From a virus: a stretch of DNA of 43,378 nt. Position 1 is the first letter of the stretch, and each line of letters begins with the position of its first letter. A program made the position numbers and the translations under genes. This document shows positions 1-43,378 of the stretch, piece by piece. The stretch covers positions 1 through 43,378 of the IMG/VR virus record IMGVR_UViG_3300041402_000346; one strand, given 5' to 3'. The notes beneath the pieces are model-generated. The model made no database searches. It was not told the origin of the DNA and saw only the letters and a list, made by a program, of their open reading frames with translations.

Positions 1-1
1 T

Positions 2-571
2 GGTCGGCGCCGGGTCTTCATATTGGCCCACCGCGCGGACGGTGACCGGGGGAGCGGAGAGCCAAGAGCGGAAGCAGGAACTCGGCAGGACGGAGAGCGG
101 GGGCGGCGACCTCCAAGCAGCGGCGGGCCTGTGGCAGACGCCGAGGGGATCCGCGGCGGGGGAGGTGAGCAGGAGCGGCGACCGGAAGGACGAGGCCCTG
201 CTCGCGGGTCAAGCGAGGGTGGGGGCGTGGGCGAGGGGGGAATATCCGACGCCGTCGGCGCAGAGGTACGGGTCGAGCCAGAACGAAGGGGAGGTGCCGC
301 ACGAGAGGCCGAGCGCAGGTACTCCATCCCTGGAAAGCTGGGCTTCTTCCCACCGGGCCCCGACGACGAACCAGAGTGGATGCGAATCATCGGAGGATAC
401 CCCGGCCTCGCCCCGGCGATTGAACCCGGCTTTCGTGTCGTGGCTGATGGGCTACCCATGGTTCTGGATGAGAGCCGAGCCGACCAGCTTCGGTGCGCGG
501 GAAACAGCGTCGTGGTGCTCCAGGCTCTTGTCGCTTTCCGACAGCTTCTTCGATGGACTGAAGAGTCATGA
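2..571 (+). CDS. DNA (cytosine-C5) methyltransferase, C-terminal part (cut by window edge)
   Basis: The frame is open to the left edge, so the start and the catalytic Pro-Cys motif lie outside the window. The first visible residues, GRRRVFILAH, match motif VIII of C5-cytosine methyltransferases (the RRR-V-F block). A low-complexity Gly/Arg/Glu-rich linker follows, then PPGPDDEPEW, a form often seen in phage Dcm-like enzymes. The end, ADGLP followed by RADQLRCAGNSVVVLQA, corresponds to motifs IX-X (typically R-LGN-VVP-A). The family transfers methyl from SAM to C5 of cytosine in a DNA target, in phages usually to resist host restriction. The stop overlaps the next start as ATGA, so it is translationally coupled to the radical SAM gene. 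Sequence specificity cannot be read. Confidence 0.85.
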   Translation, partial: GRRRVFILAHRADGDRGSGEPRAEAGTRQDGERGRRPPSSGGPVADAEGIRGGGGEQERRPEGRGPARGSSEGGGVGEGGISDAVGAEVRVEPERRGGAAREAERRYSIPGKLGFFPPGPDDEPEWMRIIGGYPGLAPAIEPGFRVVADGLPMVLDESRADQLRCAGNSVVVLQALVAFRQLLRWTEES

Positions 572-1383
572 AAGTAGCTAGAGTGTTCCCGTCGAGGACC
601 CGCGCGACGCCGAGTGATGAACTCGCGTTCACGGCCCCGCCGGGGCTGTTCCCGCCGGATGTTGACGAGGCCCATGTGTCGGTGACGTTCTCATGGGATA
701 TGGATTACGCAGAGTTTCTTGTCACTCAGTGGCAGCGTGTAGTGCCGACGAAGATTGGTGGACCGGCGACTGGGATGCGGGGTGGAGATTTTGAGCCGGG
801 GAGATTTGTGGCACCCGGATATGTCATCACGTCGAGAGGATGCCCAAACCGATGCTGGTTTTGTGACGTGTGGAGGCGAGACGGCGACATCTCGGAACTG
901 CCGATTATGGACGGCCACAACATCCTCGATGACAATCTCCTCGCCTGCTCTAATGAGCACGTCGCGGCAGTCTTCGCCATGCTCGCGCGACAGACGCGGC
1001 CAACCGAATTCACCGGGGGCCTGGAGGCCGCGCGCCTCGAACAGTGGCATGTCGATGCCATGACCGAAATCAGGCCAAAGCAAATGTTTTTCGCCTACGA
1101 CACGCCCGACGATCTCGAACCGCTCCAGCGGGCTGGCGAGATGCTGATCAAGGCCGGGTTCACGGTAGCGTCGCATCGGCTGCGGTGCTACGTCCTGATC
1201 GGATATCCGAAGGACAACTTCGATGCCGCAGAGCGGAGGATCTTGGAAGCCATAGATGCCGGGTTTTTCCCAATGGCGATGCTCTACAGAGACAAGAAGG
1301 GCGAGAAGCCGACCGGGTGGAGGACGTTCCAGCGTCATTGGGCGCGACCACAAATAGTTGCATCTAGGATTAAGGGGGAATGA
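568..1383 (+). CDS. Radical SAM protein coupled to the C5-methyltransferase
   Basis: A 271-residue protein with the radical SAM cluster motif C92-x3-C96-x2-C99 (GCPNRCWFC), which ligates a [4Fe-4S] cluster and cleaves SAM to a 5'-deoxyadenosyl radical. The roughly 85 residues ahead of it look like a reduced cobalamin-binding-type or flavodoxin-like domain (VSVTFSWD, then IGGPATG), as in B12-type radical SAM proteins, but no DxHxxG cobalamin motif is seen. After the cluster come ILDDNLLACS, EFTGGLEA and CYVLIGYP, barrel strands I associate with a family of uncharacterised radical SAM proteins in environmental phages. The ATG overlaps the methyltransferase stop by four bases, which hints at action on the same substrate. 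No phage function is established, so nucleic-acid modification is inference. Confidence 0.8.
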   Translation: MKVARVFPSRTRATPSDELAFTAPPGLFPPDVDEAHVSVTFSWDMDYAEFLVTQWQRVVPTKIGGPATGMRGGDFEPGRFVAPGYVITSRGCPNRCWFCDVWRRDGDISELPIMDGHNILDDNLLACSNEHVAAVFAMLARQTRPTEFTGGLEAARLEQWHVDAMTEIRPKQMFFAYDTPDDLEPLQRAGEMLIKAGFTVASHRLRCYVLIGYPKDNFDAAERRILEAIDAGFFPMAMLYRDKKGEKPTGWRTFQRHWARPQIVASRIKGE

Positions 1384-1611
1384 ATGAGCAAGAACGAATT
1401 AGACGAAACCATCGGCACGTATTCCTTGGTGGCGATGATAATCGGAGCCGCGCTCGTCATTTACCGATTTATTTATCTCGCCCTCAGGGTCCTGTTCGAA
1501 AGCGAGAAGTTCATTTTCACCATCGGATTCACGCTGATCTTCGGCGGCATGACCGGCGTCGTGGTCGCGCTCTTGGTTGCGCGTTATGGCAAGCGAGCGA
1601 CCAGTGACTGA
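1384..1611 (+). CDS. Small membrane protein, two predicted transmembrane segments
   Basis: A 75-residue protein starting one base after the radical SAM stop, with AAGGGGGA just upstream. Two hydrophobic stretches are clear: residues about 14-36 (SLVAMIIGAALVIYRFIYLA) and about 45-67 (FTIGFTLIFGGMTGVVVALL), separated by a short charged loop (ESEKF) and ending in a basic tail. The plus-one frame over the same DNA gives an Arg/His-rich peptide and was set aside. I do not recognise a family. A small inner-membrane protein among early phage genes could be a superinfection-exclusion or accessory factor, but nothing in the sequence decides this. Confidence 0.7.
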   Translation: MSKNELDETIGTYSLVAMIIGAALVIYRFIYLALRVLFESEKFIFTIGFTLIFGGMTGVVVALLVARYGKRATSD

Positions 1612-1882
1612 CCAAAAGCGGCTCGCGGACGCGCTGCGGCTGGCGGGGTTCTTCCATCTCCGATCGGACGCCGGCAAGATGTACATGATCAGCGACGAGG
1701 AAGTTCTCGAAGAAACAGAAGGGACGATATTCAGGGCGCGCGTCGAACTCGGTTTGGCGATGGAAGACTTTCGGAACGAGTTCCTCACCGTTTATGAGCG
1801 GTGGGCCGTGGAGGTCCTCGACGCGATTTTGTGGTTCATCAACTGGTTCAAAAGGGGGAAAGAAAATGATGATGGTCGATGA
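1586..1882 (+). CDS. Hypothetical protein
   Basis: A protein of about 98 residues, mixed alpha in character, not recognised. It overlaps the end of the membrane-protein gene. The start is uncertain: ATG at 1586 is given, but GTG at 1604 (giving VTDQKRLADALRLAG) overlaps the upstream stop by eight bases and is an equally good coupled start, while TTG at 1577 is less likely. No strong ribosome-binding site precedes any of them. The C-terminal half (ERWAVEVLDAILWFINWFKRG) is amphipathic or hydrophobic with several Trp, so membrane association is possible. Its own 3' end carries the AAGGGGGA site for the next gene. Confidence 0.6.
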   Translation: MASERPVTDQKRLADALRLAGFFHLRSDAGKMYMISDEEVLEETEGTIFRARVELGLAMEDFRNEFLTVYERWAVEVLDAILWFINWFKRGKENDDGR

Positions 1883-2399
1883 TCTCAGTGGCAACGAATA
1901 CCCGGTCTACCCGATCTACAAGATCCGATATCAGTGGCCCCAGGAGGGCGAGCACTGTCCTGATGGGACGAACGGCACGTCGGCGACCGTCATGCTGCGC
2001 GAGCCGTCGTCAACCGAGATCGCCCGCGTGGCGATGGAGCAAGCGTCGAGGCTCGCAGAGGAGCACAACGTTGCCTACGACGAGGTCGGCGTTGAGGTCG
2101 AGTTCGAACGCTGGGAGGAATGGTGCTGCCACTGGTTCAACCACCACACATGGGACCGTGGCCTCTCGGACGCCGATGTCCTCGCCTCGTTCGAGCGGTA
2201 CGTGTGGCGCATCGAGCGGCTCAACCAGCAGAACCCGCGCTTCACCGAGGACGGCTTCCAGTTCGACGAGGTCTGCCTCATGGGTGCAGAGGACCGGTGG
2301 CGGTGGCGAGCCGCAGACGACGACAACGGCGACCAAGTGGACCCGCCCTGTCGCTGCAAGCATTGCAAAGAGCAGGGCGTCGTCAGAATCAATCACTAA
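1866..2399 (+). CDS. Hypothetical acidic protein with C-terminal Cys cluster
   Basis: A 177-residue protein. The start is the first of three ATG codons in a row, a few bases after AAAGGGGGAA; the frame is open further upstream but that part overlaps the preceding gene and lacks a site. The protein is acidic and Trp-rich (WEEWCCHWFNHHTWD around residues 80-94) and ends with C162-x-C164-x2-C167 (CRCKHC), a possible half zinc site. I do not recognise the family. It is followed after eleven bases by the next gene, which has its own AAGGGGGA site, so it belongs to the same early operon. Confidence 0.65.
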   Translation: MMMVDDLSGNEYPVYPIYKIRYQWPQEGEHCPDGTNGTSATVMLREPSSTEIARVAMEQASRLAEEHNVAYDEVGVEVEFERWEEWCCHWFNHHTWDRGLSDADVLASFERYVWRIERLNQQNPRFTEDGFQFDEVCLMGAEDRWRWRAADDDNGDQVDPPCRCKHCKEQGVVRINH

Positions 2400-2410
2400 A
2401 GGGGGAGATC

Positions 2411-2641
2411 ATGAGAGTCAAAGCAGAAATCACCATCGAGGTCGATCAGCAGGACTTCATCGACATGGGCCAGGACATCGGCGAATCGCTGACAGACCAG
2501 ATGATCTACGAGGTCAAAGAGGCGATCACTGAGTCCGAGCCGTGGCGAGATCTCAGGAGAGTCATCTTCACGGCGTGCCTCGAGAAGGTGCGTAACGAGA
2601 TCAAGAAGGAGTATCTTGAAAAGGTTAAGGGGGAATCATGA
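2411..2641 (+). CDS. Hypothetical small helical protein
   Basis: A 76-residue protein beginning MRVKAEITIEVDQQDF, preceded by AAAGGGGGAGATC. The N-terminal 13 residues look like one beta strand of alternating polar and hydrophobic residues. The rest is helical and charged, with EKVRNEIKKEYLEKVKGE at the end. The frame is open well upstream, but the upstream part is an Arg/Pro-rich shadow of the preceding gene. The stop overlaps the next start (ATGA). No recognised family; small single-strand-plus-helix proteins of this type are common in phage early regions. Confidence 0.6.
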   Translation: MRVKAEITIEVDQQDFIDMGQDIGESLTDQMIYEVKEAITESEPWRDLRRVIFTACLEKVRNEIKKEYLEKVKGES

Positions 2642-2829
2642 CGGAGCGCAAAGTCCAACTCGTCCTCGACACTTACTATCCGACCGAAAAGGAGAATATG
2701 GAGAACGGCGCCTACGGTAGTGCCCACGTCGGGGAGGTCCTCGATCTTCTCCTCAAGAAGCTCGGAGTCGAATTGGAATTCGACCGGAGTGGTCAGTTCG
2801 ACCTCGTTGATCGGAAGGGGGAATCGTGA
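2638..2829 (+). CDS. Hypothetical protein, 63 aa
   Basis: A 63-residue protein coupled to its neighbours by four-base overlaps on both sides (ATGA upstream, GTGA downstream). AAGGGGGAATC stands immediately before the ATG. A predicted helix (VGEVLDLLLKKLGVELEF, residues about 31-48) is flanked by charged segments. It is not recognised. The conserved AAGGGGGAATC site encodes part of the preceding protein's terminal KGES, and the same GES ending recurs here because the next ribosome-binding site is embedded in this gene's 3' end. Confidence 0.6.
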   Translation: MTERKVQLVLDTYYPTEKENMENGAYGSAHVGEVLDLLLKKLGVELEFDRSGQFDLVDRKGES

Positions 2830-3428
2830 ACCGCATCAACATGCTGCGAAAGCACGTCGAGCAGAACCGGCACCGACGCACCAGGGCGGTCGGCCTCTGC
2901 GATCCGCTAATCCACGACCGCGAGGATGGAACGTGGAATCTGCACCACCGCGACTTCCCGACCGCCGATCACATCTGGTTCGTGTGCGGCCCAGACGGGC
3001 AACCGTTCCCTCATTCTTACGGCTACACCAAGGCGAAGGCGATCACCGGATTTCTGAACCTTCTCGGCCTGCCGGATAAACCAGTTGGCAGGGACGGAAC
3101 CGGCTGGTGCAGGCACACCGACGAGCCGGAGCGCGGCAGGTGGTGGAGTTGGTTCAGGGGGCAAGGGTACGCCGTCCAAAAGTTCTTGGTCAACCCGGAC
3201 CATAAGCATCAGGTCGGCCTCAGGGCGATGTTGAAGTACGAGCTTGCGTGGGCGAACAAGCACTCGGACGGTTGTGTGTGGTGCCGGAGCGTGACGAGAC
3301 TCCAGAACATCACAGCGAGGATCGCGCTGATGATCGAGGCCATCGATTACTACTCGGAGCGTCCCGAGGAGCAGCAGCGGTGGTTGGCGACAATGAGTAA
3401 ACTGTGGGAAGCAAGGGGGAGACGATGA
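2826..3428 (+). CDS. Hypothetical protein, 200 aa
   Basis: A 200-residue protein starting with GTG, chosen because GAAGGGGGAATC stands directly before it and the GTGA overlap matches the operon pattern. It is rich in Trp, His and Arg (GRWWSWFRGQGYAVQKF around residues 103-119) and has a CVWC pair near residue 150. The N-terminus MLRKHVEQNRHRRTRAV is strongly basic, compatible with nucleic-acid binding, but no domain is recognised. The gene ends inside the ribosome-binding site of the next gene. Confidence 0.6.
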   Translation: MNRINMLRKHVEQNRHRRTRAVGLCDPLIHDREDGTWNLHHRDFPTADHIWFVCGPDGQPFPHSYGYTKAKAITGFLNLLGLPDKPVGRDGTGWCRHTDEPERGRWWSWFRGQGYAVQKFLVNPDHKHQVGLRAMLKYELAWANKHSDGCVWCRSVTRLQNITARIALMIEAIDYYSERPEEQQRWLATMSKLWEARGRR

Positions 3429-3973
3429 GCAGCGGACAGCAATATGTGTACAGCATCGAGATCTACCAGGGCGCAGTCTTCTCACTCGACCTCGTGGCGA
3501 AGAACCGGAAAGCGATCCGGGCTCGAGTTGCGAGGCTGATCACCAACCGGGACAAGACGCACGATGTCGTCAGGGCGAAGGTCTACCGGAACCTCACGCT
3601 TCTGACGTGGACGCATGGCGGGAAGCAAGCCGTCTGCGAGATACACTACCTGCGCCCGCGCCCACTGTGCGCCTCGACGACCGATATCGAGATCGTCGTC
3701 AAGGCGTGGGTGATCAAGAAGGCCAACCCGAAGGACGGGCCGGTGCGCGGGACGCTCAAGGAGCGGATGGGCGACCGGGCGTGGAAACCAACGATTCATC
3801 TCGACGTTGACCGTTGTCCACCGGAGGAGAAATATCCTGACCAGCCGCCGGACGGGAGGGTGACGGATCACGATGGGAAAGAGATCACCATCTCGACGCA
3901 GGATTACTCCAAACCAGAGGTCGGCGAAGTCGATGTCCATGTGACAGATCCCAAGCCCAGAGAGGAGTGGTGA
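3425..3973 (+). CDS. Hypothetical protein, 182 aa
   Basis: A 182-residue protein. The ATG at 3425 follows CAAGGGGGAGACG and overlaps the upstream stop by four bases. The N-terminal half alternates strands and basic helices (KNRKAIRARVARLITNRDK around residues 24-42). The C-terminal third is Pro- and Asp-rich and probably extended (PPEEKYPDQPPDGRVTDHDG). No family is recognised. It ends one base before the start of a 57-residue membrane protein, so the two are likely co-translated. Confidence 0.6.
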   Translation: MSSGQQYVYSIEIYQGAVFSLDLVAKNRKAIRARVARLITNRDKTHDVVRAKVYRNLTLLTWTHGGKQAVCEIHYLRPRPLCASTTDIEIVVKAWVIKKANPKDGPVRGTLKERMGDRAWKPTIHLDVDRCPPEEKYPDQPPDGRVTDHDGKEITISTQDYSKPEVGEVDVHVTDPKPREEW

Positions 3974-3974
3974 C

Positions 3975-4148
3975 ATGATTGGAGCACTGATCGTCATCGC
4001 CACGATCCTCGGCTTCATCGCCTCGGAACTGAGGGTCACCAACAAGGCCCTGCACAGAATCGAGAAGCAGATCGAGGCCGTCACGACGACGGCCAAGGAC
4101 TTCCTGGGCCGGGATATCCTAGTCATCAGGACAAAGGCGGACTCATGA
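3975..4148 (+). CDS. Small single-pass membrane protein, 57 aa
   Basis: A short gene in the tight interval between its neighbours. It begins MIGALIVIATILGFIASELR, a single transmembrane segment at the extreme N-terminus, and continues with a charged helix (NKALHRIEKQIEAVTTTAKDF) that could form a coiled coil. The start is preceded by GAGGAGTGGTGAC, and the stop overlaps the next start as ATGA. Length and layout resemble small phage membrane-anchored helical proteins of unknown function. Confidence 0.55.
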   Translation: MIGALIVIATILGFIASELRVTNKALHRIEKQIEAVTTTAKDFLGRDILVIRTKADS

Positions 4149-4423
4149 TCGATTTATTCGGCATCCAGATTGTGGAGACGGAGAGCCTGGTTGACACACA
4201 TTCCAGGGTCAGGCCCTGGAAGGAGCGGCTGTTCTCGTGGCCTTGGAAGCCATGGGTCAAGATTGTCGTGTGGCAGACGCCGTCGGAGACGATCTATCTC
4301 GTGGACATGGACGCGGTCGGAAAGCGATTTATCTGCCACCCGGCCATGGCGGAGATGATCAAGCAAACCGCAACCGCGCCTTTTCTGCCGGAGCCCGGAG
4401 CACGCCATGAGCACCAAGCATAG
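4145..4423 (+). CDS. Hypothetical protein, 92 aa
   Basis: A 92-residue protein beginning MIDLFGIQIVETESL, coupled upstream by an ATGA overlap and overlapping the resolvase gene by 17 bases. A basic, Trp-rich middle (RPWKERLFSWPWKPWVKIVV) is followed by TIYLVDMDAVGKRFICHP, resembling a small mixed alpha/beta fold. It is not recognised. Adjacency to the RuvC-like gene is only positional evidence for a role in DNA handling. Confidence 0.55.
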   Translation: MIDLFGIQIVETESLVDTHSRVRPWKERLFSWPWKPWVKIVVWQTPSETIYLVDMDAVGKRFICHPAMAEMIKQTATAPFLPEPGARHEHQA

Positions 4424-4886
4424 CGGTCACGTTTTCCTCGGCGTGGACCCCGGCGCGAAGGGTGCTGGCGTCACCGTCGGATCCGCCAATCGCATCTATC
4501 AGTTTTCGAAGATGACCGACACCGAGGTCGCAACCGAGTTCCGCTGCCTTGCCGTGGACTGCGCCGAGCTCGGGATCGCGCTCACGGCCATCCTCGAGAA
4601 ATTATGGCTTAGGCCGACCGATGGCAAGAGCAGCGGCGGCAAGCTCGTGACGCATTACGGGATGCTCAAGGGGATCTTGCTCACGGTGCCGATCCGCACC
4701 ATCGAGGTCGCCCCGGTCACATGGACGAGGAAGCTCGGGCGCACCGACCCGAAGGGAACATCGAAGCCCGTCAAGAAGCGGCTCAATCAGCAACTCGCGC
4801 AGATGCTGTACCCAGACAGGAAGGTGATTCTGGAAACGGCTGACGCGTTCCTGCTCGCCGAGTACGGGAGGAGGTTCCACCAATGA
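4407..4886 (+). CDS. RuvC-like Holliday junction resolvase
   Basis: A 159-residue protein with the RNase H-fold layout of RuvC nucleases. FLGVDPGAKGAG carries the first catalytic Asp (D14), AILEKLW has an acidic residue (E64) at the end of a later strand, and the C-terminal helix ETADAFLLAEYGRR supplies the last acid (D146, with E143 close by), equivalent to the usual D-A-L-A motif. The length matches phage and bacterial RuvC-type enzymes. The family cleaves four-way or branched DNA using two metal ions; in phages this resolves recombination or replication junctions before packaging. The start overlaps the previous gene and the stop overlaps the next as ATGA. Confidence 0.8.
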   Translation: MSTKHSGHVFLGVDPGAKGAGVTVGSANRIYQFSKMTDTEVATEFRCLAVDCAELGIALTAILEKLWLRPTDGKSSGGKLVTHYGMLKGILLTVPIRTIEVAPVTWTRKLGRTDPKGTSKPVKKRLNQQLAQMLYPDRKVILETADAFLLAEYGRRFHQ

Positions 4887-5302
4887 GTGATTTCAAGGCC
4901 GCGATGAAGTGGTTCAAGTGGGCGGCTGGGGCTGGTAATCAGTTTGAGATCGTGAACAACGAGATCGAGCGTCTACGAGCGCAGGTGGAGGAGTTGGAGC
5001 GTAACCTTGTTGGGTGGGAAGCAACCAAGATAGCAGCAGCAGCGAATAAACTTCACGTGTCCACCCCCGAGCAGATCGACGCGGCGTGGCAGTCTGTCCG
5101 AATTGATGAGATGACTGGTCTTCCAGCGTACTTAAAGTCGGCCAAGTCAAAGAAAGAAGTCCTCAGTAGGCTCGACATCTTCAAGTGCAAGGGGTGCGGC
5201 GGGAGTGGCAGAAACGCATGGGGCAGCGTCTCTACATCTACATGCCCCGACTGCGCTCCGTGGGGCAGCAGGGGATGGAGGATCGGAAGCAAGGATGATT
5301 AG
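4883..5302 (+). CDS. Hypothetical protein with coiled coil and DnaJ-type zinc site
   Basis: A 139-residue protein. Residues 22-45 (EIVNNEIERLRAQVEELERN) form an evident coiled coil. The C-terminus has C102-x2-C105-GG-SG and C121-x2-C124, two CxxC pairs spaced like one zinc-binding unit of the DnaJ cysteine-rich domain. Such small phage proteins may bind nucleic acid or partner proteins, but no function is established. It overlaps the next gene by eight bases; that downstream start is inferred from a signal peptide rather than a strong ribosome-binding site. Confidence 0.6.
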   Translation: MSDFKAAMKWFKWAAGAGNQFEIVNNEIERLRAQVEELERNLVGWEATKIAAAANKLHVSTPEQIDAAWQSVRIDEMTGLPAYLKSAKSKKEVLSRLDIFKCKGCGGSGRNAWGSVSTSTCPDCAPWGSRGWRIGSKDD

Positions 5303-5963
5303 ACTCTTCCTCATCCTGCTGCTCGTAGCACCCGGACTGCACGGGCAAGAGGTCCATCGTCCTACTGGGCGGTTGATCCCCGGCGAGGTGACTCCAGCAC
5401 CAACCCCGACAATAACTCCAACCCCAGACCCGTGTGCCGCCTGTCCTGCTCCTGACAGCTTCAGTTGCCAGATGTGGCCCGACCTCTGTTATCAGTGCTG
5501 GGAAGACTGCGGGCAACCGATAGCAACGCCGACGCCGACACCGATACCGACCATAACGCCGACGCCGACGCCGACTCCGAACCCCTACACGGCCAATTGC
5601 TCATCCGAGACACACGAGGTCGAGGCGTGCGATCTCCTCGTAATGGGGCGGAAACAGGTCCGGTCCAAGATCTACTGGGTCCATCAGGCCGAGGAAGGGG
5701 AGCCGCCCTACACGGCGACGACGGACTGGGCGGTATTCGAGAACACGATCATCCCAATCATCGTCAAGAGAAGCTGCCCGGTTGCTGCTGAGTGGCACAT
5801 AGCTTCCGAGATCACGCCTGATCCGCAGGACTGGGCTGTCGTGCAACTGTGCGGCGCGATACCGCCACCCCCGACTCCGACCCCAACTCCATCATCGTCG
5901 TTTATTTTCAAAGATGGATTCGAGAGCGGCAACACGGATGCGTGGTCGGCGGTCAAGAAGTGA
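5295..5963 (+). CDS. Secreted protein with Pro-Thr repeats and DGFESG-type C-terminus
   Basis: A 222-residue protein. The ATG at 5295 is chosen because it opens a clear signal peptide (MIRLFLILLLVAPGLHG, cleavage near residue 17); the upstream in-frame extension is a shadow of the preceding gene. The mature part has Pro-Thr stretches (PTPTITPTPD and longer) near residues 35-45, 77-98 and 200-210, a cluster of Cys pairs likely to form disulfides, a globular middle part, and the tail FIFKDGFESGNTDAWSAVKK. Similar tails (DGFESGDTSAWS) occur, to my recollection, at the ends of secreted proteins of some Acidobacteriota and Gammaproteobacteria. A host-derived cargo gene or exported phage factor is possible. 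Confidence 0.65.
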   Translation: MIRLFLILLLVAPGLHGQEVHRPTGRLIPGEVTPAPTPTITPTPDPCAACPAPDSFSCQMWPDLCYQCWEDCGQPIATPTPTPIPTITPTPTPTPNPYTANCSSETHEVEACDLLVMGRKQVRSKIYWVHQAEEGEPPYTATTDWAVFENTIIPIIVKRSCPVAAEWHIASEITPDPQDWAVVQLCGAIPPPPTPTPTPSSSFIFKDGFESGNTDAWSAVKK

Positions 5964-5993
5964 GGTAGAATGTGAGCCACAGAAGGGGGACAC

Positions 5994-6392
5994 ATGTCTT
6001 GGAAACCAATCATCAAAAATGCGATCGGCGAGGGGACACCGCGTGTCAGGATCGCGGCCTATCGGCGCGGCCCGGATGTGAAGCACAGCCAAGTCACTCT
6101 TCACATATCAGTGACCCTCGCCAAGTTCATCCGCGTCAAGGCCGGTGATCGCATCATCCTCGAGATCGGGACGTTGGCAGACGCGGGCTGGATGAGGATC
6201 TCGAAGGGCGACGAACAGAAGGTGGGCTCGCATGGGCACGATGGTCAATTGGTCATCAAGTTCTCAGGCCGGAGGCTCGGCGTCACCGGAAGCCACCCAA
6301 CTCAAGAGGTAAAATTCAAGGAGATCATCGGGAAGGGGAAACCTCACCTCCTCTTCATGCTACCAAGCTGGGCCATGGGAAAGGAGAACTGA
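5994..6392 (+). CDS. Hypothetical beta-rich protein, 132 aa
   Basis: A 132-residue protein starting MSWKPIIKNAIGEG, nine bases or so after AAGGGGGA. The 30 bases before it (from 5964) form one of the few gaps in the arm and include TAGAAT, a possible weak -10 box with no matching -35. The protein looks beta-rich; VKAGDRIILEIG resembles a beta-barrel turn as in AbrB- or OB-like folds, but this is a weak hint. The stop and the next start share one base (TGATG). Confidence 0.55.
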   Translation: MSWKPIIKNAIGEGTPRVRIAAYRRGPDVKHSQVTLHISVTLAKFIRVKAGDRIILEIGTLADAGWMRISKGDEQKVGSHGHDGQLVIKFSGRRLGVTGSHPTQEVKFKEIIGKGKPHLLFMLPSWAMGKEN

Positions 6393-6790
6393 TGGGACAC
6401 GGAACGAGGAATGCGAACAGGGCGGCTGGGATCGCGAAGAACGAGGCGCGGATCGGGAAGCTCGCAGGAAAGCTCAAGGAACTCGGCGACTTCATAAAGG
6501 ACATGAAGCGCGAGGGCATGGATGAGATGAACGAAATCATGGTCGTCATGGACGAGGTCCACGAGGCGTTCACGGAACGACTCCGGTTGCTCGAGCGACC
6601 GTGGTGGAAGAAGGTGCTACGCATGGACACTGAGAAAGAGGAGGTCGAGATGCCGAAGAAAGAGGAGAAGAAGCCTGAGCCGCCGGCGACACCGAGTCAC
6701 CGGCAAGTAGTCGTGGACCGGAAGGTGCCAGGACCGAAGAAAAGAGAGGAGGAGCCCGATGGAACAAAGGCTGAGTCTCGCGACAATTAA
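6392..6790 (+). CDS. Hypothetical charged helical protein
   Basis: A 132-residue protein. The first 75 residues are helical and likely coiled coil (KNEARIGKLAGKLKELGDF, then MDEMNEIMVVMDEVHEAFTE). The C-terminal 50 residues are a disordered Lys/Glu/Pro tail (PKKEEKKPEPPATPS). It overlaps the next gene by 32 bases. No family is recognised; the architecture suggests an oligomeric scaffold or adaptor of unknown partner. Confidence 0.5.
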   Translation: MGHGTRNANRAAGIAKNEARIGKLAGKLKELGDFIKDMKREGMDEMNEIMVVMDEVHEAFTERLRLLERPWWKKVLRMDTEKEEVEMPKKEEKKPEPPATPSHRQVVVDRKVPGPKKREEEPDGTKAESRDN

Positions 6791-7118
6791 GGGCGGCGCC
6801 GCGATCGAGATGGTCGATGATGCGATCCAGGAGCTACTGGAGAACATCGTCGATCCGAACACGGACGCCACCACCAAGCGCAAGGTCACGCTGACGCTGA
6901 CCCTCGCGCCGGACCAGGAGCGGGAGTCGATGCACGTCAAGCTCGACGTGAGGTCGTCCTTCGCCCCGCATGAGGCAGTCGGCACTATCGCATTCATCGC
7001 CCACACACGGGACGGGGTCATCGCCGTCGAGAACAACCCCAAGCAGCGGAACCTCTACGAGGAGCCGACCGGCAAGCCCGCGCCCGTTGTGGACATTACC
7101 GAGGGGGGCAAGAAATGA
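6759..7118 (+). CDS. Phage protein of the type annotated 'replication terminator'
   Basis: A 119-residue protein with the pattern VDDAIQELLENIVDPNTDATT followed by KRKVTLTLTLAPDQER and VRSSFAP. I recognise this from small Firmicutes phage proteins often labelled 'replication terminator protein' (ENI-DPNTD, KRK-T-TL). That label rests on database tradition, and I know of no firm experimental proof in phages. The ATG lies within the preceding gene's tail, preceded by GAGGAGCCCG. The stop overlaps the next gene as ATGA, and I recall the family being followed by a larger uncharacterised protein, as here. Confidence 0.6.
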   Translation: MEQRLSLATIKGGAAIEMVDDAIQELLENIVDPNTDATTKRKVTLTLTLAPDQERESMHVKLDVRSSFAPHEAVGTIAFIAHTRDGVIAVENNPKQRNLYEEPTGKPAPVVDITEGGKK

Positions 7119-7828
7119 TCAAGGAAGCACTGCTGTATCTGATGGACATAGCCGACAGTCCAGTGATCGAAAACGCAAGTGGCGACCGGGAGTGGGTCAA
7201 AGGCGGTTTCACCGAGATCATGCCGCCGATGCCGGTGCCAGTCAGGTTCTACTCGCTGACCTCGTTCATCGAGTTCATCAAGATGGCCGAGGAGCGGGAC
7301 GACGCCTTCGTCCAAGTCGTATCGCCGACCCAGGTCGAGTTCGTTGGGATGCTTGACGATCGGAAGAAGCGGGCATCCTACGCCACCGCCAATCCACTGA
7401 TCGACGGCGCGTTCCAGAAGGCGACATGGATGACGCAGGACACGTTCGTCACCGACGTGCAGGCCTACTTCGCCGAAAACGAGGACCGCGCGAAGCTGCT
7501 CAAGATCGTCGGCAACGTGCGCTCCGAAGAGAGCGTGACGTTGGAGGATGATGGGGTAACTCAGAAGGTCGCGACCGCCGCCGGCGTCGTTGCGAAGCAG
7601 ATGGAGGTGATGCCGAACCCGGTGACCCTCCAACCCTACGAGACGTTCCCAGAGATCGATCAGCCCGCGCGGGAGTACATCGTCAGGTTCCGCGGCGGCG
7701 CGGAGAACGAATGTGTCAATTTTGCGCTGTTCCCGGTTCCTGACCCGAAGGCGTCTTTCAACACCTGTGTGCTGATCAGTGACTGGCTGGTGAAGAACCT
7801 CTCCAGCACCGAAATCGTCCTCGGCTGA
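7115..7828 (+). CDS. Conserved phage protein, DUF2303-like
   Basis: A 237-residue protein. SLTSFIEFIKMAEERDDAFVQV near residues 48-70, MLDDRKKRASYA near 88-99, and a C-terminal module starting FPEIDQPAREYIVRFRGG parallel the layout of DUF2303-type phage proteins. In those, a segment on the field '-S---F--Y' precedes a W/H-rich middle and a 'P-I-VRFR' beta segment. The assignment is from memory of pattern and gene order and is tentative. It is coupled to the 'replication terminator'-like gene by ATGA, suggesting a joint role, possibly in DNA metabolism. Confidence 0.5.
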   Translation: MIKEALLYLMDIADSPVIENASGDREWVKGGFTEIMPPMPVPVRFYSLTSFIEFIKMAEERDDAFVQVVSPTQVEFVGMLDDRKKRASYATANPLIDGAFQKATWMTQDTFVTDVQAYFAENEDRAKLLKIVGNVRSEESVTLEDDGVTQKVATAAGVVAKQMEVMPNPVTLQPYETFPEIDQPAREYIVRFRGGAENECVNFALFPVPDPKASFNTCVLISDWLVKNLSSTEIVLG

Positions 7829-7850
7829 GAACAACAAAAGGGGGAATCAA

Positions 7851-8468
7851 ATGGGGAGAGAGATCAGGCGCGTGCCGCCGAACTGGGAGCACCCGAGGAC
7901 GTTCCACGCGGGTCGTGGCGAGGACTTCCAAGCGATGTACGACGGGACCTTCCTGTCTGCATGGAACGAGTGGAAGCACGACCGGATGATGTACCGGATC
8001 GAGTGCCTCATCCCAACGTTCATGAGCATCGGCAGGGATGTGCTCAAGATACTGGGCTTCAAGAAATGGAAGTTCCACTACGACAAGTCGCCGCAGTACG
8101 AGTGGAACGACTTCGTCGATTACCACGGCGACAAGCCGGACGAGGAATACTACCGGCCCGCCTGGAAGAGGGGCGAGGCGACGTGGTTCCAAGTCTACGA
8201 GACGGTGAGCGAGGGGACACCAGTCACGCCGCCATTCGAGACGAAGGAGGAACTCATCCAGTACCTCATGGCGAACGGCGACTTTTGGGATCAGAAGCGG
8301 CGGCGTGAGCACCCACAGGAATCTGACAATCAGCCATGGACGGAAGAGCAGGCGCGCACATTCATCGATTCCGAATGGGCACCGTCGGCCATGGTCGTTC
8401 CCGGCGCAGGTTACGTGAGCGGAGTGCAGGGCCTCGTTGAGATGGCGAAAGAGAAAGGAAACTCATGA
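7851..8468 (+). CDS. Conserved phage hypothetical protein (REVRRVP family type)
   Basis: A 205-residue protein starting MGREIRRVPPNWEHPR, preceded by AAAGGGGGAATCAA. The order of blocks is one I recognise from many phages: REIRRVPxxWxHP at the N-terminus, PDEEYYRPAW near residue 95, YETVSEGTPVTPPFETKEEL near 119-138, YLMANGDFW, then WTEEQARTFIDSEWAPSAMV and VSG near the end. The protein is widespread but, as far as I know, of unknown function. It is cytosolic, with no signal or membrane segment. ATGA coupling joins it to the next gene. Confidence 0.7.
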   Translation: MGREIRRVPPNWEHPRTFHAGRGEDFQAMYDGTFLSAWNEWKHDRMMYRIECLIPTFMSIGRDVLKILGFKKWKFHYDKSPQYEWNDFVDYHGDKPDEEYYRPAWKRGEATWFQVYETVSEGTPVTPPFETKEELIQYLMANGDFWDQKRRREHPQESDNQPWTEEQARTFIDSEWAPSAMVVPGAGYVSGVQGLVEMAKEKGNS

Positions 8469-8758
8469 CCAAGGAAAAGAAACAGCAGGATCGGGCGCAG
8501 GCCGCTGCGCTCGATCTGTTCAACACGCTTGCGCGGCTCGGGATCTGGCGTTGCCACCTCGTGATGGGAGACAAGCTGACGGGCGAGTTCGATGAGTTGA
8601 CTGTCACCGGGATGCAGGAGGCCGCGCTGGCCTCTGATCTCGACGACATCACCGTGACCCTCGCCAAGAAGCCGCTGGTTAAGGAGATGATGATCGAGGC
8701 AACGCCTGACGGGGTGACAGAAGGAGAGGAGGTAGTCGGAGATGCCGAGCAACTGTAG
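8465..8758 (+). CDS. Hypothetical protein, 97 aa
   Basis: A 97-residue protein starting MTKEKKQQDRAQAAALDLFN, coupled upstream by an ATGA overlap with GAAAGGAAACTC as ribosome-binding site. It seems to be a helix, a beta hairpin (LVMGDKLTGEFDELTV) and an acidic tail. No family is recognised. It overlaps the downstream zinc-ribbon gene by 17 bases. Confidence 0.5.
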   Translation: MTKEKKQQDRAQAAALDLFNTLARLGIWRCHLVMGDKLTGEFDELTVTGMQEAALASDLDDITVTLAKKPLVKEMMIEATPDGVTEGEEVVGDAEQL

Positions 8759-8939
8759 AACCTGCGGAGCGACGATCACATGGGTGACATTCGAAAGCGG
8801 CAAAAAAGCACCGCTCGACTTCCCCGGCGAGAAGCGGATCGTTGTCGATTCGGACGGCGTCGCCCACGTCTACGACACGTTCGTTTCTCATTTCGTGACA
8901 TGCCCAGACGCAGCCGAGCATCGGAAGGGGAAGAAATGA
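8742..8939 (+). CDS. Small zinc-ribbon phage protein
   Basis: A 65-residue protein with C5-x2-C8 (CRTCGATITWV) at the start and H50 plus C54 (HFVTCPDA) at the end, a zinc-ribbon type I recognise from many actinobacterial and proteobacterial phages (CR-CG-PI-W, G---PLD, H---CP-A). The middle holds beta strands (GKKAPLDFPGEKRIVVD). Such proteins presumably bind zinc; any nucleic-acid target is unknown. The start follows AGGAGGTAGTCGGAG, a canonical site rather than the AAGGGGGA form. Confidence 0.65.
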   Translation: MPSNCRTCGATITWVTFESGKKAPLDFPGEKRIVVDSDGVAHVYDTFVSHFVTCPDAAEHRKGKK

Positions 8940-9172
8940 ACAGGCGCGGATTCATGGCGGCGGCGGCTGGGTTCCTGATGGCTCCATTCGAGAGGAAGCC
9001 ACCCGAGGTTCATTGGCTTGGGGCGATTGAGATGGATCCCAACCCAGCGTCTCTCGATCCGCTCCTTGGACACGATGAATCTGTGCTGGTGGTCATGGAC
9101 GACAATGGAGAATGGCACCAAATCCCTCCGCTCAGAAACACGTTTCCAATTTCATTCAAGGAGGAAGCATGA
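8936..9172 (+). CDS. Small protein with twin-arginine-type leader
   Basis: A 78-residue protein whose ATG overlaps the previous stop (ATGA) after GAAGGGGAAG. It begins MNRRGFMAAAAGFLMAP, a compact twin-arginine (Tat) leader: RRGF followed by a short Ala-rich hydrophobic stretch. The remaining 60 residues are acidic (HDESVLVVMDDNGEWHQIP) and not recognised. A Tat signal on so small a phage protein is unusual; lipidation is not indicated. Export through the host Tat pathway is inferred from the leader only. A second Tat-like leader lies at 11440-11994. Confidence 0.55.
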   Translation: MNRRGFMAAAAGFLMAPFERKPPEVHWLGAIEMDPNPASLDPLLGHDESVLVVMDDNGEWHQIPPLRNTFPISFKEEA

Positions 9173-9486
9173 AGCCGATCGATTTCCCAGCAAGCAACAT
9201 AGTCATCGCCAAGGGGCAGGATCAGTACATGGAGCTCCCGGCTCACATCGACAAAGAGGGAATCGGGGGTGCGGTCACTTCCTGTTGGAAGCTGACCTTC
9301 TCAGAGCGGCTGCGGGTTCTGTTCACGGGGAGGATGTGGATATCATCCCTGACCTTCTTCAACAAACTCCAACCGGTCAGCCTCGGGGTTACCGTGCCGA
9401 TCTACAGGTGGGGGGCGAATACATCTGAGCCAGAGACGATGATCGTCGCCGAACTCGCCAAGGAGAAAGAACGCACACTACTGTAA
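9169..9486 (+). CDS. Conserved phage hypothetical protein
   Basis: A 105-residue protein, MKPIDFPASNIVIAKGQDQY at the start, with a strong canonical site (AAGGAGGAAGC) and an ATGA overlap with the previous gene. KGQDQYMELPAHID followed by a Trp-containing segment, FSERLRVLFTGRMWISSLTF and a strand with QPVSL is a pattern I have seen in small proteins of diverse phages (the LxxRxRxLxTGxxW block). Function is unknown. The C-terminal 25 residues are charged. Confidence 0.6.
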   Translation: MKPIDFPASNIVIAKGQDQYMELPAHIDKEGIGGAVTSCWKLTFSERLRVLFTGRMWISSLTFFNKLQPVSLGVTVPIYRWGANTSEPETMIVAELAKEKERTLL

Positions 9487-9495
9487 GGGGGAATC

Positions 9496-9795
9496 ATGAC
9501 GAAGAAGAAAGTGCATTGGTACGGGGTCAGGACGTTTTCATACGACACATCGATCATCAAGGTCGAGGTCGTCAGGGAGACGCCGAAGCGGATCTACCTC
9601 GCCGAGAACCAGGGGGATGTCTACTTCCGCAAGTCGATGTTGAAGGCCTCGAGCTACGAGCGATGGTTCCCGGTTCGCGATGAGGCTGTCGCCGACAAGC
9701 TGAAGAGGCTCAAGCGGGACTTCAAGGCCGCAACCGATGGCAAGACCGAAGCGAAGAACCGCCTCACCGAGTTCAAGGAGGCGGAAAATGTTTGA
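9496..9795 (+). CDS. Hypothetical protein, 99 aa
   Basis: A 99-residue protein beginning MTKKKVHWYGVRTFSYDT, directly preceded by TAAGGGGGAATC. The N-terminal 60 residues are beta strands (IIKVEVVRETPKRIYLAENQG) consistent with a small barrel. The C-terminal 35 residues are a basic helix (KLKRLKRDFKAATDGK). It overlaps the next gene by eight bases. No recognised family; nucleic-acid binding is possible from its charge pattern only. Confidence 0.55.
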   Translation: MTKKKVHWYGVRTFSYDTSIIKVEVVRETPKRIYLAENQGDVYFRKSMLKASSYERWFPVRDEAVADKLKRLKRDFKAATDGKTEAKNRLTEFKEAENV

Positions 9796-10048
9796 AGGCG
9801 AACTCTGGTCTGCGGAAGAGGACGTGAAGTGGTGCGCCAACGTCGCACTCGCGGCGGGAGGGATCGTCATTTTTGCCGGGGTGATCTTCGCGGGATACGC
9901 CGAGTCCGCGTCGGTCAAGTGCTACACGATCACGGCCTCGCTGATCTTCGGAGCGATGTTCCTGGCGGTCGGCGCCGCATCTCACTGGTGGGTCCGCAAG
10001 TCGATCGAGCGAACGACGATCGGGCGGTTGGACGGGGGGCAGGGGTGA
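9788..10048 (+). CDS. Small membrane protein, two transmembrane segments
   Basis: An 86-residue protein. The ATG at 9788 is preceded by AAGGAGGCGGAAA. Two hydrophobic segments stand out: residues about 17-37 (VALAAGGIVIFAGVIFAG) and about 48-68 (ITASLIFGAMFLAVGAAS), then a basic C-terminal tail. Layout (short acidic N-terminus, two spans, basic end) is holin-like in topology, but its place in the early arm, far from the lysis cassette, argues for another inner-membrane role. The stop overlaps the next start as GTGA. Confidence 0.6.
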   Translation: MFEGELWSAEEDVKWCANVALAAGGIVIFAGVIFAGYAESASVKCYTITASLIFGAMFLAVGAASHWWVRKSIERTTIGRLDGGQG

Positions 10049-10305
10049 AGATCTGCCCATGCTGCGGCTCGCACGTCGGCAAGATCCGAGAAATGCAAAC
10101 CGAGTTCAAATCAATGAAATCCAAATGCCGCACGATGGCCGCTGTGGTCGATGCGGCTGATGCGCTCGTGAGTATCGCCGCACATGATTCCAACGACACT
10201 ACCGCTGTAACCAACGCGGCATGTGCGCTCGAACTCGTGGTCCACGACTACCGCGAGGTCGTCAAACGGATCGAAGAAGAGGAGGGGGAAGATGCTATTC
10301 AATAG
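10045..10305 (+). CDS. Small Cys-rich-headed helical protein
   Basis: An 86-residue protein translated from a GTG that overlaps the previous stop (GTGA) behind GGGGGGCAGG. It opens with KICPCCGSHVGKI, a half zinc-ribbon, then continues as helix (AAVVDAADALVSIAAHD and ALELVVHDYREVVKRIEEEE). With only one extra Cys (in KCRTM), zinc binding would need dimerisation or partner ligands. No family is recognised. Confidence 0.5.
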   Translation: MKICPCCGSHVGKIREMQTEFKSMKSKCRTMAAVVDAADALVSIAAHDSNDTTAVTNAACALELVVHDYREVVKRIEEEEGEDAIQ

Positions 10306-10558
10306 GATGGTCGTTCTGAACGTCGAGAGAGAGACGCTTGAGGAGGCGGCGAGGTTCGTCTACAAACTAACCGACAACGATGGAGCCGAGACGGGGGTCA
10401 ATCACTTCGGCGTCGCCGAGATCAAGCTGCTCGACAACGGCTGGGTGAAGGTGACACGCCACGATACCGGCGTCGAGTGCTTCCCGCCGAGCCGCGCCGT
10501 CACACTTGAACTCGGCCCAGTCATCCACGCCGTTTCTGACCGGCCATCTCATGGCTGA
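10292..10558 (+). CDS. Hypothetical protein, 88 aa
   Basis: An 88-residue protein starting MLFNRMVVLNVERETLEEAA, behind GGAGGGGGAAG. The single helix plus beta strands (GVAEIKLLDNGWVKVTRHDTGVECFPPSRAVTLEL) suggest a small two-layer fold. It overlaps the upstream gene by 14 bases and the downstream QueC-like gene by eight, so the three are likely one translational unit. It is not a recognised 7-deazaguanine pathway enzyme. Confidence 0.5.
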   Translation: MLFNRMVVLNVERETLEEAARFVYKLTDNDGAETGVNHFGVAEIKLLDNGWVKVTRHDTGVECFPPSRAVTLELGPVIHAVSDRPSHG

Positions 10559-11201
10559 GAAGCCCAAGACCATCGTCCTGCTATCCGGCGGGATGAACTC
10601 GGCGGCGATGCTCTACGACATTGTCACGTTCGAGAAGGCCGAGGTCCTCGACTGCATGATCTTCGACTCGTACCAGCCGAGCGAGGATGTCGCTTGCGCG
10701 CGGGGGTTGTGCGAGAGGCTCGGAATCTCGTTCTCGCTGTGGAACCTCGAGCCCGCTCCGATAATCTCCTCATGCGGCTGGGATTCGCCGGAGGTCATCA
10801 CGAAGGAATTCTCCGCCGACCTCCGCAACACCTGCTTCCTGCAGATGCTCGTCGCTGCGGTGCGCTACGCGAAGCTCGCCGGGGCCGAGTCGGTCACCGC
10901 CGGATTCTGTTACAAGGATGTCGAATTCGACCTGTTGGAGTTCGCCGACACCGCGGCGTTGCTCTGGAACCTCGAGACGACATTCAACTTCCCGATGTGG
11001 GATCTCGAAAAGTGGGAGATCTTCAAGCTCGCCGAGGATCTCAACCGGGTGGTCGAGGTGCTCGGTAGCTCCCACTCCTGCCTTATCCATGACCGCGATG
11101 TCCAGCACCCATGGGGCTACGGCTGCGGCTCGTGCGACGGGTGCGTCCGGCGGTGGCGGGCGTGGGAGGAGCACCTCGAAAGAAAGAAAGGGGAAGGCTG
11201 A
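10551..11201 (+). CDS. queC: QueC-like 7-cyano-7-deazaguanine synthase
   Basis: A 216-residue protein of the ATP-pyrophosphatase (PP-loop) class. TIVLLSGGMNSAAM (residues 7-20) is the ATP-binding loop, and C177 with C192-x2-C195-x2-C198 (GCGSCDGCVRR) is the QueC zinc site. The family converts 7-carboxy-7-deazaguanine to preQ0 using ATP and ammonia; phages use preQ0-type bases for tRNA queuosine or for 7-deazaguanine DNA modification. Here the loop reads SGGMNS instead of the usual SGG(L/M)DS, an Asp-to-Asn change. Between the two sites lie RNTCFLQMLVAAVRYAKLAGAESVTAGF and FNFPMWDLEKWEIFKLA, fitting QueC. No QueD, QueE, FolE or DpdA is seen in the window. Confidence 0.75.
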   Translation: MAEKPKTIVLLSGGMNSAAMLYDIVTFEKAEVLDCMIFDSYQPSEDVACARGLCERLGISFSLWNLEPAPIISSCGWDSPEVITKEFSADLRNTCFLQMLVAAVRYAKLAGAESVTAGFCYKDVEFDLLEFADTAALLWNLETTFNFPMWDLEKWEIFKLAEDLNRVVEVLGSSHSCLIHDRDVQHPWGYGCGSCDGCVRRWRAWEEHLERKKGEG

Positions 11202-11440
11202 TGAAGACTGAAATGGAATGGACAACGATCAAATATGAAGGCGAAAAGATACAGGCGATGGACTTCCTGGATGGGATCCGCGTGAGATTTTTTCCTCATC
11301 TGCACCCACAGGATGATCCGAGTATTTTCGTTCCCGGCTGGAGAGTCGAGCAACAGCGCGGAGACGCGGACGGCCCCAGGCTCATCCGGCGCAAGGTCAC
11401 GCTACCGACCTACCACATCGCGCTCGTGCCGGAGGGGTGA
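11201..11440 (+). CDS. Hypothetical protein, 79 aa
   Basis: A 79-residue protein sharing one base with the QueC stop (TGATG), behind AAAGGGGAAGGC. It appears all-beta (WTTIKYEGEKIQAMDFLDG, then RKVTLPTYHIALVPE) with a Pro-rich centre. No family is recognised. Its tight coupling to queC makes a functional link possible, but nothing in the residues supports one. Confidence 0.5.
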   Translation: MKTEMEWTTIKYEGEKIQAMDFLDGIRVRFFPHLHPQDDPSIFVPGWRVEQQRGDADGPRLIRRKVTLPTYHIALVPEG

Positions 11441-11994
11441 TGACGGATGAAAACAAGCTGAGTCGTCGAGGGTTTCTTGGGATGCTCGGGGCGGTTGGGG
11501 CGGCACCCCTGGTGATCAGCCTCCCGCTGCCGGAACCGGCACCACCGACCAAGGAGATGCAGCCATTCTATCTCGGAGCCGAGGAGCGAGCGTTGCCGGG
11601 GGCTCGCTTGGAGTTCGAGAAGGATGGCCGGTGGTATCAGGCTGGGCAACTCCTTGAGGTCAGCGGACCGACTTACAGCTTCACCGATCAGACCTCACAA
11701 CAGTGGGCGGCGCCCGCGCCGGCGAGTGCTGGTAATTTGGAACTCTGTTTGGCCGGAGGGTCGCTTGACGTTGCGATTCTCGGTCTGATCCACAGACAGG
11801 AGCCGGTCACGTTCCGGCTGATCCACCCGGCCCCCGACAGGGAGTACGGTTCGATGTGGGAGTTCGAAGCGTACGTCACCGACTACAAGATTGATATACC
11901 GAGGGCTGACGCTGGTCCGATGGAGACGATGCTTTCTCTTGCGATCAATGGTCAGCCGCAATTCACGATCTACAAAGGCGGAGCGGAAACATGA
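11440..11994 (+). CDS. Exported protein with twin-arginine leader
   Basis: A 184-residue protein from ATG 11440 (GTG 11437 adds one residue). It begins MTDENKLSRRGFLGMLGAVG, a textbook Tat leader: SRRGFLG, a hydrophobic stretch AAPLVISLPLP and likely cleavage near residue 34. The mature part is beta-rich (GARLEFEKDGRWYQAGQLLEV) with a C-terminal module (PVTFRLIHPAPD, WEFEAYVTDYKIDIPRAD, SLAINGQPQF) reminiscent of small phage jelly-roll or beta-sandwich proteins. That tail resembles pieces of tail-tube or virion proteins, so the leader may be acquired. Function unknown. Confidence 0.6.
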   Translation: MTDENKLSRRGFLGMLGAVGAAPLVISLPLPEPAPPTKEMQPFYLGAEERALPGARLEFEKDGRWYQAGQLLEVSGPTYSFTDQTSQQWAAPAPASAGNLELCLAGGSLDVAILGLIHRQEPVTFRLIHPAPDREYGSMWEFEAYVTDYKIDIPRADAGPMETMLSLAINGQPQFTIYKGGAET

Positions 11995-12218
11995 GGGTCA
12001 AAATCATCAAAGTCAGCAAGGAGACGATGGCCGGGTTCCTCAAGGCGGACAGAAGGCACACCACGAGCAACGCGCCCGATGACCTCAGGGTGGTCTCGGT
12101 CAGAGAGACTCGACACCCATTCGTCTTCGAGGTCGTCTGCGAGAGCCAAACCTTCCCTGACGTGAGGCCGGAGGAGATCCCAGGAGAGTTCGTCGTCGAA
12201 TTCACGCAAGACGCCTAG
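11991..12218 (+). CDS. Hypothetical protein, 75 aa
   Basis: A 75-residue protein coupled to the Tat-leader gene by an ATGA overlap. It starts MRVKIIKVSKETMAGFLKAD and is alpha/beta with VVSVRETRHPFVFEVVCES in the middle. No family is recognised. It is the last gene before the only sizeable gap in the left arm, and the hairpin at 12228-12264 begins ten bases after its stop. Confidence 0.5.
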   Translation: MRVKIIKVSKETMAGFLKADRRHTTSNAPDDLRVVSVRETRHPFVFEVVCESQTFPDVRPEEIPGEFVVEFTQDA

Positions 12219-12227
12219 AATCGCCCC

Positions 12228-12264
12228 TGTGGCCGCGCGGGGCCCGGACGCCCACGCGGTCGCA
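12228..12264. terminator. Strong GC-rich hairpin at end of left operon
   Basis: Arms 12228-12241 and 12251-12264 pair over 14 positions with one C-A mismatch and two G-U pairs, closing a nine-base loop (GCCCGGACG). It lies ten bases after the stop of the preceding gene. No run of T follows on either strand, so intrinsic termination is unproven; a Rho-assisted or 3'-end-stabilising role is also possible. Because the arms are nearly symmetric, it could fold in transcripts arriving from either direction. Confidence 0.45.
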
Positions 12265-12309
12265 GGATTCCTCTCAATCGCTCCTATCCCGCCCAGCAAC
12301 CGGATATCG

Positions 12310-12318
12310 TGTTAGAAT
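12310..12318 (+). promoter_or_regulatory. Extended -10 promoter candidate before the last left-arm gene
   Basis: TGTTAGAAT is an extended -10 element (TG-n-TAGAAT, one mismatch from TATAAT). The ATG of the next gene begins seven bases after it, so transcription would start at or within a base or two of the start codon. No AGGAGG-like site precedes that ATG, consistent with a leaderless message. No good -35 box is seen about 17 bases upstream, as expected for some extended -10 promoters. Confidence 0.4.
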
Positions 12319-12324
12319 CTCTTT

Positions 12325-12573
12325 ATGCCTACCCTGCCCTGCGAAGTTTGTGGTCACCCCGTCGAAATTGTCCCCGGCAAGGTCAAAAAGCGATACCACC
12401 TCCCCTGCAAACGCTTCCGAAATTATCTCGAAGCTGCGGTGCGGGCGGTGAAGGAGATCGAACCGAAGCCCACGCCTGAGGCGGCAAAGAAAATCAAGCA
12501 CAACACCTTCGTGGCCCTGTGCCGGATCGGGGCGACGGTCCAGCCCCGAGATCAGTTCGGTCAGTTTTGCTAA
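12325..12573 (+). CDS. Small zinc-binding protein (CxxC-HxxC type)
   Basis: An 82-residue protein. C6-x2-C9 (CEVCGHPV) and H25-x2-C28 (YHLPCKRF) form a likely zinc site, followed by a basic helical region (FRNYLEAAVRAVKEIEP). The layout matches small phage proteins with CEVCGKP at the start and a C-x-x-F/RF helix, often assumed to bind nucleic acid. It has its own promoter candidate and no ribosome-binding site. It ends exactly where the minus-strand arm ends: its TAA and the spanin gene's stop overlap tail to tail. Confidence 0.6.
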   Translation: MPTLPCEVCGHPVEIVPGKVKKRYHLPCKRFRNYLEAAVRAVKEIEPKPTPEAAKKIKHNTFVALCRIGATVQPRDQFGQFC

Positions 12574-12935
12574 TCGGGAGGGGCGTCGGGGATCTCGTAC
12601 GTCTCCTCGATTGTCCCGATGAATCGCTCCCGCTCCTCGAGGGCCTTGATCCTGGCGACCCTGAGCACCTCCCGCTCACTGCTCACCCGCTCAACCTCCA
12701 ACGACCAGTCCTTGAGTTCCTGCTCGGTCGCCTCCGGGCCTGGTCGAGCCGGGTAGTCCGGCAGGACCAGCAGCGGCAGCGGCTTGAACCGCAGGATCAC
12801 CGGGTAGGGCTTGGGAATTTCCTTGAACGTGTAGGTGGTTTCGCATGGCGGACAAACGCGAGAAGACTCACACGCACATAATGGAAGGAGTGCGCCGAGC
12901 ATGAAGAGGATCAGCGCATTTTTGTTATTGTTCAT
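12570..12935 (-). CDS. o-spanin-like outer-membrane lipoprotein (Rz1-type)
   Basis: A 121-residue protein with an N-terminal signal MNNNKNALILFMLGALLPLCAC. The Cys of LCAC (about residue 22) is a near-match to a lipobox. The body has Pro-rich segments (IPKPYPVILRFKPLPLLVLP) and a charged helix (SLEVERVSSEREVLRVARIK). It directly follows, and overlaps by 11 bases, a membrane-anchored coiled-coil protein. This two-gene order is that of spanins, which fuse inner and outer membranes in the last step of lysis of Gram-negative hosts. It is longer than typical Rz1 but plausible. Confidence 0.6.
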   Translation of the reverse strand: MNNNKNALILFMLGALLPLCACESSRVCPPCETTYTFKEIPKPYPVILRFKPLPLLVLPDYPARPGPEATEQELKDWSLEVERVSSEREVLRVARIKALEERERFIGTIEETYEIPDAPPD

Positions 12936-13368
12936 GCGAGCCCCCCGCGATTGCCGCCAAGACTAATTCAAATGTCTGACACGTATCCAGTGGGACCGCC
13001 CGCGCGACGAGGTCCTCGTGCTCACGCTCGAGCCGATCGAGGGCCTCTCGAGCCTCTGCGATCTCACGGGTCCTGATCGAGGCCGCGTCGATGGCGCCCT
13101 GCATCCGCACACCCTTGGAAGCCATCTCGTTGACATCGGCAACGACGGCGTCCAGCTTCTCTTCGAACGAGGCCCGGTTGGACTGACACAGCACCAGGGC
13201 CTCGGACCAGGCGTCCGCATTCACGCGCTCGATCTTCAGTTCTGCCTTGAGCTTCACGTTCGCCTTGCCGAGCCTCCACCCGTTGACCGTCCACCCGGCC
13301 CCGAAGAGCCCGCCGACGATTGCGGAGACGATCAGCACCTGCCCCCAAATTGGAATCAACTTGATCAT
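12925..13368 (-). CDS. i-spanin-like protein (Rz-type)
   Basis: A 147-residue protein. The N-terminal single transmembrane segment (VLIVSAIVGGLFGAGWTV, residues about 11-28) is followed by long periplasmic coiled-coil helices (ANVKLKAELKIERVNADAWSEAL and IREIAEAREALDRLEREHED-type heptads). This is the architecture of inner-membrane spanins. It overlaps the upstream holin candidate by four bases (stop-start) and the o-spanin by 11. Cysteines at LVLCQSN and LDTCQTF could form intermolecular disulfides, as in Rz. Its position at the end of the late arm supports a lysis role. Confidence 0.7.
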   Translation of the reverse strand: MIKLIPIWGQVLIVSAIVGGLFGAGWTVNGWRLGKANVKLKAELKIERVNADAWSEALVLCQSNRASFEEKLDAVVADVNEMASKGVRMQGAIDAASIRTREIAEAREALDRLEREHEDLVARAVPLDTCQTFELVLAAIAGGSHEQ

Positions 13369-13598
13369 GATCCATTCCCCCTCTTCTCGCTCACGTTCGC
13401 GTAGTTGTAGAGCCCGAGGATCGTGCCGTCACTCGCAGCCCACGCTCCCATGATCAGTGCCACGTCGCCGGCGTCCTTCGCGAGCTCCAAAATCCCGAAG
13501 GCGGCGAACGCGGTCACGATGACGAGAGACGATGCGGCGATCACCCATTTCCGTGACCGCTTCTTACGGTTTACCTGTGAGCTTTCAGCCTCACCCAT
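13365..13598 (-). CDS. Holin candidate
   Basis: A 77-residue protein with a basic N-terminus (NRKKRSRKW), a transmembrane segment (VIAASSLVIVTAFAAFGILEL, residues about 19-39) and a second, weaker one (DVALIMGAWAASDGTILGLYNY). The ending ILGLYNYANVSEKRG recalls the W-x-ILGxY-x-EK tail of small phage holins. It is coupled to the i-spanin by a GTGA/ATGA-type overlap and overlaps a 47-residue membrane protein upstream. Holins permeabilise the inner membrane at lysis. The amidase that would need it lies about 7 kb upstream in the same arm. Confidence 0.5.
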   Translation of the reverse strand: MGEAESSQVNRKKRSRKWVIAASSLVIVTAFAAFGILELAKDAGDVALIMGAWAASDGTILGLYNYANVSEKRGNGS

Positions 13599-13714
13599 GT
13601 CCGCAGCCTCCTCCCCATGCTGGACGCGTCGTCAATGAAGTAGGCGATGTAGATCATCCACAGAGCGGACATGAACACGCCGCCGACCACACACCCTATG
13701 AGAAACTTAAACAT
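13571..13714 (-). CDS. Small single-pass membrane protein, 47 aa
   Basis: The frame gives MFKFLIGCVVGGVFMSALWM followed by IYIAYFIDDASSMGRRLRTW and a basic tail, ending at a TAA shared with the start region of the holin candidate (28-base overlap). One transmembrane helix (residues 3-25) with a Gly-rich face is evident. GAGGGGGGTCAAAG precedes the ATG as a good ribosome-binding site. Small single-span proteins beside a holin can be antiholins or pinholin-like; this is inference from position. Confidence 0.55.
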   Translation of the reverse strand: MFKFLIGCVVGGVFMSALWMIYIAYFIDDASSMGRRLRTWVRLKAHR

Positions 13715-13916
13715 CTTTGACCCCCCTCAGTTCTTGCTTCCATCGGATTCTCTCAAGAACGACCCTCATCCCGCGCGCCATCAGGAATCTCCATGAGCAG
13801 CCGAGCCCGTCCGGCCTGCGCTCTCCATCTTCCTCTTCCATTGCGAATTCGCAGTACCCGATCACGTCGGCGATCGACCGCTTCGGATAGGCGTCCATCC
13901 ACGTCCGGCCGGCCAT
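13707..13916 (-). CDS. Hypothetical protein, 69 aa
   Basis: A 69-residue protein starting MAGRTWMDAYPKRSIADVIG, preceded by GGTGAGGATTGCTG; a TTG two codons upstream is an alternative start. It contains an acidic turn (AMEEEDGERRPDG) and a basic C-terminal helix (RGMRVVLERIRWKQELRGVK). It overlaps the 47-residue membrane-protein gene by eight bases and follows the fibre genes, so it may be a small chaperone or lysis-associated gene; no family is recognised. Confidence 0.45.
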   Translation of the reverse strand: MAGRTWMDAYPKRSIADVIGYCEFAMEEEDGERRPDGLGCSWRFLMARGMRVVLERIRWKQELRGVKDV

Positions 13917-13925
13917 CAGCAATCC

Positions 13926-14942
13926 TCACCCAACCTGTTCCCATGAGAATTCTCGGATCCAAAGAACGTCGCCGCTCTCCTGGGCTGGCATCATGGTTGG
14001 CACGAACGCACCAAGAGTATCGATCGTCTCACCAGTCGTCGCCACTTGCCAGTCCGGCTCCGCACCGGCGTCATTCCAAACCTTGGCCTTGATAACACGG
14101 GTATAAAAGTCGATTTGAAAGGCGCAGCGAATCCAATCGCTTACGTCATCGAGCGAGACCTTTGCAATACTGTCGGACTCGAAGAATCCACCAACGTTTG
14201 GGTCCACGACATAGGCGTCAACGCTGAGGGCACACCATGTGCCTGCAAAGGCGAAAATCGCCCCTGCCCCAGTCGGGGCATCGCCCATCTCCACCCAGTC
14301 CCTCAAGGCGAGCGACGGGGTGCCAAGCGTGTCCCACTTCACGAGAATCTCGAACCGATAGATTCCGGTCGGGCCGATCCCGTGGAGGCCCGACGTGTCC
14401 CCGAGAGTAGACAATCGAGTCTGTGCGCTCCCAAAAAGCGGGCTATGCGTGGTCAATGCTACGGTGACAGGCTCGCCATTGTAGAGCACGCTCGTACGCC
14501 TGAACATAAAGTTGCCACCGGAATCCTCGCCCAGCCAAAACTCGCTCCCGTCAATTTCGATCGAAGACAAATTCTCTCCATCCGACGGGATCCATACTTG
14601 CCCCGGCGCCGACTTCGTGATGTCTTGGAGAAGAATGAACTGGCCCTTGTCGAGCGTTCGCGTCTTGCCGTCTCCGTCCGTAGCTTCAACATCGAAATAG
14701 AACGCCCCGGCTGCATCCGCGTTCTCCGGAGTGAGCACGAAGTTGACCCGACCATCTGCACTCGCCCCCTGGATAACCCCTGCCGACTGGAACATCTGCT
14801 GAACCGTATCGGGTGGATTCGCTTCGGCGTTCACGGTCAGGAGGAAGGACTCCCCGTCAATGTCACGGATCGAGCCGTCGGGGTTCTTGACCACGATCCC
14901 TACCGGAGAGGTGTCGCCGCGGTAGCGGATAACGTTGCTCAT
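13926..14942 (-). CDS. Tail/baseplate fibre protein A (BppU-like head, lectin-like C-terminus)
   Basis: A 338-residue protein. Residues 1-110 (RYRGDTSPVGIVVKNPDGS, then FLLTVNAEANPPDT, FYFDVEATDGDGKTRT and DITKSAP) have the layout of the N-terminal attachment domain of BppU-type baseplate proteins. The next protein upstream carries a paralogous head. The C-terminal part (IYRFEILVKWD, WIRCAFQIDFYTRVIKAKVWNDAGAEPDW) matches a concanavalin/LamG-like beta sandwich. The likely role is host-surface binding at the tail tip. It starts two bases from the stop of its paralogue. Confidence 0.65.
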   Translation of the reverse strand: MSNVIRYRGDTSPVGIVVKNPDGSIRDIDGESFLLTVNAEANPPDTVQQMFQSAGVIQGASADGRVNFVLTPENADAAGAFYFDVEATDGDGKTRTLDKGQFILLQDITKSAPGQVWIPSDGENLSSIEIDGSEFWLGEDSGGNFMFRRTSVLYNGEPVTVALTTHSPLFGSAQTRLSTLGDTSGLHGIGPTGIYRFEILVKWDTLGTPSLALRDWVEMGDAPTGAGAIFAFAGTWCALSVDAYVVDPNVGGFFESDSIAKVSLDDVSDWIRCAFQIDFYTRVIKAKVWNDAGAEPDWQVATTGETIDTLGAFVPTMMPAQESGDVLWIREFSWEQVG

Positions 14943-14943
14943 C

Positions 14944-16041
14944 TCAGACTCCGTAATTCGAGGTCAGCACCTCGCCGCCTGGGAACGGATCAGTGATCGG
15001 ACCGAGCCAAACCTGCGTTAGCATTATGTGTTCGTCAACGTTGTTCTTGTTGCCGACCCAGACCTCAATCTGTTGCGCCGCCATCTCCGCGTTGTCGAAC
15101 TCGTACGGGAAATTGAATTCAAGCCACGGGGTAGCCTGCCCACCCTGGTCTCCAGCCCAATGACCTACGATCCTGTCTTTGTATACCTTGGCAATGAAAT
15201 CGACCTCGCACTGATATAGGTAGTACCCGATCTGTGGAAACCCCTCCGCCCATTCTTGGGTGTGCTCGTATAGATCCTGCCCGACCCAACTCGGGTAGGG
15301 TTGTACCCACGTCCAGTGATGCCCGGAGTCGAACACCGCAGCCACGAGCATCCTATGGTCATCGAACTCCGGATACCATTGATCCTCCCCAATGTGGAAG
15401 TAGAGCGACACATTTCCATCGACACCCCAACCAGGGTTTCGGAGGACCGCCTCAAATCGAAACCTCCCGGAGTCGAGATTGATGCCGAGATCAGCCACGT
15501 CAAGAGTTATGTAGACGCTTCCATAATACGTGGGGTTCCCGGCCTTGGCCCAAACTTCCTTAGTGAATGGAGTGAGTGGTTCCTTGCCATCGACCGGGAT
15601 CAGTCGCACCTCCTCGTCTTCGCCCCACGTATCGAAAACGTTCGTCGGTGGGGAGCCGATCGCCTCTCCCTCGACGTTCCACACCATCGCAGGCCCGTAG
15701 AATCCCTCCTTCGTGATGTCCTGCTCGACGACATACTCGCCGTGATCGACTGTCCGAATCAAGCCAGTCGGGCCGGTCATCTGCGCGTCGTGGTAGAACG
15801 TCCCGAGGATGTCAGCCGCTGCCGGGTCAACAGGAAATCGAACTGATCCGAGCGATGCATTGACAATCTCCCCGACCGACTGGAATACCTGGTCAGAGGC
15901 ATCGGTCGGAGACGCGTTTCCGTTGACGGTGAAGAGGAACGTGGACCCGCCCGGAATCGGGAACGGCCGTCCAGTGTCCTCGTCCGTGAGATAGAGGATG
16001 ATCGGGAACGTGTCACCCCGGTGTCTGCTAATGTTTGGCAC
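14944..16041 (-). CDS. Tail/baseplate fibre protein B, paralogous head with different tip
   Basis: A 365-residue protein from a GTG, overlapping the repeat-fibre gene by 14 bases. Residues 1-115 (RHRGDTFPIILYLTDEDTG, FLFTVNGNASPTD, FYHDAQMTGPTGLIRT, DITKEGF) align by eye with the head of fibre protein A: RGDT near residue 8, FxxTVN-A-P, and DITK at the end. The C-terminal 250 residues are Trp/Tyr/Asp-rich (WVQPYPSWVGQDLYEH, VDFIAKVYKDRIVGHWAGDQ) and lectin-like, and differ from protein A. Two exchangeable tips on one attachment module is the likely arrangement. Confidence 0.6.
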   Translation of the reverse strand: MPNISRHRGDTFPIILYLTDEDTGRPFPIPGGSTFLFTVNGNASPTDASDQVFQSVGEIVNASLGSVRFPVDPAAADILGTFYHDAQMTGPTGLIRTVDHGEYVVEQDITKEGFYGPAMVWNVEGEAIGSPPTNVFDTWGEDEEVRLIPVDGKEPLTPFTKEVWAKAGNPTYYGSVYITLDVADLGINLDSGRFRFEAVLRNPGWGVDGNVSLYFHIGEDQWYPEFDDHRMLVAAVFDSGHHWTWVQPYPSWVGQDLYEHTQEWAEGFPQIGYYLYQCEVDFIAKVYKDRIVGHWAGDQGGQATPWLEFNFPYEFDNAEMAAQQIEVWVGNKNNVDEHIMLTQVWLGPITDPFPGGEVLTSNYGV

Positions 16042-18217
16042 TCAGTCCTCCAATCACTGTAGAGGTCGGCCCCTTAAGAATCTCGACCGACCCCGCGCTA
16101 TCGTACCGCGCCCCCATGTTGCTGACGTAGACCGGGATCGCGGTCACCGTCGGATTGACGCTGGCCGAGATCGAGGCGGCAGTAGCTGCCGGAATCGCCG
16201 TGGTCCCGAGTCCGATCTGTACGTTGACGCCGACGCTAACAGACGCAGCGGTAGCGGCCTGAATAGCGACCGGAGAAATGATTGTCGGATTGACTCCGGT
16301 AGAGACGCTTGCGGCAGTAGCCGCCGGGATTCTCGTACTCGCATTGATTGCCGGACTCACGCCGGTTGAAGTGGATGCCGCCGTCGCGACTGCGATGCTC
16401 CTGGCCGCGACGATTGCCGGGTTAACCCCGGCGGATATCGAGGCGGCAGTCGCCTGGACTCCGGTCGCTGTCCGCACCGCCGGATTCACCCCGGTGCTCG
16501 TGGAGCTCGCAGTCGCTGCCGCAATTCGCGTGGCTGCGTTGACGGTTGGATTCACTCCTGTAGAAACCGAAGCAGCCGTCTCGGCAGCGATGGCGGAAGG
16601 AGCACCGATAGTCGGATTGACCCCGACGCTCACACTGGACGCGACTGCCGCCTGGACCTGAGTCGATGCGTTGATTCCTGGATTGACTGCCGCACTCGTC
16701 GTGGTGCTGACCGCCGCGCCAATCGCAGTCGCCTCGTTTACGGTTGGGTTGATGCCGAGGGAGATCGAGGTCGCCGTGTCGCTGGCGATAACCACGGCCC
16801 CGGTGTATCCGATGGTCGGGTTCACCCCGGCCGATGTTGACGCAGCCGGTGCCACCGAGATCTTCGTCGCAGCGTTGACGGCAGGATTGACGCCAGCCGA
16901 GATGCTCGCCGCTGTGTCTGCGGCGACAGTGACAGCCGCGTTGACTGCCGGGTTGGTGCCCGCTGAGATCGAGGTCGCCACCGCGCCCGCTATGCGAGTC
17001 GAGACGTTGACGTTTGGATTGATGCCTGTCGAGGTAGAGGTTGCCGTGCTCGCCGGGATGATCGTCGCGCCTTCGTAGACGATGGTCGGGTTAACGCCGG
17101 CCGAGACCGACGCCGCCGTTGCCTGGATGCCGGTCGCCGCGTTGATGTTCGGTCCTGCGCCTGGGTAGTCAGTGCCGACCACCTTGAGATCGTTGGTGTC
17201 GAGAGCGTGGTAGGTCGTGAATCCGGTTTCGGTCTGCCACTGCGTTTCTGTCTCCGATATCAACTCGTCGCCGTTAACGATTATCTTTATCAACGAACCG
17301 ACAGCCCGGATCTCAACCTCGTAGAAAACATCATGGACGAACACACCAGGGACGTCTAAGCCGATTGTAAAGCTGGAGCCGCCCACCAGACGAACTGCCC
17401 GCAAGCCCCCGGTGTTCAGGATGTAGGCATAGATACAATTGCTGGCATCGACAACCCTAATCCGAAACTGGAGGTAATTACCGTCTTCGAAAGTGAACGA
17501 CCCGGTGGCGCTGCAATCGGAAGGCAGCGTGCCCTCGGTCGAACCGCTTCCTGTTGGTGGTCCCCAACTGAAGTATTCGGTCTGGATAGTTCCGCTCGAC
17601 GCCGACTCCGCCGTAGCTGCCGTGATAACCGTCCCGGTCTCAGCTACGACACTCGGATCAACTCCGGCTGAGACAGAGGTCGCGACCGCCGCGCTGACTG
17701 CCGCCGCTGCGTTGACGTTCGGGTTCGTGCCAGCCGATGCTGAGGTCGCGGTGTCGGCTTGGACTCTTGTGCTCTGATTGATTGCCGGGTTGACTCCTGC
17801 CGATGCCGTCGTCGCAGTCGTCGCCGTGATCGTGGTGGCCGCCACGACAGCGGGGTTCACCGCAGCCGATACGCTTGCCGCTGTCGCTGCGGAGATGACC
17901 GTTGCCGCGTTGATCGTCGGAGCGATGCCGGCGGAAACGGAGACCGCTACCGCTGCCGCGATCTTGAGCGCAGCGTTGATGACCGGGCCGACCCCGGCCG
18001 AGGTGGATGCGGCAACGTCTGCGGCTATGCCGACCGCGGCGTTCAGGTTGGCGTTGATGCCGGTGGATGTGGAGGCGGCAGTGTCGGCAGCGATGATCGT
18101 CCCTGCCGGTGCCGCTTCCTTGTCGGCTGTCTCTCGCAGCCAACCATCCTTCGCTGCGGCACCGCCGTCCTTGTCGGCGGTACTCCGCAGCCAACCATCC
18201 TTGGGCAACACTGCCAT
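16028..18217 (-). CDS. Giant Ala/Ser/Thr-rich repeat fibre protein with inserted lectin-like domain
   Basis: A 729-residue protein. Residues 5-32 hold two copies of KDGWLR-x-TADK. From about residue 43 to 695 about 24 units of roughly 22 residues follow, each near TAASVSAGVNPxINAATxI, with AAS-S-GVNP as core. Between units eight and nine (about residues 214-352, DNA 17160-17577) a beta-sandwich domain is inserted (SATGSFTFEDGNYLQFRIRV, FYEVEIRAVGSLIKIIVNGD), resembling LamG-type carbohydrate-binding domains. The periodic hydrophobics suit a beta-solenoid or repeat shaft. The final 34 residues are unique. It lies among tail-fibre genes, so a long fibre or adhesin is likely. The family is not one I recognise. 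Confidence 0.7.
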   Translation of the reverse strand: MAVLPKDGWLRSTADKDGGAAAKDGWLRETADKEAAPAGTIIAADTAASTSTGINANLNAAVGIAADVAASTSAGVGPVINAALKIAAAVAVSVSAGIAPTINAATVISAATAASVSAAVNPAVVAATTITATTATTASAGVNPAINQSTRVQADTATSASAGTNPNVNAAAAVSAAVATSVSAGVDPSVVAETGTVITAATAESASSGTIQTEYFSWGPPTGSGSTEGTLPSDCSATGSFTFEDGNYLQFRIRVVDASNCIYAYILNTGGLRAVRLVGGSSFTIGLDVPGVFVHDVFYEVEIRAVGSLIKIIVNGDELISETETQWQTETGFTTYHALDTNDLKVVGTDYPGAGPNINAATGIQATAASVSAGVNPTIVYEGATIIPASTATSTSTGINPNVNVSTRIAGAVATSISAGTNPAVNAAVTVAADTAASISAGVNPAVNAATKISVAPAASTSAGVNPTIGYTGAVVIASDTATSISLGINPTVNEATAIGAAVSTTTSAAVNPGINASTQVQAAVASSVSVGVNPTIGAPSAIAAETAASVSTGVNPTVNAATRIAAATASSTSTGVNPAVRTATGVQATAASISAGVNPAIVAARSIAVATAASTSTGVSPAINASTRIPAATAASVSTGVNPTIISPVAIQAATAASVSVGVNVQIGLGTTAIPAATAASISASVNPTVTAIPVYVSNMGARYDSAGSVEILKGPTSTVIGGLSAKH
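16133..18091 (-). repeat. Tandem 66-base coding repeats (22-residue units), about 24 copies
   Basis: DNA repeats of about 66 bases inside the fibre gene. Units are diverged but keep the core encoding GVNP or GINP about every 22 codons. They split into a block of eight units (right side, about 17580-18091) and a block of about 16 (about 16133-17155), with the lectin-like insert between. A few units are one or two codons longer or shorter. Such arrays can gain or lose units by recombination. Confidence 0.75.
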
Positions 18218-18921
18218 TATGGAAGCACTCCGTTAACGATCTCGGTGATGTCCATGACGTCCGGGCTGTCAGCCTTGTAGAACGCGATCACGAAGTCCTG
18301 AACCTCGCTCGGCACGATGAACTGATACACGCCGGTTGAGCTATGGCTCGTCACTTGATCGGCCACCTCCCACACCGTGCCCGATGTCACCTTGAGCAAG
18401 AAACACTCGCACGATCCGAGGACGACCCCATCCTTGTCTCGGCTGATGCCGTTGATCTCTGGACCGTCCCAGTCCATGTCGATCTCGACTTCGCTGACCT
18501 TCGACTTCGCCCCGCCATCGGCGGCGAGACGAAGGCTGAACGAACCACTGTCATCGTATAATTCCGCAAGCAAAGCCCCCGACAACACATGCTCGACCCA
18601 TCCCTCCGAATCATACGCTTCGGAGACTGCATTCGTTGGCGACACGCTGTTGGCATCGGTGTACGGGTAGATGGAATTATTCCCAGGAGTCATTGCCTCC
18701 TCGCAGTAGATGCGAATACTGAGCGAGTTGACGAGACTCGGAGCCACCCCAACAGTGACCTTTAAGTTGATCGTACCCTCTTTCAACTCATCGCAACTGG
18801 TCGTCAGCACACCGTTGGTCATGCAGTCGGTGATGACTACATCGGGCGTTCCGTCGTCTGCCGTTTCGTCGGTACAGACCCACGATTGGACGTAGGAGAT
18901 GAGATCAACTACATACGCCAT
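18217..18921 (-). CDS. Tail-associated beta-sandwich protein
   Basis: A 234-residue protein. The N-terminal 160 residues are beta-rich (EGTINLKVTVGVAPSLVNSL, SIRIYCEEAM, SGSFSLRLAADGG, VSEVEIDMDWDGPEI). The C-terminal part (GISRDKDGVVLGSCECFLLK, then STGVYQFIVPSE) has the strand-turn pattern of carboxypeptidase regulatory-like (transthyretin-type) domains, in which G-V-D-G-x-P-x-x-A-x-V-x-L is followed by D-x-x-GxYxF. The stop overlaps the start of the repeat-fibre gene. It may cap or decorate the fibre; the role is inferred from the location. Confidence 0.5.
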   Translation of the reverse strand: MAYVVDLISYVQSWVCTDETADDGTPDVVITDCMTNGVLTTSCDELKEGTINLKVTVGVAPSLVNSLSIRIYCEEAMTPGNNSIYPYTDANSVSPTNAVSEAYDSEGWVEHVLSGALLAELYDDSGSFSLRLAADGGAKSKVSEVEIDMDWDGPEINGISRDKDGVVLGSCECFLLKVTSGTVWEVADQVTSHSSTGVYQFIVPSEVQDFVIAFYKADSPDVMDITEIVNGVLP

Positions 18922-18924
18922 GAA

Positions 18925-19323
18925 TCACCTCAGCTTCCGGTCAGCCTTTTCGATCATCGCCTTCCAGTCCTCATCCGAGACAGCCCCGCCGTGGAATGTG
19001 ACGTGCATGACGCTGATCGGAGGCGAGGTCGGGAACCGGCTACAACTATCCCACGGACGGGCGTGGCGAACCCACTTGTAGTCGGCCTCGTCATACCCGA
19101 ACAGCATCGTCCAGGCGTTCGACTCCCAAGCCCTAGAGCAGAGCGCGTAGTGGTCGAACCGACTGCATTGCTGGATGCGGCCATGCGGCTTCCCCGTCTT
19201 GGGGTTGATCTCATCCGAGAGCACCACAATCATCAGGACGCCATCGGTTCGCAGGTCTCCGATGTCCGCCAGCGGCACCTTGGCATCGGTGCCGTCACAG
19301 TACGCAACGTGAACGTGGATCAT
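18925..19323 (-). CDS. Hypothetical protein, 132 aa
   Basis: A 132-residue protein starting MIHVHVAYCDGTDAKVPLAD, behind GAAAGGAGGCGGGG. The first 40 residues look like a small alpha/beta or beta layer (GVLMIVVLSDEINPKTGKPH). The middle contains Cys, Trp and Tyr residues (QQCSRFDHYALCSRAWESNAW) and is followed by SVMHVTFHGGAVSDEDWKAM. It is not recognised. Lying among tail-fibre genes, it could be a small virion protein or fibre-assembly chaperone. Confidence 0.5.
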   Translation of the reverse strand: MIHVHVAYCDGTDAKVPLADIGDLRTDGVLMIVVLSDEINPKTGKPHGRIQQCSRFDHYALCSRAWESNAWTMLFGYDEADYKWVRHARPWDSCSRFPTSPPISVMHVTFHGGAVSDEDWKAMIEKADRKLR

Positions 19324-19351
19324 CCCCGCCTCCTTTCATCGAGGCGAGCGT

Positions 19352-19789
19352 CTAGCTCACGGTGTGGGTGTAGACGACCCCGCCGGTCCACTCGATGCTG
19401 AGATCGCCAGCAACGTTGCCAACTGGTCCGCCAAGCTCGACGTAACCGAGTGCGGCGTCGGTCACACTGTTGTACACAATGGCCCAGTAGCCATCGGCGA
19501 ATCCGGCCCCGTTCTGGCTGATGACGACATCGTCCGCGGTGAGCGATGCGACGCCATCCACCTCGTCCCACGAGGTAGTTGTGAGCGTCTCGCCGTCCGG
19601 CGTGTACCCGGTGCCAGACACCTCATCGCCGACGAAATCGCTCCACGTCGGGGTCGCCGTGGCGGCGGGTGGTTCCCCAGAAGTGTTGTCGATGATCCCG
19701 ACCTTGATCGCGTCGCTGTCAAGGTCCCACTCTTCCTTGAGCGGAGCCAATGCGAACTCCTCGAACAGTGTGAAATCTCCAAGTGCCAT
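19352..19789 (-). CDS. Virion-associated beta protein, tandem paralogue 1
   Basis: A 145-residue protein starting MALGDFTLFEEFALAPLKEE, behind TAGGAGGAAAGC. The blocks IKVGIIDNTSGEP, WSDFVGDEVSGTGYTPDGETL and ASLTADDVVISQN are repeated in the next gene upstream. WSDFVxxEVSGTGYxxxGxTL is a phrase I recognise from many small phage structural-module proteins of unknown role. The tandem arrangement suggests a local duplication followed by divergence. Confidence 0.6.
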   Translation of the reverse strand: MALGDFTLFEEFALAPLKEEWDLDSDAIKVGIIDNTSGEPPAATATPTWSDFVGDEVSGTGYTPDGETLTTTSWDEVDGVASLTADDVVISQNGAGFADGYWAIVYNSVTDAALGYVELGGPVGNVAGDLSIEWTGGVVYTHTVS

Positions 19790-19826
19790 GCTTTCCTCCT
19801 AGTCGGTCGATCGTTTTTCTAATCCC

Positions 19827-20297
19827 CTAAGTCACCGGGGTATCCCAAGTCAATACGTTTGCCGGCCACTCGGCGACGACGCCAGCGTCCCACTCGAAAT
19901 CAACATCAGCGGCCTGCTCGGAGACCGGCCCGCCCATGTCGATGAAACCGATCGCCTCGTCGTTGCCCGCAGAACTGTTGTACAGAATCCCTTGGAAGCC
20001 ATCGAGGAACCCGCTCGCATGCAACGTGATGTTCACGTCGTCGGCGGTGAGGGTGCAGATCCCAGCGACGATGGCGAGGACGACCGTGGTCAGCGTCTCG
20101 CCGTTCGCGGTGTAGTTGCCGGTGGAGACGACCTCGTTTGCGACATAGTCTGCCCACCGGGGCGTAGCATCATCTGCTTCAGCGGGGGTGGTATCGTCGA
20201 TGATGCCGAGCTTGAGAGTGGCGGTCGAGAGATTGTGGACCGCGCTCATCGCGTCCTTCATGAACTCCTGAAACAGTGTTACTTGGCCTCTAGCCAT
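19827..20297 (-). CDS. Virion-associated beta protein, tandem paralogue 2
   Basis: A 156-residue protein; the ATG at 20297 is used because CAGGAGGCACTG precedes it. A longer in-frame extension lies inside the amidase gene and is rejected. LKLGIIDDTTPAE, WADYVANEVVSTGNYTANGE and CTLTADDVNITLHASGF align with its neighbour. The EVSTGNY segment has one extra residue relative to EVSGTGY. It directly follows the amidase gene: the two share the base at 20297. Confidence 0.6.
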   Translation of the reverse strand: MARGQVTLFQEFMKDAMSAVHNLSTATLKLGIIDDTTPAEADDATPRWADYVANEVVSTGNYTANGETLTTVVLAIVAGICTLTADDVNITLHASGFLDGFQGILYNSSAGNDEAIGFIDMGGPVSEQAADVDFEWDAGVVAEWPANVLTWDTPVT

Positions 20298-20848
20298 CAG
20301 TGCCTCCTGTTCACGCCACTGACAATGGCACCAGCCATCCTCAGATTCCATCCTACATCACGAAGCCACTGTTCTTCAATCGAATTTGAGATGAACGCGA
20401 CCTCGACGAGCACAGCAGCCATACGAGACTGGGTCAGAACGACGAATCCGGCTTCCTTGTCGCTATCTCCGTCGGTCTTGTCGAAGCGCGGCGCCAGCCT
20501 CGGGAAGGCCTCGCCGATGGACTCGAACAGCCTCTCCGCGATCGGATCCGCGGCAGTCTGCCCGACCGAGGTCCACACCTCGTAGCCGTGCGCGGCTGGA
20601 TTCGAAAACGCGTTGCAGTGGATCGAAAGGAGCAGGTCGGCGAAAGCGACATTCGCTATCTCACATCGGCCGACGAGGGAAACGAACTTGTCGTCCGACC
20701 GGGTGCAGATGACCTCGTGGTCGGAGGCGAGCAGCCCGCGCCGGACCCACTTCGCGATCTCCAGCGCGGCATCCGACTCCTTCAGCCCGAGCGGACCGAC
20801 CGCGCCGGAGTCCTCGCCGCCATGGCCTGGGTCGAGGCAGATGATCAT
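20297..20848 (-). CDS. N-acetylmuramoyl-L-alanine amidase (endolysin)
   Basis: A 183-residue protein of the Amidase_3 (zinc) type. Zinc ligands are H9 in LDPGHGGEDSGAVG, E24 in LKESD and H77 in LLLSIHCNAF; the catalytic Glu is E149 in VLVEVAFISN. The length is that of a bare catalytic domain, with no cell-wall-binding module and no signal peptide. The enzyme cuts the bond between MurNAc and L-Ala of the stem peptide. It would need the holin, and lies some 7 kb ahead of the holin-spanin group, with fibre genes between. The stop overlaps its downstream gene. Confidence 0.85.
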   Translation of the reverse strand: MIICLDPGHGGEDSGAVGPLGLKESDAALEIAKWVRRGLLASDHEVICTRSDDKFVSLVGRCEIANVAFADLLLSIHCNAFSNPAAHGYEVWTSVGQTAADPIAERLFESIGEAFPRLAPRFDKTDGDSDKEAGFVVLTQSRMAAVLVEVAFISNSIEEQWLRDVGWNLRMAGAIVSGVNRRH

Positions 20849-21315
20849 GAGTTGCTCCCAGCATCTCGGATGGCCTGCATCACGGCCACATGTTGCCCGT
20901 CCACCTTCTTGTCAAGCGCGATCTGTCGCTCCTCCAGCCGAATGCCGAGATCGTGTTGGTCGCTTAATTGTCCGCGCTGTACGCTTAATTGCTCATCGAA
21001 GATCTCCATGTCCTCTTGGATCACTTCAACTATCTCATCCATGTACTCTTCGGTGCAGCGGTGGATCTCACGGTGGATGGCTCCGGCTTCAAGGGTCGCC
21101 TCTTCTTCGATCGCATGATGGACCTCGACGCCAACCCCGAAGCGGGCGGCGGAGAACACCATGCCGCAGACGGCGAGGACCGCGACGGCGGCACCGGCCC
21201 ACACCCGGAGCCGCTGCGCGGTCATCGTATACACGTCCAATTCCCCGCCATTCCCATCTGAAATCAACACTCGATTGACCCCGGTCTTTCGTCGATCCTC
21301 GACATTTGGCATCAT
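20845..21315 (-). CDS. Membrane-anchored coiled-coil protein
   Basis: A 156-residue protein. A transmembrane segment near residues 37-57 (VWAGAAVAVLAVCGMVFSAA) is followed by long helices (AIEEEATLEAGAIHREIHRC, YMDEIVEVIQEDMEIFDEQL, LGIRLEERQIALDKKVDGQH). It overlaps the amidase gene by four bases (ATGA-type), which suggests co-expression and perhaps a lysis-accessory role such as an amidase tether or holin partner. XhlA-like proteins have the opposite order (coil then membrane), so no family is assigned. Confidence 0.5.
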   Translation of the reverse strand: MMPNVEDRRKTGVNRVLISDGNGGELDVYTMTAQRLRVWAGAAVAVLAVCGMVFSAARFGVGVEVHHAIEEEATLEAGAIHREIHRCTEEYMDEIVEVIQEDMEIFDEQLSVQRGQLSDQHDLGIRLEERQIALDKKVDGQHVAVMQAIRDAGSNS

Positions 21316-21321
21316 GCCCTC

Positions 21322-21657
21322 CTATACACCATATCCCAGGTTGAGCGCGAGTTCCTCCTGGCGGTCGTCTGCCGAGCCCGGAACCTTCACCTCGATGGTG
21401 CATTGCTTCACCTCGCCGGCAGTGAACGCGCCCATGTCCACTGCGGTAGCGAGGGTGTCGCCGACAGCCGAGTACGCCCCGGCGCCGATCTTCACTCTCA
21501 TCCAGTTCGTGACGCTCGTCCAGAACGGAAGCTCGGTCATCACGTCCGGCGAATAGAAATCGACAGGGATCTCATACGCCACATCGCGCTTGACCTGCGT
21601 CAGCCGAAAATGCCTCAGCGGCACGGCTGCGTCGTGGAGACGAATCTCAGGAGGCAC
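21322..21657 (-). CDS. Small tail-module protein, 111 aa
   Basis: A 111-residue protein. FYSPDVMTELPFWTSVTNWM and RVKIGAGAYSAVGDTLATAV indicate beta strands, and KQCTIEVKVPGSADDRQEEL ends with a strand. Similar small proteins with IPVDF-like starts and WxxVTNW lie in tail-tip regions of phages with long tail-tip genes; they are presumed virion components. It overlaps the coiled-coil gene upstream by 11 bases. Confidence 0.5.
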   Translation of the reverse strand: MPPEIRLHDAAVPLRHFRLTQVKRDVAYEIPVDFYSPDVMTELPFWTSVTNWMRVKIGAGAYSAVGDTLATAVDMGAFTAGEVKQCTIEVKVPGSADDRQEELALNLGYGV

Positions 21658-21898
21658 TACCGCCCCCGAATTCCCTCACCCGAGCGACCTCTTCCTCGAG
21701 GGCCTCCGCGGCCTTCTTTTGGCGATCGATGATCGGGCCGAGCTCGCCACCGATCCTTCGCTGCGCCCCGGTGATGACGCCTCGCAAACCGCGGACCTCG
21801 GTCGCCATCTTCTCGGACGCCTCGGCGCTCTTCTCCATCGCCCTCGTGTTCGATTCGATCACCCCGACCAACATCTCAAGCAGTTCCTTGTCGCCCAT
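21647..21898 (-). CDS. Small coiled-coil protein, 83 aa
   Basis: An 83-residue protein almost wholly helical: LLEMLVGVIESNTRAMEKSA and ASEKMATEVRGLRGVITGA show heptad spacing, and DRQKKAAEALEEEVARVREF is a second amphipathic helix. It starts two bases after the stop of the preceding tail-tip gene. Such proteins may be trimeric coiled-coil connectors in the tail tip, but no function is established. Confidence 0.5.
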   Translation of the reverse strand: MGDKELLEMLVGVIESNTRAMEKSAEASEKMATEVRGLRGVITGAQRRIGGELGPIIDRQKKAAEALEEEVARVREFGGGSAS

Positions 21899-21899
21899 G

Positions 21900-23114
21900 T
21901 CAAAACCCCTGTGCCGCTACGAAGTCCATTATCAAATAGGTGCCGATGATGCCCCTCGTGTACGTTTCCAGATCGCGATTCTGCTTGAACCACACGGTCT
22001 GCTGCTGACCGGTGATGTGATCCACGTTGCCGATCCCGAGCACGATGTCTCCTTGCTCTGGAGGCCACATCCAGAGGTACAGCTTCGCCGGATCGTTGCC
22101 AGCCAAGATGTATGCCTCGGAGTAGGTCCACCACTGAGCGTCCACGATCTGCTGTCGGAGGAACTGGGCCCCCCTCGACCTGTGGAAGCCGTCATCGATC
22201 CCGGCGTCCAGCGACCAATACACATTGTCGAACTCGAGATCCTGGGTCCTGGTGGTCTTGAGCAGGTTGTGCCGGTGCGGATAGATCGGAGGGCGGTTGA
22301 AATATGCGTGGGTGAAGATCTCCTTCGTCAAGAAGAATTCCCACCACGAGACGTAGTAATAGTAGGCGGTGACGGTAACGACCCACCGCCAATTCGCCGG
22401 TCGCACATAGATCCTGTAGCTCGAGTCATTCAGGATCGAGCAGAGTTGATCCTTGATCATGCCTGCCGCGTCGAGGTCCAGAGGATGGCCTTGCGAATCG
22501 ACGAGGTCGTACCATTCTGGGCGGCGGAGATCAAACGGGGCGAAGATCGGATTGTAGTCTCCGACAAGCTTGTAGTGCGGCCCTGAGTGGGCATTTTGGG
22601 TGATCACCACCCGGTTGAGCAGGTCGCAGTTGTGGCCGTCCCGTCCGCCGACCTCGTTGCGAAGCGGGAGGCGCAGCCAAGTTGTCGGGTCGTCAGACCC
22701 CGCAGCAACCTCGATCTCCTTCGATGTCAGCCAGTCAGTCGCCCGCGCATCGTCAACCGAAGCCCCCGGATCGTAGAGGGTCGGCGTCACGACCTCTGCG
22801 GTCGCCGCAGGCACTGGGCTGAAATCCCCAGAGTAATCATCCCAGTTGTAGAGCGTGAACTTCGGGCCACCATAGTCGCCGCGGTGGCGGTCGGTGTAGT
22901 CCATCCACATGCGCCAGGGGAAGCCCTCCGGCCACGGGCGCAGGAATCCACTGAATGGAGTGTCCACCAGGAGGTCGTTGATGTCATCCTGCCGCTCGGT
23001 CGGGAACTGGCGTTCCATGTCGAGTTCGCGGAAGTAAGCCGCGTCCATCCCCGGAGTGTCGTCCAGGGGATCGATCACGAGCGTCGTCCCGGCGTCGAAC
23101 ATCTCAAGCCACAT
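21900..23114 (-). CDS. Large Trp/Tyr-rich tail-tip protein
   Basis: A 404-residue protein from the ATG at 23114, which shares a base with the upstream stop (TGATG); the in-frame region further upstream is a shadow. It is beta-rich and very rich in Trp, Tyr and Asp (WEFFLTKEIFTHAYFNRPPI, VTVTAYYYYVSW, WWTYSEAYILAGND), with repeated exposed aromatic patches typical of carbohydrate-contacting tail proteins. No enzymatic motif is seen. By gene order it is a tail-tip or baseplate component. Confidence 0.5.
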   Translation of the reverse strand: MWLEMFDAGTTLVIDPLDDTPGMDAAYFRELDMERQFPTERQDDINDLLVDTPFSGFLRPWPEGFPWRMWMDYTDRHRGDYGGPKFTLYNWDDYSGDFSPVPAATAEVVTPTLYDPGASVDDARATDWLTSKEIEVAAGSDDPTTWLRLPLRNEVGGRDGHNCDLLNRVVITQNAHSGPHYKLVGDYNPIFAPFDLRRPEWYDLVDSQGHPLDLDAAGMIKDQLCSILNDSSYRIYVRPANWRWVVTVTAYYYYVSWWEFFLTKEIFTHAYFNRPPIYPHRHNLLKTTRTQDLEFDNVYWSLDAGIDDGFHRSRGAQFLRQQIVDAQWWTYSEAYILAGNDPAKLYLWMWPPEQGDIVLGIGNVDHITGQQQTVWFKQNRDLETYTRGIIGTYLIMDFVAAQGF

Positions 23115-24844
23115 CAGTTCCGCGTCCTCTCCTGCAAGGACAGTTGCGTCCGCTGACTCGTCCAGTTTCCTTCCTTGGTGCGTGCGAACTTCATCTTGAA
23201 CCCGACAAGCATCCAATCGTCGTTCTGTGTCTCCTGCCCGATGTGGAGCGCGTTCGCGTACACGTCCCACTCGATCACCGGCAACTCGACGGCCTGACCA
23301 TACTCGAGACCCAGCAGCGGCATAAGTACGTCCATGTCGATGCGGAAATCGGGCTCGTTTTGAGCGAAGACGCGCGGCGCGATTTCATCCATCACCTCTT
23401 GGAGATCGCCCTCCTCCGGATCGAGGGGAACGTCGAACTCTTCGACCTCGCCATAGTCCTCGTCGGGGATCTCTGGATCTACGGGCGGCGTGGCGTCGGC
23501 ACCGCGCTCGTTCTCGAGCATCCCCATTCGATATTGATGATGCTCGGGCCCTGAGTAGATGATCGTCTCGTGGTTCGAGTCCGGCGACTCAGCCTCGGAG
23601 ATGATTGCCGTGGCGTAGTACTCGTATTCGGCGCCATCAACCACGTCCTGGTCAAAGAACTCACCCTGTGCGAGGTCGTACCGCATCGCGACGTTAGCGT
23701 TGTCCACCGTCGCGATGAGTTGGAAGGTCGTCTCGTACGGCTCCTCCGGCGGGGTGTCGTCACCCGGCTCGGTGTAGCTCGTCTGAGAGGGCAGGGTGGA
23801 GGCAGGCGTGCCGTCGAACTCCTCGACGACGGTGTCGCCGATGATTGTCCGCTCTTCGGGGAGCGACGGATCCGCGACCCACCGATCGTAGAGGTCTGGG
23901 TCGCCGGTCCTCGGCGGGTCAGTCACCTTCTTCCGGTAGACGTTGTACTTGTCGGCGGGGATATCGATCCGTCCCCGCTCTCCGAAGTAGGGATTGCGGA
24001 TGGTCGAGCCGCCGCCCCTGATCTCGACATTGATGCCCTCGGCGCGGTTCTGCAGTTTGATCTTTGGAGGATCCACAGGGTACGGATATTGATAGGCGAA
24101 CCCGGTCTTCTTGATGTCTCGAGGGCCTTTGATCTGCACGTCCTGCGGCTTGAGCTTGTTCTTGACGATCGTCCAGATCTGCCACCGGTCGAGTTGCTCG
24201 ACGACCACGTCGTGCTCGACGATGACCTCGTCCACCCACTTCACCATCTGCGGTGCGCCAGCCTGCTCGACGAAGGACGAGTTCTTGTTGCCCTCGGACC
24301 AGATCCTGCCGGTCTGGAGAATCAGATTCTGCTTGTTGCCGGGGATCATCCCGGCGTCGGTCGCCTTCTGTTTGGCCTCGGCTGAGGCGTCTTCGTCTGG
24401 CTCAACCGGGAGATCGTAGACGCAATAGGCCGAGATCAGCCTGGTGCGCCCGAGGTTGTCGCCGTCGGTCCACGGCGTGAATGTCCAGTAGATGACCTTG
24501 ACGGTCTCAACCACGCGGAGCCCGCGCCCGATCCCAGGGAGGTAGCCTCCCCATTTCGTCTCGCGGTTGTACTCCTGCGTCGGACCGTTGACGACATCAT
24601 AGGACCAGTGCTCTTCGTCTTCCCTCATGATCGTGCCGTACTGGTTGGTGAGCGTCTTGTGGCTCTCGATCAGAATCGAGTTGTCGCCGCCGGAGGAACG
24701 CCCCTTCGATGATCCTTGCCCTGGTGCCTTGTAGTAGCCTTCTTGGATCGCCATCGAGCCGAGGGACTCCGTCCATTCGTTCGCCGTCATCGGAACGTCG
24801 ATGACTACCGGATCGGGCCAGTAGTTGGCTACCAACGCCATCAC
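23114..24844 (-). CDS. Tail-tip protein with fibronectin-like segment
   Basis: A 576-residue protein. Residues 1-230 contain YWPDPVVIDVP and long charged beta segments (VIYWTFTPWTDGDN). A region near 300-430 (DKYNVYRKKV, then GAEYEYYATAIISEAESPDS) has the Y-x-VYR and EYxYxATAI features of fibronectin type III modules. The end (WMLVGFKMKFARTKEGNWTS) is a beta tail I associate with central tail proteins of siphophages. The stop shares a base with the next start. It likely bridges the hub and host-contacting proteins. Confidence 0.5.
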   Translation of the reverse strand: MMALVANYWPDPVVIDVPMTANEWTESLGSMAIQEGYYKAPGQGSSKGRSSGGDNSILIESHKTLTNQYGTIMREDEEHWSYDVVNGPTQEYNRETKWGGYLPGIGRGLRVVETVKVIYWTFTPWTDGDNLGRTRLISAYCVYDLPVEPDEDASAEAKQKATDAGMIPGNKQNLILQTGRIWSEGNKNSSFVEQAGAPQMVKWVDEVIVEHDVVVEQLDRWQIWTIVKNKLKPQDVQIKGPRDIKKTGFAYQYPYPVDPPKIKLQNRAEGINVEIRGGGSTIRNPYFGERGRIDIPADKYNVYRKKVTDPPRTGDPDLYDRWVADPSLPEERTIIGDTVVEEFDGTPASTLPSQTSYTEPGDDTPPEEPYETTFQLIATVDNANVAMRYDLAQGEFFDQDVVDGAEYEYYATAIISEAESPDSNHETIIYSGPEHHQYRMGMLENERGADATPPVDPEIPDEDYGEVEEFDVPLDPEEGDLQEVMDEIAPRVFAQNEPDFRIDMDVLMPLLGLEYGQAVELPVIEWDVYANALHIGQETQNDDWMLVGFKMKFARTKEGNWTSQRTQLSLQERTRN

Positions 24845-25599
24845 TTCACCAGCACAATCACCCGGCGCACGCGCTTCGTGATGACGGGGGTTGCGTTCAA
24901 TTTATCGACTATGCCTGCAGGGATGATCAGCTTGTTGTGGGCACCCATGATCTCATCCTGTTTGTCGGCGATCACCAGCCTGTTCTGGGCCCGCAGGTAG
25001 TACCGGTGCGGGGCGTAGGGATCGGTCAGGCGCATGATCTCCTGCCAATAGGAGCTCTCCTTCGGAACGACGAATGCCTTGATTGGATAGTCTGGGATCG
25101 TGAGCGAGACGCGGATCCCGGCTGCTCGAGCGAGCTTCTGGACCGCGCTGTGCATCGTCGGAGTTCCGTGCCACACCCGGTAGAGTCCAACCTCTTTCCC
25201 GTAAGCCTCGATTGCCGTCACGACCTGCTCGTTCACCTTGCCCCAGCCGGGAACGAAGATGATGGTCTTGGTCGGTCCGCGCCGTTTCGCCAACCAGATC
25301 TTCTCGTAGCCCTCGGCGGTCACGGTCGGCACGGCACCCGCGCTCACATTCACGGCGCGCTTGCGGTCGTTCGGGATGATGCCGCTGCGGATCAGGATCT
25401 CCTGCCTCGGGTACGCTGGATCGTAGGACCCGAAGATGTCCCACCTGCTCGACTCATCAAAGTTGTGCCATGTGTTGAACTCAAGCACGAAGTGGCGGCT
25501 GACGGCGTCGTTTTGGTTGATGCTCACAGAGCGGACCCACGGGGTCACGTCTCGCTGATCCATGTAGACGATCACCACGAAATCCATGTATTGCGTCAT
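24841..25599 (-). CDS. Tail hub-like protein
   Basis: A 252-residue protein. VTPWVRSVSINQNDAVSRHF opens with the V-P-x-V-x-S-x-S motif common to tail-hub strands, then VLEFNTWHNFD and SRWDIFGSYDPAYPRQEILIR. The core (GYEKIWLAKRRGPTKTIIFVPG, then AVQKLARAAGIRVSLTIPDY, WQEIMRLTDPYAPHRYYLRA) fits the LysM-like or second domain of gpD/gp44-like hubs. The match is from pattern only. It overlaps its neighbours by four bases on both sides. Confidence 0.5.
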   Translation of the reverse strand: MTQYMDFVVIVYMDQRDVTPWVRSVSINQNDAVSRHFVLEFNTWHNFDESSRWDIFGSYDPAYPRQEILIRSGIIPNDRKRAVNVSAGAVPTVTAEGYEKIWLAKRRGPTKTIIFVPGWGKVNEQVVTAIEAYGKEVGLYRVWHGTPTMHSAVQKLARAAGIRVSLTIPDYPIKAFVVPKESSYWQEIMRLTDPYAPHRYYLRAQNRLVIADKQDEIMGAHNKLIIPAGIVDKLNATPVITKRVRRVIVLVK

Positions 25600-27611
25600 G
25601 AGAACGTCACCCCATGGTCGAGCAGCGTCTGGTAGGTGTTGTCGTCGATCGTGTTGACGAAGACCGACCCTTCTCGATTGACACCATACACGAGGAACAT
25701 CCCCGGCTGGTCATGGAGCTCGCGGATGGAGAGGATCGCAGCCCCCGGCAAGTCGTAGAAGAATCGCTCCGCAGCCAAGAGGAACCCAGGCTGGTCGTCG
25801 ATCCGGTGCCCCTGCAACAGGGCCTGCCCAATGTTGTCGTCAAGCCTGTAGCCCTCGGCGATCAGCGAGCCGATGTGATCGTCGAGCACCAGGAGGCCAG
25901 CGAGCAGCGATCCCGGCTGGTCGTCGATTTGGATGTGGCCTGCGATCCACCGAGCGTCGGCGTGGATCGCCTGCCCCTGGTCGATGACGTTCCATCTGTA
26001 ATTGTGGCCCATCGGCCACCACTGGGTCAGCGCGGTCCACTCCCATATCCCAGGCCCGTGCTCGTATGGCGTGATCGGAACCGTCCAGTACGCGCGCCCG
26101 TAGCCGTTCCGATACTTGCTGGCCTCGGCATCGAACGTGATCAATTCGATGGCGTTGCCCCAGTAGGTGAACGCGGCCGTGACCGTCTGGAAGTCACGGG
26201 CCATCCATCGCGCGCCGGTCCGCATGAACACGTCTGACCAGTCGGCCTCCTCGATGTATGGCTGGCCGGCGGCAGACCGCAACCACTCCCGGCCCCACAC
26301 GACGAGGGTCTGGTCGGCGACGACGTTCTCCACGCCGTGGACGGTGACCTTGAACTCCTCATCTCGAGCAGGCTCGAAGTACACCCTCAGGTTACTCACC
26401 TCCGGAGTCGAGGAGGAAGCGGTGGTCGCGAGTTCCACGCGGAACTCTAGCGTGTCCTTCGTCGCCCCGGCTCTCATGTCGTCCTCGTACTCGATGCCGG
26501 GAACGATCGCTCCGTTCGAAAGCGCAGTCCACGAGTCGGTGCTGCGCCACCGGCACTTCACCGCGGCTGTCGTGTTCGCTGGGATCACCTCATCCCACGT
26601 TACCTGTCCGTGCGAGTAGTGGTCAGTCGAGGACACGTCAACCGAGTCCTCCCAGGAGCCGGATGCGGCGTAGGCTGGCGGGATCGTCTCGACGCTGAAA
26701 TCGTCGTACAGGATATCTCGCGTGGTCGAGTCTGTCTGAGCGAACAGGCCAACGACGCCGGGGCCAGCGTGAGCCGAGTCACTGGCTACTTTCCAGGTGC
26801 CGGGTTCTGCGTCGCCATCCTTCCAGACCTTCGCCTGCAGCCAAGTGGTGGTCATCCTGAATCGGATCCAGATCCACTCGTCCTCAGCAGGTATGAATCC
26901 GAAGCTCTGAGAGTTGACGCCGAACGTAGTGCCGTCTCCGGTGAACCGCTTGAAGCTCAACCACTGGCTCCCGCGAGCGATGCTGGCCGTGTATCCCCTG
27001 AGCGCCGATCCGCTCCCCGTCAGGCGCAGGCACGGGCCTCCGGTCCCGACCGCGTCGGCGAATCGGATGCGGACCAGCGTCTCAACGTCCGAGACGCTCG
27101 GACCAGCATCCATCGACATGACGCATTTCCCGTTGTAGGTCTGATTCCGTCCGTGTTGCGAATCACCCGGCACGAGTTGCTGAACGTCCCAGCCGGTCCC
27201 TGTGGTCCTCGCCGTCCACCCGCTGCCGATGGGATTCTGCCCGAGCGTGTAGCCTTCGAAATCATCAACGGTCGGAGAGGTAATGAGGTTGATGGCGTCG
27301 CCGATTACCTCGGTGTCGGTGAACGTGCCGGTGAGGAAATCCGATCCCTCGTCGTAGTGGACATCCTTCTCGGCGGTGTTCAGGGCCTCGATGTTGACCT
27401 CGACGGAGTGACCGTGCGCCACCTCCTCGTCGTCTTGGTCAGGAGTCCAGCCCTTGATGTTGAGCACCTGCGCCTTGGAGCCAATCTTCGCACCAGGCAA
27501 CCGCCCACCGCCGCGCAGCACGCCGCACTCGATGAACGTCTGCCCGTTGATCGTGGCGCGCGGAGCATGCCCGCCGCCGCGCATCACCTCGCAAGAGATC
27601 GTGGTCGCCAC
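25596..27611 (-). CDS. Tail protein with lectin-like domain and 14-residue terminal repeats
   Basis: A 671-residue protein from GTG 27611. It opens with two similar short strands, CEVMRGGGHAPRATINGQTF and CGVLRGGGRLPGAKIGSKAQ. Residues about 110-310 form a LamG-like sandwich: DFEGYTLGQNPIGSGWTA, then WIWIRFRMTTTWLQAKVWKD with KVW-DGDAEP, and LYDDFSVE. The middle (DEEFKVTVHGVENVV, GRAYWTVPITPYEHGPGIWE) is beta-rich. Residues 562-645 are six 14-residue repeats (type IDDQPGSLLAGLLV). It is likely a tail-tip adhesin. It overlaps the hub-like gene by four bases. Confidence 0.6.
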   Translation of the reverse strand: MATTISCEVMRGGGHAPRATINGQTFIECGVLRGGGRLPGAKIGSKAQVLNIKGWTPDQDDEEVAHGHSVEVNIEALNTAEKDVHYDEGSDFLTGTFTDTEVIGDAINLITSPTVDDFEGYTLGQNPIGSGWTARTTGTGWDVQQLVPGDSQHGRNQTYNGKCVMSMDAGPSVSDVETLVRIRFADAVGTGGPCLRLTGSGSALRGYTASIARGSQWLSFKRFTGDGTTFGVNSQSFGFIPAEDEWIWIRFRMTTTWLQAKVWKDGDAEPGTWKVASDSAHAGPGVVGLFAQTDSTTRDILYDDFSVETIPPAYAASGSWEDSVDVSSTDHYSHGQVTWDEVIPANTTAAVKCRWRSTDSWTALSNGAIVPGIEYEDDMRAGATKDTLEFRVELATTASSSTPEVSNLRVYFEPARDEEFKVTVHGVENVVADQTLVVWGREWLRSAAGQPYIEEADWSDVFMRTGARWMARDFQTVTAAFTYWGNAIELITFDAEASKYRNGYGRAYWTVPITPYEHGPGIWEWTALTQWWPMGHNYRWNVIDQGQAIHADARWIAGHIQIDDQPGSLLAGLLVLDDHIGSLIAEGYRLDDNIGQALLQGHRIDDQPGFLLAAERFFYDLPGAAILSIRELHDQPGMFLVYGVNREGSVFVNTIDDNTYQTLLDHGVTFS
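25677..25928 (-). repeat. Six perfect-length 14-residue (42-base) coding repeats
   Basis: Six consecutive units of exactly 14 residues end the tail protein: IDDQPGSLLAGLLV, LDDHIGSLIAEGYR, LDDNIGQALLQGHR, IDDQPGFLLAAERF, FYDLPGAAILSIRE and LHDQPGMFLVYGVN. Each shows hydrophobic-x-D-[QHNL]-[PI]-G, then a short hydrophobic strand and a polar turn. No indel breaks the spacing across 252 bases. The regular period suggests a stack of short strand-turn units. Confidence 0.8.
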
Positions 27612-27620
27612 TCATCACTC

Positions 27621-29720
27621 CTACAGCAACCGTGCGTTGAATCGGAGCCTCTTCACTTCCTCGGTGGTCGTCACCTCGGCGACTGGTTTTGACCAGAACG
27701 AGGCCTGACCGGAGTCGATGACGGCGACGAGGCTTCCAGTCGGGTAGTCCTGGGTCAGCGCAACCGTCAGGTCGATGTACGACCCGGCCTGCACCGAGTC
27801 GATCTCTCGAGTCTCTGCAGTGTCCGGGTCCAGCGGGTTCTGGATGAACACGTCCTGCCCTGGCGACATCCCGTCAGTATCGAGGACCCACACCCGCGCC
27901 GGCACCCCCTCGCTCACGCCGGACGCCTGATCAACGGTAGAGAACACCGAGGCCGAGACATCTCGGATCGGCAAGGTGGTCCCGATTCTGGAGCCGGAAT
28001 TGTAGACGTTCGAGTTGGCCGTGAGCCCTGAAAGCTCGATCGCCCATGACTTGATCACGGAATCCCAGTAGTCGTCGAGGACATGCCCGGTGGTCGAGGT
28101 CCACTTCAAATAGATCCCGCCGGAGCCAGGAAGCAGGATGTCCGTGGTCGAACAATCAACCCCCGTCTCCTCCCAGGACGAGCCGCCGTTTATGCTCCAT
28201 GTGAAGGTGTTCGGTGTTCCGGTGCCATCGATCTTGGCCCGCAGGGTGTCGTTCCAGGCGCCGTTGAAATTCCCACTGATTGTGATGTCGTCCGAGCCGG
28301 TGCCGGAGAAGCTCGGCGTGCCGATGTCCGCCTCCTGCACCGATGCGATTGCGCCCTCGTTGATGTTCGTCTCGTCCATGATGAACGCCCTCGTGGCTAC
28401 CGGCCAGTTCGCCGGAATCACGCGGCGGGTCGGGATGAGCTTCGTGGTGGCACCGATCGTGGTCTGAGCGGTTGTGGTCTCACGCCGCCCGAGGCACGGA
28501 CGCCATCCCGCCGCATCGGGTGATCCCGCGTTGTCCCTGGTGATTTGGATCTGGTCGTTCGAGTCTGCGGCCCACCCTGAGTCGGTCGTCTGCCCACGAA
28601 CCCCCGTCTCGTAGTCGTCATCCAGCGCGGTGCCGGGTTGCCATGCCGCCGATGGGATGAGCAGCCCGCCGTCCGGTGCCGTGAAGTCCGAACCGACCGA
28701 TCCGCGCCACGTCGGATCAGCATCGATAGACGGATGCAGCGAGATCGCGTTGTCGCGATAGGCGACCGCCTTCACCTCAAACTGGGTGCTGCTGTAGAAA
28801 ATGATGTTGTATTTCTGCGACACCGCGTTGTCCACGAGGCCGACGTGGTCAAGCGTCGTCGATCCGACGCGAGTGATGGGCGTCGTGTACTCCGGGTGGT
28901 CGTCGAAAATTTCGACCTGTTGCGTCAAGGCCGAGAAGTTGCGGAAGTGCTCCTTCACCGCGGTGCCAGTCTGACCGGGCTCGACCGCCCCGAGGTAGTA
29001 CTCGTCGCCGGGGTCGTCGGTGACCGGCGAGGAAAGATCGAGATTCCCGCTCCCGTCATCATGGTAGAACTCGATCGGGAACAGGTACGCGAAGAACAGG
29101 TAGGGACGCTTCGTCTTGATGACCGACGGGTTCCAGTTGATCGACAGCCCGCCGTTCCCGGTACGGCAGACGATGTTGAAGAGGATCGGGGCGTTATCTC
29201 TCAGGGCCCGCTCGATGATCGAGGTCAGCGGCCAGTTGTTGCGCTCCTCGGTGCTGCTCGCATGATCGACGGTGAAGGTGTAGGCCGGAGTCCCTTCGCA
29301 GTCCTGGCCGCGGACGATGTGGTGCTTATCGAGATGCCACGTCAGGCCAGCCGACTTGTCGTAGTCGTAGTTCGTGGTGTCGCCCTGGTCCCACGCCCGC
29401 AGCATCCTGTAGATGTCGATGGGGTGGGAGCCGGCTGTCCCGAGATCGTAGTTCATCACATTCATCGCGCCCATGAGCAATATCGGGACCTGCCCGATCT
29501 TCGCCTTGACCTGCCCGATGTCAATCCAGGCGAGCATCTCGTGGTGCAGAGCATCTGCGTTGTAGTCGCCCATCTGCGGCTCGGCGAGTTGGTTCTCGGC
29601 ATCCGTCTCGGTCTGATCCAACGTGTCGCCCCATGGGCCGAATGGCGTGCGGTAGAGTTGCCGAGCACCATGCCAATCGGCGAACTCTGCGTCGGCTTGA
29701 CCCCAATCCCAAAATCGCAT
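27621..29720 (-). CDS. Large minor tail protein (tail tip)
   Basis: A 699-residue protein beginning MRFWDWGQADAEFADWHGAR, behind AGGGAGGCATC. Mixed beta modules follow: WHLDKHHIVRGQDCEGTPAY, then FFAYLFPIEFYHDDGSGNLD. A domain near residues 490-550 (DDITISGNFNGAWNDTLRAK, NTFTWSINGGSSWEE) is repeat-protein-like and ends with a domain near 620-690 (VWVLDTDGMSPGQDVFIQNP, GSYIDLTVALTQDYPTGSLV) typical of phage tail-tip proteins that sit on the distal tail. No enzyme motif is visible. The function is assigned by position and style. Confidence 0.5.
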   Translation of the reverse strand: MRFWDWGQADAEFADWHGARQLYRTPFGPWGDTLDQTETDAENQLAEPQMGDYNADALHHEMLAWIDIGQVKAKIGQVPILLMGAMNVMNYDLGTAGSHPIDIYRMLRAWDQGDTTNYDYDKSAGLTWHLDKHHIVRGQDCEGTPAYTFTVDHASSTEERNNWPLTSIIERALRDNAPILFNIVCRTGNGGLSINWNPSVIKTKRPYLFFAYLFPIEFYHDDGSGNLDLSSPVTDDPGDEYYLGAVEPGQTGTAVKEHFRNFSALTQQVEIFDDHPEYTTPITRVGSTTLDHVGLVDNAVSQKYNIIFYSSTQFEVKAVAYRDNAISLHPSIDADPTWRGSVGSDFTAPDGGLLIPSAAWQPGTALDDDYETGVRGQTTDSGWAADSNDQIQITRDNAGSPDAAGWRPCLGRRETTTAQTTIGATTKLIPTRRVIPANWPVATRAFIMDETNINEGAIASVQEADIGTPSFSGTGSDDITISGNFNGAWNDTLRAKIDGTGTPNTFTWSINGGSSWEETGVDCSTTDILLPGSGGIYLKWTSTTGHVLDDYWDSVIKSWAIELSGLTANSNVYNSGSRIGTTLPIRDVSASVFSTVDQASGVSEGVPARVWVLDTDGMSPGQDVFIQNPLDPDTAETREIDSVQAGSYIDLTVALTQDYPTGSLVAVIDSGQASFWSKPVAEVTTTEEVKRLRFNARLL

Positions 29721-29729
29721 GATGCCTCC

Positions 29730-30737
29730 CTAAATCGTCAACCCGCGCGCCCGAAGATTGAAGAGCTTCCGATCGCCCGGAGTCGCCGACACCGGAACGT
29801 TGAGCCGCGTCCAGAAGTAGCAGGTGCCGGACGCTGTGATCGTGCCGGTCGTCTGACCAAGCTCAGTCAGCGTGAGCGGCCCGGACTGCCAAGCTCCAGG
29901 CGAGCCGGAGGCGTCCGGCGCGAACTCCACCCACGCGTGCCCCTCGCGGACGAAGAACGAGAGCGTCTTCGAGGTCGGGTCGCCGCCGTCGGCGAAGATG
30001 ATCCCGAGCCCGAGGAACCCGTCCACGCCGTCGATGTACCCGTTGCCCGCGCCGTGCTGGTAGAGTTCCGCGCCGTCGAGCTTCGCATCCTCGATGGTCT
30101 TGGTCCCACCAACGAGCACATCGGCGGTGTCCGGACTGCCGCTCTGGAAGTCGGCGAAGGTGATGTCCTTGTCCGCCGGCACCGCGCTGGCGTGGCGCGC
30201 CGGATCGGTGTGGTTCTGCAGCTTCGTGATGTACGGCTGGGCCTCGTCCTCGAGATAGAAGCCGGGGAGTGCGTAGACCTCGGTGTCCGCGCTGTCCTCT
30301 GAGCCGACGTTGACGGCGACGTTGCGCCGTTGGGCCGAGATGGTGTCGGCCTGGATCACTCCGATGTTGAATCGGTCCGAGGTCCCGCCGCCGGAGTCCA
30401 TCAGCGCGCCGATGGAAAGCTTGCCGGTCCAGCCGTTCGCCAGGGACGAGGAGAGCTTGATCCTGGTGCCGGGGACCACCCCGTAGTTCCACGTCGAGGA
30501 GTCTGCGGTGACGCCGATGCCGGTGCCGATGACCTCGTTCTTCGGATCGTCGGCGGTGACGTTGACGGTCGAGGACGAGGTCGCAGCGATGGTGTAGACA
30601 TCGGAGATCGCCTCACCATCACCGAGCCACTCTGCAGCGACGATCGGAGTGTTGATCGTGTTCTCCCACCGGAACAGCAGGTTGGCGTCCGGGTCCGCCG
30701 GCGAGGCCGCGTCACGGAAGATAATTTCTGAACTCAT
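29730..30737 (-). CDS. Beta-rich tail protein (distal or tip-associated)
   Basis: A 335-residue protein. It starts MSSEIIFRDAASPADPDANL and repeats a beta pattern rich in Asp, Gly, Ser and Thr (TVNVTADDPKNEVIGTGIGV, SGTCYFWTRLNVPVSATPGD). Such Gly/Asp-rich proteins often form one ring or arm of the tail tip. Nothing here is catalytic. It is followed by the gene directly downstream of the tape measure, so by gene order it falls between the tape measure and the tail-tip proteins. Confidence 0.5.
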   Translation of the reverse strand: MSSEIIFRDAASPADPDANLLFRWENTINTPIVAAEWLGDGEAISDVYTIAATSSSTVNVTADDPKNEVIGTGIGVTADSSTWNYGVVPGTRIKLSSSLANGWTGKLSIGALMDSGGGTSDRFNIGVIQADTISAQRRNVAVNVGSEDSADTEVYALPGFYLEDEAQPYITKLQNHTDPARHASAVPADKDITFADFQSGSPDTADVLVGGTKTIEDAKLDGAELYQHGAGNGYIDGVDGFLGLGIIFADGGDPTSKTLSFFVREGHAWVEFAPDASGSPGAWQSGPLTLTELGQTTGTITASGTCYFWTRLNVPVSATPGDRKLFNLRARGLTI

Positions 30738-30740
30738 CGC

Positions 30741-31172
30741 TTACTCCAGTCTCAGCAAAAAGAGTGTGACCTTGTAGGCCGTCAGAACCGGGGTCAGGGT
30801 ACCACCTGTCTTGTCGCTCTCTGGGTACGGTCCGTTGTATGGCTGGAACTCATGCATGTCACGCGGTCCGAACGCGCAGGTGATCGTGGTCGCGTCTCCA
30901 GGCTTCAGCTTCACGACAATCGGCCCGGTCGCGCTCATGAGCGTTTCGATGACGGCGATCTGTGCGGCGGTCAACTGCTCCATGTGGATCTCGAGGAACG
31001 CCTTGTCCTGGCCGACGGCGAAATCTACGACGCACGGGTCGTTGGTGATGGCGAGCGCGAACGCGGTCGTCGGCCCGCCTTCGCGGTGCCGCTCCTTGAT
31101 GATCGGCGGCGCGTCGAACAGCACCTGCGTCGAGTCTCGCTCGATGCCGACTTCACCAATTGCAAACGCCAT
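30741..31172 (-). CDS. Tail protein following the tape measure (distal-tail type)
   Basis: A 143-residue protein. The start MAFAIGEVGIERDS at 31172 follows the tape-measure stop by one base (TGACATG); the longer in-frame extension is an Arg/Ser-rich shadow. VVKLKPGDATTITCAFGPRD and GTLTPVLTAYKVTLFLLRLE are strand-rich. The gene directly after the tape measure usually encodes the distal tail protein; this protein is shorter than most Dit proteins, and could be a reduced variant. Confidence 0.5.
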   Translation of the reverse strand: MAFAIGEVGIERDSTQVLFDAPPIIKERHREGGPTTAFALAITNDPCVVDFAVGQDKAFLEIHMEQLTAAQIAVIETLMSATGPIVVKLKPGDATTITCAFGPRDMHEFQPYNGPYPESDKTGGTLTPVLTAYKVTLFLLRLE

Positions 31173-31173
31173 G

Positions 31174-33576
31174 TCAGCCCCTCGTGTCCGGCGGGTTGTT
31201 GTCCTGTATATCCCGCAACGCGTCAGCGAAGACTTGCGGGTTGGGGACCACGTCGATCTGGAGCGGGGATATCTGTGCGACCAAGTCGTTGATCTGATCC
31301 CGTAACGTGTCGCCGAATCCCTTGAAGCCGCCCTGCCATGTGGTGTTGAGTGCGGCTTCAAGCTGCGGCTTCATGGTGGTCGTGAATTCGTTCAGGCCTT
31401 CGGCGAATCCCCTGTCCAGCCCGCCCTTCAGGCTACCCGCGACTGCGCCCTCGATCTCGACCATCCCCTCAATGACCTTGCCGGGGATCGCGTTGATCGC
31501 CTGCGGGATGTAGTAATTGAAGAGCTGGTAGAACTCGTTGTTCGTGAGGTCGCCCGTCTCGTTCATCGAACGAGCCACCTCCTTGAAGGCATCGGAAGCC
31601 GCGATCCCATACTCTCTCATCCACTCGGCGGTTTCTTCCACATCCGTGAGCATCTCCTTGTTGACCCTGTTTCTGGAGACGCCTTCGTTGATGTGATCCT
31701 TGTACCGATTGGTGATTTCGTCCATCTTTTGGGTAACCTCGTCGGAGGTCATCAGGCCGTGCGCCTCGCGGAGCTTTTTGAGTCGCTCACCTTCTTCTTC
31801 GGCAATCTCAGCGGCGGCATCGGCGAGGACCTGTGCTGTGTCGGCAACATTTTCTTGATCCTGCGTGAGTCCGTTGGCTTGGATTCTGGCCGCGTTGTAG
31901 GCCGCAGCCAGCTCCTCAACACTTTGCATTAGCTCGGCCAATCTTCCTAGGTCTTTGGCCTTTCTGGCTGCCGCAATGTCGTGCGCCAAATTCACCTCGC
32001 CGATAGCCATGGCAAGGTTTTCCGAGGCGTTGGAGTAGTTCCTTGTGATTTGTGAATCGGTCTTGAGCCCTTCAGCAACTGTCCTAGAGGCTTTCCCGAA
32101 TGTTCCGAATTCTCTGTTGAGGGCCTCCGTCAGGCCGGTGACGTGATCCAGCCATTTCCCGAACTGGTAGCCAGCAACACCCACCAATACGACGCTCCCG
32201 GCAAGCTGGGTCGCTGATACGTTGAACTTTTTCATGGAGGCACTGAGGCCTCCGATCGCTTGGGTGTTCTTGACAATCTCGGCTGCATTCTTGACCCACG
32301 CCAGCTTGAGGAGGATCGACAGCCCAGTGAAGCGGGCGGTGACGCGCGCGATACTGCCAAGGGCATAAAGGAACGGGCCGAGCGCAGCCAATGAGAGTGC
32401 CGCGGTGGAGATGAGCCCCTTCCAGTAGTCGTCAAGCTCGTTGAATCCTCGCGCCGTGCCTGAGGCCTTGGTCGCGAGCTCGCCGAACTTGTCGATCACT
32501 GGAGCCAAGTTGTTTCCAAGGTCGATAGCGGCAGAAGACAACTTGCCCATGGCTTGGTCATAGGTGCGCTTCATCGTCTTCGCGCCCTTTTCGAACGCGT
32601 CGTTAACATCCTCGCCGACGACCTTCGCCATGTTCTCGGAGATCTCGACGTAGTCCTCGGTGCTTTTACCAATAAGCTGAAGGGCTGCGACGAAGGCCTT
32701 CTGGTTCGGGAGTATATCTTTGAGGGTGGTATCACCGGTCTTCGTCGCCTCGGCTATCTGGAGCAGTGCGATTCGCAGCCCATTCGGTCCCGCGAGTGTT
32801 CGCTGGAGTGTCGCGGCAGAGAGGCCAACATCGTCCATCGCTTTTCTCGCCGATATCGTTGGATCTAGGATCCCCATCATGATCGCGCGCAACCCGAAGG
32901 CGGCGAGGCGGGCCGACGTGCCGGACCGCGACATGGCGGCGATCCCTGCGCCAGCCTCGTGGAACTCGACGCCCAATGCTGCGGCCACCGGGAGCAATTT
33001 TGCGAGAGCCGCCGGGAGTTCAGCGGCCTCGAGGTTGCCTTCGCGGACGGTCCCAATGAGAACGGCCACCGCTTCATCCGCTGTTAGTGCGCCTTCGCCA
33101 AAGGCGTTCAGCGCAGAGGTTGCAGCAATGGCGATGTCCTTGGTTTCACCCATGCCGACGGCAGACGCCTTTGCTGTCGCCTCGAGAACCCTGAGTGCCT
33201 GATCAGTGCGGATGCCGTTCGACGTGATGAAGAAGAGAGCCTCGGCAAGCTCGTTGGCCGACTTGCCGACGATCCCGGCCATGTCCTGCACGACCGGGCC
33301 CCAGCGCGCGATGGTCTCCGCAGGCATCCCGACGAGCGACACCATCCTGGTCATGGCATCCTCGAACTGCATCGCGGTCTTCAACGATGCGGCACCGACC
33401 AGGAGCATGGGGGCGGTGATGGCGGTGGACATGATCCGACCGGCCTGGGTGAGGGACTCAGCAGCGAAGAGCATCCGCGTCACCGCGGCGCGCATCTTCT
33501 TCTGGTACTCCTCAGTGTCGGCGCCGAACTTCACGAAGAGGTTCGCCACCATCGTGCCGCCGTAGTTCCTGCTCAC
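31174..33576 (-). CDS. Tape measure protein
   Basis: An 800-residue protein, the longest in the window after none but the fibres of the tail module. The core matches TP901-type tape measures: MVANLFVKFGADTEEYQKKM, then hydrophobic TAPMLLVGAASLKTAM and QFEDAMTRMVSLVGMPAETI, EALFFITSNGIRTDQALRVL, VLIGTVREGNLEAAELPAAL and AAALGVEFHEAGAGIAAMSR. A hydrophobic patch near residue 390-430 (LISTAALSLAALGPFLYAL) may enter the host membrane. Its length predicts a tail of about 120 nm at 0.15 nm per residue. It overlaps the G-T gene by four bases. Confidence 0.85.
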   Translation of the reverse strand: MSRNYGGTMVANLFVKFGADTEEYQKKMRAAVTRMLFAAESLTQAGRIMSTAITAPMLLVGAASLKTAMQFEDAMTRMVSLVGMPAETIARWGPVVQDMAGIVGKSANELAEALFFITSNGIRTDQALRVLEATAKASAVGMGETKDIAIAATSALNAFGEGALTADEAVAVLIGTVREGNLEAAELPAALAKLLPVAAALGVEFHEAGAGIAAMSRSGTSARLAAFGLRAIMMGILDPTISARKAMDDVGLSAATLQRTLAGPNGLRIALLQIAEATKTGDTTLKDILPNQKAFVAALQLIGKSTEDYVEISENMAKVVGEDVNDAFEKGAKTMKRTYDQAMGKLSSAAIDLGNNLAPVIDKFGELATKASGTARGFNELDDYWKGLISTAALSLAALGPFLYALGSIARVTARFTGLSILLKLAWVKNAAEIVKNTQAIGGLSASMKKFNVSATQLAGSVVLVGVAGYQFGKWLDHVTGLTEALNREFGTFGKASRTVAEGLKTDSQITRNYSNASENLAMAIGEVNLAHDIAAARKAKDLGRLAELMQSVEELAAAYNAARIQANGLTQDQENVADTAQVLADAAAEIAEEEGERLKKLREAHGLMTSDEVTQKMDEITNRYKDHINEGVSRNRVNKEMLTDVEETAEWMREYGIAASDAFKEVARSMNETGDLTNNEFYQLFNYYIPQAINAIPGKVIEGMVEIEGAVAGSLKGGLDRGFAEGLNEFTTTMKPQLEAALNTTWQGGFKGFGDTLRDQINDLVAQISPLQIDVVPNPQVFADALRDIQDNNPPDTRG

Positions 33577-33917
33577 TGTGTGCCTCCGAATGCCGCGTGC
33601 AGCACGTTCGTCTTAGCCAGGAGCTCCTGCCAGTCCACGTCGCGCTTCCTCTTCTGCTTCCATGAAGGCATGAAATTCGTGTACGGCGTCTTCTTCCCAG
33701 CGAGGCTGTGGATCGTCTGGCAGATCATCGCCGGACCGAACTCCTGGCGGAGGTGGCTCTCCCGCATCCGACGCACAAGGGCATCGAACTGGCGAGGCAC
33801 CATGTACCAGAACTCCTCATCGGTCAGTCGGAGATCGTATCTGCCGACGGCCCACAGCGTCTCCCATGTCAGTCTGGAGCCGTGGCCGTCTTCTGAGGGT
33901 CCTCGGGCTCTTCGCCC
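33573..33917 (-). CDS. Tail assembly chaperone T extension (read by -1 frameshift from G)
   Basis: This frame (-1 relative to the upstream G gene) is open from 33917 to the stop at 33573. It encodes RLTWETLWAVGRYDLRLTDE, then EFWYMVPRQFDALVRRMR and FGPAMICQTIHSLAGKKTPY, FMPSW, the features of T-type tail chaperones (LT--EFW, A--I----NA, F-P--F-P). An ATG exists at 33803 but would omit LTDEEFW, so the T part is more likely made as a G-T fusion by frameshifting somewhere in 33869-33917. The product would chaperone the tape measure. Confidence 0.65.
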   Translation of the reverse strand, partial: GRRARGPSEDGHGSRLTWETLWAVGRYDLRLTDEEFWYMVPRQFDALVRRMRESHLRQEFGPAMICQTIHSLAGKKTPYTNFMPSWKQKRKRDVDWQELLAKTNVLHAAFGGTQ

Positions 33918-34228
33918 TCAGCCGGCGGATCCGGCATGGACTCCACCAAGGCCAGGGTGATGGTCGCCATGACATCGAGAGCCTTCATGTTCAGAACGTC
34001 TCCGACCTCGTCATAGGTGAGCCTTTTCTCGTTCGGCTCGTACACGAGTGATGCCCACACCAACGCCTTCAAGCGCGTCCCAGTGAGCTCACCGTTCCAG
34101 TCGAGGAACGAGAGTCCGCAGGGCTCTTCGGCTCGGCAGAGTGCGTTGAAGTCGATCCGCAGCATCCTGTCGGGCTTGTCGAAATCCAGCGTAACCTCGA
34201 ACCTCTGACCGGTCAGGTAATCAGTCAT
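33869..34228 (-). CDS. Tail assembly chaperone G
   Basis: A 119-residue protein. MTDYLTGQRFEVTLDFDKPD, then FNALCRAEEPCGLSFLDWNG, ELTGTRLKALVWASLVYEPN and LTYDEVGDVLNMKALDVMAT. The last 25 residues are a Pro/Glu-rich tail (SMPDPPAEGEEPEDPQKTA). The pattern is that of gpG-like chaperones from siphophages: after a beta N-terminus, a domain with E-xG-xs and R-l-AllwA-L, then D-V-V. It lies between the tail tube and tape measure genes and overlaps the T frame by 49 bases, the usual arrangement for programmed frameshifting. Confidence 0.75.
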   Translation of the reverse strand: MTDYLTGQRFEVTLDFDKPDRMLRIDFNALCRAEEPCGLSFLDWNGELTGTRLKALVWASLVYEPNEKRLTYDEVGDVLNMKALDVMATITLALVESMPDPPAEGEEPEDPQKTATAPD

Positions 34229-34239
34229 GCGTCACCTCA

Positions 34240-34671
34240 TCACACGTCGAACGTCGGCGCGGGATCTCCGGTGATCTCGACGGTCAAGCTCGCGGTGAGC
34301 AGACCATCGACCGGGGCATCCGGCTCGAAGTTCAAAACGTAGGCGGCGAACTGCCACACGGTGTTGCCCGGATCGGGAAACACGAGTTGGAAGTTTCGCT
34401 TGATCCCGTCGATGAAGTCCTTGAGCAGACCCGTGCTGTGGTCATGGGTGCCCTCGGTGGGAATCAGGTTGATGGCGAACGTCACCTGACCTCCCATCTT
34501 GAGACCCGGCACGATCTCGCCCCAGTCCGTGGTCTGAGTCGAGGCATCGTGGGTGCCGCGGTTGAAGCCGGGGCCACCGATGTCCTTGATTTTCGCGATG
34601 GTGGTGAAGACCTCGGCGCCGTTGCCTCCATCACCAACCTTGAGCAGCGTTCCGTGACTCGGAATTGTCAT
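34240..34671 (-). CDS. Major tail protein (tail tube)
   Basis: A 143-residue protein behind TAAGGAGGTAAGAG. MTIPSHGTLLKVGDGGNGAE, FTTIAKIKDIGGPGFNRGTH, KRNFQLVFPDPGNTVWQFAA, YVLNFEPDAPVDGLLTASLT, VEITGDPAP are hallmarks of phage tail tube proteins: G-x-K-I-G-D, D--T--D---E--PG----G--, and F-----P-D--L-A--T---TG---. The product would polymerise round the tape measure to form the tail tube. The position between the neck genes and chaperones fits exactly. Confidence 0.85.
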   Translation of the reverse strand: MTIPSHGTLLKVGDGGNGAEVFTTIAKIKDIGGPGFNRGTHDASTQTTDWGEIVPGLKMGGQVTFAINLIPTEGTHDHSTGLLKDFIDGIKRNFQLVFPDPGNTVWQFAAYVLNFEPDAPVDGLLTASLTVEITGDPAPTFDV

Positions 34672-34682
34672 CTCTTACCTCC

Positions 34683-35027
34683 TTAGGGGAGCCGCAGCAC
34701 GGCGAACGAAAGCGTCGCCACTGAGCATTCAAGATAAAGTGTACCGTCAGACTGCATCCAGCCCTCACGGTCAAGGAACGCCAACGCGACTTCCGCGCTG
34801 GCGGCTACAGCCACCGTCAGATCGCCCGACCGCCCGAAGCTGTCTGGCGCACTGGTGATGATCACGTCCTGCTCGCCGCCGTCGGCGCTCTTGATGAGCA
34901 GCACCTCCCGGCCAGTGAACAGGAAATCGTTTTTGTTTGCGACATCGGCGGCTTCCCATGTGTAAACAACCTCGCCGCCGGGGTGAGTTCTCGGAACCTC
35001 AACCGGTGTGAGTCTCGTGCGTGCCAT
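34683..35027 (-). CDS. Conserved virion-module protein, 114 aa
   Basis: A 114-residue protein starting MARTRLTPVEVPRTHPGGEV, behind AAGGAGGTAGACG. NDFLFTGREVLLIKSADGGE, then DSFGRSGDLTVAVAASAEVA, EGWMQSDGTLYLEC and SFAVLRLP repeat the order of a small family often found between tail terminator and tail tube genes (FTGRELIL-N, D--GR-GD, GW-Q-DGTLY, V-VLRLP). It is beta-rich and likely a decoration or neck-associated protein, but no role is known to me. Confidence 0.65.
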   Translation of the reverse strand: MARTRLTPVEVPRTHPGGEVVYTWEAADVANKNDFLFTGREVLLIKSADGGEQDVIITSAPDSFGRSGDLTVAVAASAEVALAFLDREGWMQSDGTLYLECSVATLSFAVLRLP

Positions 35028-35331
35028 CGTCTACCTCCTTGGTTTTCTCTGCGACCTCCTCGCGGATGATCTTGTTTCCCGACGGTGTGACGAAGCCGGT
35101 GTCCGTCCTCATCACGCTCGGGGTTTTGAGGTGGTTCGCGATATGCTTCACCATCTCGTTCTCGTCGAGGGTTGACCACGGGCAGTGGACGCACGAGAAC
35201 ATCGGAATCTCGTGCCACTCCCCGATGGTGTAGTGCGGTTGCTCCTTCGGCTCTTCCTTGACCACCGGCTTGGTGGCTGGTTTCTTCCTGGGCTTCCTGG
35301 CCTTGGCTGGTGTTTTGCTGCCGTTAGACAT
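34999..35331 (-). CDS. Neck-region protein with C2H2-like zinc finger
   Basis: A 110-residue protein. A disordered Lys/Pro tail (KTPAKARKPRKKPATKPVVK) is followed by C47-x2-C50-x12-H63-x3-H67 (FSCVHCPWSTLDENEMVKHI), matching the spacing of classical C2H2 zinc fingers. The C-terminal part is charged (IIREEVAEKTKEVDDG). It overlaps the downstream gene by 29 bases. A zinc finger in a head-tail neck gene is uncommon, and its partner is unknown. Confidence 0.65.
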   Translation of the reverse strand: MSNGSKTPAKARKPRKKPATKPVVKEEPKEQPHYTIGEWHEIPMFSCVHCPWSTLDENEMVKHIANHLKTPSVMRTDTGFVTPSGNKIIREEVAEKTKEVDDGTHETHTG

Positions 35332-35722
35332 TGCTCAACTCCTTCTCGATTCTGAAATTCACCGTGGACAGGAACCGCCCGCTCTCGTCGCGCCCGATCA
35401 TGGCCGGGGTGTCAATCGGGATGCACGACAGGTACCGGGTGCCGGAGAGCGACTCGTCCTCGATCTTCATCAGGGCCTGATAGAGCCGCTCGGCCCGGAG
35501 TCTGGTCACCTCGGGCTTCTCGCCCCTCACCGTTACCTGCACGCGCGGTCGCTCGACCTCGACCATCCGATCGTTCTGGATGAAGTCCGGCTCGTCCCCG
35601 GCGTACTCGATGATGAAGGCACAGTCGTCCGGGTCGTCCGGCGCGACGTGAAGCCACAGGTCCACCTTGAGGGTCGCAAGGCCCTGAGCAACGAGGAAGG
35701 CGGCAAGCTCTTCGACCACCAT
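35324..35722 (-). CDS. Tail terminator protein
   Basis: A 132-residue protein. MVVEELAAFLVAQGLATLKV, DLWLHVAPDDPDDCAFIIEY, VQVTVRGEKPEVTRLRAERL, YQALMKIEDESLSGTRYLSC, then PAMIGRDESGRFLSTVNFRI. The order (helix, then acidic D-D--ii-e, E--R--vqi-vRg--y--a, A--i---l, PA-IGrDE-GR--FS-NF-v) matches tail terminator or minor capsid proteins that cap the tail tube at the head end. Its stop sits inside the next gene's start region. Confidence 0.75.
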   Translation of the reverse strand: MVVEELAAFLVAQGLATLKVDLWLHVAPDDPDDCAFIIEYAGDEPDFIQNDRMVEVERPRVQVTVRGEKPEVTRLRAERLYQALMKIEDESLSGTRYLSCIPIDTPAMIGRDESGRFLSTVNFRIEKELSNV

Positions 35723-36132
35723 CAGATCCTCACGTTCTTTCCGGCCATGCTGTACTTCTTCGTCTCGGTCCTGGCGGCGACCTCAAGCGCGTTCTTGATC
35801 TTCGGCCTGACATCATCGACGGCGAGCTCCAAGTACTTCGCCCGCTTGCCACCGGGGTGGAAGAAGGAGATGTTCTCATGCTGCATCAGGGCATATGGCA
35901 CCTTCGCGCTGCCATAGGTAACGTAGACGACTGGGTAGCGACCAGGGTAGCCCTTGACCTTTCCAGACGCCAGCAGATCACCGGACAGGTACGGGACATA
36001 TACGTGCGAGCGGACGAGGATCTCCCGCGAGAGTTCAAGCATCTTGTCGTAGAATTTCTTCCTCGTCGCCTTGCTCATCTTGCGGATGTTCGCCGCTGAT
36101 TGCGTTGCGCCGAGGACCTTGACCTTGATCAT
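35722..36132 (-). CDS. Head-tail joining protein (HK97 gp10-like)
   Basis: A 136-residue protein. The middle carries the family pattern: VYVPYLSGDLLASGKVKGY, then VYVTYGSAKVPYALMQHENI and FFHPGGKRAKYLELAVDDVR, in which P--tG-Lr-S and Y-H-g are typical of the HK97-gp10 type. A basic N-terminal helix precedes it (ANIRKMSKATRKKFYDKMLE). The protein is a component of the neck between the portal and tail tube. Its stop shares a base with the tail terminator start region. Confidence 0.7.
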   Translation of the reverse strand: MIKVKVLGATQSAANIRKMSKATRKKFYDKMLELSREILVRSHVYVPYLSGDLLASGKVKGYPGRYPVVYVTYGSAKVPYALMQHENISFFHPGGKRAKYLELAVDDVRPKIKNALEVAARTETKKYSMAGKNVRI

Positions 36133-36449
36133 CAGATCACCACCTTGACGTGGTGGACGCCGTCGCCGTCGGGCGGCCTCGCCACGGAGATGACCGGGTC
36201 AACGCTCCCGTCTGACTGTGTGATCAGATCCTGGGCGCCGATGTCAAAGTCGCCGGCCGTGAAGATGTTCGCCTTTGACAACACCTCGTTGCCGTTCACG
36301 TCGAGCACCTGCACGGCCTTCGGAGAGACACGGCATTGGATGGTCACAGGGTTGGCGTACGTCGGGTTCGCATACTCATCTTCGCCGATGTGTTTTTCCC
36401 ACGTCACCGTGTTGATCATGACATCGAGGAACTCTGCCTCGAACGCCAT
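36132..36449 (-). CDS. Head closure / stopper-like protein
   Basis: A 105-residue protein; the start at 36449 (MAFEAEFLDVMINTVTWEKH) shares a base with the upstream stop (TGATG) and a longer in-frame extension is a shadow. The beta-rich sequence IQCRVSPKAVQVLDVNGNEV, LSKANIFTAGDFDIGAQDLI and GVHHVKVVI fits the fold of head closure or stopper proteins that follow the connector. The functional call rests on order and composition, since no strict motif exists. Confidence 0.6.
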   Translation of the reverse strand: MAFEAEFLDVMINTVTWEKHIGEDEYANPTYANPVTIQCRVSPKAVQVLDVNGNEVLSKANIFTAGDFDIGAQDLITQSDGSVDPVISVARPPDGDGVHHVKVVI

Positions 36450-37114
36450 CAGAACACCCGAGGCTTGATCAGTCCCCTCGCCTCCGGCGGCAAACTGAGA
36501 GGCGTCTCGCCCTTCACCTTGGTGTCGCCGCGATAGCCGAGAGCCAAGTCGCCGATCTGTTTCCACGACACCGTGGAATCGCGGTTCTTCTTGTGCCACC
36601 ATGCCTTGATCGTCAGGATGCACGCCTGCTCGACGTTGCCCGGTAGGTCGATCTCATTGGTGTCGATGGCGGCTGAGAATGATGGCAGGTGGTACCCGGC
36701 GTTGTACGTGATCACGAAGCGCGGGTGCTGCTCGAACGGGAGATGGTCGTAGGAGATGCCCCTGTGGTAGGAGATCTCGCTCGTCCACCCTTGCCTGCGG
36801 TAGAGGATCCCAGCGAGGGCATCCTCGATCACGAAGTCAACGATGACCTCGTTGTCAACGGTGACAATTGTCGGAGTTCCAATAATGGGGGTCCGGGCCA
36901 GCATCAAAGTACTGGACCCGGACCCCGCGATGGTTTCCTTGAACTCCTGCTGGGCGAAGTTTTGGTTGGCCTCCTGCTCGATGAGTGTTGATGCGAACTT
37001 GATCGCGCTCGTTGCCCACGCCGCTTGCTCGTTGGTCATCGAGCCGAGCTCCGTCTGCACAGCGACGATCGTAGTCAGATCGGCAGTGGACGCGGGCGTC
37101 AACACCTCGAGCAT
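36449..37114 (-). CDS. Head-tail connector (adaptor) protein
   Basis: A 221-residue protein. It begins MLEVLTPASTADLTTIVAVQ, then WATSAIKFASTLIEQEANQN and FKETIAGSGSSTLMLARTPI. Next come IGTPTIVTVDNEVIV, LAGILYRRQGWT, then ITYNAGYHLPSFSA and QACILTIKAWWHKKNRD. This is the pattern of gp6-like head-tail connectors: helices, a S-AI--yt-R segment, the P-----V-vd------i--, and y-aGy---P--i-qa---L------. Confidence 0.7.
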   Translation of the reverse strand: MLEVLTPASTADLTTIVAVQTELGSMTNEQAAWATSAIKFASTLIEQEANQNFAQQEFKETIAGSGSSTLMLARTPIIGTPTIVTVDNEVIVDFVIEDALAGILYRRQGWTSEISYHRGISYDHLPFEQHPRFVITYNAGYHLPSFSAAIDTNEIDLPGNVEQACILTIKAWWHKKNRDSTVSWKQIGDLALGYRGDTKVKGETPLSLPPEARGLIKPRVF

Positions 37115-37133
37115 GGCAACCTCACTTCACCGG

Positions 37134-37448
37134 TCAGGCCTTGTTGAGTTCCGCGGCGCGGGCCTCGGCCGTGGCCTTCCCTTTGATCTTCTCGTCCCCG
37201 ACCATGTACCACGGGCCGGAGAGTTTCTTCGGGACGATCTCAGCAGGTGACGTGGCCGCTTCCCCGGACTTGGCCTTCGCCTCATCCGCGGAGTCGTTCT
37301 GATCCCCGGCCGGTTCGACGTAGACGGCTCGTTTGCGATCCACGAACCGCTTCGCGGTCTCCGGCGGGAACCCGGCGGTCTCGCCTGACATGTACGGTGC
37401 GTTCGCAACGATGAAACGCACCAAGACGATCTCGGTATTGCGTGCCAT
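37134..37448 (-). CDS. Small head-module protein, 104 aa
   Basis: A 104-residue protein starting MARNTEIVLVRFIVANAPYM, behind GTAGGAGGTTTGA. SGETAGFPPETAKRFVDRKR matches a small module (Y--GE-A-F----A--L----A---) often seen between capsid and connector genes. The remainder is a charged linker (DEAKAKSGEAATSPAEIVPK) and a short GPWYMVGDEKIKGKATAEAR tail. It might be a small head-tail-joining or capsid-associated protein; no function is established. Confidence 0.55.
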   Translation of the reverse strand: MARNTEIVLVRFIVANAPYMSGETAGFPPETAKRFVDRKRAVYVEPAGDQNDSADEAKAKSGEAATSPAEIVPKKLSGPWYMVGDEKIKGKATAEARAAELNKA

Positions 37449-37457
37449 TCAAACCTC

Positions 37458-37769
37458 CTACGTCTTGAGCACGCCTACCGTCCGAAGTGCCGCTTGGAGC
37501 TCGTTCACCCTCACGGCAACTTCACGGACGGCAGCGGTGTTCTTGGCAGCATCGGGGGATGACAAGTCCGGCAGGTCGCCGTCGTTGGTACCCCCGATGT
37601 CTCCCGTGCCCTCGGTGAGGTCTGCGATGGCTGTGACCGCGCCAGACTCGGCGACGAGGGTCACAAGCTCCGACCGGTCCGACATCAGCAGGAACGAGAC
37701 GTTCGTGCCGTCGAACTGGACGATCAGGCCCTCCTTGGCGCCGGGATTACGCAGTTCAATCTCAGCCAT
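37458..37769 (-). CDS. Head-associated protein with C-terminal coil
   Basis: A 103-residue protein, MAEIELRNPGAKEGLIVQFD, behind TAGGGGGTTACC. The first 55 residues are beta, followed by an acidic Gly/Asp linker (GTGDIGGTNDGDLPDLSS) and a helix (NTAAVREVAVRVNELQAALR). The helix-rich end with AA-ELA-KVN-LL-AL-- is similar to that of head fibre or small trimeric proteins. It follows the 155-residue decoration candidate by nine bases. Confidence 0.5.
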   Translation of the reverse strand: MAEIELRNPGAKEGLIVQFDGTNVSFLLMSDRSELVTLVAESGAVTAIADLTEGTGDIGGTNDGDLPDLSSPDAAKNTAAVREVAVRVNELQAALRTVGVLKT

Positions 37770-37778
37770 GGTAACCCC

Positions 37779-38246
37779 CTACGACAGCGGCGCGGACTCG
37801 CCGATGGCGGCTACGCCGAAGCCAAGCTGGAAGACATCGGCACTGCCCGCGTCGCAATCGGGAATGATCGACACCCGCCAGTACCGCTTGACGCCCCAGA
37901 GATCGACCTTGAGCTTGATGGCGAACAGTTCGGCCCCGCCGCCGTCGCTGACCACCACGTCGTCGAAATCGACGGCGGTGAAGAAGTCTGCCGCGTCCGA
38001 CAGGTTCGCCACGATGCCGTGCTCGATCTTCACGGACAGGATCGAGATCGACTTGGTGTCCGTGAGGGTTACCGAGCCGCCCACGAAGATGATCCCCGAG
38101 CGAAGGCCTTTGTTCGCGGCGAGGGTCTGATCGACGATTGCGCCGAACACTTCCGTGTTGTCTCCGGTACCTGCGGCCACGCCGCGAGCACCACCTCCGC
38201 TGACCACCTTCATGAAGGCGCCTGCGTCTTTGTCATTGATCTGCAT
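37779..38246 (-). CDS. Capsid decoration protein candidate
   Basis: A 155-residue protein, MQINDKDAGAFMKVVSGGGA, directly after the major capsid gene and behind AAAGGAGGAATCC. TEVFGAIVDQTLAANKGLRS, then SITLTDTKSISILSVKIEHG-type strands, and ELFAIKLKVDLWGVKRYWRV. A Gly-rich N-terminus followed by beta layers and its position suit a head-decorating protein. No motif decides between decoration, minor capsid or head fibre base. Confidence 0.55.
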   Translation of the reverse strand: MQINDKDAGAFMKVVSGGGARGVAAGTGDNTEVFGAIVDQTLAANKGLRSGIIFVGGSVTLTDTKSISILSVKIEHGIVANLSDAADFFTAVDFDDVVVSDGGGAELFAIKLKVDLWGVKRYWRVSIIPDCDAGSADVFQLGFGVAAIGESAPLS

Positions 38247-38281
38247 TGGATTCCTCCTTTATGTATTTTCGGTTAGCCCGC

Positions 38282-39472
38282 TTACGGGATCCACTTGACG
38301 TTCTCCATGAGGGACAGAGACTCCTCATGGCGAACTGCGATGTCGTGGTGCGCGATGAGGCGCAGCACGGTCTGGTCGAGCGAGAACGCGGCCTGGACGT
38401 TCGTGCCGTCGTGGTACGCGGCAACGTCGGAGGCCATGACCTCGAGAGCGTTGCTCTCGCCCAGGAGGATGTCTGCGAAGTCGCAGAGCATGATCTCGGA
38501 CTCGGTGCCGCCACCAAGGTTGGTCGGGATCTCGGTGGTTGACCCGTAGGGGATTCCCCAGAGGGTGCCACTGAGCATCTCGTCGCGATAGGCGAAGTTG
38601 CCGTTGGCGTCGCGGACCTGCAACAGGTAGAACTCGGTGCGCGGAGCCATGAGCCATCCGGGCCGCAGGAAGCGCACATGCGCCTCACGGAGCAGGAGGA
38701 TCTGGGCGGCGAGATCCGAGGTCACGTTGGCGAGGTTCACGGTGTTGTTCGCGTCGAAGGTGTTCGCGGCCGGAACCCAGTTGCGAATGCCCTTCGGGGT
38801 GAACGCGGTGCCGTCGTCACGCAAGAACGCCTGGTCCTCGCGCTGTGACATGGCAGCGACGCAGTCGTCACGGACGATGGCGTCCGCGCCTTCGGTGTTG
38901 AAGCGGAGCAGGTCGTTGCTGATCGGAACCAGCACGGCGAGCTTCTTCCATGTGAGGTTGATCTGGCCGAAGGTCTGCTCGGACACCGGCAGGTTCTGGG
39001 ACTCACCGATGTACCCGGCGGTCGCGCCCCCGGTGATCTTCGACATCTGCATGGCACCGGTCGGCATCGGGACGAGCCGCGGGTTCATGCTGCGAAAGAT
39101 GGTCATCTCGCGGAGAAGCTCGATGACCTCGCCCGACCACTCCGTCGGGATGAGCACGCCGCCGGCAGCCGCGTCGGAGGCCTCGAGGGCCTTCGTCACC
39201 TCGTTGTCGTCGCCCCACTCCCTCTTGGAGAAGTCGATGGCTCTGGCGATGTCCTTCTGCCCGAAGGCGATGGCCCGCATGAAGCGGCCAGCCATCAAGC
39301 CCTTCGCTGGCTTACCGGCCTTCTCGATGGCCCGCTCCCGTTTGAAACTGGCGATCAGTTCCTGGTTCATGGTTTTGAGGTCCTCGAACTCTGCGTTCAT
39401 GACCTCGCGAACGACCTCGGACACGTAGCCGTTCAGTTGCTCCATCGTGGTGATCTTCTCTGTGGGCGGCAT
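38282..39472 (-). CDS. HK97-fold major capsid protein
   Basis: A 396-residue protein behind AAAGGAGGTTTGAG. Residues 1-70 are a coiled-coil delta-type scaffold (QLNGYVSEVVREVMNAEFED, QELIASFKRERAIEKAGKPA). The HK97 core then reads TKALEASDAAAGGVLIPTEW, VIELLREMTIFRSMNPRLVP, ATAGYIGESQNLPVSEQTFG, LAVLVPISNDLLRFN and GDDGT-x-PKGI-type LRDDGTAFTPKGIRNWVPAA; the end is VMASDVAAYHDGTNVQAAFS and MENVKWIP. This is the shell protein. The upstream protease would cut the delta segment, but its site cannot be read. Confidence 0.9.
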   Translation of the reverse strand: MPPTEKITTMEQLNGYVSEVVREVMNAEFEDLKTMNQELIASFKRERAIEKAGKPAKGLMAGRFMRAIAFGQKDIARAIDFSKREWGDDNEVTKALEASDAAAGGVLIPTEWSGEVIELLREMTIFRSMNPRLVPMPTGAMQMSKITGGATAGYIGESQNLPVSEQTFGQINLTWKKLAVLVPISNDLLRFNTEGADAIVRDDCVAAMSQREDQAFLRDDGTAFTPKGIRNWVPAANTFDANNTVNLANVTSDLAAQILLLREAHVRFLRPGWLMAPRTEFYLLQVRDANGNFAYRDEMLSGTLWGIPYGSTTEIPTNLGGGTESEIMLCDFADILLGESNALEVMASDVAAYHDGTNVQAAFSLDQTVLRLIAHHDIAVRHEESLSLMENVKWIP

Positions 39473-39473
39473 C

Positions 39474-40670
39474 TCAAACCTCCTTTGGTAGTTTGCCTGT
39501 GATTTTCATGAGTCCGCGTTCCAACTGCTGCCGGATCGCTTGCTGAAGCTCCTCCTGGTTGATGTCGAGATCGAGGATGGCGAGATCCACCTCGTTCTCC
39601 ACTGCGTGGGAATCGATTTGGATGTCGATGACATCGGCAAGCACGTCACCGTCGTCAGCCTCGTCCCCTTCCTCCTTCTTTTCCTTTTCCGCTGCGGCGA
39701 GCTTCGCCGTCAGTTGATCGACCTGCGCCTTGAGCGATTCGATGTCGTCGTCGAGGGCCTCGAGGGTCTGAATGACCTCCGGGGCGTCCTTGGCGATGAC
39801 CTCAACCGTCGTGACGATGTCGCCGAGCTTTGTGGTCTTCGTGACCTTGGTGACCTCGGGATCGTCGGCAATCATCTTCGCCGCCAGCGCCTTGACCTCC
39901 TCGGCCATCTTCTCGTCGGAGATGATGAACCCGCCATCCGGGTTGGCTCCGGTGAGACCATCTCTGATCTTGGCGAGCAGCGGCGTCAGGACCTTGTCCT
40001 TGTACTCCTTCTCCACACCGAAGAGGGGAATCTGGGCCGGGGTCAGTGACTTGTGGAGGTCCTCGATCTGCGAGCGTGGAATCCACAGCGCGACAGAATC
40101 GTCCGGCGCCCACATGTCGAGGGTCTTCTCGGCCCACTCCCTGAGCGGGGTACAGTCGATGCCGTCCTTCACCGCCAGGGCGAGCGCGTCCGGGTTCGCG
40201 GGAACGGGGACGATCGAGAACTCGAAAAGCTCGCTGGAAATGAAGTTGTATCCGCCGCGGTCCTCGTCGTACGTCCACTCCTTCGGGAAAAATCCAACGC
40301 TCGTCGCGCGGAGGAAACCCTTCTTCAGGAGTCTGTAAACGGTATCGGCGAACGCGTAGGTTTCCGCATCGGCGAACTGGGCAGACGCCACGAGCGCGTC
40401 ACCGTCAACCTCGATGGACAATGCCTGACCGACCGGGGGCTCCCGATGCGAGTGAGCCCAGAGGACCACCGGGTTCTTTTCGAACCGCGTGAGGTCCCAC
40501 CCGTCGGCTTTGATGACATCGTTGTAGGAATCTGGCGTCTCACTGGAGATACGGAAGTTGAGAACCCGCTCCTGTTCGGACTCGGTAATCACCGTATCTA
40601 CGGCCTTTAGCAGCACAGCGTCGCGAAGCTCTTTCTCATCGCGCCACTGCTTCTCATTTAGCCGCTTCAT
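39474..40670 (-). CDS. Prohead protease with long C-terminal extension
   Basis: A 398-residue protein. The S78/U35 catalytic residues are H73 (LWAHSHREPPVGQ), S124 (RATSVGFFPKEW) and E150 (ELFEFSIVPVPANPDA). Family domains are about 170-220 residues; here they are followed by about 240 residues, including a helical acidic coiled coil (LEALDDDIESLKAQVDQL, then KLAAAEKEKKEEGDEADDGD) and a helix ending IRQQLERGLMKITGKLPKEV. The extension could act as internal scaffold. The start overlaps the portal end by 17 bases, behind AAAGGAGGTGCAAG. Confidence 0.85.
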   Translation of the reverse strand: MKRLNEKQWRDEKELRDAVLLKAVDTVITESEQERVLNFRISSETPDSYNDVIKADGWDLTRFEKNPVVLWAHSHREPPVGQALSIEVDGDALVASAQFADAETYAFADTVYRLLKKGFLRATSVGFFPKEWTYDEDRGGYNFISSELFEFSIVPVPANPDALALAVKDGIDCTPLREWAEKTLDMWAPDDSVALWIPRSQIEDLHKSLTPAQIPLFGVEKEYKDKVLTPLLAKIRDGLTGANPDGGFIISDEKMAEEVKALAAKMIADDPEVTKVTKTTKLGDIVTTVEVIAKDAPEVIQTLEALDDDIESLKAQVDQLTAKLAAAEKEKKEEGDEADDGDVLADVIDIQIDSHAVENEVDLAILDLDINQEELQQAIRQQLERGLMKITGKLPKEV

Positions 40671-42945
40671 CTTGCACCTCCTTTCGCACGAGTTGCTCGG
40701 TGCAATGGCACTCGGGATGTGACTCCGTCGGCGTTACCACAGTACCACCCTTGGGCAAATTCCATGCCATCCCGATCGAGACCGGAGTCCCATCGAGGCC
40801 CGAGCACTCACTACAGGATCTGCATCCGCGCCGAGCGATCCAGATCCGAGACACCTTCTTGGGATCGATGATCCCGCTGCGAACGGCCTCGGACCACAAC
40901 GCCTCTTGAGCGCGATTGCACATGTGGCTGATCGCGTGATCGGCCACGTCGTCAACGAACCGATCGACGAGAGCGACGACAGCGTCACCCTCTCCAGCGT
41001 TCTCGATGAACTCCTCAACATCGTCTTCGAGAATTCCAACTCCATCAATCAGAATGTAGGTCCTGTTCTCGTCGCTGTCATCTTCCGAGAGGCCCGCCGC
41101 CTTGACGAGCGTGGCATCGATTGCGGCCATGATCGACCCTTCGACCGTCGCTTTCGCGCCCATGAGCTCGTACAGAGGCTCGAGATCGTTGATCTTCTCC
41201 TCGTCCTCGGACGAAACGAAGAGCGCGAGATTCGCCTTGGCCTGCTCGGCAGCGAGCACGTAGACCGAGGTCAGCTTCGCGATCAGCGGGTCCATCGCGC
41301 GGTCCGTCGCGGACTTGTCGAGGATCGTCACCACTGCGCTTGCGGCCATGCCATCTTCGAGGAGCGCCTCAATCTCGTCGGCCCTCTTCCGCGCTTCGTC
41401 TTGGATCTCGACGATGGCCTCTCTCAGCTTGGACTTGATCTGCTCCAGCCTGGTGCCGATCTTCGGCGTCACCCGCTGGCGCGAGATCGTGTTGACCAGA
41501 AGCTCGGGCCAGGAGAAGCGGATCGCCTCCTCGACGGGCTCGTCGTCGGGCTCGTTGGCTGGGTCCTGATCGTCCGGCACGCTGTCATCGCCCTGCTGGG
41601 ACGGCGGGTTGCCGAGATCCTCAAGCGTCACCGCCTCGTAGTTCAGAGGCTTCATGAAGATCTGCCCCTTGCCGTCCGGCAGCGGAAGTTTGCCCTGCAT
41701 CTCGCGCCACTCGTCGAGCATGATTGACCATGGTGACAAGGCCGCGACCTTCAGGGTCCGCTCCTTGTCCTGGGCGACCGGGCTGTCGTAGTCGAGGATC
41801 AGCATCGAGTCGTAGTCCGGCACCAACTGGTGCTGCAGGGTCTGGCGCAAGAACTCCAGCCGGGGAATCAGAACCCACCGAGCGTAGAGGTACTCGGCGA
41901 CCTCGGACGTGGCGCGGTTGGATGCCTCGACGATTCCGAGGACCTCCGGCGGCACGCCGTAGACCTGAATCACGGAGTCGCGCTGGTGCTTGCGGAGGCC
42001 GAGCATCTCGAGATGTGAGTAGTCCGTGCCGAGGGTGTGGACCTCGATCTTGCGGTTCATGAACATCGGGAGGAAGGACTGGCGGAACCCACGGAGCTTG
42101 TCCAGCCACCGCTTCTCGAGGCGGGTGGTGTCCTCCTTCTTCAACTCGTTCGACGAGATCAGGAAGTCTGGCCGCGCGGAGTTGTAGAAGAACTGCTTCA
42201 TGAACTTCGCCGCGTACTCGTCCGTCTCGAGCTCGTCGGCGAGGGTCACGCCCATGCCGGATCCGCGAGCGTACGGGTCGGCCGGGTTCGGATGGTAGAA
42301 CCAGATCATGTCCTCGGGCTTGACCTCTTTGGGCTTCGCGCTGCCGCTTGGCACTTGGATTTCGAAGAACGGCTTGGACTTGGTCGGCGTGTTCGCCACC
42401 CACGTCGGCGTCACCGGGGTGAAGCTCGTCGGGATTCCTCCGGCGCCGCGTTCCTTGATCCAGAACGCCTCGCCCACCAGATCGATCCACTTCTGCGTGA
42501 GCTCCCTTGACGTGTAGCCGGTGAACGCCTGACCAGAAGCGTACAGTGCATCGATGATCGGGTTGTCCTCGACCTCGATCAACTCACCGGCTGCTCGGAG
42601 CCTTGAGATCTCGGCCTTGCGATCGGCGTAGTTCATGTAGGCAAGCTGCCGATACGGGATCGGCCTGCGCGTCCCATCCTTGGCGACCTCCACCTTGACG
42701 AAAACTCGCCACACGGTGGTAGCGATTGACGACCCGATCTTGTCCACGACGGCCCGCAGCCACGGCATCGTCGAGTACGAGGTGAGCATCTCGGTCGCGC
42801 CGCGCGCCGGCGGGTTGGACTGGAAGACCCCGAGCATGTCCATGAACGAGTTCGCGTCGTTCGCGTTGGAGATCGCCCGGACCTTCGTGTCGGGGAGGTT
42901 CCGCACGACGCTCCGTCTAACGGATTCGATCGCCGAGTTAGCCAT
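40654..42945 (-). CDS. Portal protein fused to a MuF-like head morphogenesis domain
   Basis: A 763-residue protein; the ATG at 42945 shares a base with the terminase stop (TGATG). Residues 1-430 have HK97-type portal features: MPWLRAVVDKIGSSIATTVW, QAFTGYTSRELTQKWIDLVG, DMIWFYHPNPADPYARGSGM, DEYAAKFMKQFFYNSARPDF, SHLEMLGLRKHQRDSVIQVY, GVPPEVLGIVEASNR. After an acidic linker (DDSVPDDQDPANEPDDEPVE) come about 270 helical residues and C708-x2-C711-x2-C714, then H743-P-E-C746-H-C748, the ending of SPP1 gp7/Mu F minor head proteins. One gene seems to replace two. Confidence 0.85.
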   Translation of the reverse strand: MANSAIESVRRSVVRNLPDTKVRAISNANDANSFMDMLGVFQSNPPARGATEMLTSYSTMPWLRAVVDKIGSSIATTVWRVFVKVEVAKDGTRRPIPYRQLAYMNYADRKAEISRLRAAGELIEVEDNPIIDALYASGQAFTGYTSRELTQKWIDLVGEAFWIKERGAGGIPTSFTPVTPTWVANTPTKSKPFFEIQVPSGSAKPKEVKPEDMIWFYHPNPADPYARGSGMGVTLADELETDEYAAKFMKQFFYNSARPDFLISSNELKKEDTTRLEKRWLDKLRGFRQSFLPMFMNRKIEVHTLGTDYSHLEMLGLRKHQRDSVIQVYGVPPEVLGIVEASNRATSEVAEYLYARWVLIPRLEFLRQTLQHQLVPDYDSMLILDYDSPVAQDKERTLKVAALSPWSIMLDEWREMQGKLPLPDGKGQIFMKPLNYEAVTLEDLGNPPSQQGDDSVPDDQDPANEPDDEPVEEAIRFSWPELLVNTISRQRVTPKIGTRLEQIKSKLREAIVEIQDEARKRADEIEALLEDGMAASAVVTILDKSATDRAMDPLIAKLTSVYVLAAEQAKANLALFVSSEDEEKINDLEPLYELMGAKATVEGSIMAAIDATLVKAAGLSEDDSDENRTYILIDGVGILEDDVEEFIENAGEGDAVVALVDRFVDDVADHAISHMCNRAQEALWSEAVRSGIIDPKKVSRIWIARRGCRSCSECSGLDGTPVSIGMAWNLPKGGTVVTPTESHPECHCTEQLVRKEVQDEAAK

Positions 42946-43378
42946 CACCACACGTCCGCCGCTGCAACTTCGTTCGTGACCAGGGCCTGTCGGGCAAGAG
43001 CGAGAGCGCATACGCAGTCATCGTGCATCCCTTCCGGGGCACTGTACTTCACCCCGGTCCTCGAGTGTAGGTACTCGAACGTCTCAAGCTCATCCACCAA
43101 CACCCCATTCGGGAAGGTGACCTCGACATTCTGGATCCCAACCGCGAGGCCCTCCATCAACTGCTGCTTCGACTTCTCCGAGAAGATGAACCCCTCGTAG
43201 TTCAAGCCGCCGTCCCGCTGCAACTGCCCGAGGATCGCGTCGCCGACACCGGTCGAGTCCACCAGCGCGGTCGTCTGCTCGGTCGAGTTCATGATCGTTT
43301 CGATCGTCGCGGGCCACGAACGCTTGAACCGCTCCATCCGAACCTGCTGGCCGAACTCGTCCAGGCCGATGCCCACCG
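42945..43378 (-). CDS. Terminase large subunit, nuclease end (cut by window edge)
   Basis: About 144 residues of the C-terminal RNase H-like nuclease domain; the ATPase portion lies off the right edge, and the frame is open to it. ALVDSTGVGDAILGQLQRDG holds a catalytic Asp strand, FIFSEKSKQQLMEGLAVGIQ is the helix that follows, and GMHDDCVCALALARQAL carries the last acidic residues (HDD). The enzyme packages DNA and cuts concatemers. It immediately precedes the portal gene with a one-base TGATG coupling, the standard order. Confidence 0.85.
   Translation of the reverse strand, partial: VGIGLDEFGQQVRMERFKRSWPATIETIMNSTEQTTALVDSTGVGDAILGQLQRDGGLNYEGFIFSEKSKQQLMEGLAVGIQNVEVTFPNGVLVDELETFEYLHSRTGVKYSAPEGMHDDCVCALALARQALVTNEVAAADVW

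What the first reader, a model, noticed from the sequence alone, without database searches (positions are those of the whole stretch)
16028..18217. A 729-residue fibre made of about 24 copies of a 22-residue Ala/Ser/Thr-GVNP repeat, split by a lectin-like domain
The repeat (core AAS-S-AGVNP-INAAT-I) does not match collagen-like, peptidoglycan-binding or known fibre repeats that I recall. Units are near-constant in length, and a LamG-like domain sits between units eight and nine as if inserted into the array. The protein starts with two copies of KDGWLR-TADK, an additional short duplication. Alternating small and hydrophobic residues suggest a beta-solenoid or strand-stack shaft. Its place at the end of the tail genes makes it a candidate novel phage fibre or adhesin architecture, with copy number that could vary between isolates.
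Basis: partly seen in the sequence, partly recalled or inferred. Interest (0 to 1): 0.78.

Follow-up and report, generated by a model that had tools for sequence, protein, structure and literature searches.

The report
Repeat-built phage tail appendage protein
A tailed phage carries a gene for a long, probably rod-like tail protein built from about 23 copies of a 22-amino-acid repeat found nowhere else we looked, and related phages carry differently built repeat proteins at the same gene position.

Summary
The ORF window:16028-18217 (-), 729 aa, holds a strongly periodic 22-residue array (24 profile matches: 21 full units, one split unit, two partial ends), a 144-aa domain (residues 211-354) inserted inside unit 8, and a duplicated KDGWLRxTADK N-terminus. 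It is not an assembly artefact: the longest exact DNA repeat is 17 nt, and units are about 52% identical with near-random synonymous sites. It is therefore also unlikely to change copy number by slippage.
No relative of the repeat was found in Pfam, PHROGs, PDB, 50,697 phages, IMG/VR patterns or about 800 bacterial genomes. A fold of six units (four-row self-alignment) gave a β-only, solenoid-like model of moderate confidence (pLDDT 74, pTM 0.70) with no significant structural match.
The new evidence is positional. In relatives, the gene directly upstream of a phrog_1084 gene is often another short-period repeat protein of unrelated sequence: 22-residue HxH (two phages), 20-residue, 14-residue. 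Five of 7 slot ORFs are repetitive, against 2 of 204 elsewhere (partly post hoc).
Best reading: an exchangeable virion tail-appendage shaft that displays a concanavalin-A-like side domain. Location in the virion, oligomeric state and ligand are inferred.

The parts
16028..18217 (-). 729-aa repeat protein (the finding)
   Evidence: open frame with ATG at the upstream stop codon and overlapping the next gene; periodicity
18119..18202 (-). N-terminal duplication KDGWLRSTADK / KDGWLRETADK (residues 6-16 and 23-33)
   Evidence: sequence; the 17-nt exact DNA repeat lies here
17588..18100 (-). first part of the array, residues 40-210: half unit, 7 full units, first 6 residues of split unit 8
   Evidence: profile matches
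17156..17587 (-). inserted domain, residues 211-354, probably concanavalin-A-like
   Evidence: interrupts unit 8 in register; Pfam 3keto-disac_hyd E = 0.018, sub-threshold
16145..17155 (-). second part of the array, residues 355-691: rest of unit 8, 14 full units, one partial
   Evidence: profile matches
16031..16144 (-). C-terminal tail, residues 692-729, TAIPVYVSNMGARYDSAG...
   Evidence: 18-residue similarity to the C-terminus of the HxH-repeat slot protein of L166
14944..16041 (-). downstream neighbour, phrog_1084 N-terminal domain plus a different C-terminal domain; GTG start overlaps the array gene by 14 nt
   Evidence: defines the slot
13926..14942 (-). second phrog_1084 gene
18217..18921 (-). 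upstream 234-aa gene, no relatives found, stop overlaps the array gene start
20297..20848 (-). endolysin, Amidase_3
   Evidence: Pfam 2.5e-41
21900..33576 (-). tail module shared with relatives L150, L152, L154, L155, from the tape measure gene down

Best explanation
The gene most likely encodes a structural tail appendage of a siphophage-like virus: a rigid rod or spacer whose shaft is a stack of about 23 beta-structured 22-residue units, with a jelly-roll (concanavalin-A-like) domain inserted in the NP turn of unit 8 so that it projects sideways while the shaft continues, a short duplicated N-terminal segment that probably anchors it, and a short C-terminal cap. It occupies a variable appendage slot just before a phrog_1084 gene, in which related phages use repeat shafts of unrelated sequence. 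Likely mechanism: the shaft spaces a sugar-binding side domain, or the neighbouring phrog_1084 proteins, away from the tail to meet the cell surface; exchange of the whole shaft gene changes reach and surface chemistry. Shown: the repeat, the insert's place, the gene order and the repeat proteins at the same place in relatives. Inferred: presence in the virion, fold, oligomeric state, binding and role in adsorption.
For: Periodicity and in-register insertion. Protein pattern kept while DNA diverged to near-random synonymous sites, so it is a maintained protein. Alternation at 180 degrees above every shuffle in both array parts. Six-unit model with only strands, pLDDT 74, pTM 0.70. Same-strand cluster with tape measure, tail, endolysin and phrog_1084 genes, with overlapping start and stop codons. 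At the same place in sister phages: 850 aa with 27 HxH motifs exactly 22 residues apart (G002), 1630 aa of 20-residue repeats also interrupted by a longer non-repeat stretch (G004), 430 aa with 15 HxH/HxQ motifs 22 apart (L166), 261 aa of 14-residue repeats (L172). 5 of 7 slot ORFs repetitive against 2 of 204 others, hypergeometric P = 1.3e-7.
Against: No homologue of known function and no significant PDB or viral fold match. The model rests on one good model of five (74, 65, 60, 41, 41) and a four-row self-alignment; the full-length fold is unusable (pLDDT 37). Two of the five slot proteins suggested the slot idea, so the P value is partly circular; leaving out the window, G002 and G004, 2 of 4 slot ORFs remain, roughly P = 0.002 by hand. 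phrog_1084 itself has no known function. No virion proteomics.
Confidence: 0.6

Rival explanations
1. The array is a low-complexity, Ala/Ser/Thr-rich flexible or disordered linker (possibly a site for sugar attachment) that merely tethers domains.
For: A, S, T, V, G make up 65% of residues and charges are few; the single-sequence fold is of very low confidence.
Against: Strict 22-residue register with nearly invariant S3, G5, N7, P8 and hydrophobic 10 and 16 over old, diverged copies, alternation above shuffles, a turn-located insertion that keeps register, and a beta-only model point to order.
Confidence: 0.15
2. The repeat is a histidine-free, diverged form of the 22-residue HxH repeat found in the same slot of relatives, so that all are one homologous family.
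For: Same period; the best cyclic shift against each of three HxH sets puts SxS on HxH and N on N; an 18-residue C-terminal similarity between P0001 and L166 (P = 0.002 by shuffles).
Against: Column-permutation p = 0.09-0.87; hhalign P = 0.69; the HxH profile does not match P0001 (score -0.6); Smith-Waterman on profiles at the null.
Confidence: 0.12
3. A virion or secreted adhesin or decoration protein not on the tail, for example a capsid fibre, that only lies near tail genes.
For: No direct evidence places it on the tail; G004's repeat protein weakly matches a PHROG filed under head and packaging, virion structural protein (E = 9.4e-5).
Against: The cluster contains tail and lysis genes, while head genes lie at the other end.
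Confidence: 0.12
4. Assembly artefact or chance open frame.
For: Unusual composition; open mirror frames on the other strand.
Against: No long exact DNA repeat that could be misassembled, periodicity far above shuffles, correct strand and overlapping gene junctions, GC3 like its neighbours 18217-18921 and 14944-16041.
Confidence: 0.01

Closest known systems
HxH 22-residue repeat protein of Microcystis phage Mae-JY22 (XAI95683.1) and of L160 and L166
   Same: 22-residue period; L160 and L166 occupy the same gene slot; in Mae-JY22 a LamG-like domain is joined to the array in one open frame
   Different: no detectable sequence homology of the repeat itself; His pairs instead of Ser pairs; the LamG-like domain precedes the array instead of splitting it
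Single-chain beta-solenoids (ice-binding proteins, tailspikes, pectinase-like)
   Same: the predicted six-unit model is all strands; these are among the nearest, though non-significant, PDB matches
   Different: no match better than E = 2.3; best TM-scores about 0.4; no sequence relation
T4 gp5 triple-stranded beta-helix (PMC4576200)
   Same: phage rod made of short beta repeats
   Different: 8-residue VxGxxxxx repeat (PMC4576200) against 22 residues here; no sequence match; trimer not testable here
T4 gp37 / Alteromonas phage R22Y HxH fibres (PMC11705849)
   Same: phage fibres with spaced paired residues; three R22Y intervals are also 22
   Different: R22Y units (HTHSIEDINGL...) are a different sequence type and do not match the slot HxH profile; no His pairs in the window protein
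Concanavalin-A-like / 3-keto-disaccharide hydrolase-like domains (PF06439)
   Same: insert residues 253-331 weakly align
   Different: below the curated cut-off; no PDB sequence match

Membership tests
22-residue HxH repeat family (L160, L166, Mae-JY22) | 22-residue period | tested here: met
22-residue HxH repeat family (L160, L166, Mae-JY22) | HxH in every unit | tested here: not met
   SxS at the best-fitting place; profile score -0.6
22-residue HxH repeat family (L160, L166, Mae-JY22) | profile similarity beyond chance | tested here: inconclusive
   best shift aligns SxS with HxH, p = 0.09-0.87
Beta-solenoid | regular coils of beta-strands | tested here: inconclusive
   moderate-confidence model with recurrent strands, one good model of five; no fold match
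Triple beta-spiral / triple-stranded beta-helix fibres | trimer with interdigitated chains | not testable with these tools
   monomer prediction only
T4 gp5-type triple-stranded beta-helix | 8-residue VxGxxxxx repeat (PMC4576200) | tested here: not met
   self-score 0.90 at lag 22 against -0.06 at lag 8
Concanavalin-A-like (LamG) lectin domain, for the insert | match to a curated domain model | tested here: inconclusive
   PF06439 E = 0.018, 15.5 bits against a cut-off of 26.8
Known Pfam/PHROG/NCBIfam fibre repeat | profile match | tested here: not met
   (only a weak NCBIfam serine-rich match of 17.5 bits against a cut-off of 650)

The most novel reading that the evidence does not exclude
This phage group has a dedicated shaft slot in which whole repeat families of unrelated sequence and chemistry (22-residue SxSxGVNP, 22-residue HxH, 20-residue GSIAAQSxVxGDL, 14-residue ADAVxLQWDIRQ) replace one another, and the SxSxGVNP array folds as a beta-rod not seen in solved structures, with domains plugged into its turns.
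Probability: 0.3. Interest if true: 0.65.

Novelty: new variant of a known kind. Interest (0 to 1): 0.47.

Why it matters
Phage fibres and spacers set how far a particle reaches and which surfaces it meets. A repeat unit without known relatives, in a slot where related phages use other repeat designs, gives a natural series of interchangeable protein rods whose structures could be solved and compared. It would show how a virus changes shaft design without changing the rest of its tail. The short, regular units would also be simple building blocks for designed rods.

Tried and rejected
Pattern scans for three consecutive [GA][VIT]NP units gave 29 viral loci and at least 117 genome loci. The profile rejected nearly all; those inspected (L011, L074) are open frames through arrays of an identical repeat with differing spacers at 66-nt spacing, as in CRISPR arrays. 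A stricter two-unit pattern found none. tblastn against phages found none, but BLAST's low-complexity filter may mask the array. Search with the neighbouring 234-aa gene found none. Profile search of 396 and 400 genomes from the phyla of two arbitrary genomes (a Cellulomonas and a Chloroflexi MAG) found none; the host is unknown, so this says little (positive control). Overlapping shifted copies of the array could not be used as a self-alignment, because MAFFT aligned identical parts; disjoint segments were used instead. The R22Y link suggested by 22-residue spacing was dropped because its sequence type differs. Homology of the 20-residue and HxH arrays to this array was tested and not shown.

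Full report
What was checked. The frame 16028-18217 (-) is open, starts with ATG at the stop codon of the upstream 234-aa gene and overlaps the GTG start of the downstream gene by 14 nt. Its protein is strongly periodic: mean BLOSUM62 self-score 0.90 at lag 22, then 0.54 at 44 and 0.33 at 66, against a shuffled maximum of -0.07. The consensus is S-[VTI]-S-[AT]-G-[VI]-N-P-[TA]-[IV]-N-A-A-T-x-[IV]-x-A-A-[TV]-A-[AT]. A profile of the unit matches 24 times: a leading half, seven full units, the second half of a split unit, fourteen full units and a trailing partial.

The insertion. In fact SASSGT (205-210) is the first quarter of unit 8 and GPNINAATGIQATAA (355-369) its remainder. The 144 residues between them sit at the G[V/T]|NP step, which the structure model shows as a turn between strands. 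A domain inserted in a turn, with the array continuing in register, is what one expects of a folded repeat rod with a side domain. The insert has 19 aromatic or His residues against 2 in the whole array. Alone it matches Pfam 3keto-disac_hyd, a concanavalin-A-like fold, at E = 0.018, below the curated cut-off. Lectin-like is therefore a plausible label and no more.

Not an artefact, and not fast-evolving. Tandem Repeats Finder sees no array in the DNA. Units share 52% of bases on average and 67% at most; where two units share a four-fold degenerate residue, the third base agrees 34% of the time against 29% by chance. The longest exact direct repeat in the gene is 17 nt. The array is old and its protein pattern has been kept while the DNA drifted. 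Misassembly and slippage-driven copy change are both unlikely.

Search for relatives. No match in Pfam, PHROGs or NCBIfam above cut-offs, in the PDB by sequence, in 50,697 phage records by tblastn, or in IMG/VR by peptide or DNA patterns. Pattern matches were rejected by the profile, and those inspected look like CRISPR arrays. A profile of the array found only its own genome among about 820 genomes and records. Caveats: low-complexity filtering in BLAST, exact-match patterns, and no metagenome scan.

The phage and its kin. The window is a virus record with portal, protease, capsid, tail and tape measure genes on the minus strand and an amidase endolysin. A near-identical 14.8-kb contig (L148) stops before the array, near window position 21,160. 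Four further contigs share the tail module at 28-71% identity in the shared tail genes. None has this repeat.

The slot. The gene after the array begins with a phrog_1084 domain. In G002 the gene just before the phrog_1084 gene encodes 850 aa with 27 HxH motifs spaced exactly 22 residues. In G004 it encodes 1630 aa of a 20-residue repeat, GSIAAQSTVTGDLKVTRALA, also broken by longer non-repeat stretches. A scan with the phrog_1084 domain gave 25 loci. Among ORFs of 150 aa or more in 24 of these loci and the window (L165, whose slot region repeats that of L164, left out), 7 end within -20 to +60 nt of the phrog_1084 start. Five of these 7 are strongly repetitive (window, G002, G004, L166, L172) against 2 of 204 other ORFs, P = 1.3e-7. 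G002 and G004 suggested the idea; without them and the window, 2 of 4 slot ORFs remain, about P = 0.002 (my estimate by hand, not run). Many loci have other genes before phrog_1084, so the slot does not always hold a repeat protein.

Are the slot repeats one family? The HxH sets of G002, L166 and Mae-JY22 are clearly one family. The window repeat is not shown to belong: the best cyclic shift aligns SxS with HxH each time, but column permutations give p = 0.09-0.87, hhalign P = 0.69, and the HxH profile does not match. An 18-residue similarity between the C-terminal tails of the window protein and L166 (TxIPVYV...SAG; shuffle P = 0.002, chosen by eye) is a lead.

Structure. Full-length prediction without alignment is not usable (pLDDT 37). 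Six units with three other disjoint stretches of the same array as alignment gave pLDDT 74 (about 82 over the first four units), pTM 0.70, and per unit one long strand region and a short one with turns at NP and at NA[AS]. Only one of five models was good. No PDB or viral structure matched at E <= 0.001; several of the nearest PDB rows are beta-solenoids such as ice-binding proteins and a tailspike. So: probably a beta-rod; class and oligomeric state open.

How it probably works. Inference from the anatomy: N-terminal duplicated segment as anchor, array as spacer rod, inserted jelly roll as side-facing binding domain, C-terminal cap, made together with phrog_1084 proteins that carry different C-terminal domains and may be the receptor-binding partners. 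Replacement of the whole shaft gene between related phages would change reach and surface character.

Verdict. It is a new variant of a known kind, a repetitive phage appendage protein, with a repeat that has no relative in the collections searched.

Noticed in passing
L160:5169-7721: 850-aa slot protein with 27 HxH motifs spaced exactly 22 residues; a candidate metal-binding phage rod
   Followed up: partly
L158:6672-11564: 1630-aa slot protein made of dozens of 20-residue repeats (GSIAAQSTVTGDLKVTRALA) with longer non-repeat stretches between them; weak match to phrog_10356 virion structural protein
   Followed up: partly
L172:5148-5933: 261-aa slot protein of 14-residue ADAVxLQWDIRQ repeats
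   Followed up: no
window 568-1383 and 10506-11201 (+): radical SAM gene and a QueC homologue (Pfam 7e-16): possible 7-deazaguanine DNA modification in this phage
   Followed up: no
window 13926-16041 (-): two adjacent genes with the same phrog_1084 N-terminal domain and different C-terminal domains, as in exchangeable receptor-binding proteins
   Followed up: no
window 19352-20351 (-): two adjacent phrog_644 paralogues; in the relatives only one was seen in the stretch held
   Followed up: no
L150:12119-14146, C-terminal part: repeats of the type NFxGSxLV in the 675-aa tail protein, another short-period array in the same phage group
   Followed up: no
L074:2054-3762 and L011:2235-2516: open frames through what look like CRISPR arrays (identical repeat, differing spacers), found by the 66-nt spaced pattern
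   Followed up: partly
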